DNA from: Novosphingobium silvae
GTDB taxonomy: Bacteria; Pseudomonadota; Alphaproteobacteria; Sphingomonadales; Sphingomonadaceae
Assembly: GCF_009856825.1 (NCBI RefSeq)
Contig: NZ_WVTD01000015.1
Coordinates: 1 to 64,000, forward strand
DNA length: 64,000 nt
Direction: 5' to 3'
Part shown: in pieces, positions 1 through 64,000 of the stretch
Layout: each line of letters starts with the position of its first letter
Position numbering within the stretch: the first letter of the stretch is position 1
Translations under genes and position numbers: made by a program
Notes under the pieces: generated by a model
What the model saw: only the letters and a program-made list of their open reading frames with translations
Databases searched by the model: none
Told to the model about the DNA's origin: nothing

Positions 1-1
1 C

Positions 2-88
2 GAAAACGCGCTGATCTTCGCCCTCGTCGGCCAAGTCGCAGCCGAAGCCGGCGTGCTGCTGATCATCATGTCTGCGGGGCCGGGCTGA
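2..88 (+). other. possible C-terminal end of an unidentified gene, or junction sequence
   Basis: An open frame enters from the left edge and stops at the TGA at 86-88. It encodes 28 hydrophobic residues with the stretch LIFALVGQVAAEAGVLLIIM, as at the end of a membrane protein. I do not recognise a family. The sequence ends about 30 bases before TonB-receptor homology begins, so this may be an unrelated gene brought next to a broken receptor, or an assembly junction. The opposite strand is also open here, so coding is uncertain. Confidence 0.2.
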
Positions 89-152
89 GCGCCGTCCCGA
101 AAAATCGACTTCGGCAGCGGGCTGCTACGGTTCGGACGCGCTTTCCGGCGTC

Positions 153-2600
153 GTGAACTTCGTCCTCAAGAAGGACCTCGACGGCGTGCGCCTCGACATG
201 CAGACCGGCTTCGCGCAGCACAACAACAACAACGATGCGGTGCGCGCCCTGCAGGCCGCTAAGGGCTATGAGCAGGCGCCCAGCTCGGTCGCCGACGGCG
301 GCAAGCAGGACATCACCATCGCCGCGGGCAAGAACTTCGCAGACGGCCGTGGCAACATCACCGTGTATGGCGGTTATCGCAGCTTCAGCCCGGTCCGCCA
401 GTCGAGCCGCGACGTATCCGCCTGCGCGATCCAGGACCAGAACAACGGCACCGAACTGTTCTGCGGCGGCTCCAGCAACACGCCCTACGGCTCGTTCCTG
501 CCACTGTCGGACCGCAGCCCGCTGATCGGCCAGACGCTGATCAACAACCGCAACAACGACGGCACGCTGGTCCCCTACGATCCTTCGTATGCCTACAACT
601 ACGCGCCCGACAACTACTTCCAGCGTTCGGACGAGCGCATCACCGCGGGCGCCTTCGGCCGCTTCGAGATCAGCCCGGCCGCCGAAGTCTACGGCAGCTT
701 CATGTTCATGCGTGACCATACCTTCTCGCAGGTGGCGCCCTCGGGCATCTGGCTCGGCCGCTCCTTCGCGATGCCCTGCAACCATCCGCTCGCCAGCGCC
801 GCGCAGCTGACCGCCTTCTGCGGTGCCAACGCCGGCACCGATACCACCGAGGACGTGCAGGTGGCCTACCGCATGGCGACCGCACCCCGCCGCGACGACA
901 TCAAGTTCAACGACTACCGCTATTCGGCCGGTGTCCGCGGCGATATCGGCAAGGGCTTCAGCTACGACGTCAACTACATGTACTCGCTCGTGCGCATGAA
1001 GGAGACCTACCTCAACGACGTCGACCAGGACAAGGCGGCCAACGCTCTCGACGTGGTCAGCGTAGGCGGCGTTCCGACCTGCCGCGTCACCGCCAACGGC
1101 ACCGATCCGGACTGTCTGCCCATCAACGTCTTCCAGCCCAACGGCGTCACCGCCGAGCAGGCCGCCTACCTCTTCACGCCGAGCCGCAGTTCCTCGCGCA
1201 ACTCGCTCAGCGTGATTTCGGGCACGCTGTCGGGCGATCTGGGCGAAATGGGCGTGACCGTTCCCTGGGCCAACCACGGCGTGGGCCTGGCGCTGGGTCT
1301 CGAACGTCGCCGCGAGACGCTCGACTTCAGGGCCGACCGCATCAAGCAGCAGGGCGGCACGATGCCTTCGGACGGCATCATCAGCGTGACCGAGGCCTAT
1401 GGCGAGATCGAGATCCCGCTGATCGAAGACCGTCCGTTCTTCCGCTCGCTCACCATCAACGGCGGCCTGCGCTACTCCTCCTACGACAACAAGCAGAACT
1501 CGACCGGCTTCAAGTCCAGCTACAACGTGTGGACGTACAAGGGCGAGATCTCGTGGGCGCCAGTGGACGACCTGCGCCTGCGCGGCAGCTACAACCGCGC
1601 CATCCGCGCGCCGAACGTGTCGGAGCTCTTCAACTCGCAGGGCATCGGCAACGTCGCGGGCAACGACCCGTGCGCCGGCGCCAACCCCACCGCCTCATTC
1701 GAGATCTGCCAGCTCACCGGCGTGACGCAGGCGCAGTACGGCCGAATCCCGGACTGCCCTTCGGCACAGTGCTCGACCTTGGGCGGCGGCAACCTGGGTC
1801 TCAAGCCCGAAACCGCGGACACCTACACCCTCGGCGTCGTGATCACGCCGCAGGCACTGCGCCGCTTCTCGCTCTCGATCGACTACTACAACATCAAGGT
1901 GAAGGATTACATCGGCACGATCGCGCCTTCGCTTATCATGGGCCAGTGCGCCGAGACGGGTGACCCCTACTTCTGCGGCCTGTTCAACCGCGATCCGCGC
2001 TCGGGTGCCGTCTTCGGCCTGAACACCGGCTACATCATCTCCACCACGATGAACACCGGCTACCTCAAGACCTCGGGCATCGACGTCAACGCCGACTACA
2101 CGTTCGACGTGGGCAACATGGGCAGCGTCAACATCGGACTGGTCGGCACATACCTCCTCGAGCAGGTGTCGCAGCCGGTGCCCGGCCTTGGCTCGTACGA
2201 CTGCAAGGGCCTGTTCGGCTATACCTGCGGCCAGCCCACGCCCGAATGGCGTCATGTCGCCCGCCTGAGCTGGATGGCTCCGAGCGATACGACGGTGTCG
2301 GTCTCATGGCGTCATATCGGCGGCACCAAGCTGTCGAGCCTGAGCGACAACCCGCTGCTCGGCGCACCGGAAACGGTCGTCAACAGCGAGATCGAGGCCT
2401 ACAACTACATCGACCTTGCCCTGACCCAGGTGATCGACAAGCGCCTGACGCTGCGCGCGGGCGTCAACAACCTGTTCGACAAGGACCCGCCGGTCCTCTC
2501 CTCGAACCTGTTGCAGACGTTCGGCAACGGCAACACCTACCCCGGCATCTTCGACGCGCTGGGTCGCACGATCTTCGTGGGCGCGACCGTCAACTTCTGA
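153..2600 (+). CDS. TonB-dependent receptor, N-terminally truncated
   Basis: This is the outer-membrane barrel of a TonB-dependent receptor, which imports large substrates using TonB energy. The readable part starts at the end of the plug domain: codons 126-152 just before the GTG give YGSDALSGV, which with VNFVLKKD forms the standard plug motif. The barrel follows, with the late motif RAPNVSELF and a C-terminal phenylalanine (ATVNF) typical for barrel assembly. Family members have about 950-1,000 residues, while only 815 are present. The signal peptide, TonB box and most of the plug are missing. The frame is open back to 63, after a TGA at 60-62, but bases before about 120 do not look like a receptor. 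It is therefore probably a broken gene, or a gene cut at a contig or rearrangement junction. The substrate is unknown; the related receptor at 42345 has the same subtype. Confidence 0.8.
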   Translation: MNFVLKKDLDGVRLDMQTGFAQHNNNNDAVRALQAAKGYEQAPSSVADGGKQDITIAAGKNFADGRGNITVYGGYRSFSPVRQSSRDVSACAIQDQNNGTELFCGGSSNTPYGSFLPLSDRSPLIGQTLINNRNNDGTLVPYDPSYAYNYAPDNYFQRSDERITAGAFGRFEISPAAEVYGSFMFMRDHTFSQVAPSGIWLGRSFAMPCNHPLASAAQLTAFCGANAGTDTTEDVQVAYRMATAPRRDDIKFNDYRYSAGVRGDIGKGFSYDVNYMYSLVRMKETYLNDVDQDKAANALDVVSVGGVPTCRVTANGTDPDCLPINVFQPNGVTAEQAAYLFTPSRSSSRNSLSVISGTLSGDLGEMGVTVPWANHGVGLALGLERRRETLDFRADRIKQQGGTMPSDGIISVTEAYGEIEIPLIEDRPFFRSLTINGGLRYSSYDNKQNSTGFKSSYNVWTYKGEISWAPVDDLRLRGSYNRAIRAPNVSELFNSQGIGNVAGNDPCAGANPTASFEICQLTGVTQAQYGRIPDCPSAQCSTLGGGNLGLKPETADTYTLGVVITPQALRRFSLSIDYYNIKVKDYIGTIAPSLIMGQCAETGDPYFCGLFNRDPRSGAVFGLNTGYIISTTMNTGYLKTSGIDVNADYTFDVGNMGSVNIGLVGTYLLEQVSQPVPGLGSYDCKGLFGYTCGQPTPEWRHVARLSWMAPSDTTVSVSWRHIGGTKLSSLSDNPLLGAPETVVNSEIEAYNYIDLALTQVIDKRLTLRAGVNNLFDKDPPVLSSNLLQTFGNGNTYPGIFDALGRTIFVGATVNF

Positions 2601-2674
2601 CGCCCGAAACCCTGATTTCCGCAAAGGCGGGCGGCGGCGCTCTTCCCACCCGGCGTCGCCGCTCCGGGAAATTG

Positions 2675-2707
2675 CCCGCTCGGTCTCAGGACCGGGCGGG
2701 TCTTTTT
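2675..2707 (+). terminator. rho-independent terminator
   Basis: CCCGCTCGGTC and GACCGGGCGGG form an 11-base-pair stem with one G-U pair around a TCAG loop, followed by TCTTTTT. It lies 75 bases after the receptor stop codon and separates it from the trehalose operon. Confidence 0.85.
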
Positions 2708-3300
2708 GTGGAGAAAGGCAAGGCGGTGCGGCCGCCACGGCAAAGGGAAACGCGCGCCGGACATGCCAAATGCCCGCTGGCGAGTGCGGGCGTAACGCCG
2801 GGGCCAGCTTCGCGAGCGCCCCTGTCGGGCACTCGGTAACTGCGGCTCCTTGCGAACGGCCCGGTAGCGGCATGGCAGCCCGGCTCGACCCTCAGCGAAA
2901 GCGTTCGGAACTGGCGCGCGGGCTCGCGAAAAGGCACCGGTTCCAAAGCTTGGCGGGAAGCGTCCTCTTATCAGGAGTCACGCCGTTTGCGCCGCGCCTT
3001 GCCTGTCTTCCCCTGAAAAGGGGAGCAGGCGGATGAACGCTTCCGGTGGCACACGGGGCCTTGTGCCCACGATGCCGACCCGATGATCCTCCAACCGTGT
3101 ACCTCGGCCGGATGATGTCGCGACGTGTAACCTAATCGGTTAGTTGCGTCAAGGGCACATCGCGCTGCCATCGATTTGCCCTGATCTGTGTAGTGCGTCG
3201 CGCAACGGTCCATGCGGCGGTGGAACGCGGTGCCTGCATGCGAGTTTGCAGATGCAGCACAAGGGAAGCCGCGGCGAACCTTGCATTCAGGAGGCAGCAC
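2708..3300 (+). other. intergenic region upstream of the trehalose operon
   Basis: I see no convincing gene in these ~590 bases: the short open frames lack ribosome sites and overlap each other on both strands. An inverted repeat TAACC-TAATC-GGTTA lies at 3128-3142, about 160 bases before the glgX start, and could be an operator. A strong ribosome site AGGAGG at 3289-3294 belongs to glgX. The operon promoter must lie here, but I cannot place -35/-10 boxes with confidence. Confidence 0.5.
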
Positions 3301-5430
3301 GTGTCGCAGGGGCCGATCGCCGGAGAACCGGCAGACTATTCTTTCGCTCGTCCGGAGCGGATGATCCATGAACTGGGCGCCGAGTTCACCGGAGAAGGAA
3401 CGCACTTCGGCGTCTTTTCCGAGAACGCGGAAGCCATCGAGCTGTGCCTGTTCTCGGACGACGGCGCCGAGGAAACCGCAAGGCTTGAACTGCCCTCACG
3501 CGAGGGTTCGATCTTCTCGGGCTACCTTCCCGGCGTGAAGCCCGGCCAGCTTTACGGATTTCGCGCACACGGTCCTTACGAGCCGGAAGCGGGACACCGC
3601 TTCAACCCCAACAAGCTGCTGCTCGACCCCTATGCGCGCGAGGTTTCCGGCGCGGTGCGGTGGGACGATGCCTTGTGGGGATACGATCTCCTGAGCGGCG
3701 ACGACACCACATTCGACGAGCGCGATTCCGCGCCCTTCATGGTCAAGAGCGTGGTTCAGGATCCCGACTTCGACTGGGAAAACGACCGTGCGCTCTGCCG
3801 TCCGTGGACCGAGACCATCGTCTACGAAGCCCACGTGCGCGGCCTGACCATGACCCATCCCGACGTGCCCGAGGCCCTTCGCGGCACTTACGAGGGCATG
3901 GCGAGCGAGCCCATCCTCGACCACTTGCAGAAGCTTGGCGTCAGCGCCATCGAACTGCTGCCCTGCCAGTTCTTCCTCGACGACCGGATGCTGCTGGACA
4001 AGGGGCTCTCGAACTACTGGGGTTACCAGACGCTGGGCTTCTTCGCGCCCGAGCCGCGCTTCCTGCGCGGCGGCGACGTGGCCCCCCGCGCGATCCGGCA
4101 GTTCAAGGACATGGTCAAGCGGTTCCACAAGGCCGGGATCGAGGTGATCATGGACGTGGTCTACAACCACACCGCCGAAGGCTCGGAAAAAGGGCCCACG
4201 ATGTGCTTTCGCGGCCTCGACAACGCGAGCTACTACCTCCTGAGCCCCGAAAGTCCGCGCCACAGCTTCGATCATACCGGGACGGGCAACACGCTGGCGG
4301 TCGCGCATCCGATGGTGATGCGCATGGTCCTGGATTCGCTGCGCTACTGGGTCCAGGTCATGCACGTGGACGGTTTCCGCTTCGACCTCGCCTCTACGCT
4401 GGGCCGCGAAGCACAGGGTTTCGACCGCGAGGGCGGCTTCTTCGATGCGATCCGCCAGGATCCGATCCTCGCCGGCGTCAAGCTGATCGCGGAGCCGTGG
4501 GACGTCGGCATGGGCGGCTACCAGGTCGGCGGGTTCCCCTATCCCTTCCGCGAGTGGAACGACAAGTTCCGCGACGACGTGCGCGCATTCTGGCGCGGCG
4601 ACGAGGGGCTGGTGGGGGACATCGCACAGCGACTGATCGGCTCTCCCGTGCAGTTCAACCATTCCGACCGGGGAGCGACGAGCTCGATCAATTTCCTTGC
4701 CGCGCACGACGGCTTCACGCTGATGGACACCGTTTCTTACACCGAACGCCACAACGAGGCGAACGGCGAAGGCGGCGCGGACGGGCACGACAACAACCTG
4801 TCCGATTCCATGGGCGCCGAAGGCGCGACGCAGGATGAAGGCATCAACGCCGCGCGCGCCCGTCGCCGCCGTGCGATGATGGCGACGTTGCTCATCAGCC
4901 AGGGCGTGCCGATGATCCTCTCGGGCGACGAGATCGGCAACAGCCAGCAAGGCAACAACAACGTCTACTGCCAGGACAACGAGCTTGGCTGGGTCGACTG
5001 GCAGGGCCGGGACGATGCCTTCCTCGACTTCTGCCGCCAGATGACCGCGCTGCGCCATCAGTTCCCGGTGCTGTGCCAGGAGAACTTCCTGCAGGGCGAC
5101 ACCGGCGACAACGAACGCGTCGAGATTGCCTGGTTCCAGCCCGACGGACGAGCGATGGACAACGAGCTTTGGGGCCAGGCAGGCCTTCGCGTGCTTGGCA
5201 TGATGGTCGATTATTCCGCGCGCGAGGTTTTCCTCGATGGCGGCAGGCCGCTGTTCGCCGTGGTGAACGCAGGCGACGGGCTTCAGTTCACGTTGCCCAG
5301 CGGGAACGGCGCCGACCGGTGGGAGCGCGTGCTCGACACCGCCCGGGACGATCCGTTCACGGTGGAACCCATCGAAAGCGACGCCGCCGAAATCTCCCCG
5401 GCCAGCGTCTGCCTGTTCCGGCCGGTGTGA
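3301..5430 (+). CDS. glgX: glycogen debranching enzyme GlgX/TreX (GH13_11)
   Basis: This cytoplasmic enzyme hydrolyses alpha-1,6 branches of glycogen and maltodextrin and here feeds linear chains to TreY. The N-terminal CBM48-like domain (about residues 20-130) precedes a GH13 barrel whose four conserved regions are visible: DVVYNHT (D285), GFRFDLAS with nucleophile D362, LIAEPWD with acid/base E398, and AAHDGFT with D470. The GTG at 3301 is chosen because AGGAGG lies six bases upstream. This gives 709 residues, normal for the family. An ATG at 3361 is a weaker alternative, and the frame extends upstream without a ribosome site. The stop is eight bases before treZ, so treX-treZ-treY form one operon. 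The family is certain; the trehalose role is inferred from the neighbours. Confidence 0.93.
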   Translation: MSQGPIAGEPADYSFARPERMIHELGAEFTGEGTHFGVFSENAEAIELCLFSDDGAEETARLELPSREGSIFSGYLPGVKPGQLYGFRAHGPYEPEAGHRFNPNKLLLDPYAREVSGAVRWDDALWGYDLLSGDDTTFDERDSAPFMVKSVVQDPDFDWENDRALCRPWTETIVYEAHVRGLTMTHPDVPEALRGTYEGMASEPILDHLQKLGVSAIELLPCQFFLDDRMLLDKGLSNYWGYQTLGFFAPEPRFLRGGDVAPRAIRQFKDMVKRFHKAGIEVIMDVVYNHTAEGSEKGPTMCFRGLDNASYYLLSPESPRHSFDHTGTGNTLAVAHPMVMRMVLDSLRYWVQVMHVDGFRFDLASTLGREAQGFDREGGFFDAIRQDPILAGVKLIAEPWDVGMGGYQVGGFPYPFREWNDKFRDDVRAFWRGDEGLVGDIAQRLIGSPVQFNHSDRGATSSINFLAAHDGFTLMDTVSYTERHNEANGEGGADGHDNNLSDSMGAEGATQDEGINAARARRRRAMMATLLISQGVPMILSGDEIGNSQQGNNNVYCQDNELGWVDWQGRDDAFLDFCRQMTALRHQFPVLCQENFLQGDTGDNERVEIAWFQPDGRAMDNELWGQAGLRVLGMMVDYSAREVFLDGGRPLFAVVNAGDGLQFTLPSGNGADRWERVLDTARDDPFTVEPIESDAAEISPASVCLFRPV

Positions 5431-5438
5431 GGGCAGCC

Positions 5439-7163
5439 ATGAAAGACATGCAATGGGGAGCCCGGCCGCTTGGAAACGGCCGATGGAGCTTCGCGATCTG
5501 GGCGCCCGAGGCAGGCGAGGCAGCGCTCGAACTGGGCGGCACGACCATCCCGGTCCCGGCCGTGGGCGAGGGATGGTGGCGGATCGAGGCGGAAGCGGAG
5601 GCGGGCGACGCCTATCGCTGGGCAATCGACGGTGCAGCCTATCCCGATCCCGCCGCAAGAGCGCAGGCAGGCGACGTTCACGGCCCTTCCGTGCTGGTCG
5701 ATCCGGCCGGGTTTACGTGGAGAGCGCCATGGCAGGGGCGGCCCTGGCACGAGGCGACCATCTATGAACTGCATGTCGGCACCTTCACACCCGAGGGCAC
5801 GCTGACTGCGGCGAAGGGCCAGCTGGCGCGCCTTGCGGAACTGGGCGTCACCATGATCGAGCTCATGCCGCTGGCCCAGTTCGACGGGCACCACGGCTGG
5901 GGCTACGACGGCGTACTGCCCTATGCCGTGCACCCGGCCTACGGCTCGCCCGATGAACTGCGCGCCTTCGTCGATGCGGCGCACGAGCTGGGCATGGGCG
6001 TGCTGCTCGACGTGGTGTACAACCACTTCGGGCCCTCGGGGAACTACCTAGGCGCCTGGTGCAAGGCGTTCTTCCACGCCGAGCGCGCCTCTCCCTGGGG
6101 CCAGGGCATCGCGTTCGAGGAGCCTGCGGTTCGCGAGTTCTTCATCGCCAACGCGCTCCACTGGCTCGAGGAATACCGGTTCGACGGCCTGCGCCTCGAC
6201 GCTGTCCACGCGATCGAGGATCATTCGGCGAAGCACTTCCTCGACGAGCTTGGCGAGCGCATCCGATCGCGCGAGTGGGGGCGGCCGATCCATCTCGTGA
6301 CCGAGGACGAGCGCAACCTCGCGCGTTACTTCACGTCCGACGCCCCCTTCGATGGCACCTGGAACGATGACTGGCATCACGCCGTGCACTGCCTGCTGAC
6401 CGGCGAGAACGAGAGCTATTATGCGCCTTTCGCCGTCGATCCCGTGGGGGACATCGCGGTGGCCCTTGGAGACGGCTATGTCGAGCAGGGCCAGGCGCGG
6501 CCGAGCGGGGACGAGAAGCCGCGCGGCGAAGCGTCCGGTGATCTTCCCCGCACCGCCTTCGTCAACTTCCTTGGCAACCACGACCAGGTCGGCAATCGCG
6601 CGCGGGGAGAGCGGCTCCATCAACTGGTGACGGACTGCCATGCGCTGCGCGTGGCCACCGCGCTTACGCTGCTCACGCCGTTCGTGCCCATGCTGTTCAT
6701 GGGCGACGAGTTCCTGACCGACGCGCCCTTCCTGTTCTTCGCCGACTTCTCGGGCGACCTTGCCGAGGCAGTGCGCAAGGGCCGGGCACAGGAGTTCGCA
6801 CGCTTCAGCAGCTTCGGGGGCGAAGTGCCGGATCCGATCGCGCCGGAAACCTTCCGCCAATGCCGGATCGGGAGCCCCGCGCGGGCCGAGCAGAGCGAGC
6901 ACGAACAGTTCGTCCATGGCCTGCTGGCCCTGCGCGCGCGGCACGTGGTTCCAATGCTGGGGCGCAACGCGCTGCCGACTTCCAGCGTTCATCGCGAAGG
7001 AGCGGACATCACGGCGCAGTGGTCGTTCGCGCCGGGCACGCTTTTCGTAAAGGCAAGGCTCGGCACGGGTGACCGCCCCTTCGAGCCGCATTCCCAACCT
7101 ATCTTCCAGCTGACCGACGCGTCGAGCCCCTTCGCGTTCTCGGCTGCCGTCTCACCGGAGTGA
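5439..7163 (+). CDS. treZ: malto-oligosyltrehalose trehalohydrolase (TreZ)
   Basis: TreZ releases trehalose from maltooligosyl-trehalose by cleaving the alpha-1,4 bond next to the trehalose unit. The 574-residue protein begins with a short CBM48/E-set domain (about 1-95) and continues with a GH13 barrel: YELHVGTFTPEG near residue 110, DVVYNHFG (D191), FDGLRLDAVHAI with nucleophile D254, LVTEDERN with acid/base E289, and FLGNHDQVGNRA, the form of region IV typical of TreZ rather than of branching enzymes. The ATG at 5439 follows the glgX stop by eight bases, and the stop leaves four bases before treY. There is no separate promoter. The order treX-treZ-treY is the classic starch-to-trehalose route, used for osmotic and desiccation protection. 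Confidence 0.93.
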   Translation: MKDMQWGARPLGNGRWSFAIWAPEAGEAALELGGTTIPVPAVGEGWWRIEAEAEAGDAYRWAIDGAAYPDPAARAQAGDVHGPSVLVDPAGFTWRAPWQGRPWHEATIYELHVGTFTPEGTLTAAKGQLARLAELGVTMIELMPLAQFDGHHGWGYDGVLPYAVHPAYGSPDELRAFVDAAHELGMGVLLDVVYNHFGPSGNYLGAWCKAFFHAERASPWGQGIAFEEPAVREFFIANALHWLEEYRFDGLRLDAVHAIEDHSAKHFLDELGERIRSREWGRPIHLVTEDERNLARYFTSDAPFDGTWNDDWHHAVHCLLTGENESYYAPFAVDPVGDIAVALGDGYVEQGQARPSGDEKPRGEASGDLPRTAFVNFLGNHDQVGNRARGERLHQLVTDCHALRVATALTLLTPFVPMLFMGDEFLTDAPFLFFADFSGDLAEAVRKGRAQEFARFSSFGGEVPDPIAPETFRQCRIGSPARAEQSEHEQFVHGLLALRARHVVPMLGRNALPTSSVHREGADITAQWSFAPGTLFVKARLGTGDRPFEPHSQPIFQLTDASSPFAFSAAVSPE

Positions 7164-7167
7164 CCTG

Positions 7168-9435
7168 ATGCAAGCCGCCGCCCACGCGCCCGACCTCGTC
7201 GCCACCTATCGCCTGCAACTGCGCTGCGGGGTCGATCTCGACCGGGCCGCGGCGCTGCTTCCCTGGCTGCAGGAACTGGGCGTCAGCCACCTCTATCTGG
7301 CGCCTCCCTTCCATGCGGCGGAAGGGTCCACCCACGGGTACGACGTGATCGATCCCACTCGTATCGATCCGGCGATCGGCGGCGACGAGGCGTTCGTGCG
7401 CCTGAGCGATGCCGCCAGGGCGGCGGGCATGGGCATCGTCATCGACATCGTGCCCAACCACATGGCGTTCACGCCCGAGAACCCATGGCTGGCCGACGTG
7501 CTTCGTCACGGCCGCGAAAGCCGGTATGCGCGCGTCTTCGACATCGATTGGGACCGGATCGAGAAAACGGACGCGCGCATCCACTTCCCGGTGCTCGACG
7601 GCACCGCCGCGGATCTTCTCGCGCAGGAGCAGATCGGCCTTGCCGGCACCGCCGACGATCCGCGCCTCCGCGTCTACGAGCGCGACTACCCGCTGCGCCT
7701 GACGCAGCTTGCCGCCGATCTCGTGCAGGGCGCGCGCACGCTCGACCTTGCCTCGCTGGAGAAGCTGCTGGCAGAGCAGCACTTCTCGCTGGGAGACTGG
7801 CGCGGCGATGCGGCTCTGGTGAGCCACCGCCGTTTCTTCAACATCACCGACCTTATCGGCGTGCGGCAGGAAGATCCGGAGGTCTTCGCGCTGACGCACC
7901 GCTGGATCCTGGATCAGGTCGCCGCTGGCCGCATCCAGGGCCTGCGGGTCGATCATGTGGACGGGCTTGCGCGGCCGGGTTCCTACCTTGCCGACTTGCG
8001 CCAGGCGGTCGGCGATCTGCCGGTCTGGGTGGAGAAGATCGTCAAACCCGGCGAGCAGATGCCGCCGTCCTGGCCGGTCGAGGGCATGAGCGGATACGAA
8101 TTCATGGGCCCGGTTACGCGCCTGCTTACAGCCCCGGGCGGCCTTGCGGCCATGCGTCTCGCGGCCGAAGGTGCGGTGCCGCCCAGCACCTTGCATGAAG
8201 TGCGCAAGGTGCGGCGCAAGCTTCTGGACGACGTCTTCGTTCCCGAGCTTGCCCGCGTTACCGAAGCCGCCCTCGCCGCTCTTCCATCCGGAACGAAGGA
8301 CCGTTCCGGAGTGTCCGAAGCGGTGAAGCGACTGGCGACGGCCTGGCCGGTCTACCGCTCCTACGCTGCGGATCATGAACCGCTTACGCCGCTGGTGACC
8401 GAAGGGATCGCCGAAGCCGCCGCCGATCCCGGCGCTGCCGCCCTGCTCGACCTGCTGCGCGCAGGCGACGATCCGCGCGCCCGCGCCTTCGCCGCCCGCT
8501 TCGAACAGCTGACGGGCGCCCTCACCGCCAAGTCGGAGGAAGATACCGTCTTCTTCCGCAGCGTCGCATATCTGCCCTTCTGCGAGGTGGGCTCCGAGCC
8601 CGACCTCGAGGCGATGGACGCGGACAGTTTTGCCGAGACGCTGTCGGCAAGAGCCGCGCAGAGCCCGCTCGCCCTCGACGCGCTCTCCACGCACGATACC
8701 AAGCGTTCCGCCGACGCGCGGGCCGTGCTGGTGGCGCTGAGCCATTTTCCGGAACTCGCGACCTTACTCTATGTCCAGGCGCGCGAAGCGGCCCTTTCCG
8801 CCGGGGTGCCGGAACACTGGGGCATCTACGCGCTGCAGACTGCGCTCATGCTGCGCGGCGAGGACGAGGCCGAGGAGCGCATGGCCGCGCACATCGCCAA
8901 GGCCATGCGAGAGGCGAAGGATCTTTCCCGTCACGAAGCGCCGAATGAAGAGGCGGAAGGCGCCGTGACGGCATTGGCCACGGCATTCCTGCACGATCTT
9001 GCCGACGGTGGCCTGCTTTCCGAAGATCAGGCCGCCCGGCTCGACGCGGCGACGGAGACCGTCGTGCTGGCGCAGGTCGCGCTGCAACTGACCGCGCCGG
9101 GCATTCCGGATGTCTACCAGGGCACCGAGGGGCTTGCCATCGCCCTTACCGACCCTGACAACCGCCGCGCCGTGCCGTGGGAGACGCTTAGCGGTGGCAA
9201 GGATGCCTTCTCTCCCCTCGCGGCCCGCAAGCTCGCGCTGACCCGGGATCTGCTGGCCCGCCGCCGGGCGGCTCCGCAGCTGTTCGCGCGCGGCAGCTAT
9301 GCCCTTGCGAGCAAAGAAGGCCGCCTCGTCGTCGAGCGGACGTGGGAAGGAAAGAGCTTCCGGCACGAGATACCGCTCGTCGCCGCCGATGGCACGCCAC
9401 AACCCGTCGATTCCCCGCCACTTCTGCTGCAGTAG
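7168..9435 (+). CDS. treY: maltooligosyltrehalose synthase (TreY)
   Basis: TreY rearranges the reducing-end alpha-1,4 bond of maltodextrin into an alpha,alpha-1,1 bond, making maltooligosyl-trehalose for TreZ. The N-terminus ATYRLQL and the motif STHGYDV near residue 55 are family signatures. GH13 motifs are DIVPNHMA (near 93), GLRVDHVDG with nucleophile D262, WVEKIVKPGE with acid/base E289, and STHDTKRS with D510. The 755-residue length is normal. The ATG lies four bases after the treZ stop, with GGAG inside the end of treZ serving as ribosome site. It is the last gene of the operon: about 200 bases follow before the malic enzyme gene. Confidence 0.94.
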   Translation: MQAAAHAPDLVATYRLQLRCGVDLDRAAALLPWLQELGVSHLYLAPPFHAAEGSTHGYDVIDPTRIDPAIGGDEAFVRLSDAARAAGMGIVIDIVPNHMAFTPENPWLADVLRHGRESRYARVFDIDWDRIEKTDARIHFPVLDGTAADLLAQEQIGLAGTADDPRLRVYERDYPLRLTQLAADLVQGARTLDLASLEKLLAEQHFSLGDWRGDAALVSHRRFFNITDLIGVRQEDPEVFALTHRWILDQVAAGRIQGLRVDHVDGLARPGSYLADLRQAVGDLPVWVEKIVKPGEQMPPSWPVEGMSGYEFMGPVTRLLTAPGGLAAMRLAAEGAVPPSTLHEVRKVRRKLLDDVFVPELARVTEAALAALPSGTKDRSGVSEAVKRLATAWPVYRSYAADHEPLTPLVTEGIAEAAADPGAAALLDLLRAGDDPRARAFAARFEQLTGALTAKSEEDTVFFRSVAYLPFCEVGSEPDLEAMDADSFAETLSARAAQSPLALDALSTHDTKRSADARAVLVALSHFPELATLLYVQAREAALSAGVPEHWGIYALQTALMLRGEDEAEERMAAHIAKAMREAKDLSRHEAPNEEAEGAVTALATAFLHDLADGGLLSEDQAARLDAATETVVLAQVALQLTAPGIPDVYQGTEGLAIALTDPDNRRAVPWETLSGGKDAFSPLAARKLALTRDLLARRRAAPQLFARGSYALASKEGRLVVERTWEGKSFRHEIPLVAADGTPQPVDSPPLLLQ

Positions 9436-9641
9436 CCGCACGCCGGAGGCGCTTGTCCGCTTCGTTGCTGTTCCCGCCGTGTTCCTTGACGGAGCCGCGC
9501 GGGAAGGCTGCGAGGCTGCATTATCCTTGTCTCATGGCTCGACAATCGCGTCGTAACCGTGTTTGGGAGCACGGCGCTGGCCCATCGCAACTGCGATGCG
9601 TGGCCTATCGAACACTGGCCTATTGAAGACAGGACTGCACA

Positions 9642-11936
9642 ATGGACGAGAACCTCCGCCGCGCGGCACTGGATTACCACTTCCTTCCGCGCCCCGGCAA
9701 GCTGGCCATCGAGCCTACCAAGCGCATGGTCAACCAGCGCGACCTCGCGCTCGCCTACTCGCCCGGCGTCGCTGCTCCTTGCGTCGAGATCGCGGCGGAC
9801 CCTGCCAAGGCGCTCGACTATACCGCGCGCGGCAACCTCGTGGCGGTGATCTCGAACGGCACCGCCGTGCTCGGCCTCGGCGCGATCGGGGCGCTTGCCT
9901 CCAAGCCGGTGATGGAAGGCAAGGCCGTCCTGTTCAAGAAGTTCGCCGACATCGACGTGTTCGACATCGAGGTGGACACCACCGATCCCGAGAAGTTCAT
10001 CGAGGCCGTGGCCCTGCTGGAGCCGACCTTCGGCGGCATCAACCTCGAGGACATCAAGGCGCCCGAGTGCTTCGCCATCGAGGCGGCGCTGAAGGAGCGC
10101 ATGAACATTCCGGTGTTCCACGACGACCAGCACGGGACCGCGATCGTCGTGGCGGCGGCAGTCACCAACGCGCTGGTGCTGCGCGGCATTCCGCTGTCCG
10201 AGGCGCGCCTCGTCACCTCCGGAGCGGGCGCGGCGGCGCTTGCATGCGTGGACCTGCTGGTGTCCATGGGTCTGCCGGTGGAGAACGTCACTCTCACCGA
10301 CAAGGACGGCGTCATCCACGCCGGGCGCGAGGGCATGCTGCCCAACATGGCCCGCTACGCCCGCGTTACGGACGCACGCTCGCTGCCCGAAGTGCTGCCG
10401 GGCGCCAACGTGTTCCTCGGCCTGTCGGCGCCGGGCGTGCTCAAGCCGGAATGGCTGCCGATGCTCGCTCCCAACCCGCTGATCTTCGCGCTTGCCAATC
10501 CCGAGCCGGAAATCCGCCCCGAGATCGCGCGCGAGGTGCGTCCCGACGCGATCATCGCTACAGGCCGCTCTGACTATCCGAACCAGGTCAACAACGTCCT
10601 GTGCTTCCCCTATATCTTCCGCGGCGCGCTCGACGTGGGCGCGACGCAGATCAACGAGGCGATGAAGGCCGCCGCCGCGCAGGCGATCGCCGGGCTCGCC
10701 CGCGTTCCCGCGCATGACAGCGTGGCGCAGGCATATGGCGGGCGGCGCCTTGTCTTCGGCCCCGAATACATCATACCCACCCCCTTCGATCCGCGGCTCA
10801 TCGCCGAGATCGCCGCGGCCGTGGCGCAGGCCGCGATGGAAAGCGGCGTCGCAACCCGCACCATCGACCTCGAGGAATACAAGCGCTCGCTCGCCAACGT
10901 GAACGCGCGCTCGGCACAGGTCATGCTGCCCGTGTTCCAGGCGGCACGCGGCGCGAACAAGCGCGTTGCCTATGGCGAGGGCGAGGACGACCGGGTGCTG
11001 CGCGCCGTGCAGGACGCGCTGCGCGAGGGCATGGTCCGCCCCACCCTCGTCGCGCGCCGCCGCATTCTGGAGCAGAAGCTCCCCGAACTCGGCCTGCAGT
11101 TCCAGCTCGACCGCGACGTCGACGTGGTCGATCCCGAAACCGATCATGGGCTGATGGAGGAACTGGCCAACGCTTACCGCGACGTCGCCGGGCGCAAGGG
11201 CGTGCCGGCAGCCGAAGTCATCCGCCATACCCACCGCCGCCCGACCGTGACCGCGGCGATGCTGCTGCGCACGGGCAAGGTGGATGCGGCGCTCGTAGGC
11301 GGCAATTCGGAATACTGGGGACAGATCGAGCATGTCCTTCGCATCATCGACCGTGCTCCCGGAGTGAACCGGGTCTATGCGCTTTCGGGCCTCATCCTCG
11401 ATGCCGGCGCGCTGTTCCTAACCGACACGCACATGGTGCCCGATCCCACGCCAGAGCAGGTCGCCGAAATGACCGTGCTTGCCGCCGATGCGGTCCGGCG
11501 CTTCGGGCTCGAGCCGAAAGTGGCGCTGCTCTCGCATTCAAACTTCGGCTCCTCGCATAGCCCCAGCGCGCGCAAGATGCGCTCGGCCGCCAAGCTGGTC
11601 TGCAAGGCCCGGCCCGACCTGCTGGTGGACGGCGAGATGCATGCCGACGCGGCGCTCAGCCAGGCACTGCGCGAAAAGCTCGTGCCCGACAGCCGCTTCC
11701 AGGGCGCGGCCAACCTTCTGGTCATGCCCAATCTCGATGCCGCGAACATCACGCTGACGGCGCTTTCCGCCTCGTCCAGTTCGCCCACCATCGGGCCGAT
11801 GCTGCTGGGTCTTTCGCAGCACATCCACGTGTTGACCCCCGGCGTCACCGCCCGCGGCATCCTCAACCTGACGAGCATCGCGGTCAGCGGCGTCGAGGAC
11901 GATGCTGCTGTGGGCATCGCGGTTCCCGCCGCCTGA
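9642..11936 (+). CDS. maeB: NADP-dependent malic enzyme with C-terminal phosphotransacetylase domain
   Basis: The enzyme decarboxylates malate to pyruvate, reducing NADP, and supplies pyruvate and NADPH during growth on C4 acids. Residues 1 to about 430 are the malic enzyme part ([11 protein letters not shown] near 40, [12 protein letters not shown] around 165, and a Rossmann segment [11 protein letters not shown] near 195). Residues from about 440 form a phosphate acetyl/butyryl-transferase-like domain, usually regulatory in these large MaeB proteins and not an active Pta. The 764-residue length is standard. AGGA about ten bases before the ATG is the likely ribosome site. It stands alone between the trehalose operon and an SDR gene. 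Confidence 0.94.
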
Positions 11937-11943
11937 ACACTCA

Positions 11944-11970
11944 TGCCGGGGCGGCAGGGCTGTCCCGGCA
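11944..11970 (+). terminator. possible weak terminator hairpin after maeB
   Basis: TGCCGGG and CCCGGCA can pair around a GC-rich loop just after the maeB stop. Only AATT follows, so it is weak as an intrinsic terminator. Confidence 0.3.
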
Positions 11971-11996
11971 AATTCCCGTTACCAGGGTTAGCCCAA

Positions 11997-12022
11997 GGAA
12001 CCCCGGGTGTTTCCCATCGATT
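11997..12022 (+). promoter_or_regulatory. possible EcfG-type general stress promoter
   Basis: GGAAC (11997-12001) is followed after 16 bases by CGATT, close to the GGAAC-N16/17-CGTT pattern of alphaproteobacterial EcfG sigma factors. It sits about 60 bases before an SDR of a family often stress-induced. The -10 element does not match exactly. Confidence 0.3.
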
Positions 12023-12079
12023 GCAGGAGCCGTTGCTGGTGCCTCTGGCACCTTACGGATCCCCAACGAAGGAAACCCC

Positions 12080-12934
12080 ATGGACACCCTGAACACGCCC
12101 CTCCCGGAGCAGCAGCAGACGCCCCCGGGCACGACCGCGCAGATGGATCCCCGCCCCGACCACGGCGAGACCAGCTATCAGGGCCACGGCAGGCTCAAGG
12201 ACAAGAAGGCCATCATCACCGGCGGCGACAGCGGCATCGGCCGCGCGGTCGCCATCGCATTCGCGCGTGAAGGCGCGGACGTGCTGATCTCCTACCTCAA
12301 CGAGGAGGAGGACGCCCGCGACACTGCGCGCCTTGTCGAGGAAGCAGGACGCAAGGCGGTGCTCGTGCCCGGCGACATCGCCGACGCGGCCCACTGCCGC
12401 GCGATCGTCGAAAAGGCCGTATCGGAGCTTGGCGGGCTCGACATCCTCGTCAACAACGCGGCGCACCAGATGACGTTCGAGGACATCGTCGACATTCCCG
12501 ACGAGGAGTGGGACAAGACCTTCCGCACCAACATCCACGCGATGTTCTACCTCGCGAAAGCCGCCGTGCCGCACATGAAGAGCGGGGCGGCGATCATCAA
12601 CACCACCTCCGTCAACGCGGATATGCCCAAGCAGACGCTGCTTCCCTATGCGACCACCAAGGGCGCGATCCAGAACTTCACCGGCGGTCTGGCGCAGATG
12701 CTGATGCCCAAGGGTATCCGCGTGAACTGCGTCGCGCCGGGTCCGGTGTGGACGCCGCTGATCCCGGCCACGATGCCGCCCGAGCAGGTGAAGGAGTTCG
12801 GAGCGAGCTATCCCATCGGCCGCCCAGCCCAGCCCGGCGAACTCGCCCCGGCCTACGTCATGCTCGCCAGCGACGAGGCAAGCTACATCGCCGGCGCGAC
12901 TATCGCGGTAACCGGGGGCAAGCCCTTCATCTGA
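12080..12934 (+). CDS. SDR family oxidoreductase (YghA/YhdG-like)
   Basis: A 284-residue short-chain dehydrogenase of the extended N-terminus group found in stress regulons; its substrate is unknown. The first ~40 residues are polar and proline-rich and contain HGETSYQGHGRL, characteristic of this group. The cofactor motif GGDSGIGRAVA lies near residue 55, NNAAHQ near 138, the catalytic Ser/Tyr/Lys are in INTTSVN and YATTKGAI, and VAPGPVWTPLIPA follows. AAGGA lies seven bases before the ATG. It is monocistronic, with a hairpin after its stop. Confidence 0.85.
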   Translation: MDTLNTPLPEQQQTPPGTTAQMDPRPDHGETSYQGHGRLKDKKAIITGGDSGIGRAVAIAFAREGADVLISYLNEEEDARDTARLVEEAGRKAVLVPGDIADAAHCRAIVEKAVSELGGLDILVNNAAHQMTFEDIVDIPDEEWDKTFRTNIHAMFYLAKAAVPHMKSGAAIINTTSVNADMPKQTLLPYATTKGAIQNFTGGLAQMLMPKGIRVNCVAPGPVWTPLIPATMPPEQVKEFGASYPIGRPAQPGELAPAYVMLASDEASYIAGATIAVTGGKPFI

Positions 12935-12944
12935 TCCCGCCCCT

Positions 12945-12973
12945 GCCCGGCTCTCGGGCGTCGAGAGCCGGGC
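12945..12973 (+). terminator. terminator-like hairpin after the SDR gene
   Basis: GCCCGGCTCTC and GAGAGCCGGGC form a perfect 11-base-pair stem around a seven-base loop, ten bases after the stop. There is no long T-run (CTTGCGG follows), so termination efficiency is uncertain. Confidence 0.55.
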
Positions 12974-13078
12974 CTTGCGGCCATGGTGCCAACATAAGGC
13001 AAAGCCTTTGGCACAAGGCATTGCCACGATGCCGCAGGTCCCCTAAGCACCGTTGTCTCCGCGACATTTGGGACACGC

Positions 13079-14755
13079 ATGATAGCCGGCATCGACAAAG
13101 CCAAGACAGGCATCGAAGGCTTTGACGACATTACCATGGGAGGGTTGCCACAGGGCCGCCCGACACTCGTCTGCGGGTCGGCCGGCTGCGGCAAGACGTT
13201 GTTCGCCTCCACGTTCCTGGTCAATGGCGCGCGCGAAGGGGAACCCGGCGTCTTCGTGACGTTCGAGGAGCGGCCCCGCGACATCGTCGCCAACGTGGCC
13301 TCGCTCGGCTTCGAACTCGACGCGCTGATCGAGCAAGGCCTTGTCGCGATCGAGCATATCGCCATCGAGCCTTCCGAGCTTGCCGAGGTGGGCGACTATG
13401 ATCTCGAAGGACTGTTCCTGCGCCTGGAACTGGCGATCGACGAAGTGGGCGCAAAGCGCATCGTGCTCGACACGATCGAGAGCCTGTTCTCCGCGTTCCA
13501 GAACCCCGCGATCCGGCGGGCCGAAATCCGCCGCCTGTTCGACTGGCTAAAGGAAAAGGGCCTTACCGCCGTCATCACCGGCGAGCGGGGCGATGGCACG
13601 CTGACCCGGCAGGGGCTTGAGGAATACGTTTCCGACTGCGTGATCCTGCTCGACCACCGGGTGCACAACCAGATCTCCACCCGCCGCATGCGCATCGTCA
13701 AGTACCGCGGCACCGCGCACGGCACCAACGAATACCCCTTCCTCATCGGCGAGGACGGCTTCAGCGTCCTGCCGGTCAGTTCGCTCGGCCTTGCCCATCA
13801 GGTTTTCGAGGAGCGGGTGCCAAGCGGCATTCCCGATCTCGACGCCATGCTTTCCGGCGGCGGCTTCCATCGCGGCAGCAGCGTGCTGCTTTCGGGCGTG
13901 GCGGGCGCGGGCAAGAGTTCGGTGGCGATGTGCTTCATCGATGCCGCCTGCGCGCGGGGCGAGCGGGCGCTCTGCTTCTCGTTCGAGGAATCCTCCGAGC
14001 AGATCGCGCGCAACATGCGCTCCATCGGGCTCGACGTGAACCGCTGGCTGGAGGAAGGGCTTCTGCGCTGCGTCTCGGCGCGGCCCACGTTCTATAGCCT
14101 GGAGATGCACCTCGCGATCATGGTTCGCGAGATCGCCCGGTTCCGCCCTTCGGTGGTGGTTCTCGACCCGATCTCGGCGTTCCTCGACAGCGGCGAACAG
14201 CTTGAGGTGCAGGCCATGCTGCTGCGCATGGTGGACTATCTCAAGTCCCACGGCATCACCGGCATCTTCACGCACCTTGCCCACGACCAGCGGATGGCGA
14301 AGACCGACGCCGGGCTCTCTTCCCTCATGGACGCGTGGCTGCTGCTCCTCAATCGCGAGGTCAACGGCGAGTTCAACCGCGAGCTCTACCTGCTGAAAGC
14401 GCGCGGCATGGCGCATTCGAACCAGGTGCGCGAGTTCGTCATGAGCGACCACGGTATCCGGCTGATCGAGCCTTATCTGGGCGAGAACGGGGCGCTCACC
14501 GGCTCCGCGCGCCGCTTCGCCGAAGCCCAGGCCCGCCGCGAAGAGAGCGAGCGTCGCCACCAGGTATCTGTCCTACAGGACGAGGTGTCGCAGCGCCGCC
14601 GCCGCGCCGAGGTCGAGATCGAGGCCTTGCAGGCCCAACTGGCGGCAGACGATGCCGAACTCCAGCGGCTGATGAAAGCCGAGCAGGACTACCGCAACCA
14701 GGCAGCCAACGACCTCGCGGAACTAGCGGCCGGCCGAAACGCTTCAAAGGCATGA
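13079..14755 (+). CDS. kaiC: KaiC-family ATPase, two-domain
   Basis: This is a double-RecA protein related to the cyanobacterial clock ATPase/kinase KaiC. Domain CI (about 1-235) has a Walker A GSAGCGKT and the catalytic pair in TFEERPRD. Domain CII (about 245-490) has SGVAGAGKSS and FEESSEQI. In CII the segment DAGLSSLMDAW aligns by eye with the KaiC phosphorylation loop, so a Ser-Ser pair replaces the Ser-Thr pair of Synechococcus. After about residue 475 comes a charged coiled-coil tail (ARREESERRHQ onward) in place of the KaiA-binding tail. The protein has 558 residues, about 40 more than KaiC1. Its TGA overlaps the kaiB ATG. A role in timing or stress signalling is inference; homologues of this type occur outside cyanobacteria without KaiA. 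Confidence 0.88.
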   Translation: MIAGIDKAKTGIEGFDDITMGGLPQGRPTLVCGSAGCGKTLFASTFLVNGAREGEPGVFVTFEERPRDIVANVASLGFELDALIEQGLVAIEHIAIEPSELAEVGDYDLEGLFLRLELAIDEVGAKRIVLDTIESLFSAFQNPAIRRAEIRRLFDWLKEKGLTAVITGERGDGTLTRQGLEEYVSDCVILLDHRVHNQISTRRMRIVKYRGTAHGTNEYPFLIGEDGFSVLPVSSLGLAHQVFEERVPSGIPDLDAMLSGGGFHRGSSVLLSGVAGAGKSSVAMCFIDAACARGERALCFSFEESSEQIARNMRSIGLDVNRWLEEGLLRCVSARPTFYSLEMHLAIMVREIARFRPSVVVLDPISAFLDSGEQLEVQAMLLRMVDYLKSHGITGIFTHLAHDQRMAKTDAGLSSLMDAWLLLLNREVNGEFNRELYLLKARGMAHSNQVREFVMSDHGIRLIEPYLGENGALTGSARRFAEAQARREESERRHQVSVLQDEVSQRRRRAEVEIEALQAQLAADDAELQRLMKAEQDYRNQAANDLAELAAGRNASKA

Positions 14756-15039
14756 TCATGGACAAGCCGACCGAACTTACTCTCTATATCGCGGGGCAGA
14801 CCCCCAAGTCGGTGGCGGCGATCCGCAATCTCGAGCGGATCTGCGCGGAGCATCTCGACGCGAACTTCGTGGTCAAGGTCGTCGACCTGAAAGAGAACCC
14901 GAAGCTCGCGCGCGAACACAATATCGTGGCGATACCTACGCTGGTTCGCCAGCTTCCCGTCCCCATCCAGAAGATCATCGGCGATCTTTCCGATACCGAG
15001 AAGGTGCTCGTCCACCTGCAGCTCGGCGACGCCGCATGA
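14752..15039 (+). CDS. kaiB: KaiB-like thioredoxin-fold protein
   Basis: A 95-residue KaiB homologue: LTLYIAGQTPKSVAAIRNLE is the KaiB start, followed by VVKVVDLKENPKLAREHNIV and IPTLVRQLPVPIQKIIGDLS, which contains the conserved cis-proline-type TLV and P-x-P region. KaiB binds the CI ring of KaiC and can recruit partner kinases. The ATG at 14752 overlaps the kaiC stop (ATGA), with an alternative ATG at 14758. Its own TGA overlaps the kinase ATG in the same way, so kaiC, kaiB and the kinase are translationally coupled. It is short and easily missed. Confidence 0.9.
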   Translation: MIMDKPTELTLYIAGQTPKSVAAIRNLERICAEHLDANFVVKVVDLKENPKLAREHNIVAIPTLVRQLPVPIQKIIGDLSDTEKVLVHLQLGDAA

Positions 15040-16505
15040 GCGACGGCGCGGCGCTCTCCACCCTGTCGGTGGATGAACTGCGCCGCCGGTTGACCGAAGC
15101 CGAGGACACGCTGCGGGCGATCCGTGAAGGAGAGGCCGACGCGGTCGTGGTCCGCAGCGAGGACGAGGACACCGTCTTCGCACTGGCGGGCGGCCAGGAC
15201 AGCTACCGTGCGATCATGGAAGCGATGGACATCGGCGCCGTCGCTCTCGACGAGCAGGAGCGCGTGCTCTACGCCAACGCGGCGTTCTGCACCCTGCTGG
15301 GATGCGGCCCCGGCGCTCTTCAGCGCGACGGTCTGTTCACGCGTCTGTCGTCGGCTTCCACGGCGATCGTTCGCGAAACTATTGCACAAGCGCGCAACGG
15401 TCGACATCAGACGCAGTTCGTAGAGGCGTACGACGGCGGCGAACGGCACCTGATGGTCACTGCTGCGCCGCTGCCGCTGGCGTTCGGCACGGGATGCGCT
15501 CTCACCTTCAGCGATGTCACGGCACGCGTGAAGGCGGCTGCGGCCGAAGAGTCGGAGCGCATCGGACAAGCCGTGATCGCTTCGGCCAACGAAGCCGTGG
15601 TCGTGTGCGACCCTACCGGGCTCATCATCAATGCGAACGCGGCGCTCGCCTCCATCATCGAGGGCGATCCTATCGGCCGCCGCTTCGAGGAGGCGCTCCG
15701 CCTCTCCTTCCCCATCGGCAGCGCGGTGATGCACCCCGACGACCTGGTGATGATGGCCTGCGAGGGCACCGCCATAAAGGGCCTCGAAGCGTCTGCACCC
15801 TTTGCCGATCCTCCCAAGGATCTCCTCGTCAGCGTGGCGCCGCTCAGGCTTTCGGGCGAGACGATCGGCGGATGCGTCGTCACGCTCATCGACATGTCCG
15901 AGCGCAAGGCCGTTGAAAAGCGCCAGATGCTGCTGATGCACGAGCTGGACCATCGGGTTAAGAACACGCTGACGATGGTGCTGTCCATCTGCGGGCGCAC
16001 GCTTGCCGGATCCAGCGGTCTGGAGGACTTTCGAGAGCGCTTCACCCGGCGGATCCAGGCCCTTGCTGCCACGCACAACCTGCTGGCCGACGCATCATGG
16101 GCCGGGATCGACCTGACCGCCCTGATCCGCTCGGAACTGGCGCCCTACCTCTCGCCCACAGGCCCGCGCCTCGAACTCAGCCGGCTGGACCGTCCCGTCA
16201 CCCCCGATGTCGCCATCGCGTTCGGGCTGGTGATCCACGAACTGTCGACCAACGCGGTGAAATACGGCGCTCTTTCTCGCGAGACCGGGTGCGTCTCCGT
16301 CAGCGGCCGCCCGCTCCCGGACGCATTGTACGAGATCACCTGGACCGAAAGCGGAGGTCCGCCTGTGTCCATTCCTACCCGACATGGCTTTGGCCAGACC
16401 CTCATCACGCGCAGCCTTGCGCGGGGCGGCGGCACCGGTGCGACGGTCGAGTTCGCCCCGGGCGGCGTGGTATGCCGGATGGTGATCCCGATCCAGGCGG
16501 ACTGA
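15036..16505 (+). CDS. PAS-domain sensor histidine kinase, HWE family
   Basis: A 489-residue soluble kinase with no membrane segment. A short helical start is followed by a PAS domain (about 45-165) and a second PAS-like domain (about 175-285). The HWE dimerisation/phosphoacceptor motif HELDHRVKN follows, with H306, then IQALAATHNLLA. The ATPase domain has the N-box VIHELSTNAVKYGAL and the W-x-E feature WTESGG that define the HWE family, common in alphaproteobacterial general stress signalling. It overlaps kaiB by four bases, so it is probably the output or input partner of this KaiB/KaiC pair. No response regulator gene is adjacent. Confidence 0.88.
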   Translation: MSDGAALSTLSVDELRRRLTEAEDTLRAIREGEADAVVVRSEDEDTVFALAGGQDSYRAIMEAMDIGAVALDEQERVLYANAAFCTLLGCGPGALQRDGLFTRLSSASTAIVRETIAQARNGRHQTQFVEAYDGGERHLMVTAAPLPLAFGTGCALTFSDVTARVKAAAAEESERIGQAVIASANEAVVVCDPTGLIINANAALASIIEGDPIGRRFEEALRLSFPIGSAVMHPDDLVMMACEGTAIKGLEASAPFADPPKDLLVSVAPLRLSGETIGGCVVTLIDMSERKAVEKRQMLLMHELDHRVKNTLTMVLSICGRTLAGSSGLEDFRERFTRRIQALAATHNLLADASWAGIDLTALIRSELAPYLSPTGPRLELSRLDRPVTPDVAIAFGLVIHELSTNAVKYGALSRETGCVSVSGRPLPDALYEITWTESGGPPVSIPTRHGFGQTLITRSLARGGGTGATVEFAPGGVVCRMVIPIQAD

Positions 16506-16609
16506 GCGCCCCGCGCCCATTCTCCTAAGCAAACCCTTATACCTTCGGAACATTCCGGCGCCTGTCTCATTGACACAGCGCCATTCATGAATGTTTCTGG
16601 AGTGTAACG

Positions 16610-19000
16610 ATGGGATCGCCAAGCCTTCAGCCGGGGAGGCGTCCGCTGCCGCCCCTTGTCGTCGGTGTCGTCATCGCCGCGATCGGCGTTGTCCTTGCCG
16701 TCGGCGGCGCGTGGCTCGCAGCGCTTGGCGGTTCGGCCTACTACGTGCTGACGGGCGTCGCGATGATCGCGTCGGGCGTCCTTCTGTTCAGGCGCAATAT
16801 CCTGGGCGGATGGCTCTACTGCGCGATCTTCGTGCTGACGGTGATCTGGGCGCTCGCGGAAGTCGGCGCGAACCCGTGGGCGCTGGTGCCCCGGATAATC
16901 GCGCCGCTGGTGCTGCTGCTTGCGGTCCTGCTCGTCATGCCGCTGCTGACGGTCCATCCGCTTCGCTGGAAACTGGGCCTTGGCGCGGGTGCCTCCGCGA
17001 TCGTCCTTACCGCCGTCGCCGGGCTCATCTTCGCGCGCATGGCCGATACGGGGCCGCAAGGCCCGCTTCCTCCATTGCGCTTCGAAATGGGGGATCCCTC
17101 GCTTGCCAGCGTGGGTGACGACTGGCCAGCCTATGGCGGGACCGATGCTGCGCGCAGGTTCTCTCCGCTGGGGCAGATCACGCCCGCAAACGTGAAGAAC
17201 CTGAAGCGCGCCTGGCTCATCCACACCGGCGACCTGCCTTCCGACGCAAAGATCCGCAAGACTTACGGCGGCGAGAATACGCCGCTTAAGGTTGGCGACA
17301 CCCTTTACGTCTGCACGCCGAAGAACATCGTCCTTGCCCTTGACCCAGCCACGGGCAAGCGCAAGTGGCGGTTCGACCCCGTCGTTTCGGACGATGCGAT
17401 CCCCTACACCGCCGCCTGTCGCGGGGTGACATACTACGCCGTCCCGGGTGCACCGGCCAACCAGCCATGCGCCACGCGCATCATCTACGGTACGCTGGAT
17501 GCACGCCTCTTCGCGCTCGACGCACGCACCGGCCGGCGCTGCGCCGCTTTCGGCAACAACGGCGAAGTCGATACCAAGGTCGGCATGGGCGATACTCCGC
17601 CGGGCTACGTCTCGATCAACTCGCCGCCCACCATCGTGCGCGGGGTGGTCGTGACCGGCCATCAGGTTCTGGACGGCCAGGATCGCTGGGCACCCTCGGG
17701 CGTGATCAGGGGCTATGACGCAGCCACCGGCAAGCTGCGCTGGGCATGGGACATGATGCACCCCGACTGGAACGGTTACCCGCCGCCCGGGCAGACCTGG
17801 GCGCGCGGCACCCCGAACATGTGGACCATCGCCAGCGGCGACGAGCAGCTTGGCCTGGTCTACCTGCCGATGGGCAACGCGGCGGCCGACTATTATTCCA
17901 GCTTGCGCCGCCCGCAGGAGAGGGAATTCGCCACCTCCCTCGTCGCGCTGGACGTGACCACCGGCAAGCCGCGCTGGAAGTTCCAGGCCGTGCGCGACGA
18001 TGTGTGGGACTACGATTTCGGTGCGCAGGCGACACTGGTGGACTTTCGCGGAACGCCGGCGCTGGTACTGCCCTCAAAGCAGGGTGACATCTATGTGCTC
18101 GACCGCAGGAACGGCCGGCCGCTCACGCCCGTGGGCAGGATCAAGGCTCCGGGCGGCGGCGTGGAGCCGGAACAGCGTGCGCCCATGCAGCGCGTGTCGC
18201 TCTGGCATACGCTTCGCAAGCCCGAGCTTACCGAGCGCGACATGTGGGGAATGTCTCCCATCGATCAGATGGTCTGCCGCATCCAGTTCCGGCGGGCGAG
18301 CTACAAGGGCTTCTTCACTCCGCCCGAGAGCGACCGCCGCTCGATCGAGTATCCGGGCTACAACGGCGGCACTGACTGGGGCGGCATCGCGGTCGACCCG
18401 CGACGCGGGATAATCGTGGCGAACTACAACGACATGCCAAACTACGTTCGCCTCGTCCCGCGCGAGGAAGCGAACCGCAAGGGATGGACGCCAAGGGACC
18501 AGGCACGCGGCGAGATCGGCGGTGCCGAGGGGGCGGGCGATCCCCAGGCGCACACGCCCTATGCGATCGATGTCAATGCCGGGTGGCGCCTGCCGTTCAC
18601 CGGCATGCTGTGCAAGCAGCCTCCCTATGGCGGCATCCGCGCCATCGACATGTCGACTGGCCGCACGATCTGGGACAAGCCGTTCGGCGAGGCGAGGACC
18701 AACGGACCGTTCGGCATCCCTTCCATGCTGCCCTGGACCATCGGCACGCCCAACAATGGCGGCGCAGTGGTGACGGCGGGAGGCGTGATCTTCATCGCCG
18801 CGGCGACCGACAACCTAATCCGGGCGATCGATTTGAGGACGGGCAAGGTCCTGTGGAAGGACGTGTTGCCATCGGGCGGGCAGGCCACCCCGATGACCTA
18901 CATGATCAACGGCAAGCAGTATCTGGTGATCGCGCCGGGGGGCCACCACTTCATGGAGACCCCGATCGGCGACGAAGTGATCGCCTACGCCCTTCCCTGA
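16610..19000 (+). CDS. gcd: membrane-bound PQQ-dependent glucose dehydrogenase
   Basis: Gcd oxidises glucose (and other aldoses) to the lactone on the periplasmic side and passes electrons to ubiquinone. Five membrane segments fill residues 15-150, followed by a periplasmic eight-bladed PQQ propeller: WPAYGGTDAARRFSPL near 167, GENTPLKVGDTLYVCTP, the tryptophan-docking type motif DDVWDYDFGAQ, GGTDWGGIAVD, and a C-terminal PGGHHFMETPIGD. At 796 residues it is full length. Upstream is a perfect palindrome CGGAA-CA-TTCCG (16546-16557), a possible regulator site. No pqq genes are in the window, so the cofactor must be made elsewhere. It pairs logically with the gluconate uptake genes at 36419-39044. 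Confidence 0.94.
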   Translation: MGSPSLQPGRRPLPPLVVGVVIAAIGVVLAVGGAWLAALGGSAYYVLTGVAMIASGVLLFRRNILGGWLYCAIFVLTVIWALAEVGANPWALVPRIIAPLVLLLAVLLVMPLLTVHPLRWKLGLGAGASAIVLTAVAGLIFARMADTGPQGPLPPLRFEMGDPSLASVGDDWPAYGGTDAARRFSPLGQITPANVKNLKRAWLIHTGDLPSDAKIRKTYGGENTPLKVGDTLYVCTPKNIVLALDPATGKRKWRFDPVVSDDAIPYTAACRGVTYYAVPGAPANQPCATRIIYGTLDARLFALDARTGRRCAAFGNNGEVDTKVGMGDTPPGYVSINSPPTIVRGVVVTGHQVLDGQDRWAPSGVIRGYDAATGKLRWAWDMMHPDWNGYPPPGQTWARGTPNMWTIASGDEQLGLVYLPMGNAAADYYSSLRRPQEREFATSLVALDVTTGKPRWKFQAVRDDVWDYDFGAQATLVDFRGTPALVLPSKQGDIYVLDRRNGRPLTPVGRIKAPGGGVEPEQRAPMQRVSLWHTLRKPELTERDMWGMSPIDQMVCRIQFRRASYKGFFTPPESDRRSIEYPGYNGGTDWGGIAVDPRRGIIVANYNDMPNYVRLVPREEANRKGWTPRDQARGEIGGAEGAGDPQAHTPYAIDVNAGWRLPFTGMLCKQPPYGGIRAIDMSTGRTIWDKPFGEARTNGPFGIPSMLPWTIGTPNNGGAVVTAGGVIFIAAATDNLIRAIDLRTGKVLWKDVLPSGGQATPMTYMINGKQYLVIAPGGHHFMETPIGDEVIAYALP

Positions 19001-19010
19001 GGAGGGAAGA

Positions 19011-20639
19011 TCACCGCTTGGGATAGGTCGCCAGCTTCACCCGGAGTACCTGCGGTGCTCCGGTGAAGTTGAGACCCCAGTCCACCTGGTCCCCGTTCCA
19101 GACGCGGGCGAAACGCCAGCGGCCGTCCGCGTCGAAAGTGCCTTCTTCCACCCGGTCGATGATGAGGTTCTGCGCCTCCGCGTCCGCAAGGGCGAACTCG
19201 ACACGGGCGAAGTAGCCGGTCACGAGGTATTCGTCCGGGGCGAGCCGGGCGATGGCGACACCGCCGCTTGGGTAGGAGTTGCCCTTCGGCGGAGCCTCAC
19301 CGAAGTCGCTGCTGCCGAAGCTGACGGTCGCGCGGTGGCGGCCAAGGTCAAGAACCCGGCGATGGCCTTCTGCCGGATCCTCCGGCTCGGCCACGCCCCA
19401 GGTCTCCCCCTCGAACGCGAGGCGTGCCCACACGCGGGCCATCGGCCGGAACAGTCTGTAGTTCGCCGCAAAAGGCACGAGCGCATCGCCCGCCAGCTTG
19501 GGAGTGGCGGGAAGGGCGGGCAGGTAGCGGGTGAAATCCACGCCGAACGGAGACCAGCCGATGGCACCGCGCCCGACCGCCTCGAAGAAGAAGCGCGCAT
19601 ATTCCCGCGCATGTCCGGTTTCGGGCACGAAAAGCGGGTTATCGGGCCGATCGTAGGCTTCCAGGAAGCCGACATAGGCCTTGCGCGCCGGGTTGTAGAT
19701 GTCGGGCGCGACCACGTCGAGGTGCGGGGCCGCGGCCTTGTAGACGCCGATGACCGTGTTGGCAGGCCCCCCGCTGGCATAGGTTTTCGCGTCCTGCCAG
19801 GTGAAGGGATCGCCCGGCAGCGCGGCGTTGGCATACATCGGCAGCGGCTTCACCGCCTTGCCCGCCGCCGCGACCGCATCGATGTAGCGCGCGACGTGCC
19901 AGGCATGGAAGTAGAGTTCGGCATCGCGGCCGAACAGCGTGGCCCAACTGCCTGCCGGCCGGTTCATGCGCTGTCGCAAGGCCTCGGGAACCGGCCCGGC
20001 GAACGCGGCCTCGGCCGCCGGAGAGTGATCGCGCGCGAGCCCGTAGGACCCCGGCTCGTTCTGGACCTGCACCATGATGACGGTGTTCTGCGCGTCAGCC
20101 TCGCGCAGATGGCGCATGAGAGCGGCAAAGGCCCTGCTGTCCGCCTTCAGGGTCTCGGTCCCGAACGGCGAAAGCGCATAATGCAGCGTGCCGTCCGGCC
20201 GCACCATGCGCGGAAAGCGCGCGTTGTCGAGCTTGACCCAGCGGGGCGCGTATTGCGGATTGGTGTTCTTCCAGGTGGCGAACCATAGCAAGACGAGCCG
20301 CAGGTTGCGTGCCCGGGCCTGCTCCAGCAGCGTGTCGACGATGGAGAAGTCGAAGCGGCCCTCCTCGGGCTCGATCTGCTCCCAGCCGACCGGCACTTCC
20401 ACGGTGTTGACGTTCAGGGCCTCCATCGCGGGCCAGACACGCGGCAGGGCTTCCGGCCATGCGCTGGAATTGTTGACCTGTGCCCCGAGCATGAGGAACG
20501 GCGCGCCGTCCACCATCAAGGCGTGGCGCCCTTCCCTGCTGACGATATGCGGAACATCGTCGGCCGCCGCCGCCCCGTGGCCACAAACGGCGACAAGGAC
20601 GGCAAGCGCCGCGGCGATGCCTTTGAACATTGCCTTCAT
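19011..20639 (-). CDS. GH35 beta-galactosidase with DUF5597 C-terminal domain
   Basis: A secreted exo-beta-galactosidase candidate that would remove galactose from xyloglucan side chains. It has a Sec signal (about 1-26), then a GH35 barrel with acid/base E195 in QVQNEPGSYG and probable nucleophile E340 in FVPETGH, and the DUF5597 sandwich at about 370-540. This architecture is that of Cellvibrio japonicus Bgl35A, which acts on xyloglucan (family knowledge). The 542-residue length fits. It is the last gene of the operon starting with GH74, and its ATG overlaps the GH29 stop by four bases. A paralogue of the same layout lies at 25178-26818, so the two probably differ in linkage or chain preference. 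Confidence 0.9.
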   Translation of the reverse strand: MKAMFKGIAAALAVLVAVCGHGAAAADDVPHIVSREGRHALMVDGAPFLMLGAQVNNSSAWPEALPRVWPAMEALNVNTVEVPVGWEQIEPEEGRFDFSIVDTLLEQARARNLRLVLLWFATWKNTNPQYAPRWVKLDNARFPRMVRPDGTLHYALSPFGTETLKADSRAFAALMRHLREADAQNTVIMVQVQNEPGSYGLARDHSPAAEAAFAGPVPEALRQRMNRPAGSWATLFGRDAELYFHAWHVARYIDAVAAAGKAVKPLPMYANAALPGDPFTWQDAKTYASGGPANTVIGVYKAAAPHLDVVAPDIYNPARKAYVGFLEAYDRPDNPLFVPETGHAREYARFFFEAVGRGAIGWSPFGVDFTRYLPALPATPKLAGDALVPFAANYRLFRPMARVWARLAFEGETWGVAEPEDPAEGHRRVLDLGRHRATVSFGSSDFGEAPPKGNSYPSGGVAIARLAPDEYLVTGYFARVEFALADAEAQNLIIDRVEEGTFDADGRWRFARVWNGDQVDWGLNFTGAPQVLRVKLATYPKR

Positions 20640-22264
20640 GCGATCCCCCGCCCTTCGATCTTCACAACCGGCACGAAACTTCCCGCGCGCGGCAATTCAA
20701 GCACCATGGCCGCGTCGCTCTGCCGCCAGGGCACAGGGCCGCCGCCAAGCAGGGTCACGCGCGCGACTTGCCCGCCGCGCATCGCGCGTCGGCCGAGAAC
20801 CGGAACCGTCAGCGGACCCGAAGGCGGCACCAGCGCGAGCATGTAAAGCGCGCCGGCCTTCGTGGTGAAGCGCACGTCACCCTCGACAAAGCCCTTGAAG
20901 GCACCCTCGTTCTGCATGCCGGTGGGCAGCACCGTGGGCCCGTCGCCAAAAGTGTGCCATGGACGCGAGGCGAAGATCGCCTCCTCGTTCACCGCCATCC
21001 AGGCGGCCATGGCATCAAGGATGCGTCCCTCCTCGGCATCGATGGTGCCATCGCCCCGCTGTGGCACCGAGAGCAGCAGGCTGCCGTTCTTCGAAACAAC
21101 GTCCGCCAGCCGCTGGATCACGGCCTCGGCGCTCATGTAGCTGCGGTCGGTGTAGCGCGAGCGATTGTAGAACCAGTCGCCGAGGCAGGTGTCCGTCTGC
21201 CATGGCTCGTCCCAGATCCTGTTGGTGAAGCCGCGCTCCACGTCCTGCACCAGTCCGAAGCGTGCCTGCGGGGCCAGTTGCTTGGCGGTCAGCACCACGT
21301 CGATGTCGCCGTGCCACTGGACCGAGCGGTTGTAGTAGTCCGCCGCCGCCGCAAGGCCGTACGGCCCGAATGGCAGGCCGTGATCGTCGAAGTAGCACAA
21401 GTCCGGCTTGTACCTGGCTACCAGATCCATCTGGCGCAGCAGCCACTTGCGCGCGAAGCTCTCGTCGCCCGGAGGTGCGGTTTCGATCCACTGCCCGTCG
21501 TTGCGGTCGTGCCAGGCATTCATCTCGGCGATGGTGTCGATGCCGTCCGGCGCGACCATGTGCCGCCCGGTGTAGAGTGCCTGCGGGTCGAGACCATTCC
21601 ACCACTTGCCGCGGCCATCGGCCTTGCCCAGCCGGTATGCATCGTAGCGCTCCCCCTTGCGCGAGCCTTCCGGATCATAGGCATAGGCCGGCTGGTACCA
21701 GTGCCATGCGTGCGAAATATGGTTCGACACGCCGAAGCGCAGTCCAGCCCCTCGCGCCACCTTCTCCCACGTACCGACGACATCGCGCTTCGGCCCTACC
21801 CGAAGCGAGTTCCACTCGTGGTGTGCGCTGTCGAAGCAGTCGAGGTTGTCGTGGTGGCAGGCAAGGCTGACGAAGTACTTGGCGCCCGCTTTGACGTAGC
21901 GGCGCATCAGGTCCTCGGGATCCCACCGTTCCGCTTTCCATAGGTTGAGGATGTCCATCATCCCGGTATCGGCGGGATGACCATAGGTGCGGCGGTGGTG
22001 GTCGGCCATGGGGTGGCCCTGCATGTACAGGAAGCGCCCGTACCAGTCGCCTTGCTCGGGCACTGCCTGCGCTCCCCAATGCGACCAGATGCCGAGCTTG
22101 GCATCGCGGAACCACTCGGGATAGCGGTACTGCGAGACGAGCGAGTTCCAGCTCGGCGCGACCGGGCCGGAGACGGTCCCCTCCATGGCGGCCCCGCGCC
22201 CGGCGAGGCCTGCCGCAAGCGCGCCGCCAAGGAACGCGCGCCGACCCGGTCGCAGGGCGCTCAC
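20636..22264 (-). CDS. GH29 alpha-L-fucosidase
   Basis: Predicted to remove alpha-L-fucose from fucogalactoxyloglucan. The N-terminus RPGRRAFLGGALAAGLAG is a twin-arginine signal, so the folded enzyme is exported to the periplasm. GH29 features are FGVSNHISHAWHWY, the probable nucleophile D293 in CYFDDHG, and SKNGSLLLSVPQRGDG, the conserved C-terminal part of the barrel. A small beta-sandwich follows from about 450. It starts with GTG, overlapping the GH31 stop by four bases (GTGA). The 542-residue length is usual. Fucose specificity is inferred from the family; no fucose catabolism genes are in the window. Confidence 0.87.
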   Translation of the reverse strand: MSALRPGRRAFLGGALAAGLAGRGAAMEGTVSGPVAPSWNSLVSQYRYPEWFRDAKLGIWSHWGAQAVPEQGDWYGRFLYMQGHPMADHHRRTYGHPADTGMMDILNLWKAERWDPEDLMRRYVKAGAKYFVSLACHHDNLDCFDSAHHEWNSLRVGPKRDVVGTWEKVARGAGLRFGVSNHISHAWHWYQPAYAYDPEGSRKGERYDAYRLGKADGRGKWWNGLDPQALYTGRHMVAPDGIDTIAEMNAWHDRNDGQWIETAPPGDESFARKWLLRQMDLVARYKPDLCYFDDHGLPFGPYGLAAAADYYNRSVQWHGDIDVVLTAKQLAPQARFGLVQDVERGFTNRIWDEPWQTDTCLGDWFYNRSRYTDRSYMSAEAVIQRLADVVSKNGSLLLSVPQRGDGTIDAEEGRILDAMAAWMAVNEEAIFASRPWHTFGDGPTVLPTGMQNEGAFKGFVEGDVRFTTKAGALYMLALVPPSGPLTVPVLGRRAMRGGQVARVTLLGGGPVPWRQSDAAMVLELPRAGSFVPVVKIEGRGIA

Positions 22265-25155
22265 TTGCCGGGCCGCTTTACGCGCAGCGGCTTGCCCTGC
22301 CAGGTCACTTCCGCATCGGCCGGCCCTTCCTGCGCCACGGAGCCGCCGGCAGCGATCCAGCGGACGCGCACCGTGCGGCTTGCCGGCATTCCGGCATAGC
22401 CCTTGCCTTCGCGTGCGCCCAGAGTGACGGTGCCGGTCCGGTCATCATAGCTGATCTGCATCCGGCTCCACGCGCCCGACTTGTACTGCATCGATCGGCC
22501 GTCGTCCTCGTAGAGCGAGAACGCGCCATCGGCACCGGTATAGACCACCAGCGTCAGCGGAGCGTCCGGCTTCTCGTCCACGTACTGCGTGACCGGGCCC
22601 ATCGGCACGATCGAGCCTGCGCGCACGAACAGCGGCATCTGCTCGGCAGGTGCGGCGACGGTGGCGCTGGCGCCGCCCGCATAGGTCTTGCCGCTATGGA
22701 AGTCGTACCAGGTCACGCCCTTGCCCGGGAACCACACCGAGCGCTCGCGCGCCTTGTAGGTCGCCACCGGAGCGACGAGGAAGGCCTTGCCGAACAGGAA
22801 CTCGTCATTCGCCGAGCGCGACTTCGGCTCGTCCGGGAAGTCCATGACGAGCCCGCGCATGATCGAGCCATCCTTCAGGTAAGTGTCCGCGCCGAGGGTG
22901 TAGATGTAAGGCATCAGGCGGTACCGCAGCTTGTCGTACCACACCATCGAGGCCCGCATCGGGGAGCCCTCGGGCGCGATCTCGTAGATTTCGCGCAGCG
23001 GGTACTCGCCATGACTGCGGAACAGCGGGCTGAAGGCGCCGAACTGGAACCAGCGCAGGTTCAACTCGCGCCATTCGTCGAGGTCCTCGGGTTTCGGGGT
23101 CTTGCTGGCGAAGCGATCCTCGACCGAGAAGCCGCCGATGTCGTGAGTCCAGTTGGGAAGCCCCGAGAGCGCGGTGTTCACGCCCGCCGATATTTGCGCG
23201 TGGAGATCGAACCAGCGCGTCGCCACGTCGCCCGACCAGACGGCAGAGCCATAGCGCTGCAGGCCGCCGAAGCCGGAGCGGGTGAGGAGGAAAGGCCGCA
23301 CGTCCGGCTTGAAGGCACGCCATCCATCGAAGAACGCGCGGGCGTTCATCAGCGGGTACGAGTTGAAGAATTCCGCCGCTGGGCCGATCGCGGTCGGCCC
23401 CATCGCATCGATGCGCTTGGGGATCGAGGTGTTGGAGTGCATGTCGGGCTCGCTCGCGTCCGCCCACCAGGCATCGAAGCCGAGGACGCCGATGCGTTCC
23501 TCCACCTGGCGCCAGAAGATGCGCCGCCCTTCGGGAGAGTAGGGATCGTAGAACGTGTTGGCGTAGCCGGGCCCGACCCAGTCCTTGTTGCCCTGCCTCA
23601 GGTTGCCCTTGTAGACGAGCCCCTTGGCGTCGAGTTCCTTGTAGGTGTCAGTCGTCGGATAGAACTTGGGCCACACTGAGATCATGATGTTGGCGTTGTC
23701 CGCATGGACGGCGTCCACCATCGCCTTAGGATCGGGGAAGCGCGATGCGTCGAACTTGTGGCTGCCCCAGGAATCGTCGGTCCAGTAGCGCCAGTCGAGA
23801 ACGATGTTGTCGAGCGGGTAGCCAAGCTCCCGATACCTGTCGACCACGCCGGTCAACTGGTCAGCCGTCTCGTAGCGCTGGCGCGACTGCCAGAAGCCAT
23901 AGACCCACTTGGGCATCATCTCGGACTTGCCGGTGAGCTGTCGGTAGCCGGCAAGCACGCCGTCCATGTCCTTGCCGCCCACGAACCAGTAGTCCTTGCC
24001 GCGTGCGACTTCGCTGGTGAACCACACCGAATGACGGTCCGCTTCCGGCAAAGGCTTGCTGTGCAGCAGGGCCATGTAGCCGGCGTTGGGCTCCCACTCG
24101 ATGCGAAGAGCCACGGGCTTGCCCGAGGTCATCGGCAGGTCGAAGTCGGCATACCAAGGATTCCAGTTCTGCCGCCAGCGATCCAGCACCAGCTTCCCGT
24201 CGGCATAGACCTTGTAGTAGCTCGATCCGTAGAGCTGGAACTTGTGCACGCCACTGGCATCGGGCTGAAGCTCGCCCGTCCACACGACCGTCTGCTTCTG
24301 CACCGCGTTGCCTGCGGTGTTCTGCCCACCTGTGGCCGCAACGGTCCTGGCCTTGGCGGCTTCGGGCCACTTCGCCTGATCCTCGATGTACTGATAGTCG
24401 ATGGACGCTTCCTGGCGTTTCAGCACTTCCTTGCCGTCGAGGAAGTATTGCGCCGTGAACCCGGGTTTGCCGTCGCTGCTGACCTTCAGCGCGCTCTGTT
24501 CTCCCACCAGCGTGTAGGGTGCGGGATTGCCGAAGCGGGTGATGCTTTCGTTGTCCCAGAGCAACCCGTAGTTCGCGGTGGACACGACGAAGGGCACGCC
24601 GATGTCCATGTTGTGCTGGGCAAGTTCGACGTCCTTGCCGTTATAGTCCATCACCGCCTGCTGGTGCTGGCCAAGGCCGTACAGCCCTTCGCTCGTGCCG
24701 CGGTTGAACTGCTGCGATACCGTGACATAGGGCTTGCCATCGGCGGTGGTGGCCTGGAACACGGTCGCGCCGCTCTCCGTCAGCACAGGCTTGCCCGCCG
24801 CATCGAGAAAGCGCACCTGCCCTGTCGCAAGATCGACATAGACGGTGGCAAGCGGAGCCTTGACGGTGACGTGCCCGTTCGTCTCGCTAACCGTATAGCT
24901 GGCCGGCGCCGGCGGACTTGGAGCCATGAGGCTGGCGTTCGGCGCAGGCACCTCCGCGCCGCGCGGATGCGCGACGACGTGGAAGATGCCTTCGCCGTGC
25001 AGCGTCACGTCCACCCGGTCGGAGGGCCCGCTCGACGGCACGACGGACACCCCGCCCTCGATACGGCTCACCCGCGCATCCGCGGCGAAGGACGGGTTTG
25101 CGGCAAGTGCGATGGCGGTGCCGGCCAGAAGGACAGCGAAATGACGTGTTTTCAT
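22261..25155 (-). CDS. GH31 alpha-xylosidase with inserted PA14 domain
   Basis: Removes the non-reducing terminal alpha-1,6-xylose from xyloglucan oligosaccharides. A Sec signal (about 1-25, ending SFAADA) is followed by the N-terminal beta-sandwich, into which a PA14 domain is inserted (about 225-370, with KQTVVWTGELQPDASGVH and DRWRQNWNP). The catalytic barrel has nucleophile D566 in WWADASEPD and acid/base D643 in WSGDVAT. Of 964 residues, it matches the Cellvibrio Xyl31A layout, where PA14 extends the substrate cleft for longer oligosaccharides. It is the third gene of the GH74 operon. The 22 bases before it hold GGGGA as ribosome site. Confidence 0.93.
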   Translation of the reverse strand: MKTRHFAVLLAGTAIALAANPSFAADARVSRIEGGVSVVPSSGPSDRVDVTLHGEGIFHVVAHPRGAEVPAPNASLMAPSPPAPASYTVSETNGHVTVKAPLATVYVDLATGQVRFLDAAGKPVLTESGATVFQATTADGKPYVTVSQQFNRGTSEGLYGLGQHQQAVMDYNGKDVELAQHNMDIGVPFVVSTANYGLLWDNESITRFGNPAPYTLVGEQSALKVSSDGKPGFTAQYFLDGKEVLKRQEASIDYQYIEDQAKWPEAAKARTVAATGGQNTAGNAVQKQTVVWTGELQPDASGVHKFQLYGSSYYKVYADGKLVLDRWRQNWNPWYADFDLPMTSGKPVALRIEWEPNAGYMALLHSKPLPEADRHSVWFTSEVARGKDYWFVGGKDMDGVLAGYRQLTGKSEMMPKWVYGFWQSRQRYETADQLTGVVDRYRELGYPLDNIVLDWRYWTDDSWGSHKFDASRFPDPKAMVDAVHADNANIMISVWPKFYPTTDTYKELDAKGLVYKGNLRQGNKDWVGPGYANTFYDPYSPEGRRIFWRQVEERIGVLGFDAWWADASEPDMHSNTSIPKRIDAMGPTAIGPAAEFFNSYPLMNARAFFDGWRAFKPDVRPFLLTRSGFGGLQRYGSAVWSGDVATRWFDLHAQISAGVNTALSGLPNWTHDIGGFSVEDRFASKTPKPEDLDEWRELNLRWFQFGAFSPLFRSHGEYPLREIYEIAPEGSPMRASMVWYDKLRYRLMPYIYTLGADTYLKDGSIMRGLVMDFPDEPKSRSANDEFLFGKAFLVAPVATYKARERSVWFPGKGVTWYDFHSGKTYAGGASATVAAPAEQMPLFVRAGSIVPMGPVTQYVDEKPDAPLTLVVYTGADGAFSLYEDDGRSMQYKSGAWSRMQISYDDRTGTVTLGAREGKGYAGMPASRTVRVRWIAAGGSVAQEGPADAEVTWQGKPLRVKRPGK

Positions 25156-25177
25156 GGTATTTTGTTCCCCTGTCCGT

Positions 25178-26818
25178 TCAGCGCTGCTTGCCGGAGTGGA
25201 AGCCGGTGGTGATCTTCAGCACCTGCGGGCGATCGATGAGATTGAGGCCATAGTCGGTCTGGTCGCCGTTCCAGACGCGCGACATGATCCACTTGCCGTC
25301 CTTGAACGTGCCTTCCTCGACCGAGACGATCATGCCGTCGCTGCGCCCGTTCGCGGCGGAGAAACTGACGCGCACATGATCGCCCATGACGAGGTACTCG
25401 CTGTCGGAAAGCTGCGCCACGGCGACGCCGCCCACGGGCTCGGCACCCCAGGGCGTGGGATCGGCCTTGATCCAGGTCCAGTCCTTCATGCCGAACTGCC
25501 ACTGCCCCCAGCTAGCGGTGATCTTCCAGTCGCCCAGCGTAGTCGACTGGTCGCTGCCATCGTCGGGCTTGGCCGCGCCCCACGTCGGGCGGGTGGAGGC
25601 GATCCGCGCCCAGTCGCGCATGATCGAACCGACCGTCGCATACGGCAGCGCGAAGGCGGCGATCGTCTTCTCGTCGAGCCTCGTGGCACCGAGCGGGTAG
25701 TTGAAATAGCCGGTGTCATCCATGCCGAAGGGAGAGAAACCGATGCCTCCGCGCCCGATGGTGGGCCAGAAAAAGCGTCCGAACTCCCGCGCGTTGCCGA
25801 TCTCGGGCACCATCAGCGCGTTGTCGGGGCGGGCGTACTTGTCGAGATACTGGATGACATTGCCGCTGTCGCGATCGTAGATGTCGGGCGCGGCGAAGTC
25901 GATCGCGGGCGCGGCGGCCTTCCAGATGTCGAGCACGTCCCACTGCGGCCCGCCGCTGGCGACGCCGGTCGGGTCAGGCACGTTGGACGGCCCGGACAAC
26001 GATGCATTGACGTACATCGGCAGCGGCTTCACCGCCTTTCCGGCCTCGGCGAGCGCATTGACGAAGCTTGCCACATACCAGGTGTTGAACGCGCGCGGCG
26101 CCTGCTTTCCGAACGCCTGCTCCCACGTCCCGGACTTGCCGGTCTTGCGGGCCAGCGTGGCCGGGATCTGCTGCGCGAACAGGCGGTTGCCCTCGGCCGA
26201 ATAATCTCGCGGCACGCGGTATGAGCCGGTCTCGTTCTCGGGCTGGACCATGATCACGGTGTTCTGCCGGTCATGATCGCGCAGGTATTCCATGACCTTT
26301 ACGAAGGCGCGGCGGTCCGCTTCCATGGTGACTTTCGACAGCGGCGTCAGCACCCCGTGGTCGTTGCCCTGCTGGTCCTTCATGCGCGGGAAGCGAGCGT
26401 TGTCCAGCTTGACCCACGCCGGAGTGTAGGCCGGGCTCGTGTTCTTCCAGGTGCCGAACCACAGCAGCACCACCCGCTTGTCGTGGGCGCGCGCTTGGTC
26501 GAGCAGTTCCTGAAGGAACGAGAAGTCGTACCGGCCTTCCACCGGTTCCACCTGTTCCCAGGCGATCGGCACCTCCATCGTATTGGCGTGCATCGCATCG
26601 AGCACCGGCCACGCGGCCTTGAGCGGCTCGGCGTAGTTGCTCGAATTGTTGACCTGCCCTGCAAGCATGATGAACGGCGCGCCATCCACGATCAGCGCAT
26701 GGCGGCCGTCGCGGCTCTCGAGGCGCGGCAGCGGCGTTGCTTTTTCCGCTGCATTCACCGCAGTGGCTGAAAGCACGAGCGCCAGAGCAAGCGGCGCGAT
26801 CCTGGTCAGTTTCTTCAT
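25178..26818 (-). CDS. GH35 beta-galactosidase with DUF5597 domain (second copy)
   Basis: A 546-residue paralogue of the GH35 enzyme at 19011-20639, with the same order: Sec signal (about 1-23), GH35 barrel, DUF5597. The acid/base is E196 in ENETGSY, where the usual NEPG/NEYG is NETG, and the probable nucleophile is E339 in LMVPEIGN. The two copies align along the whole length without large gaps but are clearly diverged, so this is an old duplication. The start overlaps the GH74 stop by four bases. It presumably acts on galactosyl or arabinosyl side chains left by the xyloglucanase; the exact sugar cannot be read from the sequence. Confidence 0.88.
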   Translation of the reverse strand: MKKLTRIAPLALALVLSATAVNAAEKATPLPRLESRDGRHALIVDGAPFIMLAGQVNNSSNYAEPLKAAWPVLDAMHANTMEVPIAWEQVEPVEGRYDFSFLQELLDQARAHDKRVVLLWFGTWKNTSPAYTPAWVKLDNARFPRMKDQQGNDHGVLTPLSKVTMEADRRAFVKVMEYLRDHDRQNTVIMVQPENETGSYRVPRDYSAEGNRLFAQQIPATLARKTGKSGTWEQAFGKQAPRAFNTWYVASFVNALAEAGKAVKPLPMYVNASLSGPSNVPDPTGVASGGPQWDVLDIWKAAAPAIDFAAPDIYDRDSGNVIQYLDKYARPDNALMVPEIGNAREFGRFFWPTIGRGGIGFSPFGMDDTGYFNYPLGATRLDEKTIAAFALPYATVGSIMRDWARIASTRPTWGAAKPDDGSDQSTTLGDWKITASWGQWQFGMKDWTWIKADPTPWGAEPVGGVAVAQLSDSEYLVMGDHVRVSFSAANGRSDGMIVSVEEGTFKDGKWIMSRVWNGDQTDYGLNLIDRPQVLKITTGFHSGKQR

Positions 26819-29061
26819 AATTCCCCCTTGGCCGGATCGCCGGCCAGAAGCCCGCGTCCGTCAGTCGCCACGTAGACCCGGCCGAAAAGGCGTGGGTCGC
26901 CCGAGACCATGCGGATCCGCAGGCCCCATTGATGCTGGTCGTCGTTGATGCGCTTCCACCGCGCGCCGCCATCGAGCGAACGCCAGATCGCACGCAGGCC
27001 TGCCACCGAGCCCAGCGCATACAGGGCCGGTTCGGCCTGCCCCGCAGCGCCTTTGCCCAGCCCGAAGCGCTCGACCGCGATGGCATCGCTGCTCGCTCGC
27101 CAGCTTTCGCCAAAGTCGGTGGAGTGCCAGAGGCGGCCCTCGATGTTGAGCCACAAGGCACCGGCGCGCGTCGGCTCGGCCGTGATGGGCGCAGGATGCT
27201 CGCGGTTGGCCGAACGCAGGGAAGTCAGGTCAGCGGGCAACCCGCGCCCTGCGGCGACATGGAAACTCGCTCCGCCATTGTCGCTGCGAACGACCCGGCC
27301 CTGGTCGAAGTCCACGGCGTAGAAGCGCCGCGCATCGACCTTGTCCGCCGTTACCCGCACTCGGGAACGGAGGCCTTCCACCACCTGCCAGTGCACCCCT
27401 CGATCGCGCGAAAGACGCGGCACGTCGGTCTCGACCAGGAACGTCGAACCGTCTGCGGAAACCGTGATCGCTGCGTCGCCCGAAGCCTCGGGACAAGGCG
27501 ACCCGTCAACGCGCGGCGCGCAGGCAGGCACATGCAGCCCGGTCCACGAACCGCCACCATCTTTGGACCACGCCAGCGAGGTATCCGGCACCGTACGGGC
27601 GTGCGTGTTCCCGCTCCGCACCATGATCAGCGGCGACTTGCCCGCATAGTCCAGCGTGTTGGTATTGGTGAGGAAAGGCTGCAGGTGAATGCGCGAGGGC
27701 GACCCGGCGAAATCATCGTGTCGGAAACCGCCGATGTCGCCAAACCCCGATACGAGATGCGCTCCGCCCGTAGGGCTGATGAAGGTTATGACCGCTGTCT
27801 GCTCGATCCCGCTCGTCCATGGCTTCCAGAGCATCCCGCCAGACCGGTCGAACGCATTCGTGCCATAGACGGTGGCGCCAGTGACGTATGCGGCGTGGCC
27901 GGGATCGAAAGGATCGATGGCAAGACCGGCGATCCAGTGCCCGAAGTTAGCCTTGCCGTCGAAATCAAGGAAGGGCGTTTGCGAGACGTCGCGCGAGGAC
28001 CGGCGCCACAGCTCGTCCCAGCTCTCGCCGCCGTCCCTGCTGAGCCACACGGTATCCACCGGCCGGCTCCGATCCACCGTGCTGACCGCGATCATCTTCG
28101 GGTCGGAGGCAGAGACGGAGACCCCCATGTAGCCGCCCGGCGGAGGGTTCGCCCCCTGCAGCGGCGTCACGTCCCGCCAGGTGCCGCGTGCCGTGTCCAA
28201 CTGCCACACCGCGCCGCGCCGGATGCCGTTGGGTCCGATGCCGTCGTTCAGCGTGACAGTGAGCATGCCGTCGCGCCCGAGGGCCGCCTTGGCCGCAAGC
28301 AAATCGGCGGGCGGGCCACCGGCCACTGCGCTCCAGGTGCGCCCGCCATCGTCGGAACGGTAGAGATGGTGCGCTCCGGAGTCGGCATTGCCTACGAAGA
28401 CGCGCCCTTTCACCCGGGGATCGAAGACCACGAACGACAAGCCGCCGTGCGTCTGGCGGCGCGCGGTTGGCAGACCCAGCCCACCAAGCGGAAAACTTTC
28501 CACCTTGCGCCAGTTCACGCCTGCGTCCTCGCTCGTCCAGAGGCCCTGGTGTCGGGAGCCGAAGAACAGACGCCGGTTGTCGGATGGGTCCACGGCCAGC
28601 CTTTCGCCCAGTCCGCGCCCGTCCTCATTGCCACCCATGGCGAAAGGCACCGGGATGACGGACCAGTGTGCGCCGTAATCGGTCGAGCGCAGGATGGCAG
28701 CCGGCGCACGCGACCCCATGCCGGCGGCCAGATAGACTGTTCCCGCCTCAACCGGATCGGGCGCGACGCTCTCGACGCCCATGTAGCTTCCTTCCGCCAT
28801 GGCGTCCTGCAGCGGCAGCCACCGCTTCTCCCTCGCGTGCCACCGGTAGGCGCCGCCCATGTCGGTGCGCAGGTATGCAAGGCCGGGCTCCACCGTGCTG
28901 AACACGATACCCGGCGCGAAGCCGCCGCCGCCGACGCGCACGTTGCTCCAGTCGTAAGCGACCGAACCACCGCTTTCGCCTGCCCATGCGAACGTGGGCA
29001 TCGCCGCGCCGCTCAACGCAAGCGCCGCGATAAACGCGCTTCTCGCCCCTGGAAAACCCAC
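26815..29061 (-). CDS. GH74 endo-xyloglucanase
   Basis: Cleaves the beta-1,4-glucan backbone of xyloglucan and is the only clear polysaccharide-opening enzyme of this operon. It has a Sec signal (about 1-27), then two seven-bladed propellers full of Asp-box-like repeats (RSTDYGAHWSVIP, RSDDGGRTWSAV, LSRDGGESWDEL). Catalytic aspartates are predicted at D67 in LRTDMGGAYRW and D383 in the LAIDPFDPGH segment. The 748-residue length is normal for a GH74 module without binding domains. It starts with GTG behind GGGAAGGGG. First gene of the operon; two LacI-type operators lie in the divergent region upstream. Confidence 0.93.
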   Translation of the reverse strand: MGFPGARSAFIAALALSGAAMPTFAWAGESGGSVAYDWSNVRVGGGGFAPGIVFSTVEPGLAYLRTDMGGAYRWHAREKRWLPLQDAMAEGSYMGVESVAPDPVEAGTVYLAAGMGSRAPAAILRSTDYGAHWSVIPVPFAMGGNEDGRGLGERLAVDPSDNRRLFFGSRHQGLWTSEDAGVNWRKVESFPLGGLGLPTARRQTHGGLSFVVFDPRVKGRVFVGNADSGAHHLYRSDDGGRTWSAVAGGPPADLLAAKAALGRDGMLTVTLNDGIGPNGIRRGAVWQLDTARGTWRDVTPLQGANPPPGGYMGVSVSASDPKMIAVSTVDRSRPVDTVWLSRDGGESWDELWRRSSRDVSQTPFLDFDGKANFGHWIAGLAIDPFDPGHAAYVTGATVYGTNAFDRSGGMLWKPWTSGIEQTAVITFISPTGGAHLVSGFGDIGGFRHDDFAGSPSRIHLQPFLTNTNTLDYAGKSPLIMVRSGNTHARTVPDTSLAWSKDGGGSWTGLHVPACAPRVDGSPCPEASGDAAITVSADGSTFLVETDVPRLSRDRGVHWQVVEGLRSRVRVTADKVDARRFYAVDFDQGRVVRSDNGGASFHVAAGRGLPADLTSLRSANREHPAPITAEPTRAGALWLNIEGRLWHSTDFGESWRASSDAIAVERFGLGKGAAGQAEPALYALGSVAGLRAIWRSLDGGARWKRINDDQHQWGLRIRMVSGDPRLFGRVYVATDGRGLLAGDPAKGEL

Positions 29062-29130
29062 GGCCCCTTCCCTTTTTCTATCCTGTCCCGCGCACCACCC
29101 CGTTCAGGAGCTCGCAGGATTCTTCCGTCA

Positions 29131-29144
29131 CGATAACGCTACCA
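29131..29144. promoter_or_regulatory. LacI-type operator, site 1
   Basis: CGATAACGCTACCA is an imperfect palindrome matching the shared pattern YGRTAnCGCTAnCA found at seven places in this window. It lies 70 bases upstream of the GH74 start. Confidence 0.6.
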
Positions 29145-29218
29145 ACACATAAGGGGAATAGCTTCATGCTCCGTTGGCAGGAATAATCTTCCGCTTCAGG
29201 CACGGTCATGTTTAAACA

Positions 29219-29232
29219 CGATAGCGCAATCA
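29219..29232. promoter_or_regulatory. LacI-type operator, site 2
   Basis: CGATAGCGCAATCA differs from the operator before GH39 (TGTTAGCGCAATCA) at only two bases. It lies 44 bases upstream of the esterase start, so the pair of sites could control both divergent transcripts. Confidence 0.6.
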
Positions 29233-29275
29233 TCGTGCCGCGAGCGCACATGCGAGGACAACTGAAAGGATTACC

Positions 29276-30271
29276 ATGAAAGAGGCAACCACTTCCAGGA
29301 GGGCGTTGCTGGGCGGCATCGCGCTGGCCGGTCTCGCAGGGGCGACCATTGCCAGTCCTGCTCGCGCCGGGCCGCGCGCGATGCGCTACGCAGGCCCTTC
29401 GGTTCCACTCTGGCCCGCGACACCGCCGGGCGCGCTTTCCATTCTGCCCGTGCGCGCGGCGGAACAGCGCTCGAGCAACCCCGATTTCGACGATCGGTGG
29501 GTCACCGGCGTCGCCAGCCCGACGATCGAAGTGCGGCGTCCCGCGTATCAGGACGGCTCCGCCGTGCTCATCATACCGGGCGGCGGATACGGCTTCCTGT
29601 CGGTCGACAACGAAGGCGAGGAGCAGGCACGCTGGCTGACCGAGCGCGGCGCGACCTGCTTCATCCTCTATTATCGCTTGCCCGGCGAAGGATGGGCAAA
29701 ACGGGCAAGCGTGCCGCTGCAGGATGCGCAGCGGGCCATCCGGGTGATCCGCTCCCGCTCGGCAGAGTTCGGCATCGATCCCCGGCGGCTTTCCGTCCTC
29801 GGCTTCTCGGCCGGCGGGCATCTTGCGGGCAGCATCGCGACCCGCTTCGACGAACGGGTCTATTCGCCCGTCGACGCGGCGGACCAGGCTTCCGCCCGGC
29901 CAGACCTCGTGGGGATGATCTACCCGGTGGTGACGCTGGCGCAGCCCTTCGTTCATGCCGGATCGCGCGATGCCCTGCTCGGGCCGAACTCCAGCATGGC
30001 GGAACGCAAGGCCGCCTCGGTCGAGAACCGCGTAGCCGAGGGCACTCCGCCCGTCTTCCTCGCAGCCGCAAGCGATGACGGGCTGGTCCCCATCGCCAAC
30101 AGCGTGGCGATGTACGGCGCGATGCTGGAACACGGACGGCCGGTGGAGTTCCACGGGTTCGACAAGGGCGGGCACGGCTTCGGCGCACGCCTTCCCGCCG
30201 ATGTTCCCGGCCATGCGTGGCCCGATCTGTTCTACGCCTATGCCCGCCGGCACGGGATCCACACCGCCTGA
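29276..30271 (+). CDS. exported alpha/beta-hydrolase, probable carbohydrate esterase
   Basis: A 331-residue hydrolase of the BD-FAE/acetyl-xylan-esterase-like group. The twin-arginine start SRRALLGGIALAG suggests Tat export. The oxyanion motif is IPGGGYGF, the nucleophile serine is in GFSAGGH, and Asp in ASDDGLVP and His in KGGHGFG complete the triad. It is divergent from the xyloglucan operon, behind a LacI-type operator, so removal of acetyl groups from xyloglucan or xylan is a reasonable inference. The substrate is not proven, and a general acyl or feruloyl esterase is also possible. AAAGGA lies a few bases before the ATG. Confidence 0.8.
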   Translation: MKEATTSRRALLGGIALAGLAGATIASPARAGPRAMRYAGPSVPLWPATPPGALSILPVRAAEQRSSNPDFDDRWVTGVASPTIEVRRPAYQDGSAVLIIPGGGYGFLSVDNEGEEQARWLTERGATCFILYYRLPGEGWAKRASVPLQDAQRAIRVIRSRSAEFGIDPRRLSVLGFSAGGHLAGSIATRFDERVYSPVDAADQASARPDLVGMIYPVVTLAQPFVHAGSRDALLGPNSSMAERKAASVENRVAEGTPPVFLAAASDDGLVPIANSVAMYGAMLEHGRPVEFHGFDKGGHGFGARLPADVPGHAWPDLFYAYARRHGIHTA

Positions 30272-30280
30272 CCGAACGCA

Positions 30281-30316
30281 CGAAAGCCGCCGTCGCTGGT
30301 GCGATGGCGGCTTTCG
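30281..30316. terminator. bidirectional terminator hairpin
   Basis: CGAAAGCCGCCGTCGC pairs with GCGATGGCGGCTTTCG (16 base pairs, one G-U) around TGGT. It lies between the convergent ends of the esterase and the TonB receptor genes. Confidence 0.65.
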
Positions 30317-30364
30317 CACGGCCGAAAGAGGGCGGATCCGGATGGACCACCCTCTCTCGAAAGA

Positions 30365-33247
30365 TCAGAACGTGACGTTCACGCCCATGCGGTAGCGACG
30401 GTCGCTCTGGAACCAGCTGCGGCCATACAGCCCACCTGGATAACCGCCCATCAAGGTTTTCTGGGTGGCGTTCAGGATGTTGGTTCCCTGAAGCTGCACG
30501 CTCAGGTTGTCGTTCACGCGAACCGTGATGCCTGCGTCCAGAGTGCCGTAGTCCGCGCCGTAGATCGGCAGGTTCGTTGCAATATTCGTGCTTACGTCAG
30601 GAGCTGTGAAGAAGTTGTAGCTCTGGTTCGTACCGTTCGCGTTCGTGGACTGTAGATACTTCGAGCGCCAGCTATAGGCTACGCGCAACGAGAACGGGTT
30701 GTGCTCGTAGAGGAACGCCAGGTTGACGTTATGCTTCGACAGGCCCTGAAGCGGCACGTCGTTGTGCGCCACGCCATCAATGTCGTAATACAGGTCGCCC
30801 GGGTTCTTGCTGTCAAGGAAGGTATAGTTGGCCTCGAATCCGATACCAGACAGCCAGCCGGGAAGCTGGTCGAGGAACAGGCGGCCGCCCACCTCGAAAC
30901 CCTTGACGGTCGCCGCCTTGTCGGCAGTCCGCGCATCGTTGGTCGTTGCCAGCGCCTGCTCGGTCGTTCCATCGGCGAAGGTGACAGTCACGGTCCGCTG
31001 GGTTGAGCCGAACACGACCGAGTCGGTAATGCGCTTGTAGAAACCGGCCAGATGCAGGCTGGTGCCGGCGCTCGGGTACCATTCAACCGACAGATCGAAG
31101 TTGTTCGACATCGTAGGCTTGAGCGTGGGGTCGCCAGTCGTGGTCGTATAGTTCGCGAAGTCGGGCGGCGTGCCGTTGCCAGTCGTCTGGACACCGAGGC
31201 TGCCAGAGGCGCGCAGCGAGTTGAACGACTGGTTGTCCATGGTGATGTTGTAGGCTGCGCGGATCTTCACAGGCTCGATCGGCGAATACGTAACGTTTAC
31301 CGCCGGAAGAACGCGCGTGAACTCCGCGCCGCCGCTGCGCACCTGCGCGGCATTGGAGAGGGTGTAGACCACGCCATTGCGCACGAAGCTCGAGGTGTTC
31401 TGCTGGAAGTAGCCCGAGCTCTGGTTCTTCACGTTGACCACACGGGCGCCGACGTTGCCGGTGATGGACGAGTTGTCCCACTCGGTTCCGAAGTTCGCCA
31501 TGACATAGCCCGCCAACGTCTTGGTGCTGTAGTCGGTCCGGTCGTTGGGCAGGACGAAGCCTTCGGGGCGTCCAGCCTCGCCGCCGTAGATGTCGTGAAT
31601 CTCGTCCACGCCCACGTTGTGCGCGAAGTCCGCCGCCGGGAAGTATTGGCTCGCGGGCAGCGCGATGCCGCCGTGGAAGAAGTTCTTGAACGTGTAGAGT
31701 TCGTAGTCGCCCGGTCGGCCTTCCGAAAACGGAATGATCGGATAGCCGTTCCAGACCTGGCCCAAGGCGGCCCAGGCATAGCCGTTGTTCAAGTCGGTTT
31801 CGGTGCGCTTGGCCCAGCGACCACCCACCTTCACCGACTTGAGGAAGCCTTCGCCGACCGCGTAAGTCAGGTCGAGCGAGGCCGAATCCAGCTTGCCCCG
31901 GTTGTCCTCGTCGTGCGGCATGGCCGCCTGCCAGGAATAGTTCGCCGGGTCGAGCAGCTCGGGCACGAAGGCCGGATCGACACTGATCGCGGGAAGCTTG
32001 CCGCTAAGATCGAGCCCGAAGCTGGTGGGGAAGTCGACCGTGCGGAAGACGTTCATGCGGTGCTGCTTGGAAGACGAGGTGATGTGCTGGTAGGCGGCAT
32101 CGACCGTCAGCGGACCGGCGCCGGGATTCCAGCGGACCGAACCGGAGATGTCTTGCGTCTTCGTGCGGCTCTGCCACGCGCCCGTGGTGCCGCCGGTGGT
32201 GATCGGCGCGCCGCTGGGAAGGAAGGTTGCGCTGTCGCGCTGGAACACGGCGGGCGAGGAGATCAGGCCACCGAACTCGTCGAACGTGCTTTCGCCCGGA
32301 TCCACGGCCAGCCCCTGCGAGGTGACGAAGGATCCGAACTCGTCCGAACGGCTGCGATAGCGCGACTGGAAGAAGATGCCGGTGAAGGTAAGGTCGGGAC
32401 TGGGCGCCCACTGCACCGCACCGTAGATGCCGCTGCGCTTGCGCTGGAAATCTTCCTGGCCATAGGCATAGCCGCCGGGAATGAAGTAGTCGTCGCCTTC
32501 GATCCGGGTGCGGAACATGGGCTCCATGCGCACGAACTGCGATACCGAGCTGAGCTGGCTGTATGCGGCATCGAAGACGAAGCCGATATCGCCGATCCCG
32601 GTGTTCCACTTGCCCGCGACAAGGCCGGAAAGTGAGTAGTCGGTCTTCTGCGCAAGGTCGCCGAAGCTGAGGTCGCCGCTGCCGGCGAAATGCAGGCCTT
32701 CGCTGTAGTCGAAAGGAAGCTTGGTGCGCAGGTCAACCGAACCGCCGGTGCCGCCTTCGATCTGGTCTGCCGAGGACGACTTGTAGACATCCACCGCCTG
32801 CATCAGTTCGGGCGTGACATCGCCCCAGAGCAGCGAACGACCCGCGTTGGCGCTGAAGATCTCACGACCGTTCAGGCGCGATGCGACGCCCGAGAGGCCG
32901 CGGATCTGGATGCCCGATCCTTCGACCGAGTAGTGGTCGGGATCGTTGATCGCGGCGAAGCGTACGATGGTGACGCCCGGCACGCGCTGCAGGACTTCGG
33001 TGATCGAGTTGTCGGGCAGCTTGCCGGCGTCGTCGGCCACCACCGAATCGACGATCGTGACCGCGTTCTTCTTGCGGTTTTCTGCCGATTCCAGTGCCGC
33101 GCGCCTGCCGGTGACGACAATCGCATCGCCTTCGGCGGCGGCAGACTCACCCGCAGCCGTCTGGGCGATCGCCTGGGGCATACCGGCCAGCGAAAGCATG
33201 GACAGAGCGATGATGCTCGAACACGTATTGAAGCGAGTTTTAACCAT
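30365..33247 (-). CDS. TonB-dependent receptor (Xanthomonas/Caulobacter type)
   Basis: Outer-membrane importer, very likely for xyloglucan oligosaccharides given its position. The Sec signal ends at AIAQTA (about 1-30). A TonB-box-like DAIVVTGRR follows near 42, then the plug (VLQRVPGVTIVRF, IQIRGLSGVASRLNGRE, VDVYKSSSADQIEGGTGG) to about 170, then the 22-strand barrel ending in VNVTF. At 960 residues it is complete. No SusD partner is present, as is normal in Proteobacteria. AGGAGGGG precedes the ATG. A promoter with an overlapping palindrome and two LacI-type operators lie upstream. Confidence 0.93.
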   Translation of the reverse strand: MVKTRFNTCSSIIALSMLSLAGMPQAIAQTAAGESAAAEGDAIVVTGRRAALESAENRKKNAVTIVDSVVADDAGKLPDNSITEVLQRVPGVTIVRFAAINDPDHYSVEGSGIQIRGLSGVASRLNGREIFSANAGRSLLWGDVTPELMQAVDVYKSSSADQIEGGTGGSVDLRTKLPFDYSEGLHFAGSGDLSFGDLAQKTDYSLSGLVAGKWNTGIGDIGFVFDAAYSQLSSVSQFVRMEPMFRTRIEGDDYFIPGGYAYGQEDFQRKRSGIYGAVQWAPSPDLTFTGIFFQSRYRSRSDEFGSFVTSQGLAVDPGESTFDEFGGLISSPAVFQRDSATFLPSGAPITTGGTTGAWQSRTKTQDISGSVRWNPGAGPLTVDAAYQHITSSSKQHRMNVFRTVDFPTSFGLDLSGKLPAISVDPAFVPELLDPANYSWQAAMPHDEDNRGKLDSASLDLTYAVGEGFLKSVKVGGRWAKRTETDLNNGYAWAALGQVWNGYPIIPFSEGRPGDYELYTFKNFFHGGIALPASQYFPAADFAHNVGVDEIHDIYGGEAGRPEGFVLPNDRTDYSTKTLAGYVMANFGTEWDNSSITGNVGARVVNVKNQSSGYFQQNTSSFVRNGVVYTLSNAAQVRSGGAEFTRVLPAVNVTYSPIEPVKIRAAYNITMDNQSFNSLRASGSLGVQTTGNGTPPDFANYTTTTGDPTLKPTMSNNFDLSVEWYPSAGTSLHLAGFYKRITDSVVFGSTQRTVTVTFADGTTEQALATTNDARTADKAATVKGFEVGGRLFLDQLPGWLSGIGFEANYTFLDSKNPGDLYYDIDGVAHNDVPLQGLSKHNVNLAFLYEHNPFSLRVAYSWRSKYLQSTNANGTNQSYNFFTAPDVSTNIATNLPIYGADYGTLDAGITVRVNDNLSVQLQGTNILNATQKTLMGGYPGGLYGRSWFQSDRRYRMGVNVTF

Positions 33248-33336
33248 GTTCCCCTCCTGAACGCATGCAGGAGGGCATTGCTTTCCACCCCTCCCACAGA
33301 CCGACTGTCGCTATCGCGACTATTTGTCGGACTAGG

Positions 33337-33365
33337 CAACTAAGCCAGCCTACCGGGTAGGTCAA
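33337..33365 (-). promoter_or_regulatory. promoter of the TonB receptor with palindrome in the spacer
   Basis: On the minus strand TTGACC (33360-33365) and TAGTTG (33337-33342) are 17 bases apart. The spacer contains the palindrome CCTACCnGGTAGG, a likely site for a second regulator. Confidence 0.45.
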
Positions 33366-33373
33366 ACATTTTA

Positions 33374-33387
33374 TGAGAGCGATACCA
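33374..33387. promoter_or_regulatory. LacI-type operator, site 3
   Basis: TGAGAGCGATACCA matches the shared operator pattern in 11 of 14 positions of TGGTAGCGCTACCA. It lies just upstream of the predicted -35 box of the TonB receptor. Confidence 0.5.
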
Positions 33388-33549
33388 TTTTGGATTGCGG
33401 GTATGTTTCTGCGACTAGGCTTTAAAGGCCGGTCGAGGCGATTGCGATCCTTATCATCCAAAAACCGCAGCGTTCCCGTCGGCGGCGCAGTGATTCCAAG
33501 GACTTTCCCGCGCCCTCACGAAAGTGCCGAGGCTACGTGAAATGGAGCG

Positions 33550-33563
33550 CGATAACGCTCTCA
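33550..33563. promoter_or_regulatory. LacI-type operator, site 4
   Basis: CGATAACGCTCTCA; its reverse complement begins TGAGAGCG, like site 3. It lies 176 bases from site 3, which would suit DNA looping. Confidence 0.4.
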
Positions 33564-33698
33564 TTCTGCAGCGAGGCGCAGTCTTCGGATTGCGCTTGGG
33601 TCAGCGGCAGCCTTGAGGCGGCCGGTTGGCCGGATTCACGAAGACCCAAGGGGAGCAGTTCGATCGTGAGTCGCTGCGCCTGCGAAGGCCAGCGCGCG

Positions 33699-34703
33699 TC
33701 AGCCGTTGGTAAGGGGCACGGCGGCCAGGATGTCGAAGGAGGTCATGTACAGGCGCCCGTCCCCGCCGAAAGCGCAGTTCGACACCGGCTTGCCGGTTGC
33801 GATGATCCCCAGCAGCCGCCCGTCCGCACTGCAGACGTGCACACCGCCCGGCCCCGTGGCAAAGACGTCTCCCGATGGAGCGACCTTGATGCCATCGGGC
33901 AAGCCGGGCAACTTGGCGTCGAACTGCGGCTGCATGTCACGGAACATGCGCCGGTCTGTGGGTCGACCATCCTTGTCGAGTGCATAGGCCAGGACCTGGG
34001 GCTGCTTCTCGTCCGATAGCGCCAGATAGAGGGTGCGTTCGTCGGGCGAAAGCGCAAGCCCGTTCGGCCGGCGATGGCTGCGGTCCAGCAGCACGACATC
34101 CCCGTTCGGCAAGAGCGCATAAAGTCCGCACCAATCCAGTTCGCGCAGGGGCGAGTCGTCTCCTCCGGCCAGTCCGTAAGTCGGGTCCGAGAAGTAGATC
34201 GTGCCTGTGCGCGAAACGCAAAGATCATTGGGGCTGTTGAAGCGCTTGCCCTCGTAGCGGTCGGCCAGAGTGGTGCGACGGCGCGTTGCCGGATCGATCC
34301 GTACGATCGCGCGTGAACCGCTGTTCGCCGCCACAAGGTTGCCCGAGGCATCGAAGGCGAGGCCGTTGAGCCCGGGCTCGGTTATACTTGCTGGAACCGG
34401 AGCGGGATGGCCGGACGGCGAAAGGAAGGTGGAAACACCTGCGCTCCTGCTCCAGCGGTGAACCACGTTGTTCGCGGGATCGCCGAACAGCAGACAGGCT
34501 TCTGCCGGCCACCAGACCGGTCCCTCCGCCCAGCGGTACCCACTACCCAGCACCTCTATGGCTGCATCGCCGGAAACGATCCGGTCGAGATCGGGGTCGA
34601 TGCGGCGCACGCCCTGAAAGGCGGCGGGCTCCGCCCCTGCGGCAACGATGTCCAGCAACGACACGGCGGACAGCCCGGCGAGCACCGCGCGGCGGCCGAT
34701 CAC
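33699..34703 (-). CDS. gnl: SMP-30/gluconolactonase family lactonase
   Basis: Hydrolyses sugar lactones, probably glucono-1,5-lactone and possibly xylonolactone. The start MIGRRAVLAGLS with a hydrophobic stretch is a Tat-like signal, so it works in the periplasm. The propeller carries the metal ligands in RWAEGPVW, RFNSPNDLCV, RRPNGLALSPDE and GLPDGIKVAP. The 334-residue length fits exported gluconolactonases. Its start overlaps the stop of the Gfo/Idh/MocA gene by four bases; the same pairing (gfo-gnl) makes and opens gluconolactone in Zymomonas. It could equally serve the PQQ dehydrogenase. Confidence 0.87.
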   Translation of the reverse strand: MIGRRAVLAGLSAVSLLDIVAAGAEPAAFQGVRRIDPDLDRIVSGDAAIEVLGSGYRWAEGPVWWPAEACLLFGDPANNVVHRWSRSAGVSTFLSPSGHPAPVPASITEPGLNGLAFDASGNLVAANSGSRAIVRIDPATRRRTTLADRYEGKRFNSPNDLCVSRTGTIYFSDPTYGLAGGDDSPLRELDWCGLYALLPNGDVVLLDRSHRRPNGLALSPDERTLYLALSDEKQPQVLAYALDKDGRPTDRRMFRDMQPQFDAKLPGLPDGIKVAPSGDVFATGPGGVHVCSADGRLLGIIATGKPVSNCAFGGDGRLYMTSFDILAAVPLTNG

Positions 34704-35803
34704 GCGCGCAGGCTCACATGGCGGCGTTCGGCAGCGGAGCGATAGATGGCTTCGATCACGCGCATGTCGGCAAGGCCTTCCTCGCCAGCAACGATCGGCC
34801 GGTTACCATTGAGGATGCACTCCGCCAGATGATCCAGCTGCCCGGCGAACTGGTTCTTGCGCGGTGCAGGCAAAGTCCGCGGTTCGGTCCGTCCACCCTT
34901 CCGGATGGTCATCACCTGTCCGACGTAGGGCGTGGCCGGCTCCATGTCGATCGAACCCTCGGTGCCGATCACGCGGTACCCGTTGTGGGCCGAACTGTAG
35001 CTTGAAATGCAGTTCGCCTCGATCCCAGAAGGGAAGCGCAACGCAAAGGTGATCCGGTCCTCTACCGTGCGGAAGCGGGGGTCCGACCGGTCGGTCGATT
35101 CTATTGCGCTGACCTCGACGGGCTCCTCGCCCGTAAGATAGCGCGCGGCGTTGAGGCTGTAGATGCCGATGTCCATCATCGAACCGCCGCCGGACAGGGG
35201 TTTGTCGAGCCGCCATTGCCCGGGCTGGATCGGAAAGCCGTGCTCCGCCGTGATGAGCCGGGTGGGACCCACGTGCCCTGCACGCGCCAGCTCGATCGCC
35301 AGCTTGTTGTAAGGCTCGAACCGTGAACGGTAGCCGATCATCAGCTTGGTGCCGGCCTTGCGGCAGGCGGCGATCATCGCTTCGCATTCGACGACCGAGG
35401 TGGCCATCGGCTTCTCGCACATCACGTGCTTGCCGGCCTGCGCGGCGCGGATCGAGTATTCCGCGTGGAGGCTGTTCGGCAGCACGATATAGACCGCGTC
35501 GATATCGGGGTTGTCGCGGATACGGTCGAAATCCGCGTAACTGTAGCGATGCGTTTTCGCGATCCCGTACTGCTCGCCGTACTGCTCGAGCTTGGCCGGG
35601 GTGCCGCTCACAAGGGCGACGAGACGGGAATGCTCGCAGCCCGCGAAGTTCGGCATGATCTGGCGCGTCGCGTAGGAGCCCAGCCCTACCACCGCGTAGC
35701 CGATCTTGCGGGTGGCACCCACCGCCCGTCCGCTGCCTAGCCCGGCAAGCGCCAGACTGGCGCCGAGCCCGCCGAGGATTTCACGTCGTGATCCTGCCGC
35801 CAT
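34700..35803 (-). CDS. Tat-exported Gfo/Idh/MocA oxidoreductase, glucose-fructose oxidoreductase-like
   Basis: A 367-residue NADP-type oxidoreductase. SRREILGGLGASLALAG is a twin-arginine signal, needed because the cofactor is bound before export. The Rossmann motif VVGLGSYATR lies near 38, the catalytic lysine K131 is in CEKPMA, and MMDIGIYSLNAARYL carries the Asp/Tyr pair of the GFOR group. In Zymomonas the enzyme converts glucose plus fructose to gluconolactone plus sorbitol. Here the neighbour is a gluconolactonase with a four-base overlap, so formation of an aldonolactone in the periplasm is likely. The acceptor sugar is unknown, and an aldose-aldose oxidoreductase is possible. GGGGAGCAGG precedes the ATG. 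Confidence 0.85.
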   Translation of the reverse strand: MAAGSRREILGGLGASLALAGLGSGRAVGATRKIGYAVVGLGSYATRQIMPNFAGCEHSRLVALVSGTPAKLEQYGEQYGIAKTHRYSYADFDRIRDNPDIDAVYIVLPNSLHAEYSIRAAQAGKHVMCEKPMATSVVECEAMIAACRKAGTKLMIGYRSRFEPYNKLAIELARAGHVGPTRLITAEHGFPIQPGQWRLDKPLSGGGSMMDIGIYSLNAARYLTGEEPVEVSAIESTDRSDPRFRTVEDRITFALRFPSGIEANCISSYSSAHNGYRVIGTEGSIDMEPATPYVGQVMTIRKGGRTEPRTLPAPRKNQFAGQLDHLAECILNGNRPIVAGEEGLADMRVIEAIYRSAAERRHVSLRA

Positions 35804-35849
35804 TACCTGCTCCCCTGCGTCCAGCCGGATGTCCGGCGATCCTGTTGTC

Positions 35850-36107
35850 TCAAAGCGAAGCCAGGCGCCCCAGCCGATCCGCAGCGATAGCCGCCTGCGT
35901 TCGGTTCCGAACGTTGAGCTTGCGCATCAGTGCCGTCATGTGAACCTTCACGGTGGCTTCAGCCATACCGAGTTCGAAAGCAATCTGCTTGTTCAGCAAG
36001 CCCGAGCGGACGCATCGAAGCACCTTGAGCTGCGTGGGTGTAAGCTGGGGGCTTTCCGAATTTTCCGGCGCGGCGGGAACGGCATACAGATCCGCAGCAA
36101 GGTGCAT
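35850..36107 (-). CDS. stand-alone LuxR/NarL-type DNA-binding protein
   Basis: An 85-residue protein that is almost only a LuxR helix-turn-helix: LTPTQLKVLRCVRSGLLNKQ, then IAFELGMAEATVKVHMTALM and RKLNVRNRTQAA. No receiver or ligand domain exists upstream. The ATG at 36107 follows a strong GAGAGGGAGAGAG site; a TTG at 36134 is unlikely. GerE-like single-domain regulators exist, but this could also be the remnant of a two-domain response regulator. It lies between gfo and the gluconate permease, and its targets are unknown. Confidence 0.75.
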   Translation of the reverse strand: MHLAADLYAVPAAPENSESPQLTPTQLKVLRCVRSGLLNKQIAFELGMAEATVKVHMTALMRKLNVRNRTQAAIAADRLGRLASL

Positions 36108-36251
36108 CTCTCTCTCCCTCTCGACATGTCCCAATGCAGCAGCGGCGATGCGGCTTTCGGCCTTGGACGCCGATGTTTGTTGCAGCCTTGATAAGTGAAT
36201 CAGTCTGACAGGTTCAAGCGGAAAATAGATGCGTGTGCTAAAATCTCTAGA

Positions 36252-36275
36252 ATAACTTGTTATCGCAGCTATAAC
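36252..36275. promoter_or_regulatory. possible operator with three ATAAC/GTTAT half-sites
   Basis: ATAAC-TT-GTTAT is followed after seven bases by another ATAAC, giving two overlapping inverted repeats about 80 bases before the gluconate permease leader. A site for the neighbouring GntR-family regulator is the simplest reading, by position only. Confidence 0.45.
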
Positions 36276-36341
36276 CTGTCCAACAGATTCAAGGCGAACG
36301 GCCCGTCAGGGTACGAATCGTCCCGAAGGGAGAGGAAGCGA

Positions 36342-36422
36342 ATGACAGAGTCATTTCGTTGCACATGCCCGCGACGCCGGGGTGTTCCGTGGCAGCAGCC
36401 AGCCGGGTGCCGTCCGCGATGA
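36342..36422 (+). CDS. short leader open frame overlapping the gluconate permease start
   Basis: An ATG with an excellent ribosome site (GAAGGGAGAGGAAG) opens a 26-residue frame, beginning MTESFRCTCPRRRGV, whose TGA overlaps the permease ATG at 36419 (ATGA). The permease itself has no comparable site. It may be a translated leader that couples ribosomes into the permease, or the true start region if a base is missing from the sequence. The peptide resembles nothing I know. Confidence 0.4.
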   Translation: MTESFRCTCPRRRGVPWQQPAGCRPR

Positions 36423-37765
36423 CGCCGGAGGACTATCGGCTCGTCCTGTCCGCCATCGCCGGCATTGCCCTGTCGATCTTTCTGATCGTCAAGGGACGCC
36501 TGCACCCTTTCATCGGCCTTCTGTGCGGGGCCTTCGTGGTCGGCCTCCTCGCCGGCATTCCGCTGTCCGATACGGCCGATGCGGTGGAGAAAGGCGCGGG
36601 GACCATCCTGGGCGGTACCGGGCTCGTCGTCGCGCTTGGTCTGGGGCTCGGCGCGATGCTGCAACTCTCCGACGGCGCTGGAGGCATAGCGCGGGCTGCG
36701 CTGCGTCTTTCCGGCGTTCGCGGCGCGCCCTGGGCAAGCCTGTTCACGGCGCTGCTCATCGGACTGCCGCTGTTCTTCGAGACCGGGCTGGTGCTGCTGT
36801 TGCCCATCGTCGCTTCGGCGGCCGCCGCGCTGCCGAGCGGGCAGGACGACGACACCGCCAAGCTGCGCCTCATGCTGCCCGCGCTCGCCGGTCTTTCGGT
36901 GGTCCATGCCCTGGTGCCGCCGCATCCAGGCCCGCTGCTGGCGGTCGACGCACTTGGCGCAAGCCTCGGTCTTACGCTGTTCTATGGCCTCATCGTCGGT
37001 ATCCCGACCGCGATCATTGCCGGGCCGGTGCTGGCACGCTTCACTGCCCCTGGAGTGCGGCTCAGCCCGCCCCCCTTGGCCGCGGTCACTGTCGAAGTTG
37101 CCGCGCCTCCGGTCGGCCGCGCCATGACGGCAGTGCTGCTCCCGGTGGTGCTGATCGCCGCGGGACAGGCGGTTTCGCTGATGCCGCCCGCTCTCGCCGG
37201 GTCGATGCAGTGGCTTGGCTGGGTCAGCGATCCCGTCGTGGCGCTGCTCATCGCTAACCTTGCAGCGCTTCCCCTGCTGTTCGGTCACCGGCTGCGGGAC
37301 AGCGGCATTCAGGGCGCGATATGGACCGAAGCCATGGCTCCCGCAGGCGGCATCCTCCTCGCGATCGGCGCAGGCGGAGCGCTCAAGCAGGTGCTTGTCA
37401 CGGCCGGCCTTTCCGATCTGCTGGTGCGTCTGGCTGGAGACGGCGCGATCTCGCCCCTGCTGCTTGCCTGGGGCGTTTCGGTGTGCATACGGCTTGCCAC
37501 AGGCTCGGCCACGGTGGCGACGATCACGACAGCGGGGGTCATGCAGGGGCTCGTCGCGACATCCGGCGTTGCACCGGAATGGATGGTCCTGGCAATCGGC
37601 GCGGGCTCGCTATTCTTCTCTCACGTCAACGATCCGGGCTTCTGGCTGGTCAAGAGCTACCTCGGAACCGACATGCCGGGCACTTTCCGCACCTGGTCGG
37701 TCATGGAAACGGTTGTCGCGGTGGTGGGCCTGCTGCTTGTCCTTGCGGGCAGTTCCATCTTCTAA
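36419..37765 (+). CDS. GntP-family gluconate:H+ symporter
   Basis: Inner-membrane permease that brings gluconate, made in the periplasm, into the cytoplasm. About 12 hydrophobic segments fill 448 residues. Family motifs include RLHPFIGLLCGAFVVGLLAG near 27, GLPLFFETGLVLLLPI, VHALVPPHPGPL, LATGSATVATITTAG and FFSHVNDPGFWLVK, all typical of GntP/GntT. The ATG at 36419 gives an N-terminus (MTPEDYRLVLSA) that starts right at the first membrane segment. Longer versions from 36359 would begin with TTG. It heads a permease-regulator pair, facing gluconokinase. Confidence 0.92.
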   Translation: MTPEDYRLVLSAIAGIALSIFLIVKGRLHPFIGLLCGAFVVGLLAGIPLSDTADAVEKGAGTILGGTGLVVALGLGLGAMLQLSDGAGGIARAALRLSGVRGAPWASLFTALLIGLPLFFETGLVLLLPIVASAAAALPSGQDDDTAKLRLMLPALAGLSVVHALVPPHPGPLLAVDALGASLGLTLFYGLIVGIPTAIIAGPVLARFTAPGVRLSPPPLAAVTVEVAAPPVGRAMTAVLLPVVLIAAGQAVSLMPPALAGSMQWLGWVSDPVVALLIANLAALPLLFGHRLRDSGIQGAIWTEAMAPAGGILLAIGAGGALKQVLVTAGLSDLLVRLAGDGAISPLLLAWGVSVCIRLATGSATVATITTAGVMQGLVATSGVAPEWMVLAIGAGSLFFSHVNDPGFWLVKSYLGTDMPGTFRTWSVMETVVAVVGLLLVLAGSSIF

Positions 37766-37808
37766 CAAAGGGGATGCGGATGAGGCCGGCAGGCAGAAAG
37801 GTGCGCCG

Positions 37809-38486
37809 ATGAACCAGGAGCGACTTTCCGACCATGCCTATGCAGGCATCGTCGAGATCATAAATTCGCGCGATCTGGAAGTGGGCGCACGCCTGCCGTC
37901 GGAAGCAAGACTGGCGGAGATGTTCGGCGTGTCGCGCGCGATCGTGCGCGAGGCGCTGGTCCGCCTGGCCTCCGATGGAATCACCGAGGCCCGGCGCGGT
38001 GCCGGGTCCTTCGTGAAGAGCCGCCCCTCCGAACGTCTGGCCGCGTTCGTTCCCGCATCCGAGCTGCCGTCGACTTTGGGCAGCTACGAAGTGCGCTTCG
38101 TGCTCGAAGCGGAAGCGGCGCGGCTTGCCGCCACGCGCCGCACCCCGCAGGAGATGGCCTACGTGGAGGAAGGGCTGGAGCTTCTGCGCGACGCCCTGCT
38201 CTCGAACGCGCCTGCCCATGCCGAAGACATGGACCTGCACCGGCGCATCGCGGTGGCGACGGGCAATCCCGCCTTCCTGCAGGCGTTCGATGCGCTCTGG
38301 ACCGACGTCGAGAGGATCATGCGCGCCGGCGTGGACATCTCCCGCTCGCGTCCTCCTGAAGTGATCGCGACGATGCTCCACGAGCACGAGGTCATCGTGC
38401 GCGCCATCCGCGCGCAGGATGCGGAAGGAGCGGCGCTGGCGATGCGATGGCACTTGTGGGAAGGACGGCGCCGACTGATGCCCTGA
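37809..38486 (+). CDS. GntR-family regulator, FCD (FadR) subfamily
   Basis: A 225-residue repressor. The winged helix at about 8-75 contains LEVGARLPSEARLAEMFGVS and RAIVREALVRLASDGITEAR. The FCD ligand domain follows from about 90, with metal-ligand-type residues in MDLHRRIAVATGNP and HEHEVIVRAIRAQD. The ATG lies 43 bases after the permease stop, behind AAAGG, in the same transcript. It probably controls the permease and gluconokinase in response to gluconate or a phosphorylated product; the ATAAC/GTTAT repeats at 36252-36275 are candidate sites. Confidence 0.88.
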   Translation: MNQERLSDHAYAGIVEIINSRDLEVGARLPSEARLAEMFGVSRAIVREALVRLASDGITEARRGAGSFVKSRPSERLAAFVPASELPSTLGSYEVRFVLEAEAARLAATRRTPQEMAYVEEGLELLRDALLSNAPAHAEDMDLHRRIAVATGNPAFLQAFDALWTDVERIMRAGVDISRSRPPEVIATMLHEHEVIVRAIRAQDAEGAALAMRWHLWEGRRRLMP

Positions 38487-38492
38487 GCCGGG

Positions 38493-39044
38493 TCACTCGT
38501 CCCCGAGCCAGTGCAGCACCAAGTCGCGCAAGGCCTCGGGAGGCTCGTCGGTCGTCAGGGTAATCGCCGCTTCGCTTGCGACGGGGCGCTCCAGCGTGGC
38601 CAACTGGCTGTCGAGAAGGCTGGGAGGCATGTAGTGACCCGGGCGGTTGCCCACCCGCGCCAGCAGCCGCTCACGGCTGTTCTCGAGAAAGACGAAGCGA
38701 ACTCCTCCGCCTACAGCGTCGCGCAGACGGTCGCGGTAGGCAAGGCGCAGTGCCGAACACGCCACTACGGCGCCTCCATGATCGGCTGCGGTTGTCGCTG
38801 CGGCGTTTCCCAGCCGGTCGAGCCAGGGCCAGCGGTCGTCGTCGGTCAGGGCCTCGCCGCCCCGCATCTTCGCCACGGCCTCGGGGGAATGATACGCGTC
38901 GCCTTCAAGGAAGGGGTAGCCAAGCGCCTGCGACAGCAGCGCGCCCAACGTGGATTTGCCGCAGCCGCTCACCCCCATGACGATGACGGCGCGCAATGGC
39001 GACAGTGCGTGACCGGGAAGTACGGGCAAGTCGGCATCCTTCAT
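38493..39044 (-). CDS. gntK: gluconokinase (GntK)
   Basis: Phosphorylates gluconate to 6-phosphogluconate with ATP, the entry to the Entner-Doudoroff pathway. The P-loop is VMGVSGCGKST near residue 22. FLEGDAYHSPEAVAKMRGG binds gluconate, and CSALRLAYRDRLR and PGHYMPPSLLDSQLATLE are GntK signatures. The 183-residue length is usual. It is convergent with the GntR gene, six bases apart, so no terminator separates them and the two transcripts overlap. Confidence 0.94.
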   Translation of the reverse strand: MKDADLPVLPGHALSPLRAVIVMGVSGCGKSTLGALLSQALGYPFLEGDAYHSPEAVAKMRGGEALTDDDRWPWLDRLGNAAATTAADHGGAVVACSALRLAYRDRLRDAVGGGVRFVFLENSRERLLARVGNRPGHYMPPSLLDSQLATLERPVASEAAITLTTDEPPEALRDLVLHWLGDE

Positions 39045-39101
39045 GTCGCAAAAGGCGGGAAATGCCTTCCGCCTATAGAAGCTGCGGCAAACACTTGGGA
39101 A

Positions 39102-39123
39102 CTACGACCTTTGTCGCAAGTGC
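39102..39123 (+). promoter_or_regulatory. 22-base motif shared with the next TonB receptor promoter region
   Basis: CTACGACCT-nn-GTnGnAAGTGC occurs here, 58 bases before the first helix-propeller gene, and again at 42229-42250 with 18 of 22 bases identical. CACTTG at 39092 and CAAGTG at 39117 also form an inverted repeat around it. A common regulator site is likely. Confidence 0.45.
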
Positions 39124-39181
39124 CACCTCCTTCGATCCGATATAACGAGATCGCGGCAAAAGAACCGAGGGGGAGACGGCG

Positions 39182-42100
39182 ATGATCAGACGCGGCGCTT
39201 TCATGGCAGTCATGCTCGTAGGCACGGCTCTGGCCTCGCCCGGAACATCTCTCGCGGCGGGAACCTCGGTCTTCCCCGTCGCGCCCGACGAGCCCACCGC
39301 AGTGACCGTGCGTGCGCCGGGAGACGGCAGAACGGACGCCACCGACGCCCTCCAGCAGGCTTTCGACAGCGCGCGTGACCGCACAGGCCATGGCATCGTC
39401 TTCCTGCCTTCCGGAACCTACCGCATCACCCGCACGCTCGTGGTGCCGGCCGGGGTCAGGGTCTACGGCATAGGCGCGACGCGCCCGACGATACTGCTCG
39501 GCCGGAGCACTCCCGGTTTCCAGAAAGGCGTGTCGACGATGATCGTCTTTGCAGGAGACGACCAGTACAACGTCGGCAAGGTTCCCGTGCCCGTGCCAAC
39601 GGTCGTTCCGCGCGACAAGGTGGTCCGCGACGCCAATTCCAGCACGTTCTACTCGGCGATGAGCAACGTCGACATCGAGATCGCCGAAGGCAACCCCGCT
39701 GCGGCCGGAGTGCGCTTCCGCCTCGCGCAGCACGCATTCCTCAGCCACATGGATTTCCGGCTGGGGAGCGCTTTTGCAGGCGTGTACCAGGCCGGCAACG
39801 TGATCGAGAACGTCCACTTCCACGGTGGCCGCTACGGCATCGTAACGGAGAAGACCTCCCCCGCATGGCAGTTCACGCTGCTCGATTCTACGTTCGAGGG
39901 TCAGCGCGACGCCGCAATTCGCGAGCACGAAGCGGGGCTGACCCTGGTGAACGTCTCTATCAGCGACACGCCGGTGGGCATCGAGGTGGATCGTGGATAC
40001 GGTGATTCCCTCTGGGGCAAGGACGTGCGCTTCGAGAACGTCAGCCGGGCGGCAGTCGTGATCTCGAACGAGCGGAATGCCTTCACCCAGATCGGCTTCG
40101 AAAACGCGCTTGCAAGCGAAACCCCGGTCTTTGCGCGTTTCCGCGACAGCAGGAGCACCGTCGAGGGTAAGGGCGCCGCCTACAAGGTATCCGCCTTCTC
40201 CTATGGCATCGAGGTAGCGCATGGTCGCTCGACCGGAGAATATGCGACTCAGGCCGAGATCGAGCCGCTCTCGGCCATGCCCGCCCCCCGCGCTCCGGCC
40301 ATCCGCGACCTTCCGACTGTGGCGGACTGGGTGAACGCCCGCACTGTGGGTGTGGCCGGCAACGGCAAGGCGGACGACACCGCCGCCATCCAGCGCGCGA
40401 TCGATACGAACAGGGTGCTCTACTTCCCGACCGGGTTCTACAAGGTCACCGCACCCTTGAAGCTGCGTTCCGACAGCATTCTCATCGGGCTGCATCCGGC
40501 GATCACGCAGTTCTATGTCCCCGACGAGAACCCCGGCCATTCCGGCGTCGGCACGGTGGTGCCGATCGTCGAGAGCCCGCAGCGCGGCGACAACGTGCTT
40601 TCCGGGATCGGGCTGTTCACGGGCCGGGTCAATCCCCGTGCCGCCGCGCTCCTCTGGCGCTCGGGCGAGAACAGCCTGGTCGAGGACGTGAAGATCATGG
40701 GCGGCGGCGGAACACCGACCGCCGACGGCAAGCCGCTCGGCAGCATGAGCGCCCGCAGCGGAGATCCGGTCGCGGACGGTCGCTGGGATGCGCAATATCC
40801 CAGCATCTGGGTGACCGATGGCGGCGGCGGAACTTTCGCGGACGTGTGGAGCCCGAACACTTTCGCACAGGCAGGCTTCTATGTGACGAACACGAGCACA
40901 CCGGGCCATGTCTACGAGATGTCCGTCGAACACCATGCCCGCAACGAGTTCGTGCTCGACAACGTGCAGAACTGGGAGTTCCTCGCTCCCCAGACGGAGC
41001 AGGAGGTGGGAGACGGGCCGAACGCCGTTTCGCTCGAGATCCGCAACTCGCGCAATCTTCTGTTCGCCAACTATCACGCCTACCGCGTCACCCGCAGCTA
41101 CCATCCCGCTCGCAGCGCGGCGAAGCTGTACAACTCCAGCGACATCCGCTTCCGCAACGTCCACGTGAATGCGGAAAGCGGGTATGCCGCCTGTGACGAC
41201 GAAGGCTGCGGCACCTTCCTTCGCGCGAGCAAGTATCCCTTCGACAACGCGATCGAGGATGTGACGCGCAAGCTTTTCGTGCGGGAACGCGAGTTCGCGC
41301 GGCTGGACATCGGCCCCGTCGGAAACCCGGTCGCTCCCGAGGCTACGCGTCCGGCCACTAAGTTGGAGAAGGTGGCAGACGGCTTCTGGTCCATCTCCGG
41401 CGCGGCGACGGATGCGAAAGGTGCTCTCTACTTCATCGACAGGCGGTTCCAGCGCATTCACCGCTGGACCGATGCGAAAGGCCTGGAGATCGTTCGCGAT
41501 CACGCGCTGGATCCGGTGAACCTGGCAGTGGACGCATCGGGCCATCTCCTCGTCCTCTCCTCGCTCGGCACGAAAGGCAGCGTCTACTCGCTTGACCCGG
41601 CCGACCCCACCGACCGGATCACGATCATCCAGCCAACTCCCGCCCGGGCAAGACCGAAGGCGCGAACGCTCCTTCCAGTCAACTGGTGGATCAACGGCGA
41701 ATTTCGCGATCAGCTGGACCACGACACCTACGAGTTCACGACCCTTGCCGAAATGTTCGCACGCGATGCGGGTTCGAAGAAGGCGCGCGAATACGTCTCT
41801 CCCGATGGCAGCCTTGCGCTTCCGGCATTCCGTGTATGGCAGCAAGGGCCTGCGGACCACGTCGGATGGCGCTGGTCGAACAGCCTTAACGCGAACGGGC
41901 TTGTTGGCGGCAAGCCGGGAGAGCGGATGTTCGTGACCAATGCTTCCGAGAACGTCACCTACAGCGGGACGATCGGCTCTCTGGGCGCGCTTGGAAGCCT
42001 GAAGCCTTTCGCCGGCCGTGGAGGCGAAAGCGTGACGGTGGGCCAGGATGGGCGCGTCTTCATAGCCAACGGGCAGGTCTTCATCCATGCTCCCGACGGA

Positions 42101-42217
42101 CGCGAGATCGGGAGGATCGACGTACCCGAACGGCCCTTGCAGATCCTGTTCGGCGGGCAGGATGGGCGTACGCTTTTCATCCTCACGCACCACGCGCTCT
42201 ACACCGCGAAACCGTGA
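39182..42217 (+). CDS. secreted beta-helix/SMP-30-like propeller fusion protein (copy 1)
   Basis: A 1,011-residue protein with a Sec signal (about 1-26). Two pectate-lyase-3/GH55-like beta-helix units follow, each starting with the same type of motif: GDGRTDATDALQQAFD near 47 and GNGKADDTAAIQRAID near 393. Such twin helices resemble GH55 exo-beta-1,3-glucanases and GH28-related proteins. From about 727 to the end comes an SMP-30/gluconolactonase-like propeller (DAKGALYFIDRRFQRIHRW). A helix-lyase/hydrolase joined to a lactonase-like propeller suggests release and immediate processing of a sugar, but no catalytic residue is assigned and the substrate is unknown. A paralogue with the same three parts is at 45385-48435. 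GAGGGGGAGACGGCG before the ATG supplies the ribosome site. Confidence 0.8.
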   Translation: MIRRGAFMAVMLVGTALASPGTSLAAGTSVFPVAPDEPTAVTVRAPGDGRTDATDALQQAFDSARDRTGHGIVFLPSGTYRITRTLVVPAGVRVYGIGATRPTILLGRSTPGFQKGVSTMIVFAGDDQYNVGKVPVPVPTVVPRDKVVRDANSSTFYSAMSNVDIEIAEGNPAAAGVRFRLAQHAFLSHMDFRLGSAFAGVYQAGNVIENVHFHGGRYGIVTEKTSPAWQFTLLDSTFEGQRDAAIREHEAGLTLVNVSISDTPVGIEVDRGYGDSLWGKDVRFENVSRAAVVISNERNAFTQIGFENALASETPVFARFRDSRSTVEGKGAAYKVSAFSYGIEVAHGRSTGEYATQAEIEPLSAMPAPRAPAIRDLPTVADWVNARTVGVAGNGKADDTAAIQRAIDTNRVLYFPTGFYKVTAPLKLRSDSILIGLHPAITQFYVPDENPGHSGVGTVVPIVESPQRGDNVLSGIGLFTGRVNPRAAALLWRSGENSLVEDVKIMGGGGTPTADGKPLGSMSARSGDPVADGRWDAQYPSIWVTDGGGGTFADVWSPNTFAQAGFYVTNTSTPGHVYEMSVEHHARNEFVLDNVQNWEFLAPQTEQEVGDGPNAVSLEIRNSRNLLFANYHAYRVTRSYHPARSAAKLYNSSDIRFRNVHVNAESGYAACDDEGCGTFLRASKYPFDNAIEDVTRKLFVREREFARLDIGPVGNPVAPEATRPATKLEKVADGFWSISGAATDAKGALYFIDRRFQRIHRWTDAKGLEIVRDHALDPVNLAVDASGHLLVLSSLGTKGSVYSLDPADPTDRITIIQPTPARARPKARTLLPVNWWINGEFRDQLDHDTYEFTTLAEMFARDAGSKKAREYVSPDGSLALPAFRVWQQGPADHVGWRWSNSLNANGLVGGKPGERMFVTNASENVTYSGTIGSLGALGSLKPFAGRGGESVTVGQDGRVFIANGQVFIHAPDGREIGRIDVPERPLQILFGGQDGRTLFILTHHALYTAKP

Positions 42218-42228
42218 TGCCGAGGTAT

Positions 42229-42250
42229 CTACGACCTAAGTGGTAAGTGC
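42229..42250 (+). promoter_or_regulatory. second copy of the shared 22-base motif
   Basis: CTACGACCT-nn-GTnGnAAGTGC as at 39102-39123, located 94 bases before the TonB receptor ATG. It contains a repeat AAGTGGTAAGTG. Confidence 0.45.
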
Positions 42251-42344
42251 GGTCAGAGCAGTCCCAAGGTAACGTCGTGACAATGCCGGAAGCGGCGCGG
42301 CCGAGTCCGAAAAACGGGCGGCCGGAGGTTGAAGGGGAAGGATC

Positions 42345-45311
42345 ATGAAGAGCATCGCGACTATCGACCGCCACCGGTCGGGCGTAAGCTTGGCAGCGCT
42401 GGCGGCTGTCATTCTCGCAGGATCGGCACATGCTCAGGAAGCATCGCCACCAGCCCCCGCTGCTGCGCAGGAGGAGCAGGAAGTACCCTCCGTGTCGGAC
42501 CAGCGGGCGGCGGAGATCGTCGTCACCGGTTCGCGCATCACCTCCAGCGGCTTCAACGCGCCCACGCCCACCACGGTAATCGGCGAAGCGCAGATCGCCG
42601 CCAATGCGCAGCCCAACATCTTCAACACGATCGCGCAGCTCCCTTCGCTTCAGGGCTCGACGGGTGCGGCCACCGGCACGTTCAGCACCTCCAGCGGCTC
42701 GCAGGGCCTCTCCTCGTTCTCGCTGCGGGGTCTCGGCACGATCCGTACCCTGACCCTGCTCGATGGCCAGCGCGTCGTAGGCGCCAACGTGACCGGCGTG
42801 CCCGACATCAGCCTGTTCCCTCAGTTGCTGGTAAAGCGCGTCGACGTGGTAACCGGCGGCGCCTCGGCCTCCTATGGCTCGGATGCGGTCGGCGGCGTGG
42901 TGAACTTCATCACCGACACCAAGTTCGAAGGCTTCAAGGGCAACGTGCAAGGCGGCATTACCCGCTACAACGACAACGAGCAGGTCCTGGTCCAGGGCGC
43001 CTGGGGCAAGTCGCTTGGCCGCTTCCACGTGATCGTCAGCGGCGAATACGACCACGAGGAAGGCGTCGGCCCCGGCAACTTCGGCACCGACCTCGCCGGC
43101 AGCCGCGACTGGTACCGTGCCAGCACGCTGGTCAACACCGGCGTGCTGGACAGCACCAATCCGCAGTACCTCTATCGCGACTACGCCCAGCCCTACCAGT
43201 ATGCCAAGTATGGCCTCATCAACGCGGGTCCCTTGCAGGGCATCGCTTTCGATCCGAGCGGCCGGCCCTACAACTTCAACTACGGATCGAACGGCGTTCC
43301 GGCAGGCAATGCGGCGGGTGACGTGACCGGCTGCTATGTCGGCTTCTGCGTCGGCGGCGACATGTCGGGCCATGTCGGATCGGGCACGTCCCTGCAGTCT
43401 GCGCTCAAGCGCATCAACGGCTATACCCGCCTCAGCTACGAGTTTGCGGACGACAACGAGCTTTATGCCACCGTCAACATCGCGCAGGTGAAGACCAACA
43501 ACCAGCCGAACCCGGGCGCTGCACTCAGCAACCTCACCGTCCAGTGCGCCAATCCCTTCGTGCCGGACCTGGTGCAGGCTGCCTGCGCGGACGCAGGCAT
43601 CACCAGCTTCCGCTATGGCCTCAGCAACGCCATCCTGCCCAACATCAAGGTCTTCACCGACCGCAAGCAGTACCGCTTCGTGGGCGGCGCCAAGGGCAAG
43701 TTCGAGGCGGCGGGCACGGCGTGGAACTATGACGCCTATTACGAACACGGTGTCAACATCACCGACATCAACGTGCGCAACATCCTGCTCAGCCGGCGCT
43801 ACACCGCCGCGATCAACGCAATCGAGCTGGACGGCGCGATTGTCTGCGCGGATGCGACTGCCCGGGCGAACGGCTGCCAGCCGATCAACATCTTCGGCGC
43901 CGTTACGCCCTCGTCGGCGGCGCTGGCCTATCTCCAGCCGGAGAACGGGCCGTTCCAGCACACCAAGCAGACGCAGGACGTTGCCAGCGTCAACATCTCG
44001 GGCTCGCCCTTCGAATCCTGGGCCGGCCCGGTCTCGATCGCGTTCGGCGGCGAGTACCGGCGCGAGTTCTACCGGGTCAACGCCGACCCTTATGGCGCAG
44101 GCGTATCATCGACGAGCCCCTACGACGACGAGTACCCCGCCGACCCGCTGCTGCTTGCCGACGGCAACAACTGGTACGCCGGCAACTACAAGAACGGTCG
44201 CGGCAAGTACGACGTCGTCGAGGGCTTCCTCGAAGTCGACCTGCCCATCCTCGACTCAGAAGGGGCGGGCCGGGCCAACCTCAACGGCGCGGCGCGCGTC
44301 ACGCGCTACAGCACCTCGGGTACGATCTGGTCGTGGAAGGTGGGAGGAACCTGGGACACCCCGCTCGACAGCCTGCGCCTGCGGGCGGTGACCTCACGCG
44401 ATGTTCGCGCCCCGAACCTGTCGGAACTCTTCGCCGCGCCCACCACGACAACGGTCCCGAACTTCACCGATCCGTTCACCAATACGCAGGTGCTGATCCT
44501 GCAGAACACCATTGGCAATACCGCGCTCAAGCCGGAAGTCGCGCGCAATACCGAGGTGGGCATCGTGCTGGCACGCCCCTCGTGGCTCCCGGGCCTCAGC
44601 CTCTCGTTCGACTACTACGACATCAAGCTCGATGACGTGATCTCGAGCCTGACTGCCCAGCAGATCGTCAATCTCTGCTTCCAGGGCGACCCGACGACCT
44701 GCAGCGCGTTCGACCTCAACAACCCGAACGGCCCGAACTACGTCAACGTGCAGGCATTCAACCTCGCCTCGATCAAGACCAGCGGCTTCGACATCGAGGC
44801 GAGCTACCAGTGGCAGAACCCGCTCGGCCTCGACGGCAGCCTGACCCTGCGCGCCCTGGCGACCCATGTGCGCAAGTTCGTGACCGACACGGGTCTTCCC
44901 GGCACGATCCCGGTCGACACCGCCGGCAACAACACCGGCGCCACGCCCGACTGGAAGTGGCTGGCGATCCAGACCTACGAGAACGATCACTTCAGTCTGA
45001 CCGTGCAGGAACGCTGGTTCTCGGACGGGACCTTCGGCAACCAGTACATCGAGTGCCGGCCCGGCAGCTGCCCCGTGTCGACGGTCAACAATCCGACGAT
45101 CGACAACAACCACATGGACGGCGCGTTCTACCTCGACATCGGCGGTTCGTACAACGTGACCTCGCAGATCCGGGCCTACTTCAAGGTCGACAACGTGTTC
45201 GACCGCGATCCAACGCCCTCGCCGCAGACCAACACCGGACTGGACGTGAACCCCTCCCTGTACGACACTCTGGGACGGACATATCGTGCAGGCATCCGCT
45301 TCAATTTCTGA
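42345..45311 (+). CDS. TonB-dependent receptor between the two helix-propeller genes
   Basis: A complete 988-residue outer-membrane importer. The Sec signal ends at SAHAQE (about 1-31). The TonB-box-like AAEIVVTGSRI is near 55, the plug runs to about 190 (FNTIAQLPSLQG, FSLRGLGTIRTLTLLDGQRV, GGASASYGSDAVGGVVNF), and the barrel ends in RAGIRFNF. It belongs to the same subtype as the broken receptor at 153-2600. Flanked by the two paralogous helix-propeller proteins, it is the probable uptake route for their product. AAGGA precedes the ATG, and a strong terminator follows the stop. Confidence 0.93.
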   Translation: MKSIATIDRHRSGVSLAALAAVILAGSAHAQEASPPAPAAAQEEQEVPSVSDQRAAEIVVTGSRITSSGFNAPTPTTVIGEAQIAANAQPNIFNTIAQLPSLQGSTGAATGTFSTSSGSQGLSSFSLRGLGTIRTLTLLDGQRVVGANVTGVPDISLFPQLLVKRVDVVTGGASASYGSDAVGGVVNFITDTKFEGFKGNVQGGITRYNDNEQVLVQGAWGKSLGRFHVIVSGEYDHEEGVGPGNFGTDLAGSRDWYRASTLVNTGVLDSTNPQYLYRDYAQPYQYAKYGLINAGPLQGIAFDPSGRPYNFNYGSNGVPAGNAAGDVTGCYVGFCVGGDMSGHVGSGTSLQSALKRINGYTRLSYEFADDNELYATVNIAQVKTNNQPNPGAALSNLTVQCANPFVPDLVQAACADAGITSFRYGLSNAILPNIKVFTDRKQYRFVGGAKGKFEAAGTAWNYDAYYEHGVNITDINVRNILLSRRYTAAINAIELDGAIVCADATARANGCQPINIFGAVTPSSAALAYLQPENGPFQHTKQTQDVASVNISGSPFESWAGPVSIAFGGEYRREFYRVNADPYGAGVSSTSPYDDEYPADPLLLADGNNWYAGNYKNGRGKYDVVEGFLEVDLPILDSEGAGRANLNGAARVTRYSTSGTIWSWKVGGTWDTPLDSLRLRAVTSRDVRAPNLSELFAAPTTTTVPNFTDPFTNTQVLILQNTIGNTALKPEVARNTEVGIVLARPSWLPGLSLSFDYYDIKLDDVISSLTAQQIVNLCFQGDPTTCSAFDLNNPNGPNYVNVQAFNLASIKTSGFDIEASYQWQNPLGLDGSLTLRALATHVRKFVTDTGLPGTIPVDTAGNNTGATPDWKWLAIQTYENDHFSLTVQERWFSDGTFGNQYIECRPGSCPVSTVNNPTIDNNHMDGAFYLDIGGSYNVTSQIRAYFKVDNVFDRDPTPSPQTNTGLDVNPSLYDTLGRTYRAGIRFNF

Positions 45312-45338
45312 CTTGATCGACGATACCCCCCACGAACT

Positions 45339-45368
45339 GTCCCGGCCTTGCGGCCGGGACATTTTTTG
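45339..45368 (+). terminator. rho-independent terminator after the TonB receptor
   Basis: GTCCCGGCC and GGCCGGGAC form a perfect nine-base-pair stem around TTGC, followed by ATTTTTTG. It lies only 17 bases before the next start codon, so it may work as an attenuator for the second helix-propeller gene. Confidence 0.85.
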
Positions 45369-45384
45369 CTTCGGAGTGAACGAC

Positions 45385-48300
45385 ATGATGCGCGGCCTGA
45401 TCGGAACCAGCGCGGCGGTGCTGGCCTTGTTGCTCGCACAGGCCGCATCCGCCTCCCCTTCCGTTTACACCACCGCACCGGACGAGCCTTCGGCCGTCAC
45501 AGTTTCGGCTATGGGGGACGGGCGCGCGGACGATACCGCGGCCGTCCAGCAAGCGATCGACACGGCTGCGGCCAAGGGCGGCGGCGGCATCGTCTTCCTG
45601 CCTGCCGGCACGTACCGGATCAGCCGCACCCTGTTCCTCTGGCCGGGCGTCCGCATCTTCGGCGTGGGCGAGAAGCGGCCCGTCATCGTGCTTGGCGCAA
45701 GGACACCCGGGTTCCAGAAAGGGGTGGGCCATATGCTGGTCTTCGCGGGATCGCCGCGTGAACGCGACCCAAAGGACAAGCGCGAGATCGCCTTCCCTCC
45801 GCCCGGCATCGTGCCGGCCACGAAGGAGGTGGCAGACGCCAACCCCGGCACGTTCTACTCCGCGCTGGGCAACATCGATTTCCGGATCCTCGACGGCAAC
45901 CCGGCCGCCACCGCCATCCGCTTCCACTCCGCCCAACACAGCTTCGTCAGCCATGTGGATTTCGACATCGGCTCCGGGCTCGCAGGGCTTTACCACGTCG
46001 CAAACGAAGCGGAAGACCTGCACTTTCGCGGCGGACGCTATGGCATCCTTGCCGAGAAGCCCTCGCCCGCATGGCCCTTCGCGCTTGTCGATGCCACTTT
46101 CGAAGGACAGCGCGACGCTGCCATCCGCGAACACGAGGCCGGGCTGACCCTGCTCAACGTGTCCATCCGCAACACCCCCGTGGGTATCGAGATCGACCGC
46201 GGCTATGGCGACTGGCTCTGGGGCCAGGACGTGCGTTTCGAGAATGTCTCCAAGGCAGGGGTGATCATCTCGAACGAGAGGAACGTCTACACCCAGATCG
46301 GCTTCCAGAATGTGCTGGCGACGAACACGCCGGTCTTCGCACGCTTTCGCGAAAGCGGGAGGACAGTCCCCGGCAAGGGAGGCACGTACAAGGTTTCCTC
46401 GTTCACGCACGGGCTGACGCTGCCGGCGATGGGCCGCATGGGAGAATACCGCACGCAAGTGGAGGCCGGGCCGCTCGGCGCCCTGCCCGGCCCTTCCGCC
46501 CCTGCCATCCGGCCCCTCCCGCCGGTCTCCGAGTGGGTCAGCGTCCGCACGCTCGGCGCCAAGGGCGATAACCGGACGGACGACACCGCCGCCATCCAGA
46601 AGGCGATCGACACCCACAAGGTCGTCTACCTTCCCGCCGGCTTCTACGTGGTCAGCGAGACGCTGCGGCTGCGGCCGGACACGGTGCTGGTCGGCCTCCA
46701 TCCCAGCCTGTCGCGCATCGTACTGCCGGACGGCACGCCGGCATGGCAGGGCGTTGGTGCGCCGAAAGCGCTCGTCGAAAGCGCCAGCGGCGGTGATGCC
46801 ATCGTGGCGGGGATCGGGCTCGACACCGGCGGCATCAATCCGCGCGCCACCGCGCTCCTGTGGAAGGCGGGCGCGAACTCGATGGTCAACGACGTCAAGT
46901 TCCAGAACGGCCATGGCACGAACCGCTTCGACGGCACGCGCATCGATCCGTACAACAACAACGGCACCGGCGATCCCGACGCCGCCAAACGCTGGGACGG
47001 CCAGTACGCCAGCCTCTGGGTCACGCAGGGCGGGGGCGGCACATTCGCCAACATCTGGAGCCCCAGCACCTTCGCCCACCCCGGCATCCTGATCTCCGAC
47101 ACGCGTACACCCGGGCGTCTGATCCAAGCCTCCGTGGAGCATCACGTAAGAACCGAGATCGGGCTCAATCGCGTTCAGAACTGGGAGCTGCTCGCGCCCC
47201 AGACCGAAGGCGAGGCAGGCGAAAGCGGCGACGCGGTGGCGCTGGAGATCCGCAATTCGAGCAACATCCTCGTCGCCAACTTCCACGGCTATCGCGTCAC
47301 CCGTACGCGCAAGCCCGCGCCGGCGGCCGTGACGCTGTACAACTCGCACGACATTCGATTCCGCAACGTTCACGTGAACGGCGAAAGCGGCCTTGGCACC
47401 TGCGACGAGAACGGCTGCGCTACTTTCCTGCGGCTCACCAAGTTCCCCTTCGACAATGCCATCCGCGACGTGACCCACGGGCTGGACGTGCGTGAACGCG
47501 AGTTTGCGGTGCTCGACGTGATCGGGAAACCCGAACCCGTCGCGGCATCGACTTTCCAGGGAGCCAGGGTGAAAAAGCTGGCCGACGGCTTCCACTCGGC
47601 CGGCGGCGGCGCGGTGGACGCCTCAGGCAAGCTCTACTTCATCGACCGGCACTTCCAGCGCATCTGGAGCTGGTCGGACGAAGGCAGGCTGGAGATCGTG
47701 CGCGATGCAGCGCTCGATCCCGTCAACCTGTCGGTAGACGCCTCCGGCAACCTGCTCGTGCTCTCGTCTTTCGGACGCAACGGCACGGTCTACAGCCTGA
47801 AACCGGGGACACCCGACACTGAACTCACGGTCATCGCTCCGACGGCGAGGGGCAGGCGGAACGCAGCCACCGTTATGCCGGTGAACTGGTGGAACAACGG
47901 CGAGTTCAAGGATCAGCTGGACTTCAAGACGTACGAGTTCACGACGCTCTCCGAGATGTTCGCCCGCGACATGGCGGTGCCCAAGGCGCAGGAGTATGTC
48001 TCACCCGATGGTAGCCTCGCGCTCCCCGCGTGGCGCGTCTTCGCCCAGGGTCCCGCCGATCACCGCGGCCTGCGCTTCTCGGATTCGCTCGACACCTATG
48101 GCTTCGTCCAGGGCCGAGCGGGTGAGCGTGTCTACGTCACCAACGGCTCGGAAAACCGGACCTACAGTGGCAAGGTCGGCGCGGGCGGCGCGCTCACCGA
48201 TCTCAAGGTCTTTGCGGATCGCGGCGGCGAAGGAGTTGCCTCGGACCCGCAGGGACGCGTCTACGTCGCCAATGGACAGGTCTTCGTCTATTCCCCTCAA

Positions 48301-48435
48301 GGGCAGGAGATCGGCCGCATCGACGTGCCCGAACGTCCGCTACAACTGGTGTTCGGCGGCAAGGACCGCCAAACGCTGTTCATCCTCACCCATCACGCGC
48401 TTTACGCGGCACGCATCGACCACGGACCTGAATGA
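45385..48435 (+). CDS. secreted beta-helix/SMP-30-like propeller fusion protein (copy 2)
   Basis: A 1,016-residue paralogue of the protein at 39182-42217. It has a Sec signal (about 1-23, ending ASASPS), twin beta-helix units starting at GDGRADDTAAVQQAID (near 45) and GDNRTDDTAAIQKAID (near 394), and the C-terminal propeller from about 729 (DASGKLYFIDRHFQRIWSW). Long identical stretches remain, such as EGQRDAAIREHEAGLTL and RIDVPERPLQ, so the duplication is fairly recent but not identical, arguing for different linkage preferences. The ATG at 45385 is used: GGAGTG lies eight bases before it, and any longer start would run into the terminator hairpin. The stop overlaps the ThuA-domain gene (ATGA). 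Confidence 0.8.
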   Translation: MMRGLIGTSAAVLALLLAQAASASPSVYTTAPDEPSAVTVSAMGDGRADDTAAVQQAIDTAAAKGGGGIVFLPAGTYRISRTLFLWPGVRIFGVGEKRPVIVLGARTPGFQKGVGHMLVFAGSPRERDPKDKREIAFPPPGIVPATKEVADANPGTFYSALGNIDFRILDGNPAATAIRFHSAQHSFVSHVDFDIGSGLAGLYHVANEAEDLHFRGGRYGILAEKPSPAWPFALVDATFEGQRDAAIREHEAGLTLLNVSIRNTPVGIEIDRGYGDWLWGQDVRFENVSKAGVIISNERNVYTQIGFQNVLATNTPVFARFRESGRTVPGKGGTYKVSSFTHGLTLPAMGRMGEYRTQVEAGPLGALPGPSAPAIRPLPPVSEWVSVRTLGAKGDNRTDDTAAIQKAIDTHKVVYLPAGFYVVSETLRLRPDTVLVGLHPSLSRIVLPDGTPAWQGVGAPKALVESASGGDAIVAGIGLDTGGINPRATALLWKAGANSMVNDVKFQNGHGTNRFDGTRIDPYNNNGTGDPDAAKRWDGQYASLWVTQGGGGTFANIWSPSTFAHPGILISDTRTPGRLIQASVEHHVRTEIGLNRVQNWELLAPQTEGEAGESGDAVALEIRNSSNILVANFHGYRVTRTRKPAPAAVTLYNSHDIRFRNVHVNGESGLGTCDENGCATFLRLTKFPFDNAIRDVTHGLDVREREFAVLDVIGKPEPVAASTFQGARVKKLADGFHSAGGGAVDASGKLYFIDRHFQRIWSWSDEGRLEIVRDAALDPVNLSVDASGNLLVLSSFGRNGTVYSLKPGTPDTELTVIAPTARGRRNAATVMPVNWWNNGEFKDQLDFKTYEFTTLSEMFARDMAVPKAQEYVSPDGSLALPAWRVFAQGPADHRGLRFSDSLDTYGFVQGRAGERVYVTNGSENRTYSGKVGAGGALTDLKVFADRGGEGVASDPQGRVYVANGQVFVYSPQGQEIGRIDVPERPLQLVFGGKDRQTLFILTHHALYAARIDHGPE

Positions 48436-49199
48436 TGCGCAAGATCGTTCGCATGCTGCTGGCTCTCCTGGCCCTTGCCGCTCCCGCAAGCGCCTGGGCC
48501 GACCCGCAGTACAAGCTGCTCGTCCTCGCGATCCCCAACAAGTACCACTACGAGTACATTCCGGTGGCACGCGACAGCCTGGAACGCCTGGCCAGGCTCC
48601 ACGAGTTCGAGTTGGTATGGACGAACAGGCCCGAGGTCTTCGAGCAGGACCTCAAGCCCTACGCGGCGGTCCTGTTCCTCAACACGCCGGGAGAGGAGCT
48701 CAACGCGACCCAGCGCGCGGGCTTTGAGGCCTACATGCGCGCCGGCGGGAACGCGATGGTCGTTCACCGTGCGCTGATCATGCCGAACAAGGACTGGCCC
48801 TGGTACGAGAAGATGGTGGGGCGCAGCTTCGTCATCCATCCGATGCTGCAGACCGGCGTGGTCACCGTGGAGGACAGCGGCTTCCCCGCAACCTTCGGCC
48901 TGCCCTCCCCCTGGCTCTGGAGCGACGAATTCTACGTGACCGCGAACCCGCACAATATCGACATCACGCCGGTGCTGGGCGTGGACGAAAGCAGCTATGA
49001 TCCCACGCTCATCTGGCCCGGCCAGATTGCAAGGCCGATGGGGAAGCACCACCCCATCGCTTGGCACCATCAATGGGAGAGGGGCCGCGTATTCGTCACC
49101 ACCCTGGGGCACAACGTCGAGATGTACCGCGACCCTCAATACCTCGCGCACCTGATGGGCGGGATCTACTGGACCGCCACGGGACGAGGTCGCCGCTGA
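48432..49199 (+). CDS. secreted ThuA-domain protein
   Basis: A 255-residue protein with a Sec signal (about 1-23, ASAWAD) and a ThuA/glutamine-amidotransferase-like fold: YKLLVLAIPNKYHYEYIP at the start, AVLFLNTPGEELNATQ, FVIHPMLQTGVVTVED, and the C-terminal signature HHPIAWHHQWERGRVFVTTLGH. ThuA proteins accompany many sugar-utilisation loci; keto-sugar or glycoside metabolism has been proposed, but the reaction is poorly known. It is translationally coupled to the second helix-propeller gene by a four-base overlap, which ties it to that system. Confidence 0.85.
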   Translation: MMRKIVRMLLALLALAAPASAWADPQYKLLVLAIPNKYHYEYIPVARDSLERLARLHEFELVWTNRPEVFEQDLKPYAAVLFLNTPGEELNATQRAGFEAYMRAGGNAMVVHRALIMPNKDWPWYEKMVGRSFVIHPMLQTGVVTVEDSGFPATFGLPSPWLWSDEFYVTANPHNIDITPVLGVDESSYDPTLIWPGQIARPMGKHHPIAWHHQWERGRVFVTTLGHNVEMYRDPQYLAHLMGGIYWTATGRGRR

Positions 49200-49224
49200 C
49201 ACCGCGCAGCCGGACGTTCAGGTC

Positions 49225-49262
49225 GGCGCACCGCCCCTGGGAGGAGGTTGGGGCGGTGCGCC
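49225..49262. terminator. long perfect hairpin between convergent genes
   Basis: GGCGCACCGCCCC and GGGGCGGTGCGCC form a perfect 13-base-pair stem with a 12-base loop, between the ThuA gene and the convergent GH43 gene. There is no T-run, but position and strength suggest a bidirectional terminator. Confidence 0.6.
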
Positions 49263-49299
49263 TTGGCCGCCGCTTTGCGCAGGCGGGCGGCCAATGTGT

Positions 49300-50907
49300 T
49301 CAAGCGCTGCCGAGCGCCCGATATCGAAAGTCCCGCAGCTTCGCTTGCCCCGATCCGGCCACGTAGACGCCGAAGCGAAGGCTGAGGAAGCCGCCGAAAA
49401 CGTTATGGTGGATGCCCGAGACTTCCATCCGCGTGCCGTGCCGCTGCCAGGTCCGCCCTTCATCATAGGAGTAGTGCCAGGTGACGACGTTCTCCTCGTT
49501 GGTGACGCGCAGGCGCACGCTGCGGGCCTTGTGCGCCACCGCCGCCCAGGGAAGGTCCTCGGAGTACTCGTAGATTTTCAGCTTTTCGGGCGTGAAGCCC
49601 AGGCCCACGAATGCTTTGTGGTTGTAGAACAGGAGGATACCCGCCTCTCCATCACCCGTGAGATCGATGGAGATTTCCGCCCGATAGCTGCGATCTCCGA
49701 CGAGGCACGTCAGCGGCGAGGAATCGGCGGGCGAACTGCCGCTGGCGGTGATCGCCAGTGCGCCCGGTTCATAGCGCGCGCGGTCTGCCTCGCCGGACCT
49801 TGGCGCATGGAAGCTCCACTGCACGCCGAAGCGGTCACGGCTGAAGTCGTCCGACAGTGCCGGCGCGGAGGCGCTTGGTACGCCGGCCTTCGGCTTGGGC
49901 AGCGGTAGGGAGAGATCGCCCCCCTTGGCGCGGAACCAGCCATCGGCCGTCCACTCGATCGGCTCCAGCAGCGTCTGGCGGCCAAGCGTGCGCATGCCGT
50001 TCTCGTAGCCGTGGTAGACCATCCACCAGTCACCCGCCGGGCCTTCCACCAGAGTCGCATGGCCGCGCGACCACCACGGCTCCTCCACGCTGACGGTGCG
50101 CACCAGCGGGTTATGCGGGCAGTGCTCCCAAGGGCCATGGATCGAGCGCGATCTTGCGGCGATGACCATGTGCCCGGTGACCGGGCCCGCCGTCCCGCCG
50201 ATTGCCGTCACGAGGTAGAACCACTCGCCTCGGCGCAGCAGCTTGGGCCCTTCGGGCGCGAAGTTCTCCACCACCCAGTCATCCGGATAGCGCCATGGGT
50301 CGTACGCCTTTTCCAGCGTGCCATCCGTGGCAAGGCCATCGTCGGTCAGGCGGACCTTGCGGATGCCATTGGTGAAGAGGTAGCGCTTGCCGTCCTCGCC
50401 GACGATGTGCCCGGGATCGATGCTGCCTTCGATCTTGAGATCGATAGGTTCGCTCCACGGCCCGGAGATGTCGTCCGCCCAGATCACGAAGATCGACCAG
50501 CCCTCGCCCTTCGGGTCGGCGGGGATGTAGATGAAATAGCGGCCATCGTGCTTGACCAGGTCTACAGCCCAGATCGTGCCGAGATTCTGATGCAACGCAG
50601 GCCCAACCGGGGCCCAGTTGACGAGATCGGTCGAGCGCCAGATCACCAGACCCGGATAGGAATCGAAGGACGAAAACGTCATGTAGTAGACGCTGCCATC
50701 CTTGAGGATCGTGGGATCGGGGTGGTCCCCCGCCACGATGGGATTGCGGTAGAAACCGTTGCCGAGGTCGGCCTTGCGCTGCCCCTCGGCGCCCGAGCCC
50801 CACTTTGGCGCGGGCGTGGCTCGACCTTTCGTGAGCGCATTCGCCAGCGAAGGCACGGCTGCTCCGGCAAGCGCGCCCTGGAACATGGTGCGGCGTGTGA
50901 TGCTCAT
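49300..50907 (-). CDS. GH43 beta-xylosidase/alpha-L-arabinofuranosidase with C-terminal beta-sandwich
   Basis: Predicted to trim xylose or arabinose from hemicellulose oligosaccharides. SITRRTMFQGALAGAAVPS is a twin-arginine signal. The five-bladed GH43 propeller carries the general base D64 in DHPDPTI, D164 in SIDPGHI and the acid E219 in FAPEGPKLL. From about 345 a GH43_C2-type sandwich follows. The start is the ATG at 50907, with AGGAAG upstream; a TTG further upstream is unlikely. It lies ten bases after the GH39 stop, in one transcript. Xylosidase and arabinofuranosidase activity cannot be separated from sequence alone. Confidence 0.88.
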   Translation of the reverse strand: MSITRRTMFQGALAGAAVPSLANALTKGRATPAPKWGSGAEGQRKADLGNGFYRNPIVAGDHPDPTILKDGSVYYMTFSSFDSYPGLVIWRSTDLVNWAPVGPALHQNLGTIWAVDLVKHDGRYFIYIPADPKGEGWSIFVIWADDISGPWSEPIDLKIEGSIDPGHIVGEDGKRYLFTNGIRKVRLTDDGLATDGTLEKAYDPWRYPDDWVVENFAPEGPKLLRRGEWFYLVTAIGGTAGPVTGHMVIAARSRSIHGPWEHCPHNPLVRTVSVEEPWWSRGHATLVEGPAGDWWMVYHGYENGMRTLGRQTLLEPIEWTADGWFRAKGGDLSLPLPKPKAGVPSASAPALSDDFSRDRFGVQWSFHAPRSGEADRARYEPGALAITASGSSPADSSPLTCLVGDRSYRAEISIDLTGDGEAGILLFYNHKAFVGLGFTPEKLKIYEYSEDLPWAAVAHKARSVRLRVTNEENVVTWHYSYDEGRTWQRHGTRMEVSGIHHNVFGGFLSLRFGVYVAGSGQAKLRDFRYRALGSA

Positions 50908-50917
50908 CCCTGGCTTC

Positions 50918-52483
50918 CTACTGGCCTGCAGGCTCAAGCGTGACGAGCGCGACGTCGTTGCTGCGCATCGACACCTCGACCGTGGCTGCGCCGTCGGCGC
51001 CCACGCGGACCCGCTTCTCCTGCTCGGGCCTGTCCGCCGTCTCGCGCTGGAGCTGGGACAATTGCGCGTCGCTCAGCGAGGCAGGCATGCCCATGTCAAT
51101 GTAGGACGAGAGCGGATCGTTCAGCCGGTACCCGGTCTTGCGCACCTGCAGCCGATAGCTGCCCCGGGGCATGTGGGTGAACCGGAACGTGACTTTCTGA
51201 CTTGCCGTCGCCGGAACCTGCCGCGTGTAGAACGGCTTGTTGCTGAGGTTCTGCACGGGCTGCTGGAAATCCCAGACCAGCGCGGTCACACGCTTGCCGT
51301 CGCGCGCCGCCATGGCCTGCTCGTCCCCTGTCGCAAGCGCCTGACCACGAATCTCGTTCAGGTACTTGTAGGCAAACCACGCGGGCTTGCGGATGCCTTC
51401 ACGGTTCATCAGGCCGAAACCGCCGTGGAACGGCGTGGGCGGCGGCCCCGGTTCCTCGAACAGGTCGGTATAGGTCCAGTAGCTCATGCCCTGCGCCAGG
51501 CCTTGCGTCTGCTTGAGCTTGGAGAGGATGTAAGGCGCGCTGATATAGCTGTCGTGCACGAAGTCACGCGGCGTGTAGCTGGTGCTCCACTCCGTGAAGA
51601 AGAGCGGCACACCCGGGAAAGCCGAAGCCTCGATCTCGCCGCGAACCTTGCGAACATCGCCGACGATCGCATCGCGCGAAGGTGACAGCTTGGTGTCCTG
51701 CTTGCCCTCTTCATCCAGGAAGCCGCCTTCCACGCCGTAGGTGTGGGTCGTCACGAAATCGACCGGCAGCTTGTTGTCCGACGCGTACTTCAGGAACTCC
51801 GGCACCCAGGCCGCACCGGCAGTTGCCGGACCGCCGACGCGCAAGGCAGGGTCGATCGCCTTGATGGTGCGAGCGGTGTTGGCGTAGAGTTCGAAGTAGG
51901 CCTTCTGGTCTGCCTTTTCCCAGAAGCCGTCGAGGTTCGGCTCGTTCCAGAGCTCGAAGTACCAGCTGCGCACTTCATCAACGCCGTAGCGGCCGCGCAC
52001 ATGGGTGACGAAGGCATTCACGAGATCGCGCCACATCGCCGGGTCGGGGTGCGACGTGTTGCCCTTCCAGTAGAACAGCTGCTGTTCCGAGGTGCGCATC
52101 ACCGCCGGTGTCCAGCCCAGTTCGACGAACGGTCGGATGTGCTTGGCAAGCAGGCCATCGTACAGCTGGTCGAGCCTGGTCCAGTCATAGACGATCTTGC
52201 CGTCCACCTTCCGCACAGTGCCGAGCACGTCATGGAAGACATCGTGGAAGCGGATGTAGCGAAAGCCCAGCTCGTCCGAAGCGACTTTGAGCTGGGCCTG
52301 GCTGTCATCGCGGATCAGCGTGCCCGGATAGTCCGAACCGACCGAGAGATCGAAGAAGCGATCGACGGGACCCGTCGGCGCTGCGACATCGATAGCGATC
52401 TCGCGCAAGGGCGAGGCTTGGGCGGCCAACGCGGGCTGCGCGATCGCGGCCGCTGCAGCAATAACTGCTCCGATCTTCTGCAT
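50918..52483 (-). CDS. GH39 beta-xylosidase
   Basis: Releases xylose from xylo-oligosaccharides. A Sec signal (about 1-21, ALAAQA) is followed by a GH39 barrel with acid/base E181 in ELWNEPNLDG and nucleophile E298 in LFFTEWSTSY, then a C-terminal beta-sandwich from about 400. The 521-residue length is normal for GH39 xylosidases. It has its own promoter with an overlapping LacI-type operator and leads the GH39-GH43 pair. Iduronidase, the other GH39 activity, is unlikely in this context. Confidence 0.9.
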   Translation of the reverse strand: MQKIGAVIAAAAAIAQPALAAQASPLREIAIDVAAPTGPVDRFFDLSVGSDYPGTLIRDDSQAQLKVASDELGFRYIRFHDVFHDVLGTVRKVDGKIVYDWTRLDQLYDGLLAKHIRPFVELGWTPAVMRTSEQQLFYWKGNTSHPDPAMWRDLVNAFVTHVRGRYGVDEVRSWYFELWNEPNLDGFWEKADQKAYFELYANTARTIKAIDPALRVGGPATAGAAWVPEFLKYASDNKLPVDFVTTHTYGVEGGFLDEEGKQDTKLSPSRDAIVGDVRKVRGEIEASAFPGVPLFFTEWSTSYTPRDFVHDSYISAPYILSKLKQTQGLAQGMSYWTYTDLFEEPGPPPTPFHGGFGLMNREGIRKPAWFAYKYLNEIRGQALATGDEQAMAARDGKRVTALVWDFQQPVQNLSNKPFYTRQVPATASQKVTFRFTHMPRGSYRLQVRKTGYRLNDPLSSYIDMGMPASLSDAQLSQLQRETADRPEQEKRVRVGADGAATVEVSMRSNDVALVTLEPAGQ

Positions 52484-52507
52484 GCCAATCCTCTCGATTC
52501 TTTGTCG

Positions 52508-52535
52508 ATGTTAGCGCAATCATTGTTAAGCGCAA
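52508..52535 (-). promoter_or_regulatory. GH39 promoter with LacI-type operator, site 5
   Basis: On the minus strand TTGCGC (52530-52535) and TAACAT (52508-52513) are 16 bases apart. The operator TGTTAGCGCAATCA (52509-52522) covers the -10 box and part of the spacer, the classic position for repression. It is nearly palindromic: ATGTTAGC on one side, ATGATTGC on the other. Confidence 0.65.
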
Positions 52536-52539
52536 GAAG

Positions 52540-52570
52540 GTGTCCAGCCCGGACTTGCCGGGCCGGACAC
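52540..52570 (-). terminator. hairpin after the GH1 gene
   Basis: GTGTCC-A-GCCCGG pairs with CCGGGC-C-GGACAC around ACTTG, two bases beyond the GH1 stop. On the minus strand CTTCTTG follows. It separates the GH31-GH1 transcript from the GH39 promoter. Confidence 0.6.
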
Positions 52571-52572
52571 AA

Positions 52573-54048
52573 TCACACCAGTCGGTTGGTGCGGATCAGT
52601 TCACGATACCAGTCGGCGCTGAGCTTGGGCGTGCGCTTCAGGGTCTTGAAGTCGACGTGGTGGATGCCGAACAGCTTGGTGTAGCCGTCCTCCCACTCGA
52701 AATTGTCCATCAGGCTCCACAGGAAGTACCCCTCGATCGGATACCCTTCGCGTGTGGCGCGCTGGAGATGAGTCAGGTAGTTGCGCAAGTACATGACGCG
52801 GTCTGCGTCATAGACCTTGCCGTCCTGCGCGACAGGATCGTCCGCCGAAGTGCCGTTCTCCGAGATGTAGATCTTCTTCGGCTTCCATAGATCGCTGACC
52901 GTGCGCACGCCCCAGTAGAGCGCCTCCGGCCCGACATAGAGCCAGGGCGAGGCCATGCGCGGCGAGTTGGCGAGATGGGGCAGGATCTCGTAGCCGCTGG
53001 CCGTGTCCGCCGCCCGCACGAAGTTGGGCGTGTAGATGTTGAGGGACACGAAATCGAGCGGCGAACCGATCAGCTTCATGTCGCCCGCCTTCATCTTGGG
53101 CGCATCCTTGCCCTGCGCGGCAAGGTAGCTCTCGAGGTAGCGGCCCTCGAGGATGGCGGTGAGGAACATCGCGTTCTCCTCGCGCATCGCCTTACCGGTT
53201 GCGGCGATATGCTCGGGCGTCTCGATCGCGGGCACGAAGATCGTCGGGTTGTCCGCCAGACCAACCTCCGTGCCTGCTCTTGCCGCCGCCCGGATCGCCT
53301 GCACGCCGAGGCCGTGGGCCAGCACGCCGTGATGGCGGATCTGGTTCACCTCGGCCATGGGCAGCTTGAGGCCGGGCGCCTTGCCGCCGGTCATGTAGGA
53401 GAGGTCGGTGAAGCAGCGCAGCTCGTTGACCGTCATGATGTGCTTCACCCGGTCGGTGACCTTGCCCGCCATGTAGCCGGCGTAATCCCCGAACGCATAG
53501 GCGGTGTCGCGCGACTGCCAGCCGCCCTCTAGACCCGTGGGCAGGTCCCAGTGGAAGAGCGTCATGTGCGGCTCGATGCCCGCTGCAAGCAGGCCGTCGA
53601 TCAGGCGATTGTAGTAGTCGAGCCCCTTCTGGTTGGGCTTGCCCCTGCCGCTCGGGAAGATGCGCGACCACGCCACGGAGAAGCGATAGGCCTTGACGCC
53701 CAGCGCCTTGAGGAGCTCGATGTCCTCCTTGTAGCGGTGATAGCTGTCGCAGGCGACGTCACCGGTTCCACCGTCGCGCGTCTTGCCCGGGGTGTGCGAG
53801 AACACGTCCCAGTTCGTCTCGCCGCGTCCGTCTTCCTTTACCCCGCCCTCGATCTGGTAGGATGCGGTCGCGCAGCCCCAGAGGAAGTCGGCGGGGAAGG
53901 AAAGCGCGTCGGCAGCGGCGGCGCCCGAGGAAGCGGCGGCGGAAGTTGCGGCTCCGCCCTGTGCGGCAGCACCCCGGCCCCCCAAAGCAGCCCCGAGCGC
54001 TGCGGCACCGAAGCCGAGGCCGAGCTGGCGGCGATTGATTCCTGTCAT
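52573..54048 (-). CDS. GH1 beta-glucosidase with Tat signal
   Basis: Cleaves cellobiose-type or gluco-oligosaccharides to glucose, the final step of xyloglucan backbone breakdown. INRRQLGLGFGAAALGAAL is a twin-arginine signal followed by an alanine-rich linker to about 48, so this usually cytoplasmic family is periplasmic here. The barrel begins FPADFLWGCATASYQIEGG. Acid/base E209 sits in TVNEL, where nearly all GH1 enzymes have NEP, and the nucleophile E397 is in YISENGT. The 491-residue length includes the export part. It is 30 bases after the second GH31 gene and cotranscribed with it. Confidence 0.9.
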   Translation of the reverse strand: MTGINRRQLGLGFGAAALGAALGGRGAAAQGGAATSAAASSGAAAADALSFPADFLWGCATASYQIEGGVKEDGRGETNWDVFSHTPGKTRDGGTGDVACDSYHRYKEDIELLKALGVKAYRFSVAWSRIFPSGRGKPNQKGLDYYNRLIDGLLAAGIEPHMTLFHWDLPTGLEGGWQSRDTAYAFGDYAGYMAGKVTDRVKHIMTVNELRCFTDLSYMTGGKAPGLKLPMAEVNQIRHHGVLAHGLGVQAIRAAARAGTEVGLADNPTIFVPAIETPEHIAATGKAMREENAMFLTAILEGRYLESYLAAQGKDAPKMKAGDMKLIGSPLDFVSLNIYTPNFVRAADTASGYEILPHLANSPRMASPWLYVGPEALYWGVRTVSDLWKPKKIYISENGTSADDPVAQDGKVYDADRVMYLRNYLTHLQRATREGYPIEGYFLWSLMDNFEWEDGYTKLFGIHHVDFKTLKRTPKLSADWYRELIRTNRLV

Positions 54049-54078
54049 TGGTCCGTCTCCTGAAATGTCGACCGGGGC

Positions 54079-56433
54079 TTACTGCCCGGCCATGATCCTG
54101 ACGAGGCCGTTCAGGGACTGGCCCGTCGGCAGCGCCTGACGGCTGGTGAGCCTGCCGCTCGCATCGTCCCAGACCAGTTCCGCCTTGCGACCGCCTTTCC
54201 CGCGATAGGCGTTGGTGGTGCCATCATCGTCGTAGAGCGTGAAGGAAGCGTCGGCGCCCGGATAGACGCGGATGCTGTCGATCATCTGCTTCGTGGCGGT
54301 GCTCTGCACCTGTGCGCCGATGGGGACGATGGAGCCGGCCTTCACGAAGACCGGAATACGCTCGATGGGCGTGTCGACCTCCACCGTCTGCCCGCCTTCG
54401 AAGCGCTGGTTGGTCCAGTAGTCGTACCAGGCGGTGCCCGCGGGCAGGTAGACCGACCGGCGGGTCTGGCCCTGCTTCGTCACCGGAGCGACGAGGAAGG
54501 CCTTGCCGAGCATGTACTCGTCGCCGATCGTCGCGACCTTGGGGTCGTTGGGGAAGTCCATGAACAGCGCCCGCATGAACGGCGCACCGGTCTCGTAAGT
54601 CCCGCGTCCCAGCGAGTAGAGGTACGGGATCAGCGAATAGCGCAGGCGCAGCCAGTCGGCGAGGATCGGCTCGGCCGCGGTGCCGTATTCCCAGAGCGAG
54701 GCTCCGGGCCGCTGGCCGTGGATGCGAAGAGTGGGCGTGAAGACGCTGTACTCGAACCAGCGGACGAACAGCTCGGGATAGTCGGTGTAGTCGGGCGCCA
54801 TCGCGGTCGCGCCCGCAGGATCGACGAGTAGCGGGTGCTGCGCCTTGGGTCCGCTCGGCCACTGCCATCCGCCGATGTCGCTGCCCCAGTAGGCAAGGCC
54901 GCTGGCGGTGAAGCCCAGACCTGCCGGAACCTGCCGCTCAAGCGCCTCCCAGGTGGACTTGACGTCGGAGGACCAGAACAGCCCTCCATTGCGCTGCGAA
55001 CCAAGGTAAGCGGCACGCGCCAGGATCATGTTGCGGAAGTTCGGGCGATCCCGCTCGGACCCTGCCGCCACGCCGCCGGTGTGCACCAGCGGGAAGAGGT
55101 TGTGGTAGCGGTCGCCCGAACCGATCGAATAGAAGTAGCCGTCCGGGATAAGGTCTGGCTCGGTCTCGTCGAGCCAGAACCAGTCGAAACCTTCGGACAG
55201 GATGTTGTCGCGCAGCTTGCCCCAGAACCACTCGCGCGCCTCGGGATTGGTGCTGTCGATCAGGGCGCCGGCCCGATCATAGCGCATCGGCAGGCCGTCG
55301 ACGACGTTGCCCTCCTTGTCCTTCAGCAGCCAACCCTTGGAGGACAGCATGTCGAAGTAGCGGGACTCCCGCTCGAAGCGCGGCCAGACGCTGATGATCG
55401 AGCGCATGCCCATCGACTTCAGCTGCTCGTTCATCCCCTTGGGATCGGGGAAATAGGTGCGATCGATGTCGAGCTGGCCCATGCGCGACCAGTAGAACCA
55501 GTCGAGAACCATGACGTCGAGCGGCAGGTTGCGCTGCCGATAGCCTTGCGCGACGTCGAGCAGTTCCTTCTGCGTCTCGTAGCGGGCCTTGCTCTGGATC
55601 AGGCCGAATGCCGCCTTGGGGGGCAGCGGCGTCTCGCCGGTAAGCTTGGCATAGCCTGCGTAAAGCTCGTCCGTGGTCTTGCCGGTGATGACGAAGAACG
55701 ACACGCGCTCGCCCACTTGCGACTGGAAGCGAGTGCTGCCGTGGAGGCCAGGCCACACGAGAGTACGCGCCGGGTTGTCCCAGACGATGCCGTAGCCCTT
55801 GTTGGTGACCATGAAGGGAACGCAGACAGTCTCGCCCGCCGGTGCGTCGTAGTTGTGCGCGCAGTCGATCTGCCGCCCCCTGAGGTCGAGCGTGCCTTCC
55901 TGGTTCTGGCCAAGGCCATAGTAGTGCTCGTCGGCGGCCGCGTCGAACGTCGCGCCGGCCTTGAAGGTCTTTTCGCCGTTGACGGTGACAGGCGCCATTT
56001 CCCACCCGGTCATGCGAGTGAGCACGGTCCCGTCCGCACTTTTGACCGACAGGGTAACCGGCGGCAGCGACGGCGCGAAATAGCGCTGCATCATCGTCGG
56101 CGCAGGAGGATAGGGCTGCGCGTCGACCGTCAGCGTGAGCGCGGAAGAAGCGAACACATCGCCAGAGGCATCCGCCCGGTGAGTCCAGCCCGCGGCATCG
56201 GCCTTCGCGTTTGGCCCCTCGCCCGGAGACGCACTCGCCAACGCCGGATCGAGGGCGATCGTCACCCGCACGATATTGGGCGCATAGGGCTCGACAGCGA
56301 CACGGCTGCCGTTCCGGTCGAGCAGCGCCATCGGCTCTGCCGCCGCGCCGCTGGCGGCAAGCGCCATCCACGACAACCCCAGCGCCAGCAATCCCTTTTG
56401 TGCGACCTGCGCCGCGCGCGCCCTGCCGGTCAT
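54079..56433 (-). CDS. GH31 family alpha-glycosidase, no PA14 domain
   Basis: A second, diverged GH31 enzyme (784 residues), probably an alpha-xylosidase for short products such as isoprimeverose, or an alpha-glucosidase. A Sec signal (about 1-33, ASGAAAEP) precedes the N-terminal sandwich and the barrel with nucleophile D422 in WLDETEPD and acid/base D490 in WSSDVKS, then two C-terminal sandwiches. It lacks the PA14 insertion of the GH31 at 22261-25155. The ATG at 56433 is chosen because AAGGAGG lies nine bases upstream; ATG 56439 is too close to that site. It leads the GH31-GH1 transcript and is divergent from xylB, sharing two operators. Confidence 0.87.
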   Translation of the reverse strand: MTGRARAAQVAQKGLLALGLSWMALAASGAAAEPMALLDRNGSRVAVEPYAPNIVRVTIALDPALASASPGEGPNAKADAAGWTHRADASGDVFASSALTLTVDAQPYPPAPTMMQRYFAPSLPPVTLSVKSADGTVLTRMTGWEMAPVTVNGEKTFKAGATFDAAADEHYYGLGQNQEGTLDLRGRQIDCAHNYDAPAGETVCVPFMVTNKGYGIVWDNPARTLVWPGLHGSTRFQSQVGERVSFFVITGKTTDELYAGYAKLTGETPLPPKAAFGLIQSKARYETQKELLDVAQGYRQRNLPLDVMVLDWFYWSRMGQLDIDRTYFPDPKGMNEQLKSMGMRSIISVWPRFERESRYFDMLSSKGWLLKDKEGNVVDGLPMRYDRAGALIDSTNPEAREWFWGKLRDNILSEGFDWFWLDETEPDLIPDGYFYSIGSGDRYHNLFPLVHTGGVAAGSERDRPNFRNMILARAAYLGSQRNGGLFWSSDVKSTWEALERQVPAGLGFTASGLAYWGSDIGGWQWPSGPKAQHPLLVDPAGATAMAPDYTDYPELFVRWFEYSVFTPTLRIHGQRPGASLWEYGTAAEPILADWLRLRYSLIPYLYSLGRGTYETGAPFMRALFMDFPNDPKVATIGDEYMLGKAFLVAPVTKQGQTRRSVYLPAGTAWYDYWTNQRFEGGQTVEVDTPIERIPVFVKAGSIVPIGAQVQSTATKQMIDSIRVYPGADASFTLYDDDGTTNAYRGKGGRKAELVWDDASGRLTSRQALPTGQSLNGLVRIMAGQ

Positions 56434-56535
56434 CTTCATTCCCCTCCTTACCCGTTTCACTTCACGCCGCCTCTCGGGCGCAAGACATATGGACTATCGC
56501 TGCCGGTTCGATGCCGCGCGATTTCGGTGGATCAT

Positions 56536-56549
56536 TGATATCGCTAGCG
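56536..56549. promoter_or_regulatory. LacI-type operator, site 6
   Basis: TGATATCGCTAGCG fits the shared pattern in 10 of 14 positions of TGGTAGCGCTACCA and lies about 100 bases upstream of the GH31 start. Confidence 0.45.
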
Positions 56550-56714
56550 CCGAAAAAGCTTCGGCCACACCAGCGCTTCCGCACAGGCACGCGTCCTGGA
56601 TGCAGGTGCGGTGCCGCAGGCTGTCGAAACCACCCATCAACATGGCCATCCTCTTGAACCCCTCGCCGCCCGGAAACTGACGCTCCGGTGCCGAATACGA
56701 ATAGACAATCGCTT

Positions 56715-56728
56715 TGGTATCGCTATCA
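56715..56728. promoter_or_regulatory. LacI-type operator, site 7
   Basis: TGGTATCGCTATCA is the most symmetric of the seven sites (TGGTATC facing TGATAGC on the other strand). It lies about 190 bases before xylB and 166 bases beyond site 6, suited to looping. Confidence 0.6.
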
Positions 56729-56916
56729 CATCGCCCTGTCGAGTGGGAGTTAGGGATGGTGATCGTATTTTCTTTCGGGGATTCCGCAGGAGAGAGCGTG
56801 CGCACCAGTAGTACGCGCTCGTATCTGGCCGCGCCTCGGCCGTCAGCCTCGTTACCGAGTGGAAGCCGCGCCGCCGGGACCATGCTGCAGGGTGCTTTGG
56901 CGGCCGGTGTCTTCGC

Positions 56917-57705
56917 ATGATCGCGGAACTGGTCGGCAACGACACCACCCGCGCCTGCTATCCCAGCCTCAAGGGCAAGAAGGTCTTCGTAAGCGGCGGC
57001 GCCAGCGGCATCGGCGAAGGGCTGGTAGAAGGCTTCGCGGCGCAAGGCGCCCGTGTCGCGTTCTGCGACATCCTCGACGGTCCCGGACAGGCGCTTGCGG
57101 AACGGCTCGGCCGCGAAGCCCTCTTCGCTCCCTCGTTCCACCCTTGCGACTTGCGCGATCTTTCCGCGCTCGAGGCCATGATGGCGCAGGTTCAGGACAG
57201 GCTGGGCGGTATCGACGTGCTGGTCAACAATGCCGCGCGCGACGACCGGCACACCATCGCCGAAGTCAACCCGGAGTTCTGGGAAGAGAACATGGCGGTG
57301 AACCTGCGGCACCAGTTCTTCGTGGCCCGCGCTGCCATTCCGGCGATGCGCGCCGCAGGCGGCGGAGTGATCCTGAACTTCGGTTCGATAAGCTGGCATC
57401 TGGCCCTGTCCGATCTCGTCCTTTACCAGACTGCCAAGGCGGCGATCGAAGGCATGACCCGGGCGCTCGCGCGCGAACTCGGCAGGGATGGGATACGCGT
57501 GAACACCATCGTGCCCGGGAACGTGAAGACCGAGCGCCAGATGAAATGGTACACACCGGAAGGAGAGGACGAGATCGTCGCCGCGCAGTGCCTTGACGGC
57601 CGGATACTTCCGGCGGACGTAGCGGCGCTGGCGATGTTCCTTGCCTCGGACGATGCAAGGATGTGTACGGGACACGATTACTTCATCGACGCGGGCTGGC
57701 GCTAG
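56917..57705 (+). CDS. xylB: NAD-dependent D-xylose 1-dehydrogenase (SDR)
   Basis: Oxidises D-xylose to xylono-lactone, the first step of the Weimberg/Dahms oxidative routes. It is very close to Caulobacter XylB as I remember that sequence: CYPSLKGKKVFVSGGASGIG, NNAARDDRHTIAEV, NFGSISWHLALSDLVLYQTA, VPGNVKTERQMKWYTPEGE and CTGHDYFIDAGWR nearly repeat it. The catalytic Ser/Tyr/Lys are in FGSISW and YQTAK. At 262 residues, only the first ~13 residues are variable. The ribosome site is weak, so coupling to an upstream leader frame is possible. It starts an operon with the sugar transporter and the epimerase. Xylonolactonase and xylonate dehydratase genes are not in the window. Confidence 0.92.
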   Translation: MIAELVGNDTTRACYPSLKGKKVFVSGGASGIGEGLVEGFAAQGARVAFCDILDGPGQALAERLGREALFAPSFHPCDLRDLSALEAMMAQVQDRLGGIDVLVNNAARDDRHTIAEVNPEFWEENMAVNLRHQFFVARAAIPAMRAAGGGVILNFGSISWHLALSDLVLYQTAKAAIEGMTRALARELGRDGIRVNTIVPGNVKTERQMKWYTPEGEDEIVAAQCLDGRILPADVAALAMFLASDDARMCTGHDYFIDAGWR

Positions 57706-57750
57706 ATCAAGGCGCATCCCGCGACAACATACGACAAGGAAGACGGGAAG

Positions 57751-59163
57751 ATGAGTGAGAGGGTGGTTGAGAAGGTCAACATGACCTTCATCGCCGCGAT
57801 CGTAGCGGTCGCGACGATCGGCGGTTTCATGTTCGGTTACGATTCGGGCGTCATCAACGGCACGCAGAAGGGCCTTGAGAGCGCATTCGACCTTGGCCGG
57901 CTTGGCATCGGCGTGAACGTCGGGGCCATCCTCGTCGGCTCGTCGATCGGCGCCTTCGTTGCCGGAAGGCTGTCGGACCGGATCGGCCGCCGCGGCGTGA
58001 TGATGCTGGCCGCCGTGCTGTTCCTGGTCAGCGCGCTGCTGGCAGGCGCCGCCGGAAGCTCGGAGATCTTCATCATCGCCAGGATCATCGGCGGCCTGGG
58101 CGTGGGCGCGGCCAGCGTCATCTCGCCCGTCTACATCTCCGAAGTCACTCCCGCGTCGGTCCGGGGACGGCTGTCGAGCATCCAGCAGGTCATGATCATC
58201 ACCGGCCTCACCGGTGCATTCGTCGCCAACTTCGCGCTCGCGCGCTATGCGGGCGGATCGACCGCAGACTTCTGGCTCGGCTATCCGGCCTGGCGCTGGA
58301 TGTTCTGGCTGCAGGCCATTCCGGCGGCGATCTATTTCCTCGCCCTCCTCGGCATTCCGGAAAGTCCGCGCTACCTTGTCGCACGCGGGCATATCGAACG
58401 TGCGCAAGCCGTCCTCACCCGCTTGTTCGGCGCTACGGAAGCCGAACGCAAAGTGGCGGAAATCCGCGCCAGCCTTGCCGCCGACCATCACCGCCCCCGC
58501 CTCTCCGACCTTCTCGACAAGGCCAGCGGCAAGGTTCGTCCCATCGTGTGGACCGGGATCGGCCTTGCGGTATTCCAGCAGCTCGTCGGTATCAACGTAG
58601 TCTTCTACTACGGCGCCACGCTTTGGGAGGCAGTCGGGTTCTCCGAGGATTATGCCCTCCAGACCAACATCCTGTCGGGCGTGCTCTCCATCGGTGCCTG
58701 CCTCGCCACGATCCTCCTGGTGGACCGCATCGGCCGCAAGCCACTGCTGCTGATCGGCTCGGCTGGAATGGCAGTGACTCTGGCTGTCGTCTCCTACGCT
58801 TTCTCCACGGCCGTTACGGACGCAGCGGGAGCCGTCAGCCTGCCAGGCAACAATGGCGTGATCGCGCTGGTCGCCGCTAACCTCTACGTCGTGTTCTTCA
58901 ACATGAGCTGGGGGCCGATCATGTGGGTCATGCTGGGCGAGATGTTCCCCAACCAGATCCGCGGCTCCGGCCTTGCCATCGCCGGGTTTGCCCAGTGGAT
59001 GGCGAACGCCGCCATCTCGGTCAGCTTCCCTTCGCTTGCGGTGTCCCCCGGACTTGCGGTCACGTACACGGGATACGCGCTTTTCGCGGCAATCTCGTTC
59101 TTCTTCGTGCGCGCCATGGTGCATGAGACGAAGGGACGCGAACTCGAGGACATGGAGGGGTGA
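57751..59163 (+). CDS. MFS sugar porter, probable D-xylose:H+ symporter
   Basis: Inner-membrane importer of the sugar porter family. Twelve membrane segments fill 470 residues, with the family signatures GGFMFGYDSGVING, GRLSDRIGRRGVMM, PVYISEVTPASVRGRLSS, GIPESPRYLV, VFQQLVGINVVFYY, DRIGRKPLL and PNQIRGSGLA. The QQLVGIN motif binds the hexose or pentose. It lies 45 bases after xylB behind AAGGAAGACGGGAAG, and the next gene overlaps its stop. Xylose is inferred from the operon; glucose, galactose or arabinose remain possible. Confidence 0.9.
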   Translation: MSERVVEKVNMTFIAAIVAVATIGGFMFGYDSGVINGTQKGLESAFDLGRLGIGVNVGAILVGSSIGAFVAGRLSDRIGRRGVMMLAAVLFLVSALLAGAAGSSEIFIIARIIGGLGVGAASVISPVYISEVTPASVRGRLSSIQQVMIITGLTGAFVANFALARYAGGSTADFWLGYPAWRWMFWLQAIPAAIYFLALLGIPESPRYLVARGHIERAQAVLTRLFGATEAERKVAEIRASLAADHHRPRLSDLLDKASGKVRPIVWTGIGLAVFQQLVGINVVFYYGATLWEAVGFSEDYALQTNILSGVLSIGACLATILLVDRIGRKPLLLIGSAGMAVTLAVVSYAFSTAVTDAAGAVSLPGNNGVIALVAANLYVVFFNMSWGPIMWVMLGEMFPNQIRGSGLAIAGFAQWMANAAISVSFPSLAVSPGLAVTYTGYALFAAISFFFVRAMVHETKGRELEDMEG

Positions 59164-60017
59164 CGCCCACGATCCGCCTGGCGCGCGGCGATGTGGACGC
59201 GGCGATCTCGCCGGGACGCGGCGGTAGCCTGCGCTTCCTGCGCAAGGCGGGGCGGGACATTCTGCGCGGTACCCCGGGCGATGTTCCGCCCGATCCCCGC
59301 GGACCGCTGGAGACTGCGTGCTTCCCGCTCGTGCCCTACGCCAACCGCATCGGCCACGGCCGGTTTCGCTACGGCGGCGAGGACTGCACGGTTCCGCTGA
59401 ACTTCGGCGATCATCCTCACAGCCTGCACGGCTTCGGCTGGACCGCTGCCTGGACCGTCGCCAAGGCGGGCGAGGACCGTGTACTCCTCGTCCATGAAGG
59501 GGATCGCTCCTGGCCGTCTGCCTACCGGGCCGAGCAGCGCATCTCGCTGCTCGAGAACGGCATCGAGCTGGTCCTGCGGGTCGAGAACCTTTCGGATCGG
59601 CCGATGCCTGCCGGACTTGGGTTCCATCCCTACTTCGCGCGCGAACCGGGAACGAGGCTCCGCTTCAAGGCGCAGGGCGTCTGGCTCACGGGCGACGACC
59701 TGCTGCCCGAGCGCATCGCTCCTGCGGCTGCGCTGGGCGACTGGGACAAAGGCAGCCCACTGGCGGGCGACACCCTGATCGACAACTGTTACGCAGGCTG
59801 GGACGGAGAGGCGGAAGTGACGCGGGAGGACGGAAGCTTCGTCCGCGTCACGGCGAGCGGAGCGCCGTTCCTTCACCTTTATCGACCACCGGAACTGCCG
59901 ATCTTCTGCCTGGAGCCGGTCACGCACATGCCAAATGCCCTGAACCGGCCCGAGGGCATGGCTTCACTCGGCCCGGGACAGGCGCTGCACCTTGCCATGA
60001 CGATCACCGCCGGTTGA
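59160..60017 (+). CDS. aldose 1-epimerase (galactose mutarotase family)
   Basis: Interconverts alpha and beta anomers of free aldoses, speeding use of sugars released by retaining or inverting glycosidases. The 285-residue beta-sandwich contains PYANRIGHGRFRYGG near 60, the catalytic His in HSLHGFGW/GFHPYF and the catalytic Glu in CLEPVTHMPNALN. It starts with GTG, overlapping the transporter stop (GTGA), with GGAGGGG as ribosome site. Third gene of the xylB operon, so xylose mutarotation before XylB is the likely job. Confidence 0.9.
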   Translation: MTPTIRLARGDVDAAISPGRGGSLRFLRKAGRDILRGTPGDVPPDPRGPLETACFPLVPYANRIGHGRFRYGGEDCTVPLNFGDHPHSLHGFGWTAAWTVAKAGEDRVLLVHEGDRSWPSAYRAEQRISLLENGIELVLRVENLSDRPMPAGLGFHPYFAREPGTRLRFKAQGVWLTGDDLLPERIAPAAALGDWDKGSPLAGDTLIDNCYAGWDGEAEVTREDGSFVRVTASGAPFLHLYRPPELPIFCLEPVTHMPNALNRPEGMASLGPGQALHLAMTITAG

Positions 60018-60022
60018 GCGGA

Positions 60023-61153
60023 TCAATGCGTGGTGCGGTCCTGCCCGCGTGAGCGGGACCGGGGCCGGCGACGCGGCGCGGCGTCCGACTGGCGGCGGAT
60101 CAAGGTGTAATCGAGGAGCACGTGCGGAGCATCCTCTGTCTCGGCTTCGCTGCCGTTCCGGCTGGCGCGCCGCAACTGCTCGACGATAAGGTCGACCGCA
60201 GCCCGGGACATGTCGCTGATGGGCTGCCGGATCGTCGTCAGCTCCGGCCAGATGGTCGTGGCCAGAAGCGTGTCGTCGAACCCGCAGACAGTGAGATCGC
60301 CGGGAACATCAAGGCTGCGGCGATGGGCCACGGCGACGGCGGCGGCGGCCATGTCGTCGTTGCTGGCGAAGATCGCGGTCGGTGGCTCGGCCAGGTCCAG
60401 GATCTGCTCTGCCGCATCCAGCCCCGAGCGGTACGTGAAGAAACCCTGCACGACAAGCGATGGCTCCAGCGTGAGGCCCGCCTCCTCCAGCGCTGCGACA
60501 TAGCCCTCGTAGCGCCGCTCGCTGGCCCGCTGGTTCGGGTTGCCCTTGATGAAGCCGATGCGGGTATGCCCGAGCGCAATCAGGTGCCGGGTCATCTCGC
60601 AGGCGGCATGGAAGTCGTCGATGCTTACCACCGCGGTTCCATTCGGTGCATAGCCCGTCGCGACCGAGACCGCAGGTATGCCGGCAATCTGCAGCGCCTC
60701 GAGCATCTGCGGCGCGTCGCAGAGCGGAGGCGGCAGGATTATGCCGTTGAGACGGCCACGCTGCAGGTGCCGGATCAACTGGTCCACCGGCCACCCTTCC
60801 TCGAACTGCTCCACGACGAGGTGCACGTTGTTGCGGCTCGCCTGATCCAGTCCACCCACCATGAACTCGCTCAGGTACGAGGAGGAGGGATTGCTGTAGA
60901 GCAGACCGATGCGCATCTCCTCGCCGCCAGCCAGCGTGCGGGCGGCGGCGCTGGGCGAATAGTTGAGCGCCTCGATCGATCGTTCGACCTTTTCACGAGT
61001 GGACGGGCGGACGGCGGCACGATTGTTGATGACGCGCGATACCGTCATCGGAGAGACGCCCGCGTGCTCGGCTACGTCGCTGATCGTAGGCACCTCGCGC
61101 TGCCGGCGCTGGGCTTTGGACGTCCTACCCTTGATCTTGGTCTGGTCAGCCAT
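60023..61153 (-). CDS. LacI-family transcriptional regulator, probable xylose/xyloglucan regulator
   Basis: A 376-residue repressor. A basic start (KIKGRTSKAQRRQRE) precedes the helix-turn-helix PTISDVAEHAGVSPMTVSRV, with hinge helix SPSAAARTLAGG, followed by the periplasmic-binding-type ligand domain (RIGLLYSNPSSSYLSEFMVG, IPAVSVATGYAPNGTAVVSI, FASNDDMAAAAV, CGFDDTLLATTIWPELTTI). The C-terminal tail is unusually Arg-rich. The ATG at 61153 follows AAGGG; longer starts are possible but lack a site. It is convergent with the epimerase gene. Because YGRTAnCGCTAnCA sites are of LacI type and this is the only LacI-family gene in the window, it is the best candidate to bind them. Confidence 0.9.
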   Translation of the reverse strand: MADQTKIKGRTSKAQRRQREVPTISDVAEHAGVSPMTVSRVINNRAAVRPSTREKVERSIEALNYSPSAAARTLAGGEEMRIGLLYSNPSSSYLSEFMVGGLDQASRNNVHLVVEQFEEGWPVDQLIRHLQRGRLNGIILPPPLCDAPQMLEALQIAGIPAVSVATGYAPNGTAVVSIDDFHAACEMTRHLIALGHTRIGFIKGNPNQRASERRYEGYVAALEEAGLTLEPSLVVQGFFTYRSGLDAAEQILDLAEPPTAIFASNDDMAAAAVAVAHRRSLDVPGDLTVCGFDDTLLATTIWPELTTIRQPISDMSRAAVDLIVEQLRRASRNGSEAETEDAPHVLLDYTLIRRQSDAAPRRRPRSRSRGQDRTTH

Positions 61154-61288
61154 TGCGCCCTTGTGAACGAACATGGGCGATACGGCAACTACGGCGAAAG
61201 GACGCCTCCGACCTGGTCCGCTGCCCTGCGCCGCCGCAAACTGCAGCCTTGCGGGGAACAGGCGCCGTTCCGCGACGTTCGCTCCGTC

Positions 61289-61879
61289 ATGAGCAAAGCC
61301 CATGGCGCCGTTAGCAAGATGCTGGACGAGTTGGAGAAACTCGTCGAGGACAATGAGAAGACCACGATGGGCGAAATCGTGGAGGTGCTGGGGCAGCGCA
61401 GCTTCGGCCCTTTCCTGCTGCTGCCTGCTCTTCTGGAGATGTCTCCCGTTGGCGGCATCCCCGGGGTACCGACCGCACTCGCAGCGATCATCGTCCTTTT
61501 CGCAGCGCAGATCGTGATGGGCCGCAAGCACATGTGGCTGCCGGGCTTCCTGGAACGCAGGTCCCTGCGCACGAAGCGGATCGGCAAAGCCATGCCGTTC
61601 CTGCGCAAGGCAGGTTCCTTTCTCGACCGATGGTTTCACGGGCGCATGAAGACCCTGACGCAGGGCGCCTGGCTGCGCGGAGCGGCGATCTGTGTCATCG
61701 TGCTGGCGCTTACCGTGCCGCCGCTCGAACTCCTGCCCTTCGCAAGCACGGCTCCGATGGCTGCCATAGCCGCGTTCGGACTGGCGATGCTGGTGGGCGA
61801 CGGCCTGCTGATGCTTGCCGCATTCCTTTGCGCCGGCCTGGCCTTCGCCGTTGGTTTTGGGATGATCGGTCGCGGTTGA
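61289..61879 (+). CDS. exoD: ExoD family membrane protein
   Basis: A 196-residue inner-membrane protein of the ExoD family, linked to exopolysaccharide production and alkali tolerance in rhizobia; its molecular function is unclear. A soluble N-terminus (MLDELEKLVEDNE, TMGEIVEVLGQRSFGPFLLL) is followed by PVGGIPGVPTALAAIIVLFA and RKHMWLPGFLERRSLR, both family hallmarks, and three to four membrane segments to the end. The ATG at 61289 is preferred because ExoD proteins start just before this helix. It is divergent from the LacI gene with 135 bases between them, and is not obviously part of the sugar system. Confidence 0.87.
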   Translation: MSKAHGAVSKMLDELEKLVEDNEKTTMGEIVEVLGQRSFGPFLLLPALLEMSPVGGIPGVPTALAAIIVLFAAQIVMGRKHMWLPGFLERRSLRTKRIGKAMPFLRKAGSFLDRWFHGRMKTLTQGAWLRGAAICVIVLALTVPPLELLPFASTAPMAAIAAFGLAMLVGDGLLMLAAFLCAGLAFAVGFGMIGRG

Positions 61880-61910
61880 CCTTGCCCGGCCTTTCGTGGT
61901 CGAGCCTCGC

Positions 61911-62543
61911 CTACGCTCCTGCCGGCCGCAGCCCGGCCACTTCTGCAGTCGGGGTTTGGGCAGCCTCGCCCCGGGAGTAAGTCCCGATCAGGACCCCGGC
62001 CGCCAGAACACGCCCTGTGATCGCGCGCACGAATTCCGAGCGTCCGGGATTCTCGCCTAGCTGTGGCGCCTCCGAAAGAGCGAAGAGCTGGAACACGTAG
62101 TCGTGCGGACCATGTCCCGTGGGCGGATCGGGCGGCAGCCATCCTTCACCCAGATAGCTGTTCCGGCCGACATCACGCCCGTCGTCCGAACCCGCACCGT
62201 CGGGAAGGATTTCGCCTTCCGCAAGACGGTTGGTATCGGGAGGAAGCGCCCAGACAAGAGCGTGCACGAGCGGATTGGGAGCGGGAGCGTCCGGGTCCTC
62301 CACCAGAAGCGCGAGGCATGCCGTTTCCGGTGGCACCGCATTCCAGACGAGTGGCGGCGAGGAGCCCTCGCCATCTGCGGTGAAACGTACCGGAAGGCGC
62401 TGCCCATCGGCAAACGCGGGGCTCGACAGCTCGATCGCGAGTTGCGTGAGGCCCAGGTCCTGCTGCACAATCGCGAGCTTGGCATGGCCTGCCCGCACGT
62501 TCTTCAGGAGCGATCCGAGCCAGGCTGGAACATGTTCAAGCAC
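61911..62543 (-). CDS. YbhB/YbcL family (PEBP, Raf-kinase-inhibitor-like) protein
   Basis: A 210-residue cytoplasmic PEBP-fold protein of unknown role. The fold motifs are LSSPAFADGQRLPVRFTADG, SSPPLVWNAVPP, LALLVEDPDAPAPNPLVHAL, the ligand-site segment PPDPPTGHGPHDYVFQLFAL and the C-terminal YSRGE. The first ~40 residues (LEHVPAWLGSLLKNVRAGHA) are the usual extension of the bacterial group. It starts with GTG behind GGAGG. It probably shares transcription direction with the SDR upstream, 30 bases away. Confidence 0.88.
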   Translation of the reverse strand: MLEHVPAWLGSLLKNVRAGHAKLAIVQQDLGLTQLAIELSSPAFADGQRLPVRFTADGEGSSPPLVWNAVPPETACLALLVEDPDAPAPNPLVHALVWALPPDTNRLAEGEILPDGAGSDDGRDVGRNSYLGEGWLPPDPPTGHGPHDYVFQLFALSEAPQLGENPGRSEFVRAITGRVLAAGVLIGTYSRGEAAQTPTAEVAGLRPAGA

Positions 62544-62573
62544 TATGTACCTCCACTCGCGTGAATGCCTGCC

Positions 62574-63560
62574 TCAACGGTCTGTGCGCCCGCGCCGCAA
62601 GAGCAGCAGGGCTCCTCCTGCCAAGGCAGACACCGCCGTAGCGCCCGCGGCGATCGCCGCCTTACGGCGCACTTCCGGCCGCCGCGAATGACCGTCGGGT
62701 CCGCTCGGCGTCGTCGGCGGCGAGAACAGGGTGCCATCGGTGACTTCGCCCCGCTCCGCCTTGCGCGACCAGGCGTCCATGAAGCCGTTCATCATGGAGG
62801 CGCTCAGGTTGGGCGTGGCGAACTGAACCAGTTTCAGCCCGATGCCGGGTGCGCCCACGAAGGTCGAGTTCCTCGGCCGGCGTGCAAGCCTGACCACCGC
62901 CCGGGCGACGGTGTCTGGCGGCAGCGATCCGGGCGGAAGCGAAAGGCGAGCGCCCGTGTAGTTTCCCGCATGCCCAACCGCAGGCGTATCCACGAACGTG
63001 GGGTAGACATCGCAGATGTGGATGTTCGGCCGCTTGGACAGTTCGCCTCGAAGCGCCTCGCTGAACCCGCGCAGGCCGAACTTGCTGGCAGCATAAGCTG
63101 CCGCATAGGGCGTCCCAACGAAGGCGCCGACGGAGATCATGTTCACCCATGTCCCGCGATCCTGCTGCAGGAAGATCGGCAGAACCGCGTGGGCCTCGTA
63201 CATGTGGCTGAGGAGGTTTGCCTTGATCACCTCCTCATGATCCTGAAGGGGGACGTCCTGGTACTTGCCCACCACGCCCACGCCGACGCAGCTGAACCAC
63301 AGGTCGATGCCGCCCAGCAGGTCGCGTGCCTCGCTTGCGAAGGCTGCGACCGCTTCGGCGTCCGTCACGTCGAGCACCCGAACCTCGGCCGTGCCTCCCG
63401 CCTCGCGGCAGCGGCGCGCGATGTCTTCGAGGCCAGGCTCGCCGCGGGCGGCGAGCACCACGCGCGCGCCATCCCGGGCGAAGGCGATGGCAGTGGCTGC
63501 ACCGATCCCGCTCGAGGCTCCGGTGATGACGATGCGCTTCCCGGCGCTGCTTCGGCTCAT
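62574..63560 (-). CDS. SDR family oxidoreductase with C-terminal membrane anchor
   Basis: A 328-residue classical SDR: RIVITGASSGIGAATAIAFA near 9, CVGVG in place of NNAG near 91, catalytic Ser in NMISVGA and Tyr/Lys in YAASKFGLRG. The last 40 residues are basic then hydrophobic (KAAIAAGATAVSALAGGALL, ending LLRRGRTDR), a tail anchor that places the enzyme at the inner membrane. Substrate unknown; such proteins often act on lipids or cell-envelope compounds. It is upstream of the PEBP gene on the same strand. Confidence 0.85.
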   Translation of the reverse strand: MSRSSAGKRIVITGASSGIGAATAIAFARDGARVVLAARGEPGLEDIARRCREAGGTAEVRVLDVTDAEAVAAFASEARDLLGGIDLWFSCVGVGVVGKYQDVPLQDHEEVIKANLLSHMYEAHAVLPIFLQQDRGTWVNMISVGAFVGTPYAAAYAASKFGLRGFSEALRGELSKRPNIHICDVYPTFVDTPAVGHAGNYTGARLSLPPGSLPPDTVARAVVRLARRPRNSTFVGAPGIGLKLVQFATPNLSASMMNGFMDAWSRKAERGEVTDGTLFSPPTTPSGPDGHSRRPEVRRKAAIAAGATAVSALAGGALLLLRRGRTDR

Positions 63561-63651
63561 GTGCGTGTCTCCATCCTGATGGAACTTCCACCCGATCGGG
63601 CCTGTTCCCGCGCGCTGTCGCGGATCGATCTCGCCCGGTCGGCCGCCTGCG

Positions 63652-64000
63652 TCACGCCCGGGTCATCCATGCGAACGCCTGCTGCAGGCGAGCGGCGGCG
63701 TTCGTTTCGAAGATCGCGCCATGTGCGAAGATCACCCGCTCGGGCTGCAGCGCGGTGACGCGGCCGATCGCCTTGCGGGCCGCTTCTCCTCCCAGCTTCA
63801 GCGCCTTGCGGACATGATGCGCGGTCGTCCCCCGGTTTCCGCCTGCGGCTTGTACGGCAAGGCGAGTCACGGGCGGTAACTTGTGCGGTTCAAGGTTCTG
63901 GATCGTGTCGCAGAGTATCAGCGTGCGGCTGCTCTTGTGGAAGAAGTAGCTTTCGCAGAAACCGCCGCCCCCACGTATGAGCCCCTGGTCCAGCGCATCG
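63652..64000 (-). CDS. DUF4336-family protein, partial at the window edge
   Basis: The reading frame enters from beyond base 64000 and ends at 63652, giving the last 115 residues. FCESYFFHKSSRTLILCDTI followed by QNLEP is the signature of DUF4336, a metallo-beta-lactamase-like fold family of unknown function. The end (PERVIFAHGAIFETNAAARL) keeps a His that may bind metal. The N-terminal part is outside the window. An internal GTG at 63870 would give only 72 residues and cut the domain, so it is not the start. Confidence 0.8.
   Translation of the reverse strand, partial: DALDQGLIRGGGGFCESYFFHKSSRTLILCDTIQNLEPHKLPPVTRLAVQAAGGNRGTTAHHVRKALKLGGEAARKAIGRVTALQPERVIFAHGAIFETNAAARLQQAFAWMTRA

Follow-up and report, generated by a model that had tools for sequence, protein, structure and literature searches.

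The 64,000-nucleotide stretch of Novosphingobium silvae DNA analysed here (the window) probably encodes a GntR-controlled carbohydrate-acquisition module, in which a TonB-dependent receptor (TBDR) is combined with exported GH55-like proteins and the product is burned as gluconate. Predicted folds, residue conservation, synteny, a conserved palindrome and gene uniqueness form its basis, and from these we infer hydrolysis, the direction of transport, the product and that the regulator binds the palindrome. In the proposed module, the TBDR would import an oligosaccharide, and the two exported, GH55-fold helix-propeller proteins, HP-A and HP-B, would cut it in the periplasm or at the cell surface, probably by inverting exo-type hydrolysis. 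GntP would carry the product into the cytoplasm as gluconate, and GntK would phosphorylate it for the Entner-Doudoroff route, while an FCD-type GntR would tie the HP, TBDR and gntK genes together via a common 16-bp operator. The opening of a lactone, where required, would fall to separate lactonases.

Gene layout and recurrence of the locus

The genes and the hairpin discussed here are the following:
33699-34703, minus strand: stand-alone SMP-30/gluconolactonase (Pfam SGL, 141 bits), twin-arginine-like N-terminus
34700-35803, minus strand: GFO/IDH/MocA oxidoreductase (Pfam), twin-arginine-like N-terminus, accessory
35850-36134, minus strand: small HTH regulator of the LuxR/GerE type, gene divergent from gntP
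36419-37765, plus strand: GntP gluconate:H+ symporter (TIGR00791, 345.4 bits against a cut-off of 292.75)
37809-38486, plus strand: FCD-type GntR regulator (Pfam GntR and FCD)
38493-39044, minus strand: gluconokinase GntK (TIGR01313, 165.7 bits against a cut-off of 113.75), divergent from HP-A
39182-42217, plus strand: HP-A, 1011 aa, GH55-like twin beta-helix and degenerate SMP-30-like propeller
42345-45311, plus strand: TBDR, 988 aa, Pfam TonB plug and barrel
45338-45367, plus strand: terminator-like hairpin and T-run in the TBDR/HP-B gap, read by eye
45385 (ATG) to 48435, plus strand: HP-B, GH55-like twin beta-helix and degenerate SMP-30-like propeller
48432-49199, plus strand: ThuA, 255 aa (PF06283, 174.7 bits against a cut-off of 33.4)

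A sequence-only reading of this DNA had described two secreted paralogues of about 1,010 residues around one TBDR, the second joined by ATGA to a secreted ThuA protein, and this layout was confirmed. The ATGA is the overlap of the ThuA start with the HP-B stop; for HP-B, we took ATG 45385 as the start, the mechanical open reading frame beginning at GTG 45286. Sec-type signals were read by eye at the N-termini of HP-A, TBDR, HP-B and ThuA, and both HPs exceed the Pfam cut-offs for Pect-lyase_RHGA_epim (in two stretches) and SGL. The hairpin between TBDR and HP-B had not been mentioned in the sequence-only reading. HP-A and HP-B share 61% identity across nearly their full length, and the sole further HP match in their own genome (E<=0.001) is a 70-residue stretch (3e-6). 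The A clade and the B clade each have Sphingomonadales and Caulobacter members; the apparent non-redundancy of the two proteins is supported solely in the form of ancient paralogy.

In the 4.57-Mb genome, no gluconokinase apart from GntK passes either NCBIfam cut-off: GntK is its single match to TIGR01313, and the FGGY-type model gave one match of 151 against a cut-off of 648.55. GntP is likewise the sole match in the genome at E<=1e-40. The stand-alone SMP-30 protein matches the XC5397 gluconolactonase (3dr2) with an E value of 5e-36 and has intact EGP, NSPND, PNGLA and PDG motifs. The GFO/IDH/MocA protein fell under the cut-off of the D-xylose 1-dehydrogenase Gfo6 model, and the LuxR/GerE-type gene matched NarL-type regulators of NCBIfam at their HTH end, with sub-cut-off scores.

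We evaluated the recurrence of these partners across 83 homologous loci, which include two (L104 and L108) lacking an HP match above the length limit and exclude two gntP loci without HP (L115 and L116). Gluconokinase was found in 62 loci, TBDR in 61, GntR in 48, the LuxR-type gene in 43 and GntP in 42, whereas MocA was present in 13, ThuA in seven and a stand-alone SMP-30 in one. At least one of gntP, gntK and gntR accompanies 65 of the 81 HP-bearing loci, and none of the three lies within reach in the other 16. A close GntP (at least 60% identity) occurs in 11 of 249 family genomes, and in ten of these HP is present and gntP lies at its cluster (Fisher p 1.5e-13, a test that ignores kinship, many loci coming from closely related strains). 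The conserved-synteny search proposed earlier thus returned gluconate genes and the TBDR as recurrent partners, not ThuA. The recurrent gntP, gntK, GntR and LuxR-type genes just upstream, together with the common predicted operator, had been missed by the sequence-only reading.

The recurrent TBDR, exported enzyme, permease, catabolic enzyme and regulator are the parts of a TonB-linked carbohydrate locus, with co-regulation represented by the shared predicted operator only. The rarity of lactonases near HP counts against the module: in addition to the single SMP-30 among the 83 loci, a 7-bladed lactonase occurs in eight, all in one group of close loci. Outer neighbours are heterogeneous and point to no substrate, the most frequent families reaching six of 75 (75 of 93 candidates within 1.3 kb were scanned). 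Relatives were encoded by none of 28 candidate stretches of viral contigs, and four plasmid records carry them, from Sphingobium, two Sphingomonas and Asticcacaulis.

Because ThuA occurs in only seven of the 83 loci, it does not define the system, as had been supposed; judged by gene content, it is an accessory, optional extra. The window protein scores far over the cut-off of its family (PF06283, solved relative 4jqs) but differs from it in being secreted and, in a minority of loci, coupled to HP-B. ThuA also adjoins HP in a genome outside the window's class (L119). We know of no function for a secreted ThuA.

Twin helix and propeller of the HPs

The earlier suggestion of a GH55-like twin helix is borne out by the predicted structure. 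The AlphaFold2 model of HP-B (pLDDT 88.2, pTM 0.90) covers a complete GH55 fold, with the twin right-handed beta-helix running along the whole catalytic unit: residues 28-713 match PcLam55A (3eqn) with Z 32.7 over 606 aligned residues (rmsd 2.7), compared to Z 26.1 for the highest single-helix structure. Profile matches to GH55 structures agree (5m5z, 1e-20; 3eqn, 1.6e-16). A GH28 or pectin enzyme was rejected, as NCBIfam rhamnogalacturonidase scores lay far under their cut-offs and the GH55 matches span the entire twin helix.

According to the available text of PMC10637969, the general acid is E502 in SacteLam55A, where E480/H481, Q174 and W446 are further named, and E614 in MnLam55A; the role of E502 is also given by PDB titles. 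We compared these residues with 116 aligned proteins of at least 850 aa, both window proteins among them, taking column equivalence from HMMER alignments. The equivalents of the general acid (Glu610, P0002 numbering throughout), the catalytic-water pair (Glu587/His588) and the relay Gln (Gln186, for Q174) are present in 116/116, as is Trp560, paired with W446 by eye. In contrast, the column of the relay Ser (Ser-198) holds Val or Ala in 113 of the 116 and Ser in one, with an invariant Asn two residues further, and that of the orienting Tyr (Tyr-505), which positions the general acid, is Val or Ala in 106. The loop bearing the subsite -1 Asp also appears shortened when read by eye. Since the relay Ser and orienting Tyr are not kept, we do not class the HPs as canonical GH55, and with these changes and the shorter loop, the substrate may be something other than a beta-1,3-glucan. 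Compared to the exo/endo-beta-1,3-glucanases of GH55 (PcLam55A 3eqn, CtLam55 5m5z, MnLam55A 8jhh and SacteLam55A 4pew), the HPs share the entire fold and the catalytic Glu, Glu-His, Gln and Trp set, but are only 14-23% identical across aligned residues, carry an additional C-terminal propeller and sit in a TBDR/gluconate gene setting.

The six-bladed SMP-30 fold assigned to that propeller likewise held in the predicted structure, the propeller being also modelled separately from the helix part. It matches 3e5z with Z 18.6 (229 aligned, rmsd 3.6), against 16-17 for other six-bladed propellers; for the SMP-30/gluconolactonase family represented by 3e5z, XC5397 (3dr2) and Caulobacter XylC (7plb), Z is 17.8-18.6. 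The further claim that the propeller handles a lactone found no support, as the lactonase metal ligands are gone in the 116 sequences save for an Asp-to-Glu change. We take the SMP-30 ligands to be the motif letters Glu, Asn (NSPND/PNG) and Asp (PDG). The blade-1 ligand stretch offers Glu or Asp in none of the 116 sequences, the NSPND stretch is not preserved, the PNG Asn is found in one at the HMMER-aligned column (25 at an alternative column), and the metal Asp of PDG is Glu in all 116. Because these ligand residues are missing, we reject the propeller as a lactonase. It differs from the family in this loss of metal and lactonase residues and in its fusion behind a GH55-like domain. The propeller thus keeps the lactonase fold but not the site, and most likely serves as a binding or docking module. 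The fold is retained in 116 length-selected proteins despite the loss of the site.

Predicted operators and the GntR regulator

A 16-bp palindrome, TACGACCWWKGTCGYR, lies upstream of helix-propeller, TBDR and gntK genes. Three sites in the window are relevant (no strand assigned):
36273-36289: a second palindrome in the promoter of gntP, CTGT-N3-ACAG
39103-39118: predicted operator, reading TACGACCTTTGTCGCA, in the promoter region between the divergent gntK and HP-A
42230-42245: predicted operator copy with one mismatch, upstream of TBDR

The operator pattern has a single exact match in the 4.57-Mb genome, the one between gntK and HP-A; when one mismatch is tolerated, the pattern itself yields 29 genome rows and its reversed control 26. 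Across homologous loci, a perfect CGAC-N4-GTCG core stands upstream of 63/130 HP, 56/64 gntK and 26/61 TBDR matches, the HP and gntK counts representing largely the same sites because the two genes mostly share one divergent region. The core was found zero times in one base-shuffled set.

The occurrence of GntR followed that of the operator in 14 hand-picked genomes: it was present in 8/8 with an operator at the HP locus (L050, L058 and a close Sphingomonas group of six loci) and in 0/6 without one, a match that ignores kinship. Outside this set stand ten operator-positive and ten operator-negative further loci without a local GntR, and operator and local GntR are both missing from 16 of the 81 HP loci. 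Mismatches were seen at the operator-less L033, L035 and L040, which belong to genomes (G063, G217 and G110) whose other HP locus has GntR. The second palindrome, which presumably fits FCD-type sites, was detected in 29 of 45 gntP promoters; of the two HP-less loci, it is present in L115 and absent from L116. Because this palindrome is FCD-like and the LuxR-type gene is also HP-linked, the assignment of GntR to the TACGAC operator is one of co-occurrence only. We propose that the FCD-type GntR binds the HP/TBDR/gntK operator. With this predicted operator and the two old paralogues, the inducer and the regulon can be tested directly.

Alternative explanations and known systems

The least probable account, which we consider very unlikely, is the two-step enzyme originally envisaged, in which the helix frees a lactone or sugar, the propeller hydrolyses it as a lactonase and ThuA is a pathway partner. 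The SMP-30 fold speaks for it, as do the ThuA gene of L119 and the propeller in all 116 aligned proteins, a presence that is partly due to their selection by length; the ligand losses described above and the low ThuA count speak against it. It is possible, though we tend to doubt it, that the HPs are ordinary exo-beta-glucanases and that the freed glucose is oxidised in the periplasm by a PQQ membrane glucose dehydrogenase before GntP imports the gluconate. The gnt genes would then serve general periplasmic glucose oxidation and not the HP substrate itself. This would agree with the retained GH55 active-site core, with a PQQ_membr_DH match over the cut-off at 16610-19000 of the window and two further matches in the genome, and with the GH3 beta-glucosidases adjoining HP in L095 and L097. 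However, six of the ten genomes with HP and a linked GntP have no PQQ membrane dehydrogenase match at E<=1e-100, and two exceed the cut-off; moreover, the conserved core holds no oxidase (searched with the PQQ model), MocA being limited to its 13 loci.

The six genomes without this match leave room for an aldonate-ended oligosaccharide, e.g. a C1-oxidised plant glucan, from which the HPs would free gluconate directly while the degenerate propeller recognises the gluconate end. We regard this as rather unlikely. The recurrent set, with its gluconate permease, kinase and regulator and no conserved oxidase or glucose transporter, would fit such a substrate, and so would the matching step order of the ong cluster (see below); on the other side, AA10, the LPMO family searched, was not found in the genome. 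The fuller version of this idea is unlikely: a dedicated pathway for aldonate-ended glucan, in which paired GH55-fold enzymes cut off gluconate and an ex-lactonase propeller recognises the gluconate or lactone end, under one GntR operator with the gluconokinase and alongside the permease. We favor the GntR-controlled acquisition module.

A literature search gave no paper assigning a function to this gene set, in line with the earlier statement that no characterised pathway has it. As described in the accessible part of PMC9537276, the ong cluster of Pseudoalteromonas prydzensis handles C1-oxidised chitin and has the same order of TBDR, periplasmic hydrolase, sugar-acid permease, kinase and own regulator. 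Its families (beta-hexosaminidase, SSS permease, KdgK and a MurR/RpiR regulator) differ from those of the HP module; an ong-type release of aldonic acid in the periplasm would be an analogy by layout only. The CUT, or TonB-linked carbohydrate scavenging, loci are conserved in aquatic bacteria, alphaproteobacteria included, and similarly join a TBDR with carbohydrate-utilisation genes, but the available text on them lacks the words 'gluconate', 'GntR' and 'lactonase' (PMC1790865). In the literature we found, as far as the accessible text goes, a full bacterial pathway for oxidised oligosaccharides is described for chitin (PMC9537276). If the proposed module is correct, a nearly self-contained path from an outer-membrane receptor to gluconate has gone unnoticed in sphingomonads, caulobacters and a few Burkholderiales; if its substrate has aldonic ends, it would help explain the bacterial fate of oxidised oligosaccharides left by oxygenases. 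One paper reportedly concerns cellobionic acid in a fungus.

Around these genes, the window carries GH31, GH35-like, GH43, GH39 and GH1 genes and a GH74-like gene read from BNR/Vps10 repeats. A xyloglucan system was considered and rejected, these families being found in few of the 83 HP loci (GH35-like in six, GH43 in five, GH31b in four, GH31a in three, GH1 in two and GH39 in one). Because they are rare across HP loci, we regard the glycoside hydrolases as a separate adjoining locus. A secreted esterase has its relatives, by Pfam, among BD-FAE/Abhydrolase_3.

The gene set and its gluconate partners

The sequence-only reading had described two secreted helix-propeller paralogues (HP-A and HP-B) around a TonB receptor (TBDR), with the second coupled to a ThuA protein. 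Sequence and Pfam searches bore out this four-gene set, its coordinates, and the coupling, in which the HP-B stop and the ThuA start overlap as ATGA. The paralogues and the neighboring gluconate genes are:

36419-37765, forward strand: gluconate permease, GntP
37809-38486, forward strand: FCD-type regulator, GntR
38493-39044, reverse strand: gluconokinase, GntK, divergent from HP-A
39182-42217, forward strand: HP-A, with two Pect-lyase_RHGA_epim stretches and SGL over the Pfam cut-off
42345-45311, forward strand: TBDR, with Pfam TonB plug and barrel
45385-48435, forward strand: HP-B, with two Pect-lyase_RHGA_epim stretches and SGL over the Pfam cut-off
48432-49199, forward strand: ThuA, far over the Pfam cut-off

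HP-A and HP-B are 61% identical, and no third close copy was found in their own genome.

We counted partner genes by tblastn with the window proteins as queries over 83 loci (80 from two genome scans and 3 added), several of which share strain kinship or a genome. HP was found in 81 loci, TBDR in 61, GntR in 48, a LuxR-type gene in 43, GntP in 42, a secreted α/β-hydrolase in 27, MocA in 13, a 7-bladed lactonase in 8, and SMP-30 in 1. ThuA, which had been proposed as the partner, occurs in just 7 of the 83 loci, in contrast to 62 for gluconokinase. In 65 of the 81 HP loci, HP is accompanied by gntP, gntK, or gntR, alone or in combination. Both GntP and GntK of the window exceed their NCBIfam cut-offs; the GntK/IdnK model has a single match in the own genome, where the one match to the FGGY-type model falls far under that model's cut-off. 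Among 249 family genomes, 11 carry a close GntP (≥60% identity), and 10 of these are HP-positive, with gntP adjoining the HP cluster in all 10 (Fisher p 1.5e-13, a value that ignores kinship). The exception is locus L115, where gntP-gntR lies next to a 7-bladed PF10282 lactonase. A recurrent, operator-linked module couples GH55-like enzymes to gluconate catabolism, which is a stronger finding than the one originally noted.

A predicted operator and its proposed regulator

The operator emerged from palindrome counts in stretches upstream of genes. CGAC-N4-GTCG precedes 63 of 130 HP hits, 56 of 64 gntK hits, and 26 of 61 TBDR hits, and one base-shuffled set contained none. The HP and gntK counts largely represent the same sites because the divergent promoter region is mostly common to both. 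The consensus from 89 sites upstream of HP and TBDR is TACGACCWWKGTCGYR. Scanning 1.72 Mb of loci with a weight matrix gave 138 sites of at least 12 bits; 107 precede HP, TBDR, or gntK, 9 more precede the secreted esterase, and the rest include 13 intragenic sites. The own genome has a single exact match to TRCGACYWWNGTCGYR, located between gntK and HP-A (39103-39118), and the TBDR promoter holds a copy with one mismatch (42230-42245). As a set, the one-mismatch rows carry no weight, since the genome has 29 as compared to 26 for the reversed control.

At a threshold of 15 bits or more, 47 of the 81 HP loci have both operator and local GntR, 16 have neither, 17 have the operator without local GntR, and 1 has GntR without the operator. 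Whole-genome searches found GntR in all eight operator-positive genomes tested, seven of which have none in the HP locus used, and in none of six tested operator-negative genomes. Three operator-less loci outside the tested set (L033, L035, and L040) belong to genomes with GntR at another HP locus. This co-occurrence suggests that the HPs, the receptor, and gluconokinase are tied to one regulator, with GntR predicted to bind the operator. A terminator-like hairpin (45338-45367) lies within the supposed TBDR–HP-B–ThuA operon and the scan found no operator site before HP-B in the window; thus, HP-B may be transcribed by read-through past the hairpin.

Fold and active-site residues of the paralogues

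The folds had been well named, as structure prediction and comparison indicated. A profile from 47 homologues matched the GH55 structures 5m5z (1e-20), 3eqn (1.6e-16), and 8jhh (2e-10) in the PDB. The AlphaFold2 model of HP-B, built on a 47-row alignment, reached pLDDT 88.2 and pTM 0.90; its residues 28-713 align with PcLam55A at Z 32.7 and rmsd 2.7 over 606 residues, and the top four Foldseek rows are GH55 chains. The propeller predicted by itself (pLDDT 87.5) is closest to 3e5z (Z 18.6, rmsd 3.6, 229 aligned), followed by 3dr2 (Z 18.2), both labelled gluconolactonase, and other six-bladed propellers score Z 16-17.

We then compared catalytic columns, through HMMER alignments, in 116 proteins (114 from 72 loci and the two of the window), using the GH55 residues named in PMC10637969. 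Numbered as in protein P0002, the general acid (Glu610), the Glu-His pair (Glu587-His588), and the relay Gln (Gln186) are invariant in 116/116, and so is Trp560. The relay Ser column holds Val or Ala in 113/116, with an invariant Asn two residues further on, and the orienting Tyr column holds Val or Ala in 106/116. Thus, the helix looks to have retained GH55 chemistry in a changed pocket.

The stand-alone SMP-30 (33699-34703), aligned to 3dr2, retains EGP, NSPND, PNGLA, and PDG. In the HP propeller, with columns set by a remote alignment that may be shifted by one or two residues, the blade-1 stretch carries Glu or Asp in 0/116, NSPND is absent, the PNG column holds Asn in 1/116 as aligned (25/116 at an alternative column), and the metal Asp of lactonases is Glu in 116/116. 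Judged by these residues, helix and propeller appear to be opposites, the former keeping its chemistry and the latter losing the residues of lactonases, and the idea that the propeller processes what the helix releases finds no support in them.

Distribution, proposed pathway, and neighboring genes

With the own genome counted each time, relatives of HP were found in 15 of 249 genomes of the family, 2 of 385 of the class, and 3 of 398 of the phylum. Among named genomes, a scan confined to close relatives gave at least 62 HP loci; the matches listed come mostly from Sphingobium, Novosphingobium, Sphingomonas, and Caulobacter, while others are from Phenylobacterium and three are Burkholderiales records. 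Two HP hits share a locus in 50 of 83 loci. A quick maximum-likelihood tree (116 proteins) places HP-A and HP-B in separate clades, besides an additional Sphingomonas clade. Because each of the two paralogue clades spans Caulobacter and Sphingomonadales, the two forms are ancient or else moved together by transfer. Outside the window's class, genome G887 (locus L119, 6763-16810) unites HP, esterase, ThuA (68% identical to that of the window), GntP (39%), TBDR, and GntK, a combination hinting that the module has crossed from one class to another. Of four plasmid records with HP, three annotate it as "glycosyl hydrolase family 28-related" and one carries no annotation.

In the parsimonious model, the substrate would be imported through TBDR and cleaved by the two GH55-like enzymes, and the product would be consumed as gluconate. 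The obvious source of glucose oxidation is PQQ membrane glucose dehydrogenase. Of the 10 family genomes in which HP and GntP are linked, 6 had no match to it at E≤1e-100 and 2 exceeded its cut-off; the own genome has it. Stand-alone lactonases lie near some HP clusters and are not part of the core: SMP-30 and MocA stand beside luxR-gntP-gntR in the window, L075, and L138, in L137 and L139 a second HP locus has SMP-30 nearby, and the 7-bladed lactonase is found in eight closely related loci. The C1-oxidised chitin pathway described in PMC9537276 has the same order of steps with other enzyme families. By analogy with this precedent, an aldonate-ended substrate would be a fair, though unproven, option. 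The enzyme pair is real, and the titles and abstract openings searched, outside which most subscription papers lie, gave no described function for it and no description of the fusion, the operator, or the gluconate link.

Several HP loci differ in content. In L078 (7158-14192) and seven similar loci, HP is found together with gntK, a secreted esterase, MocA, and a 7-bladed lactonase, and the operator also precedes the esterase; in the two of these genomes that were read (L137 and L139), GntR and GntP sit with a second HP elsewhere. In L117 (6005-16957; relative L089), HP stands without gluconate genes; its neighbors are NHL propellers, a TIM barrel like that of xylose isomerase, a protein with a PQQ domain, and, read by eye from a cluster mate, a probable carboxylesterase. 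Here, the same enzyme is perhaps put to a different use. In two family genomes without GntR, a 719-residue β-helix protein, possibly another glycan enzyme, adjoins HP (L045, 6440-8596).

Elsewhere in the window, the genes at 19011-33247 and 49300-56460 resemble a xyloglucan/hemicellulose locus, with two DUF5597-bearing GH35/42-like proteins, a GH31 protein that carries PA14, an esterase, and a second TBDR, then GH43, GH39, GH1, and GH31; its BNR protein we take to be GH74-like. Three consecutive α-amylase-family ORFs (3193-9435), the first with CBM48, could, at a guess, form a set of TreX/TreZ/TreY type for trehalose or glycogen. At 13079-16505, a PAS-HWE histidine kinase comes after a KaiC-type double ATPase.
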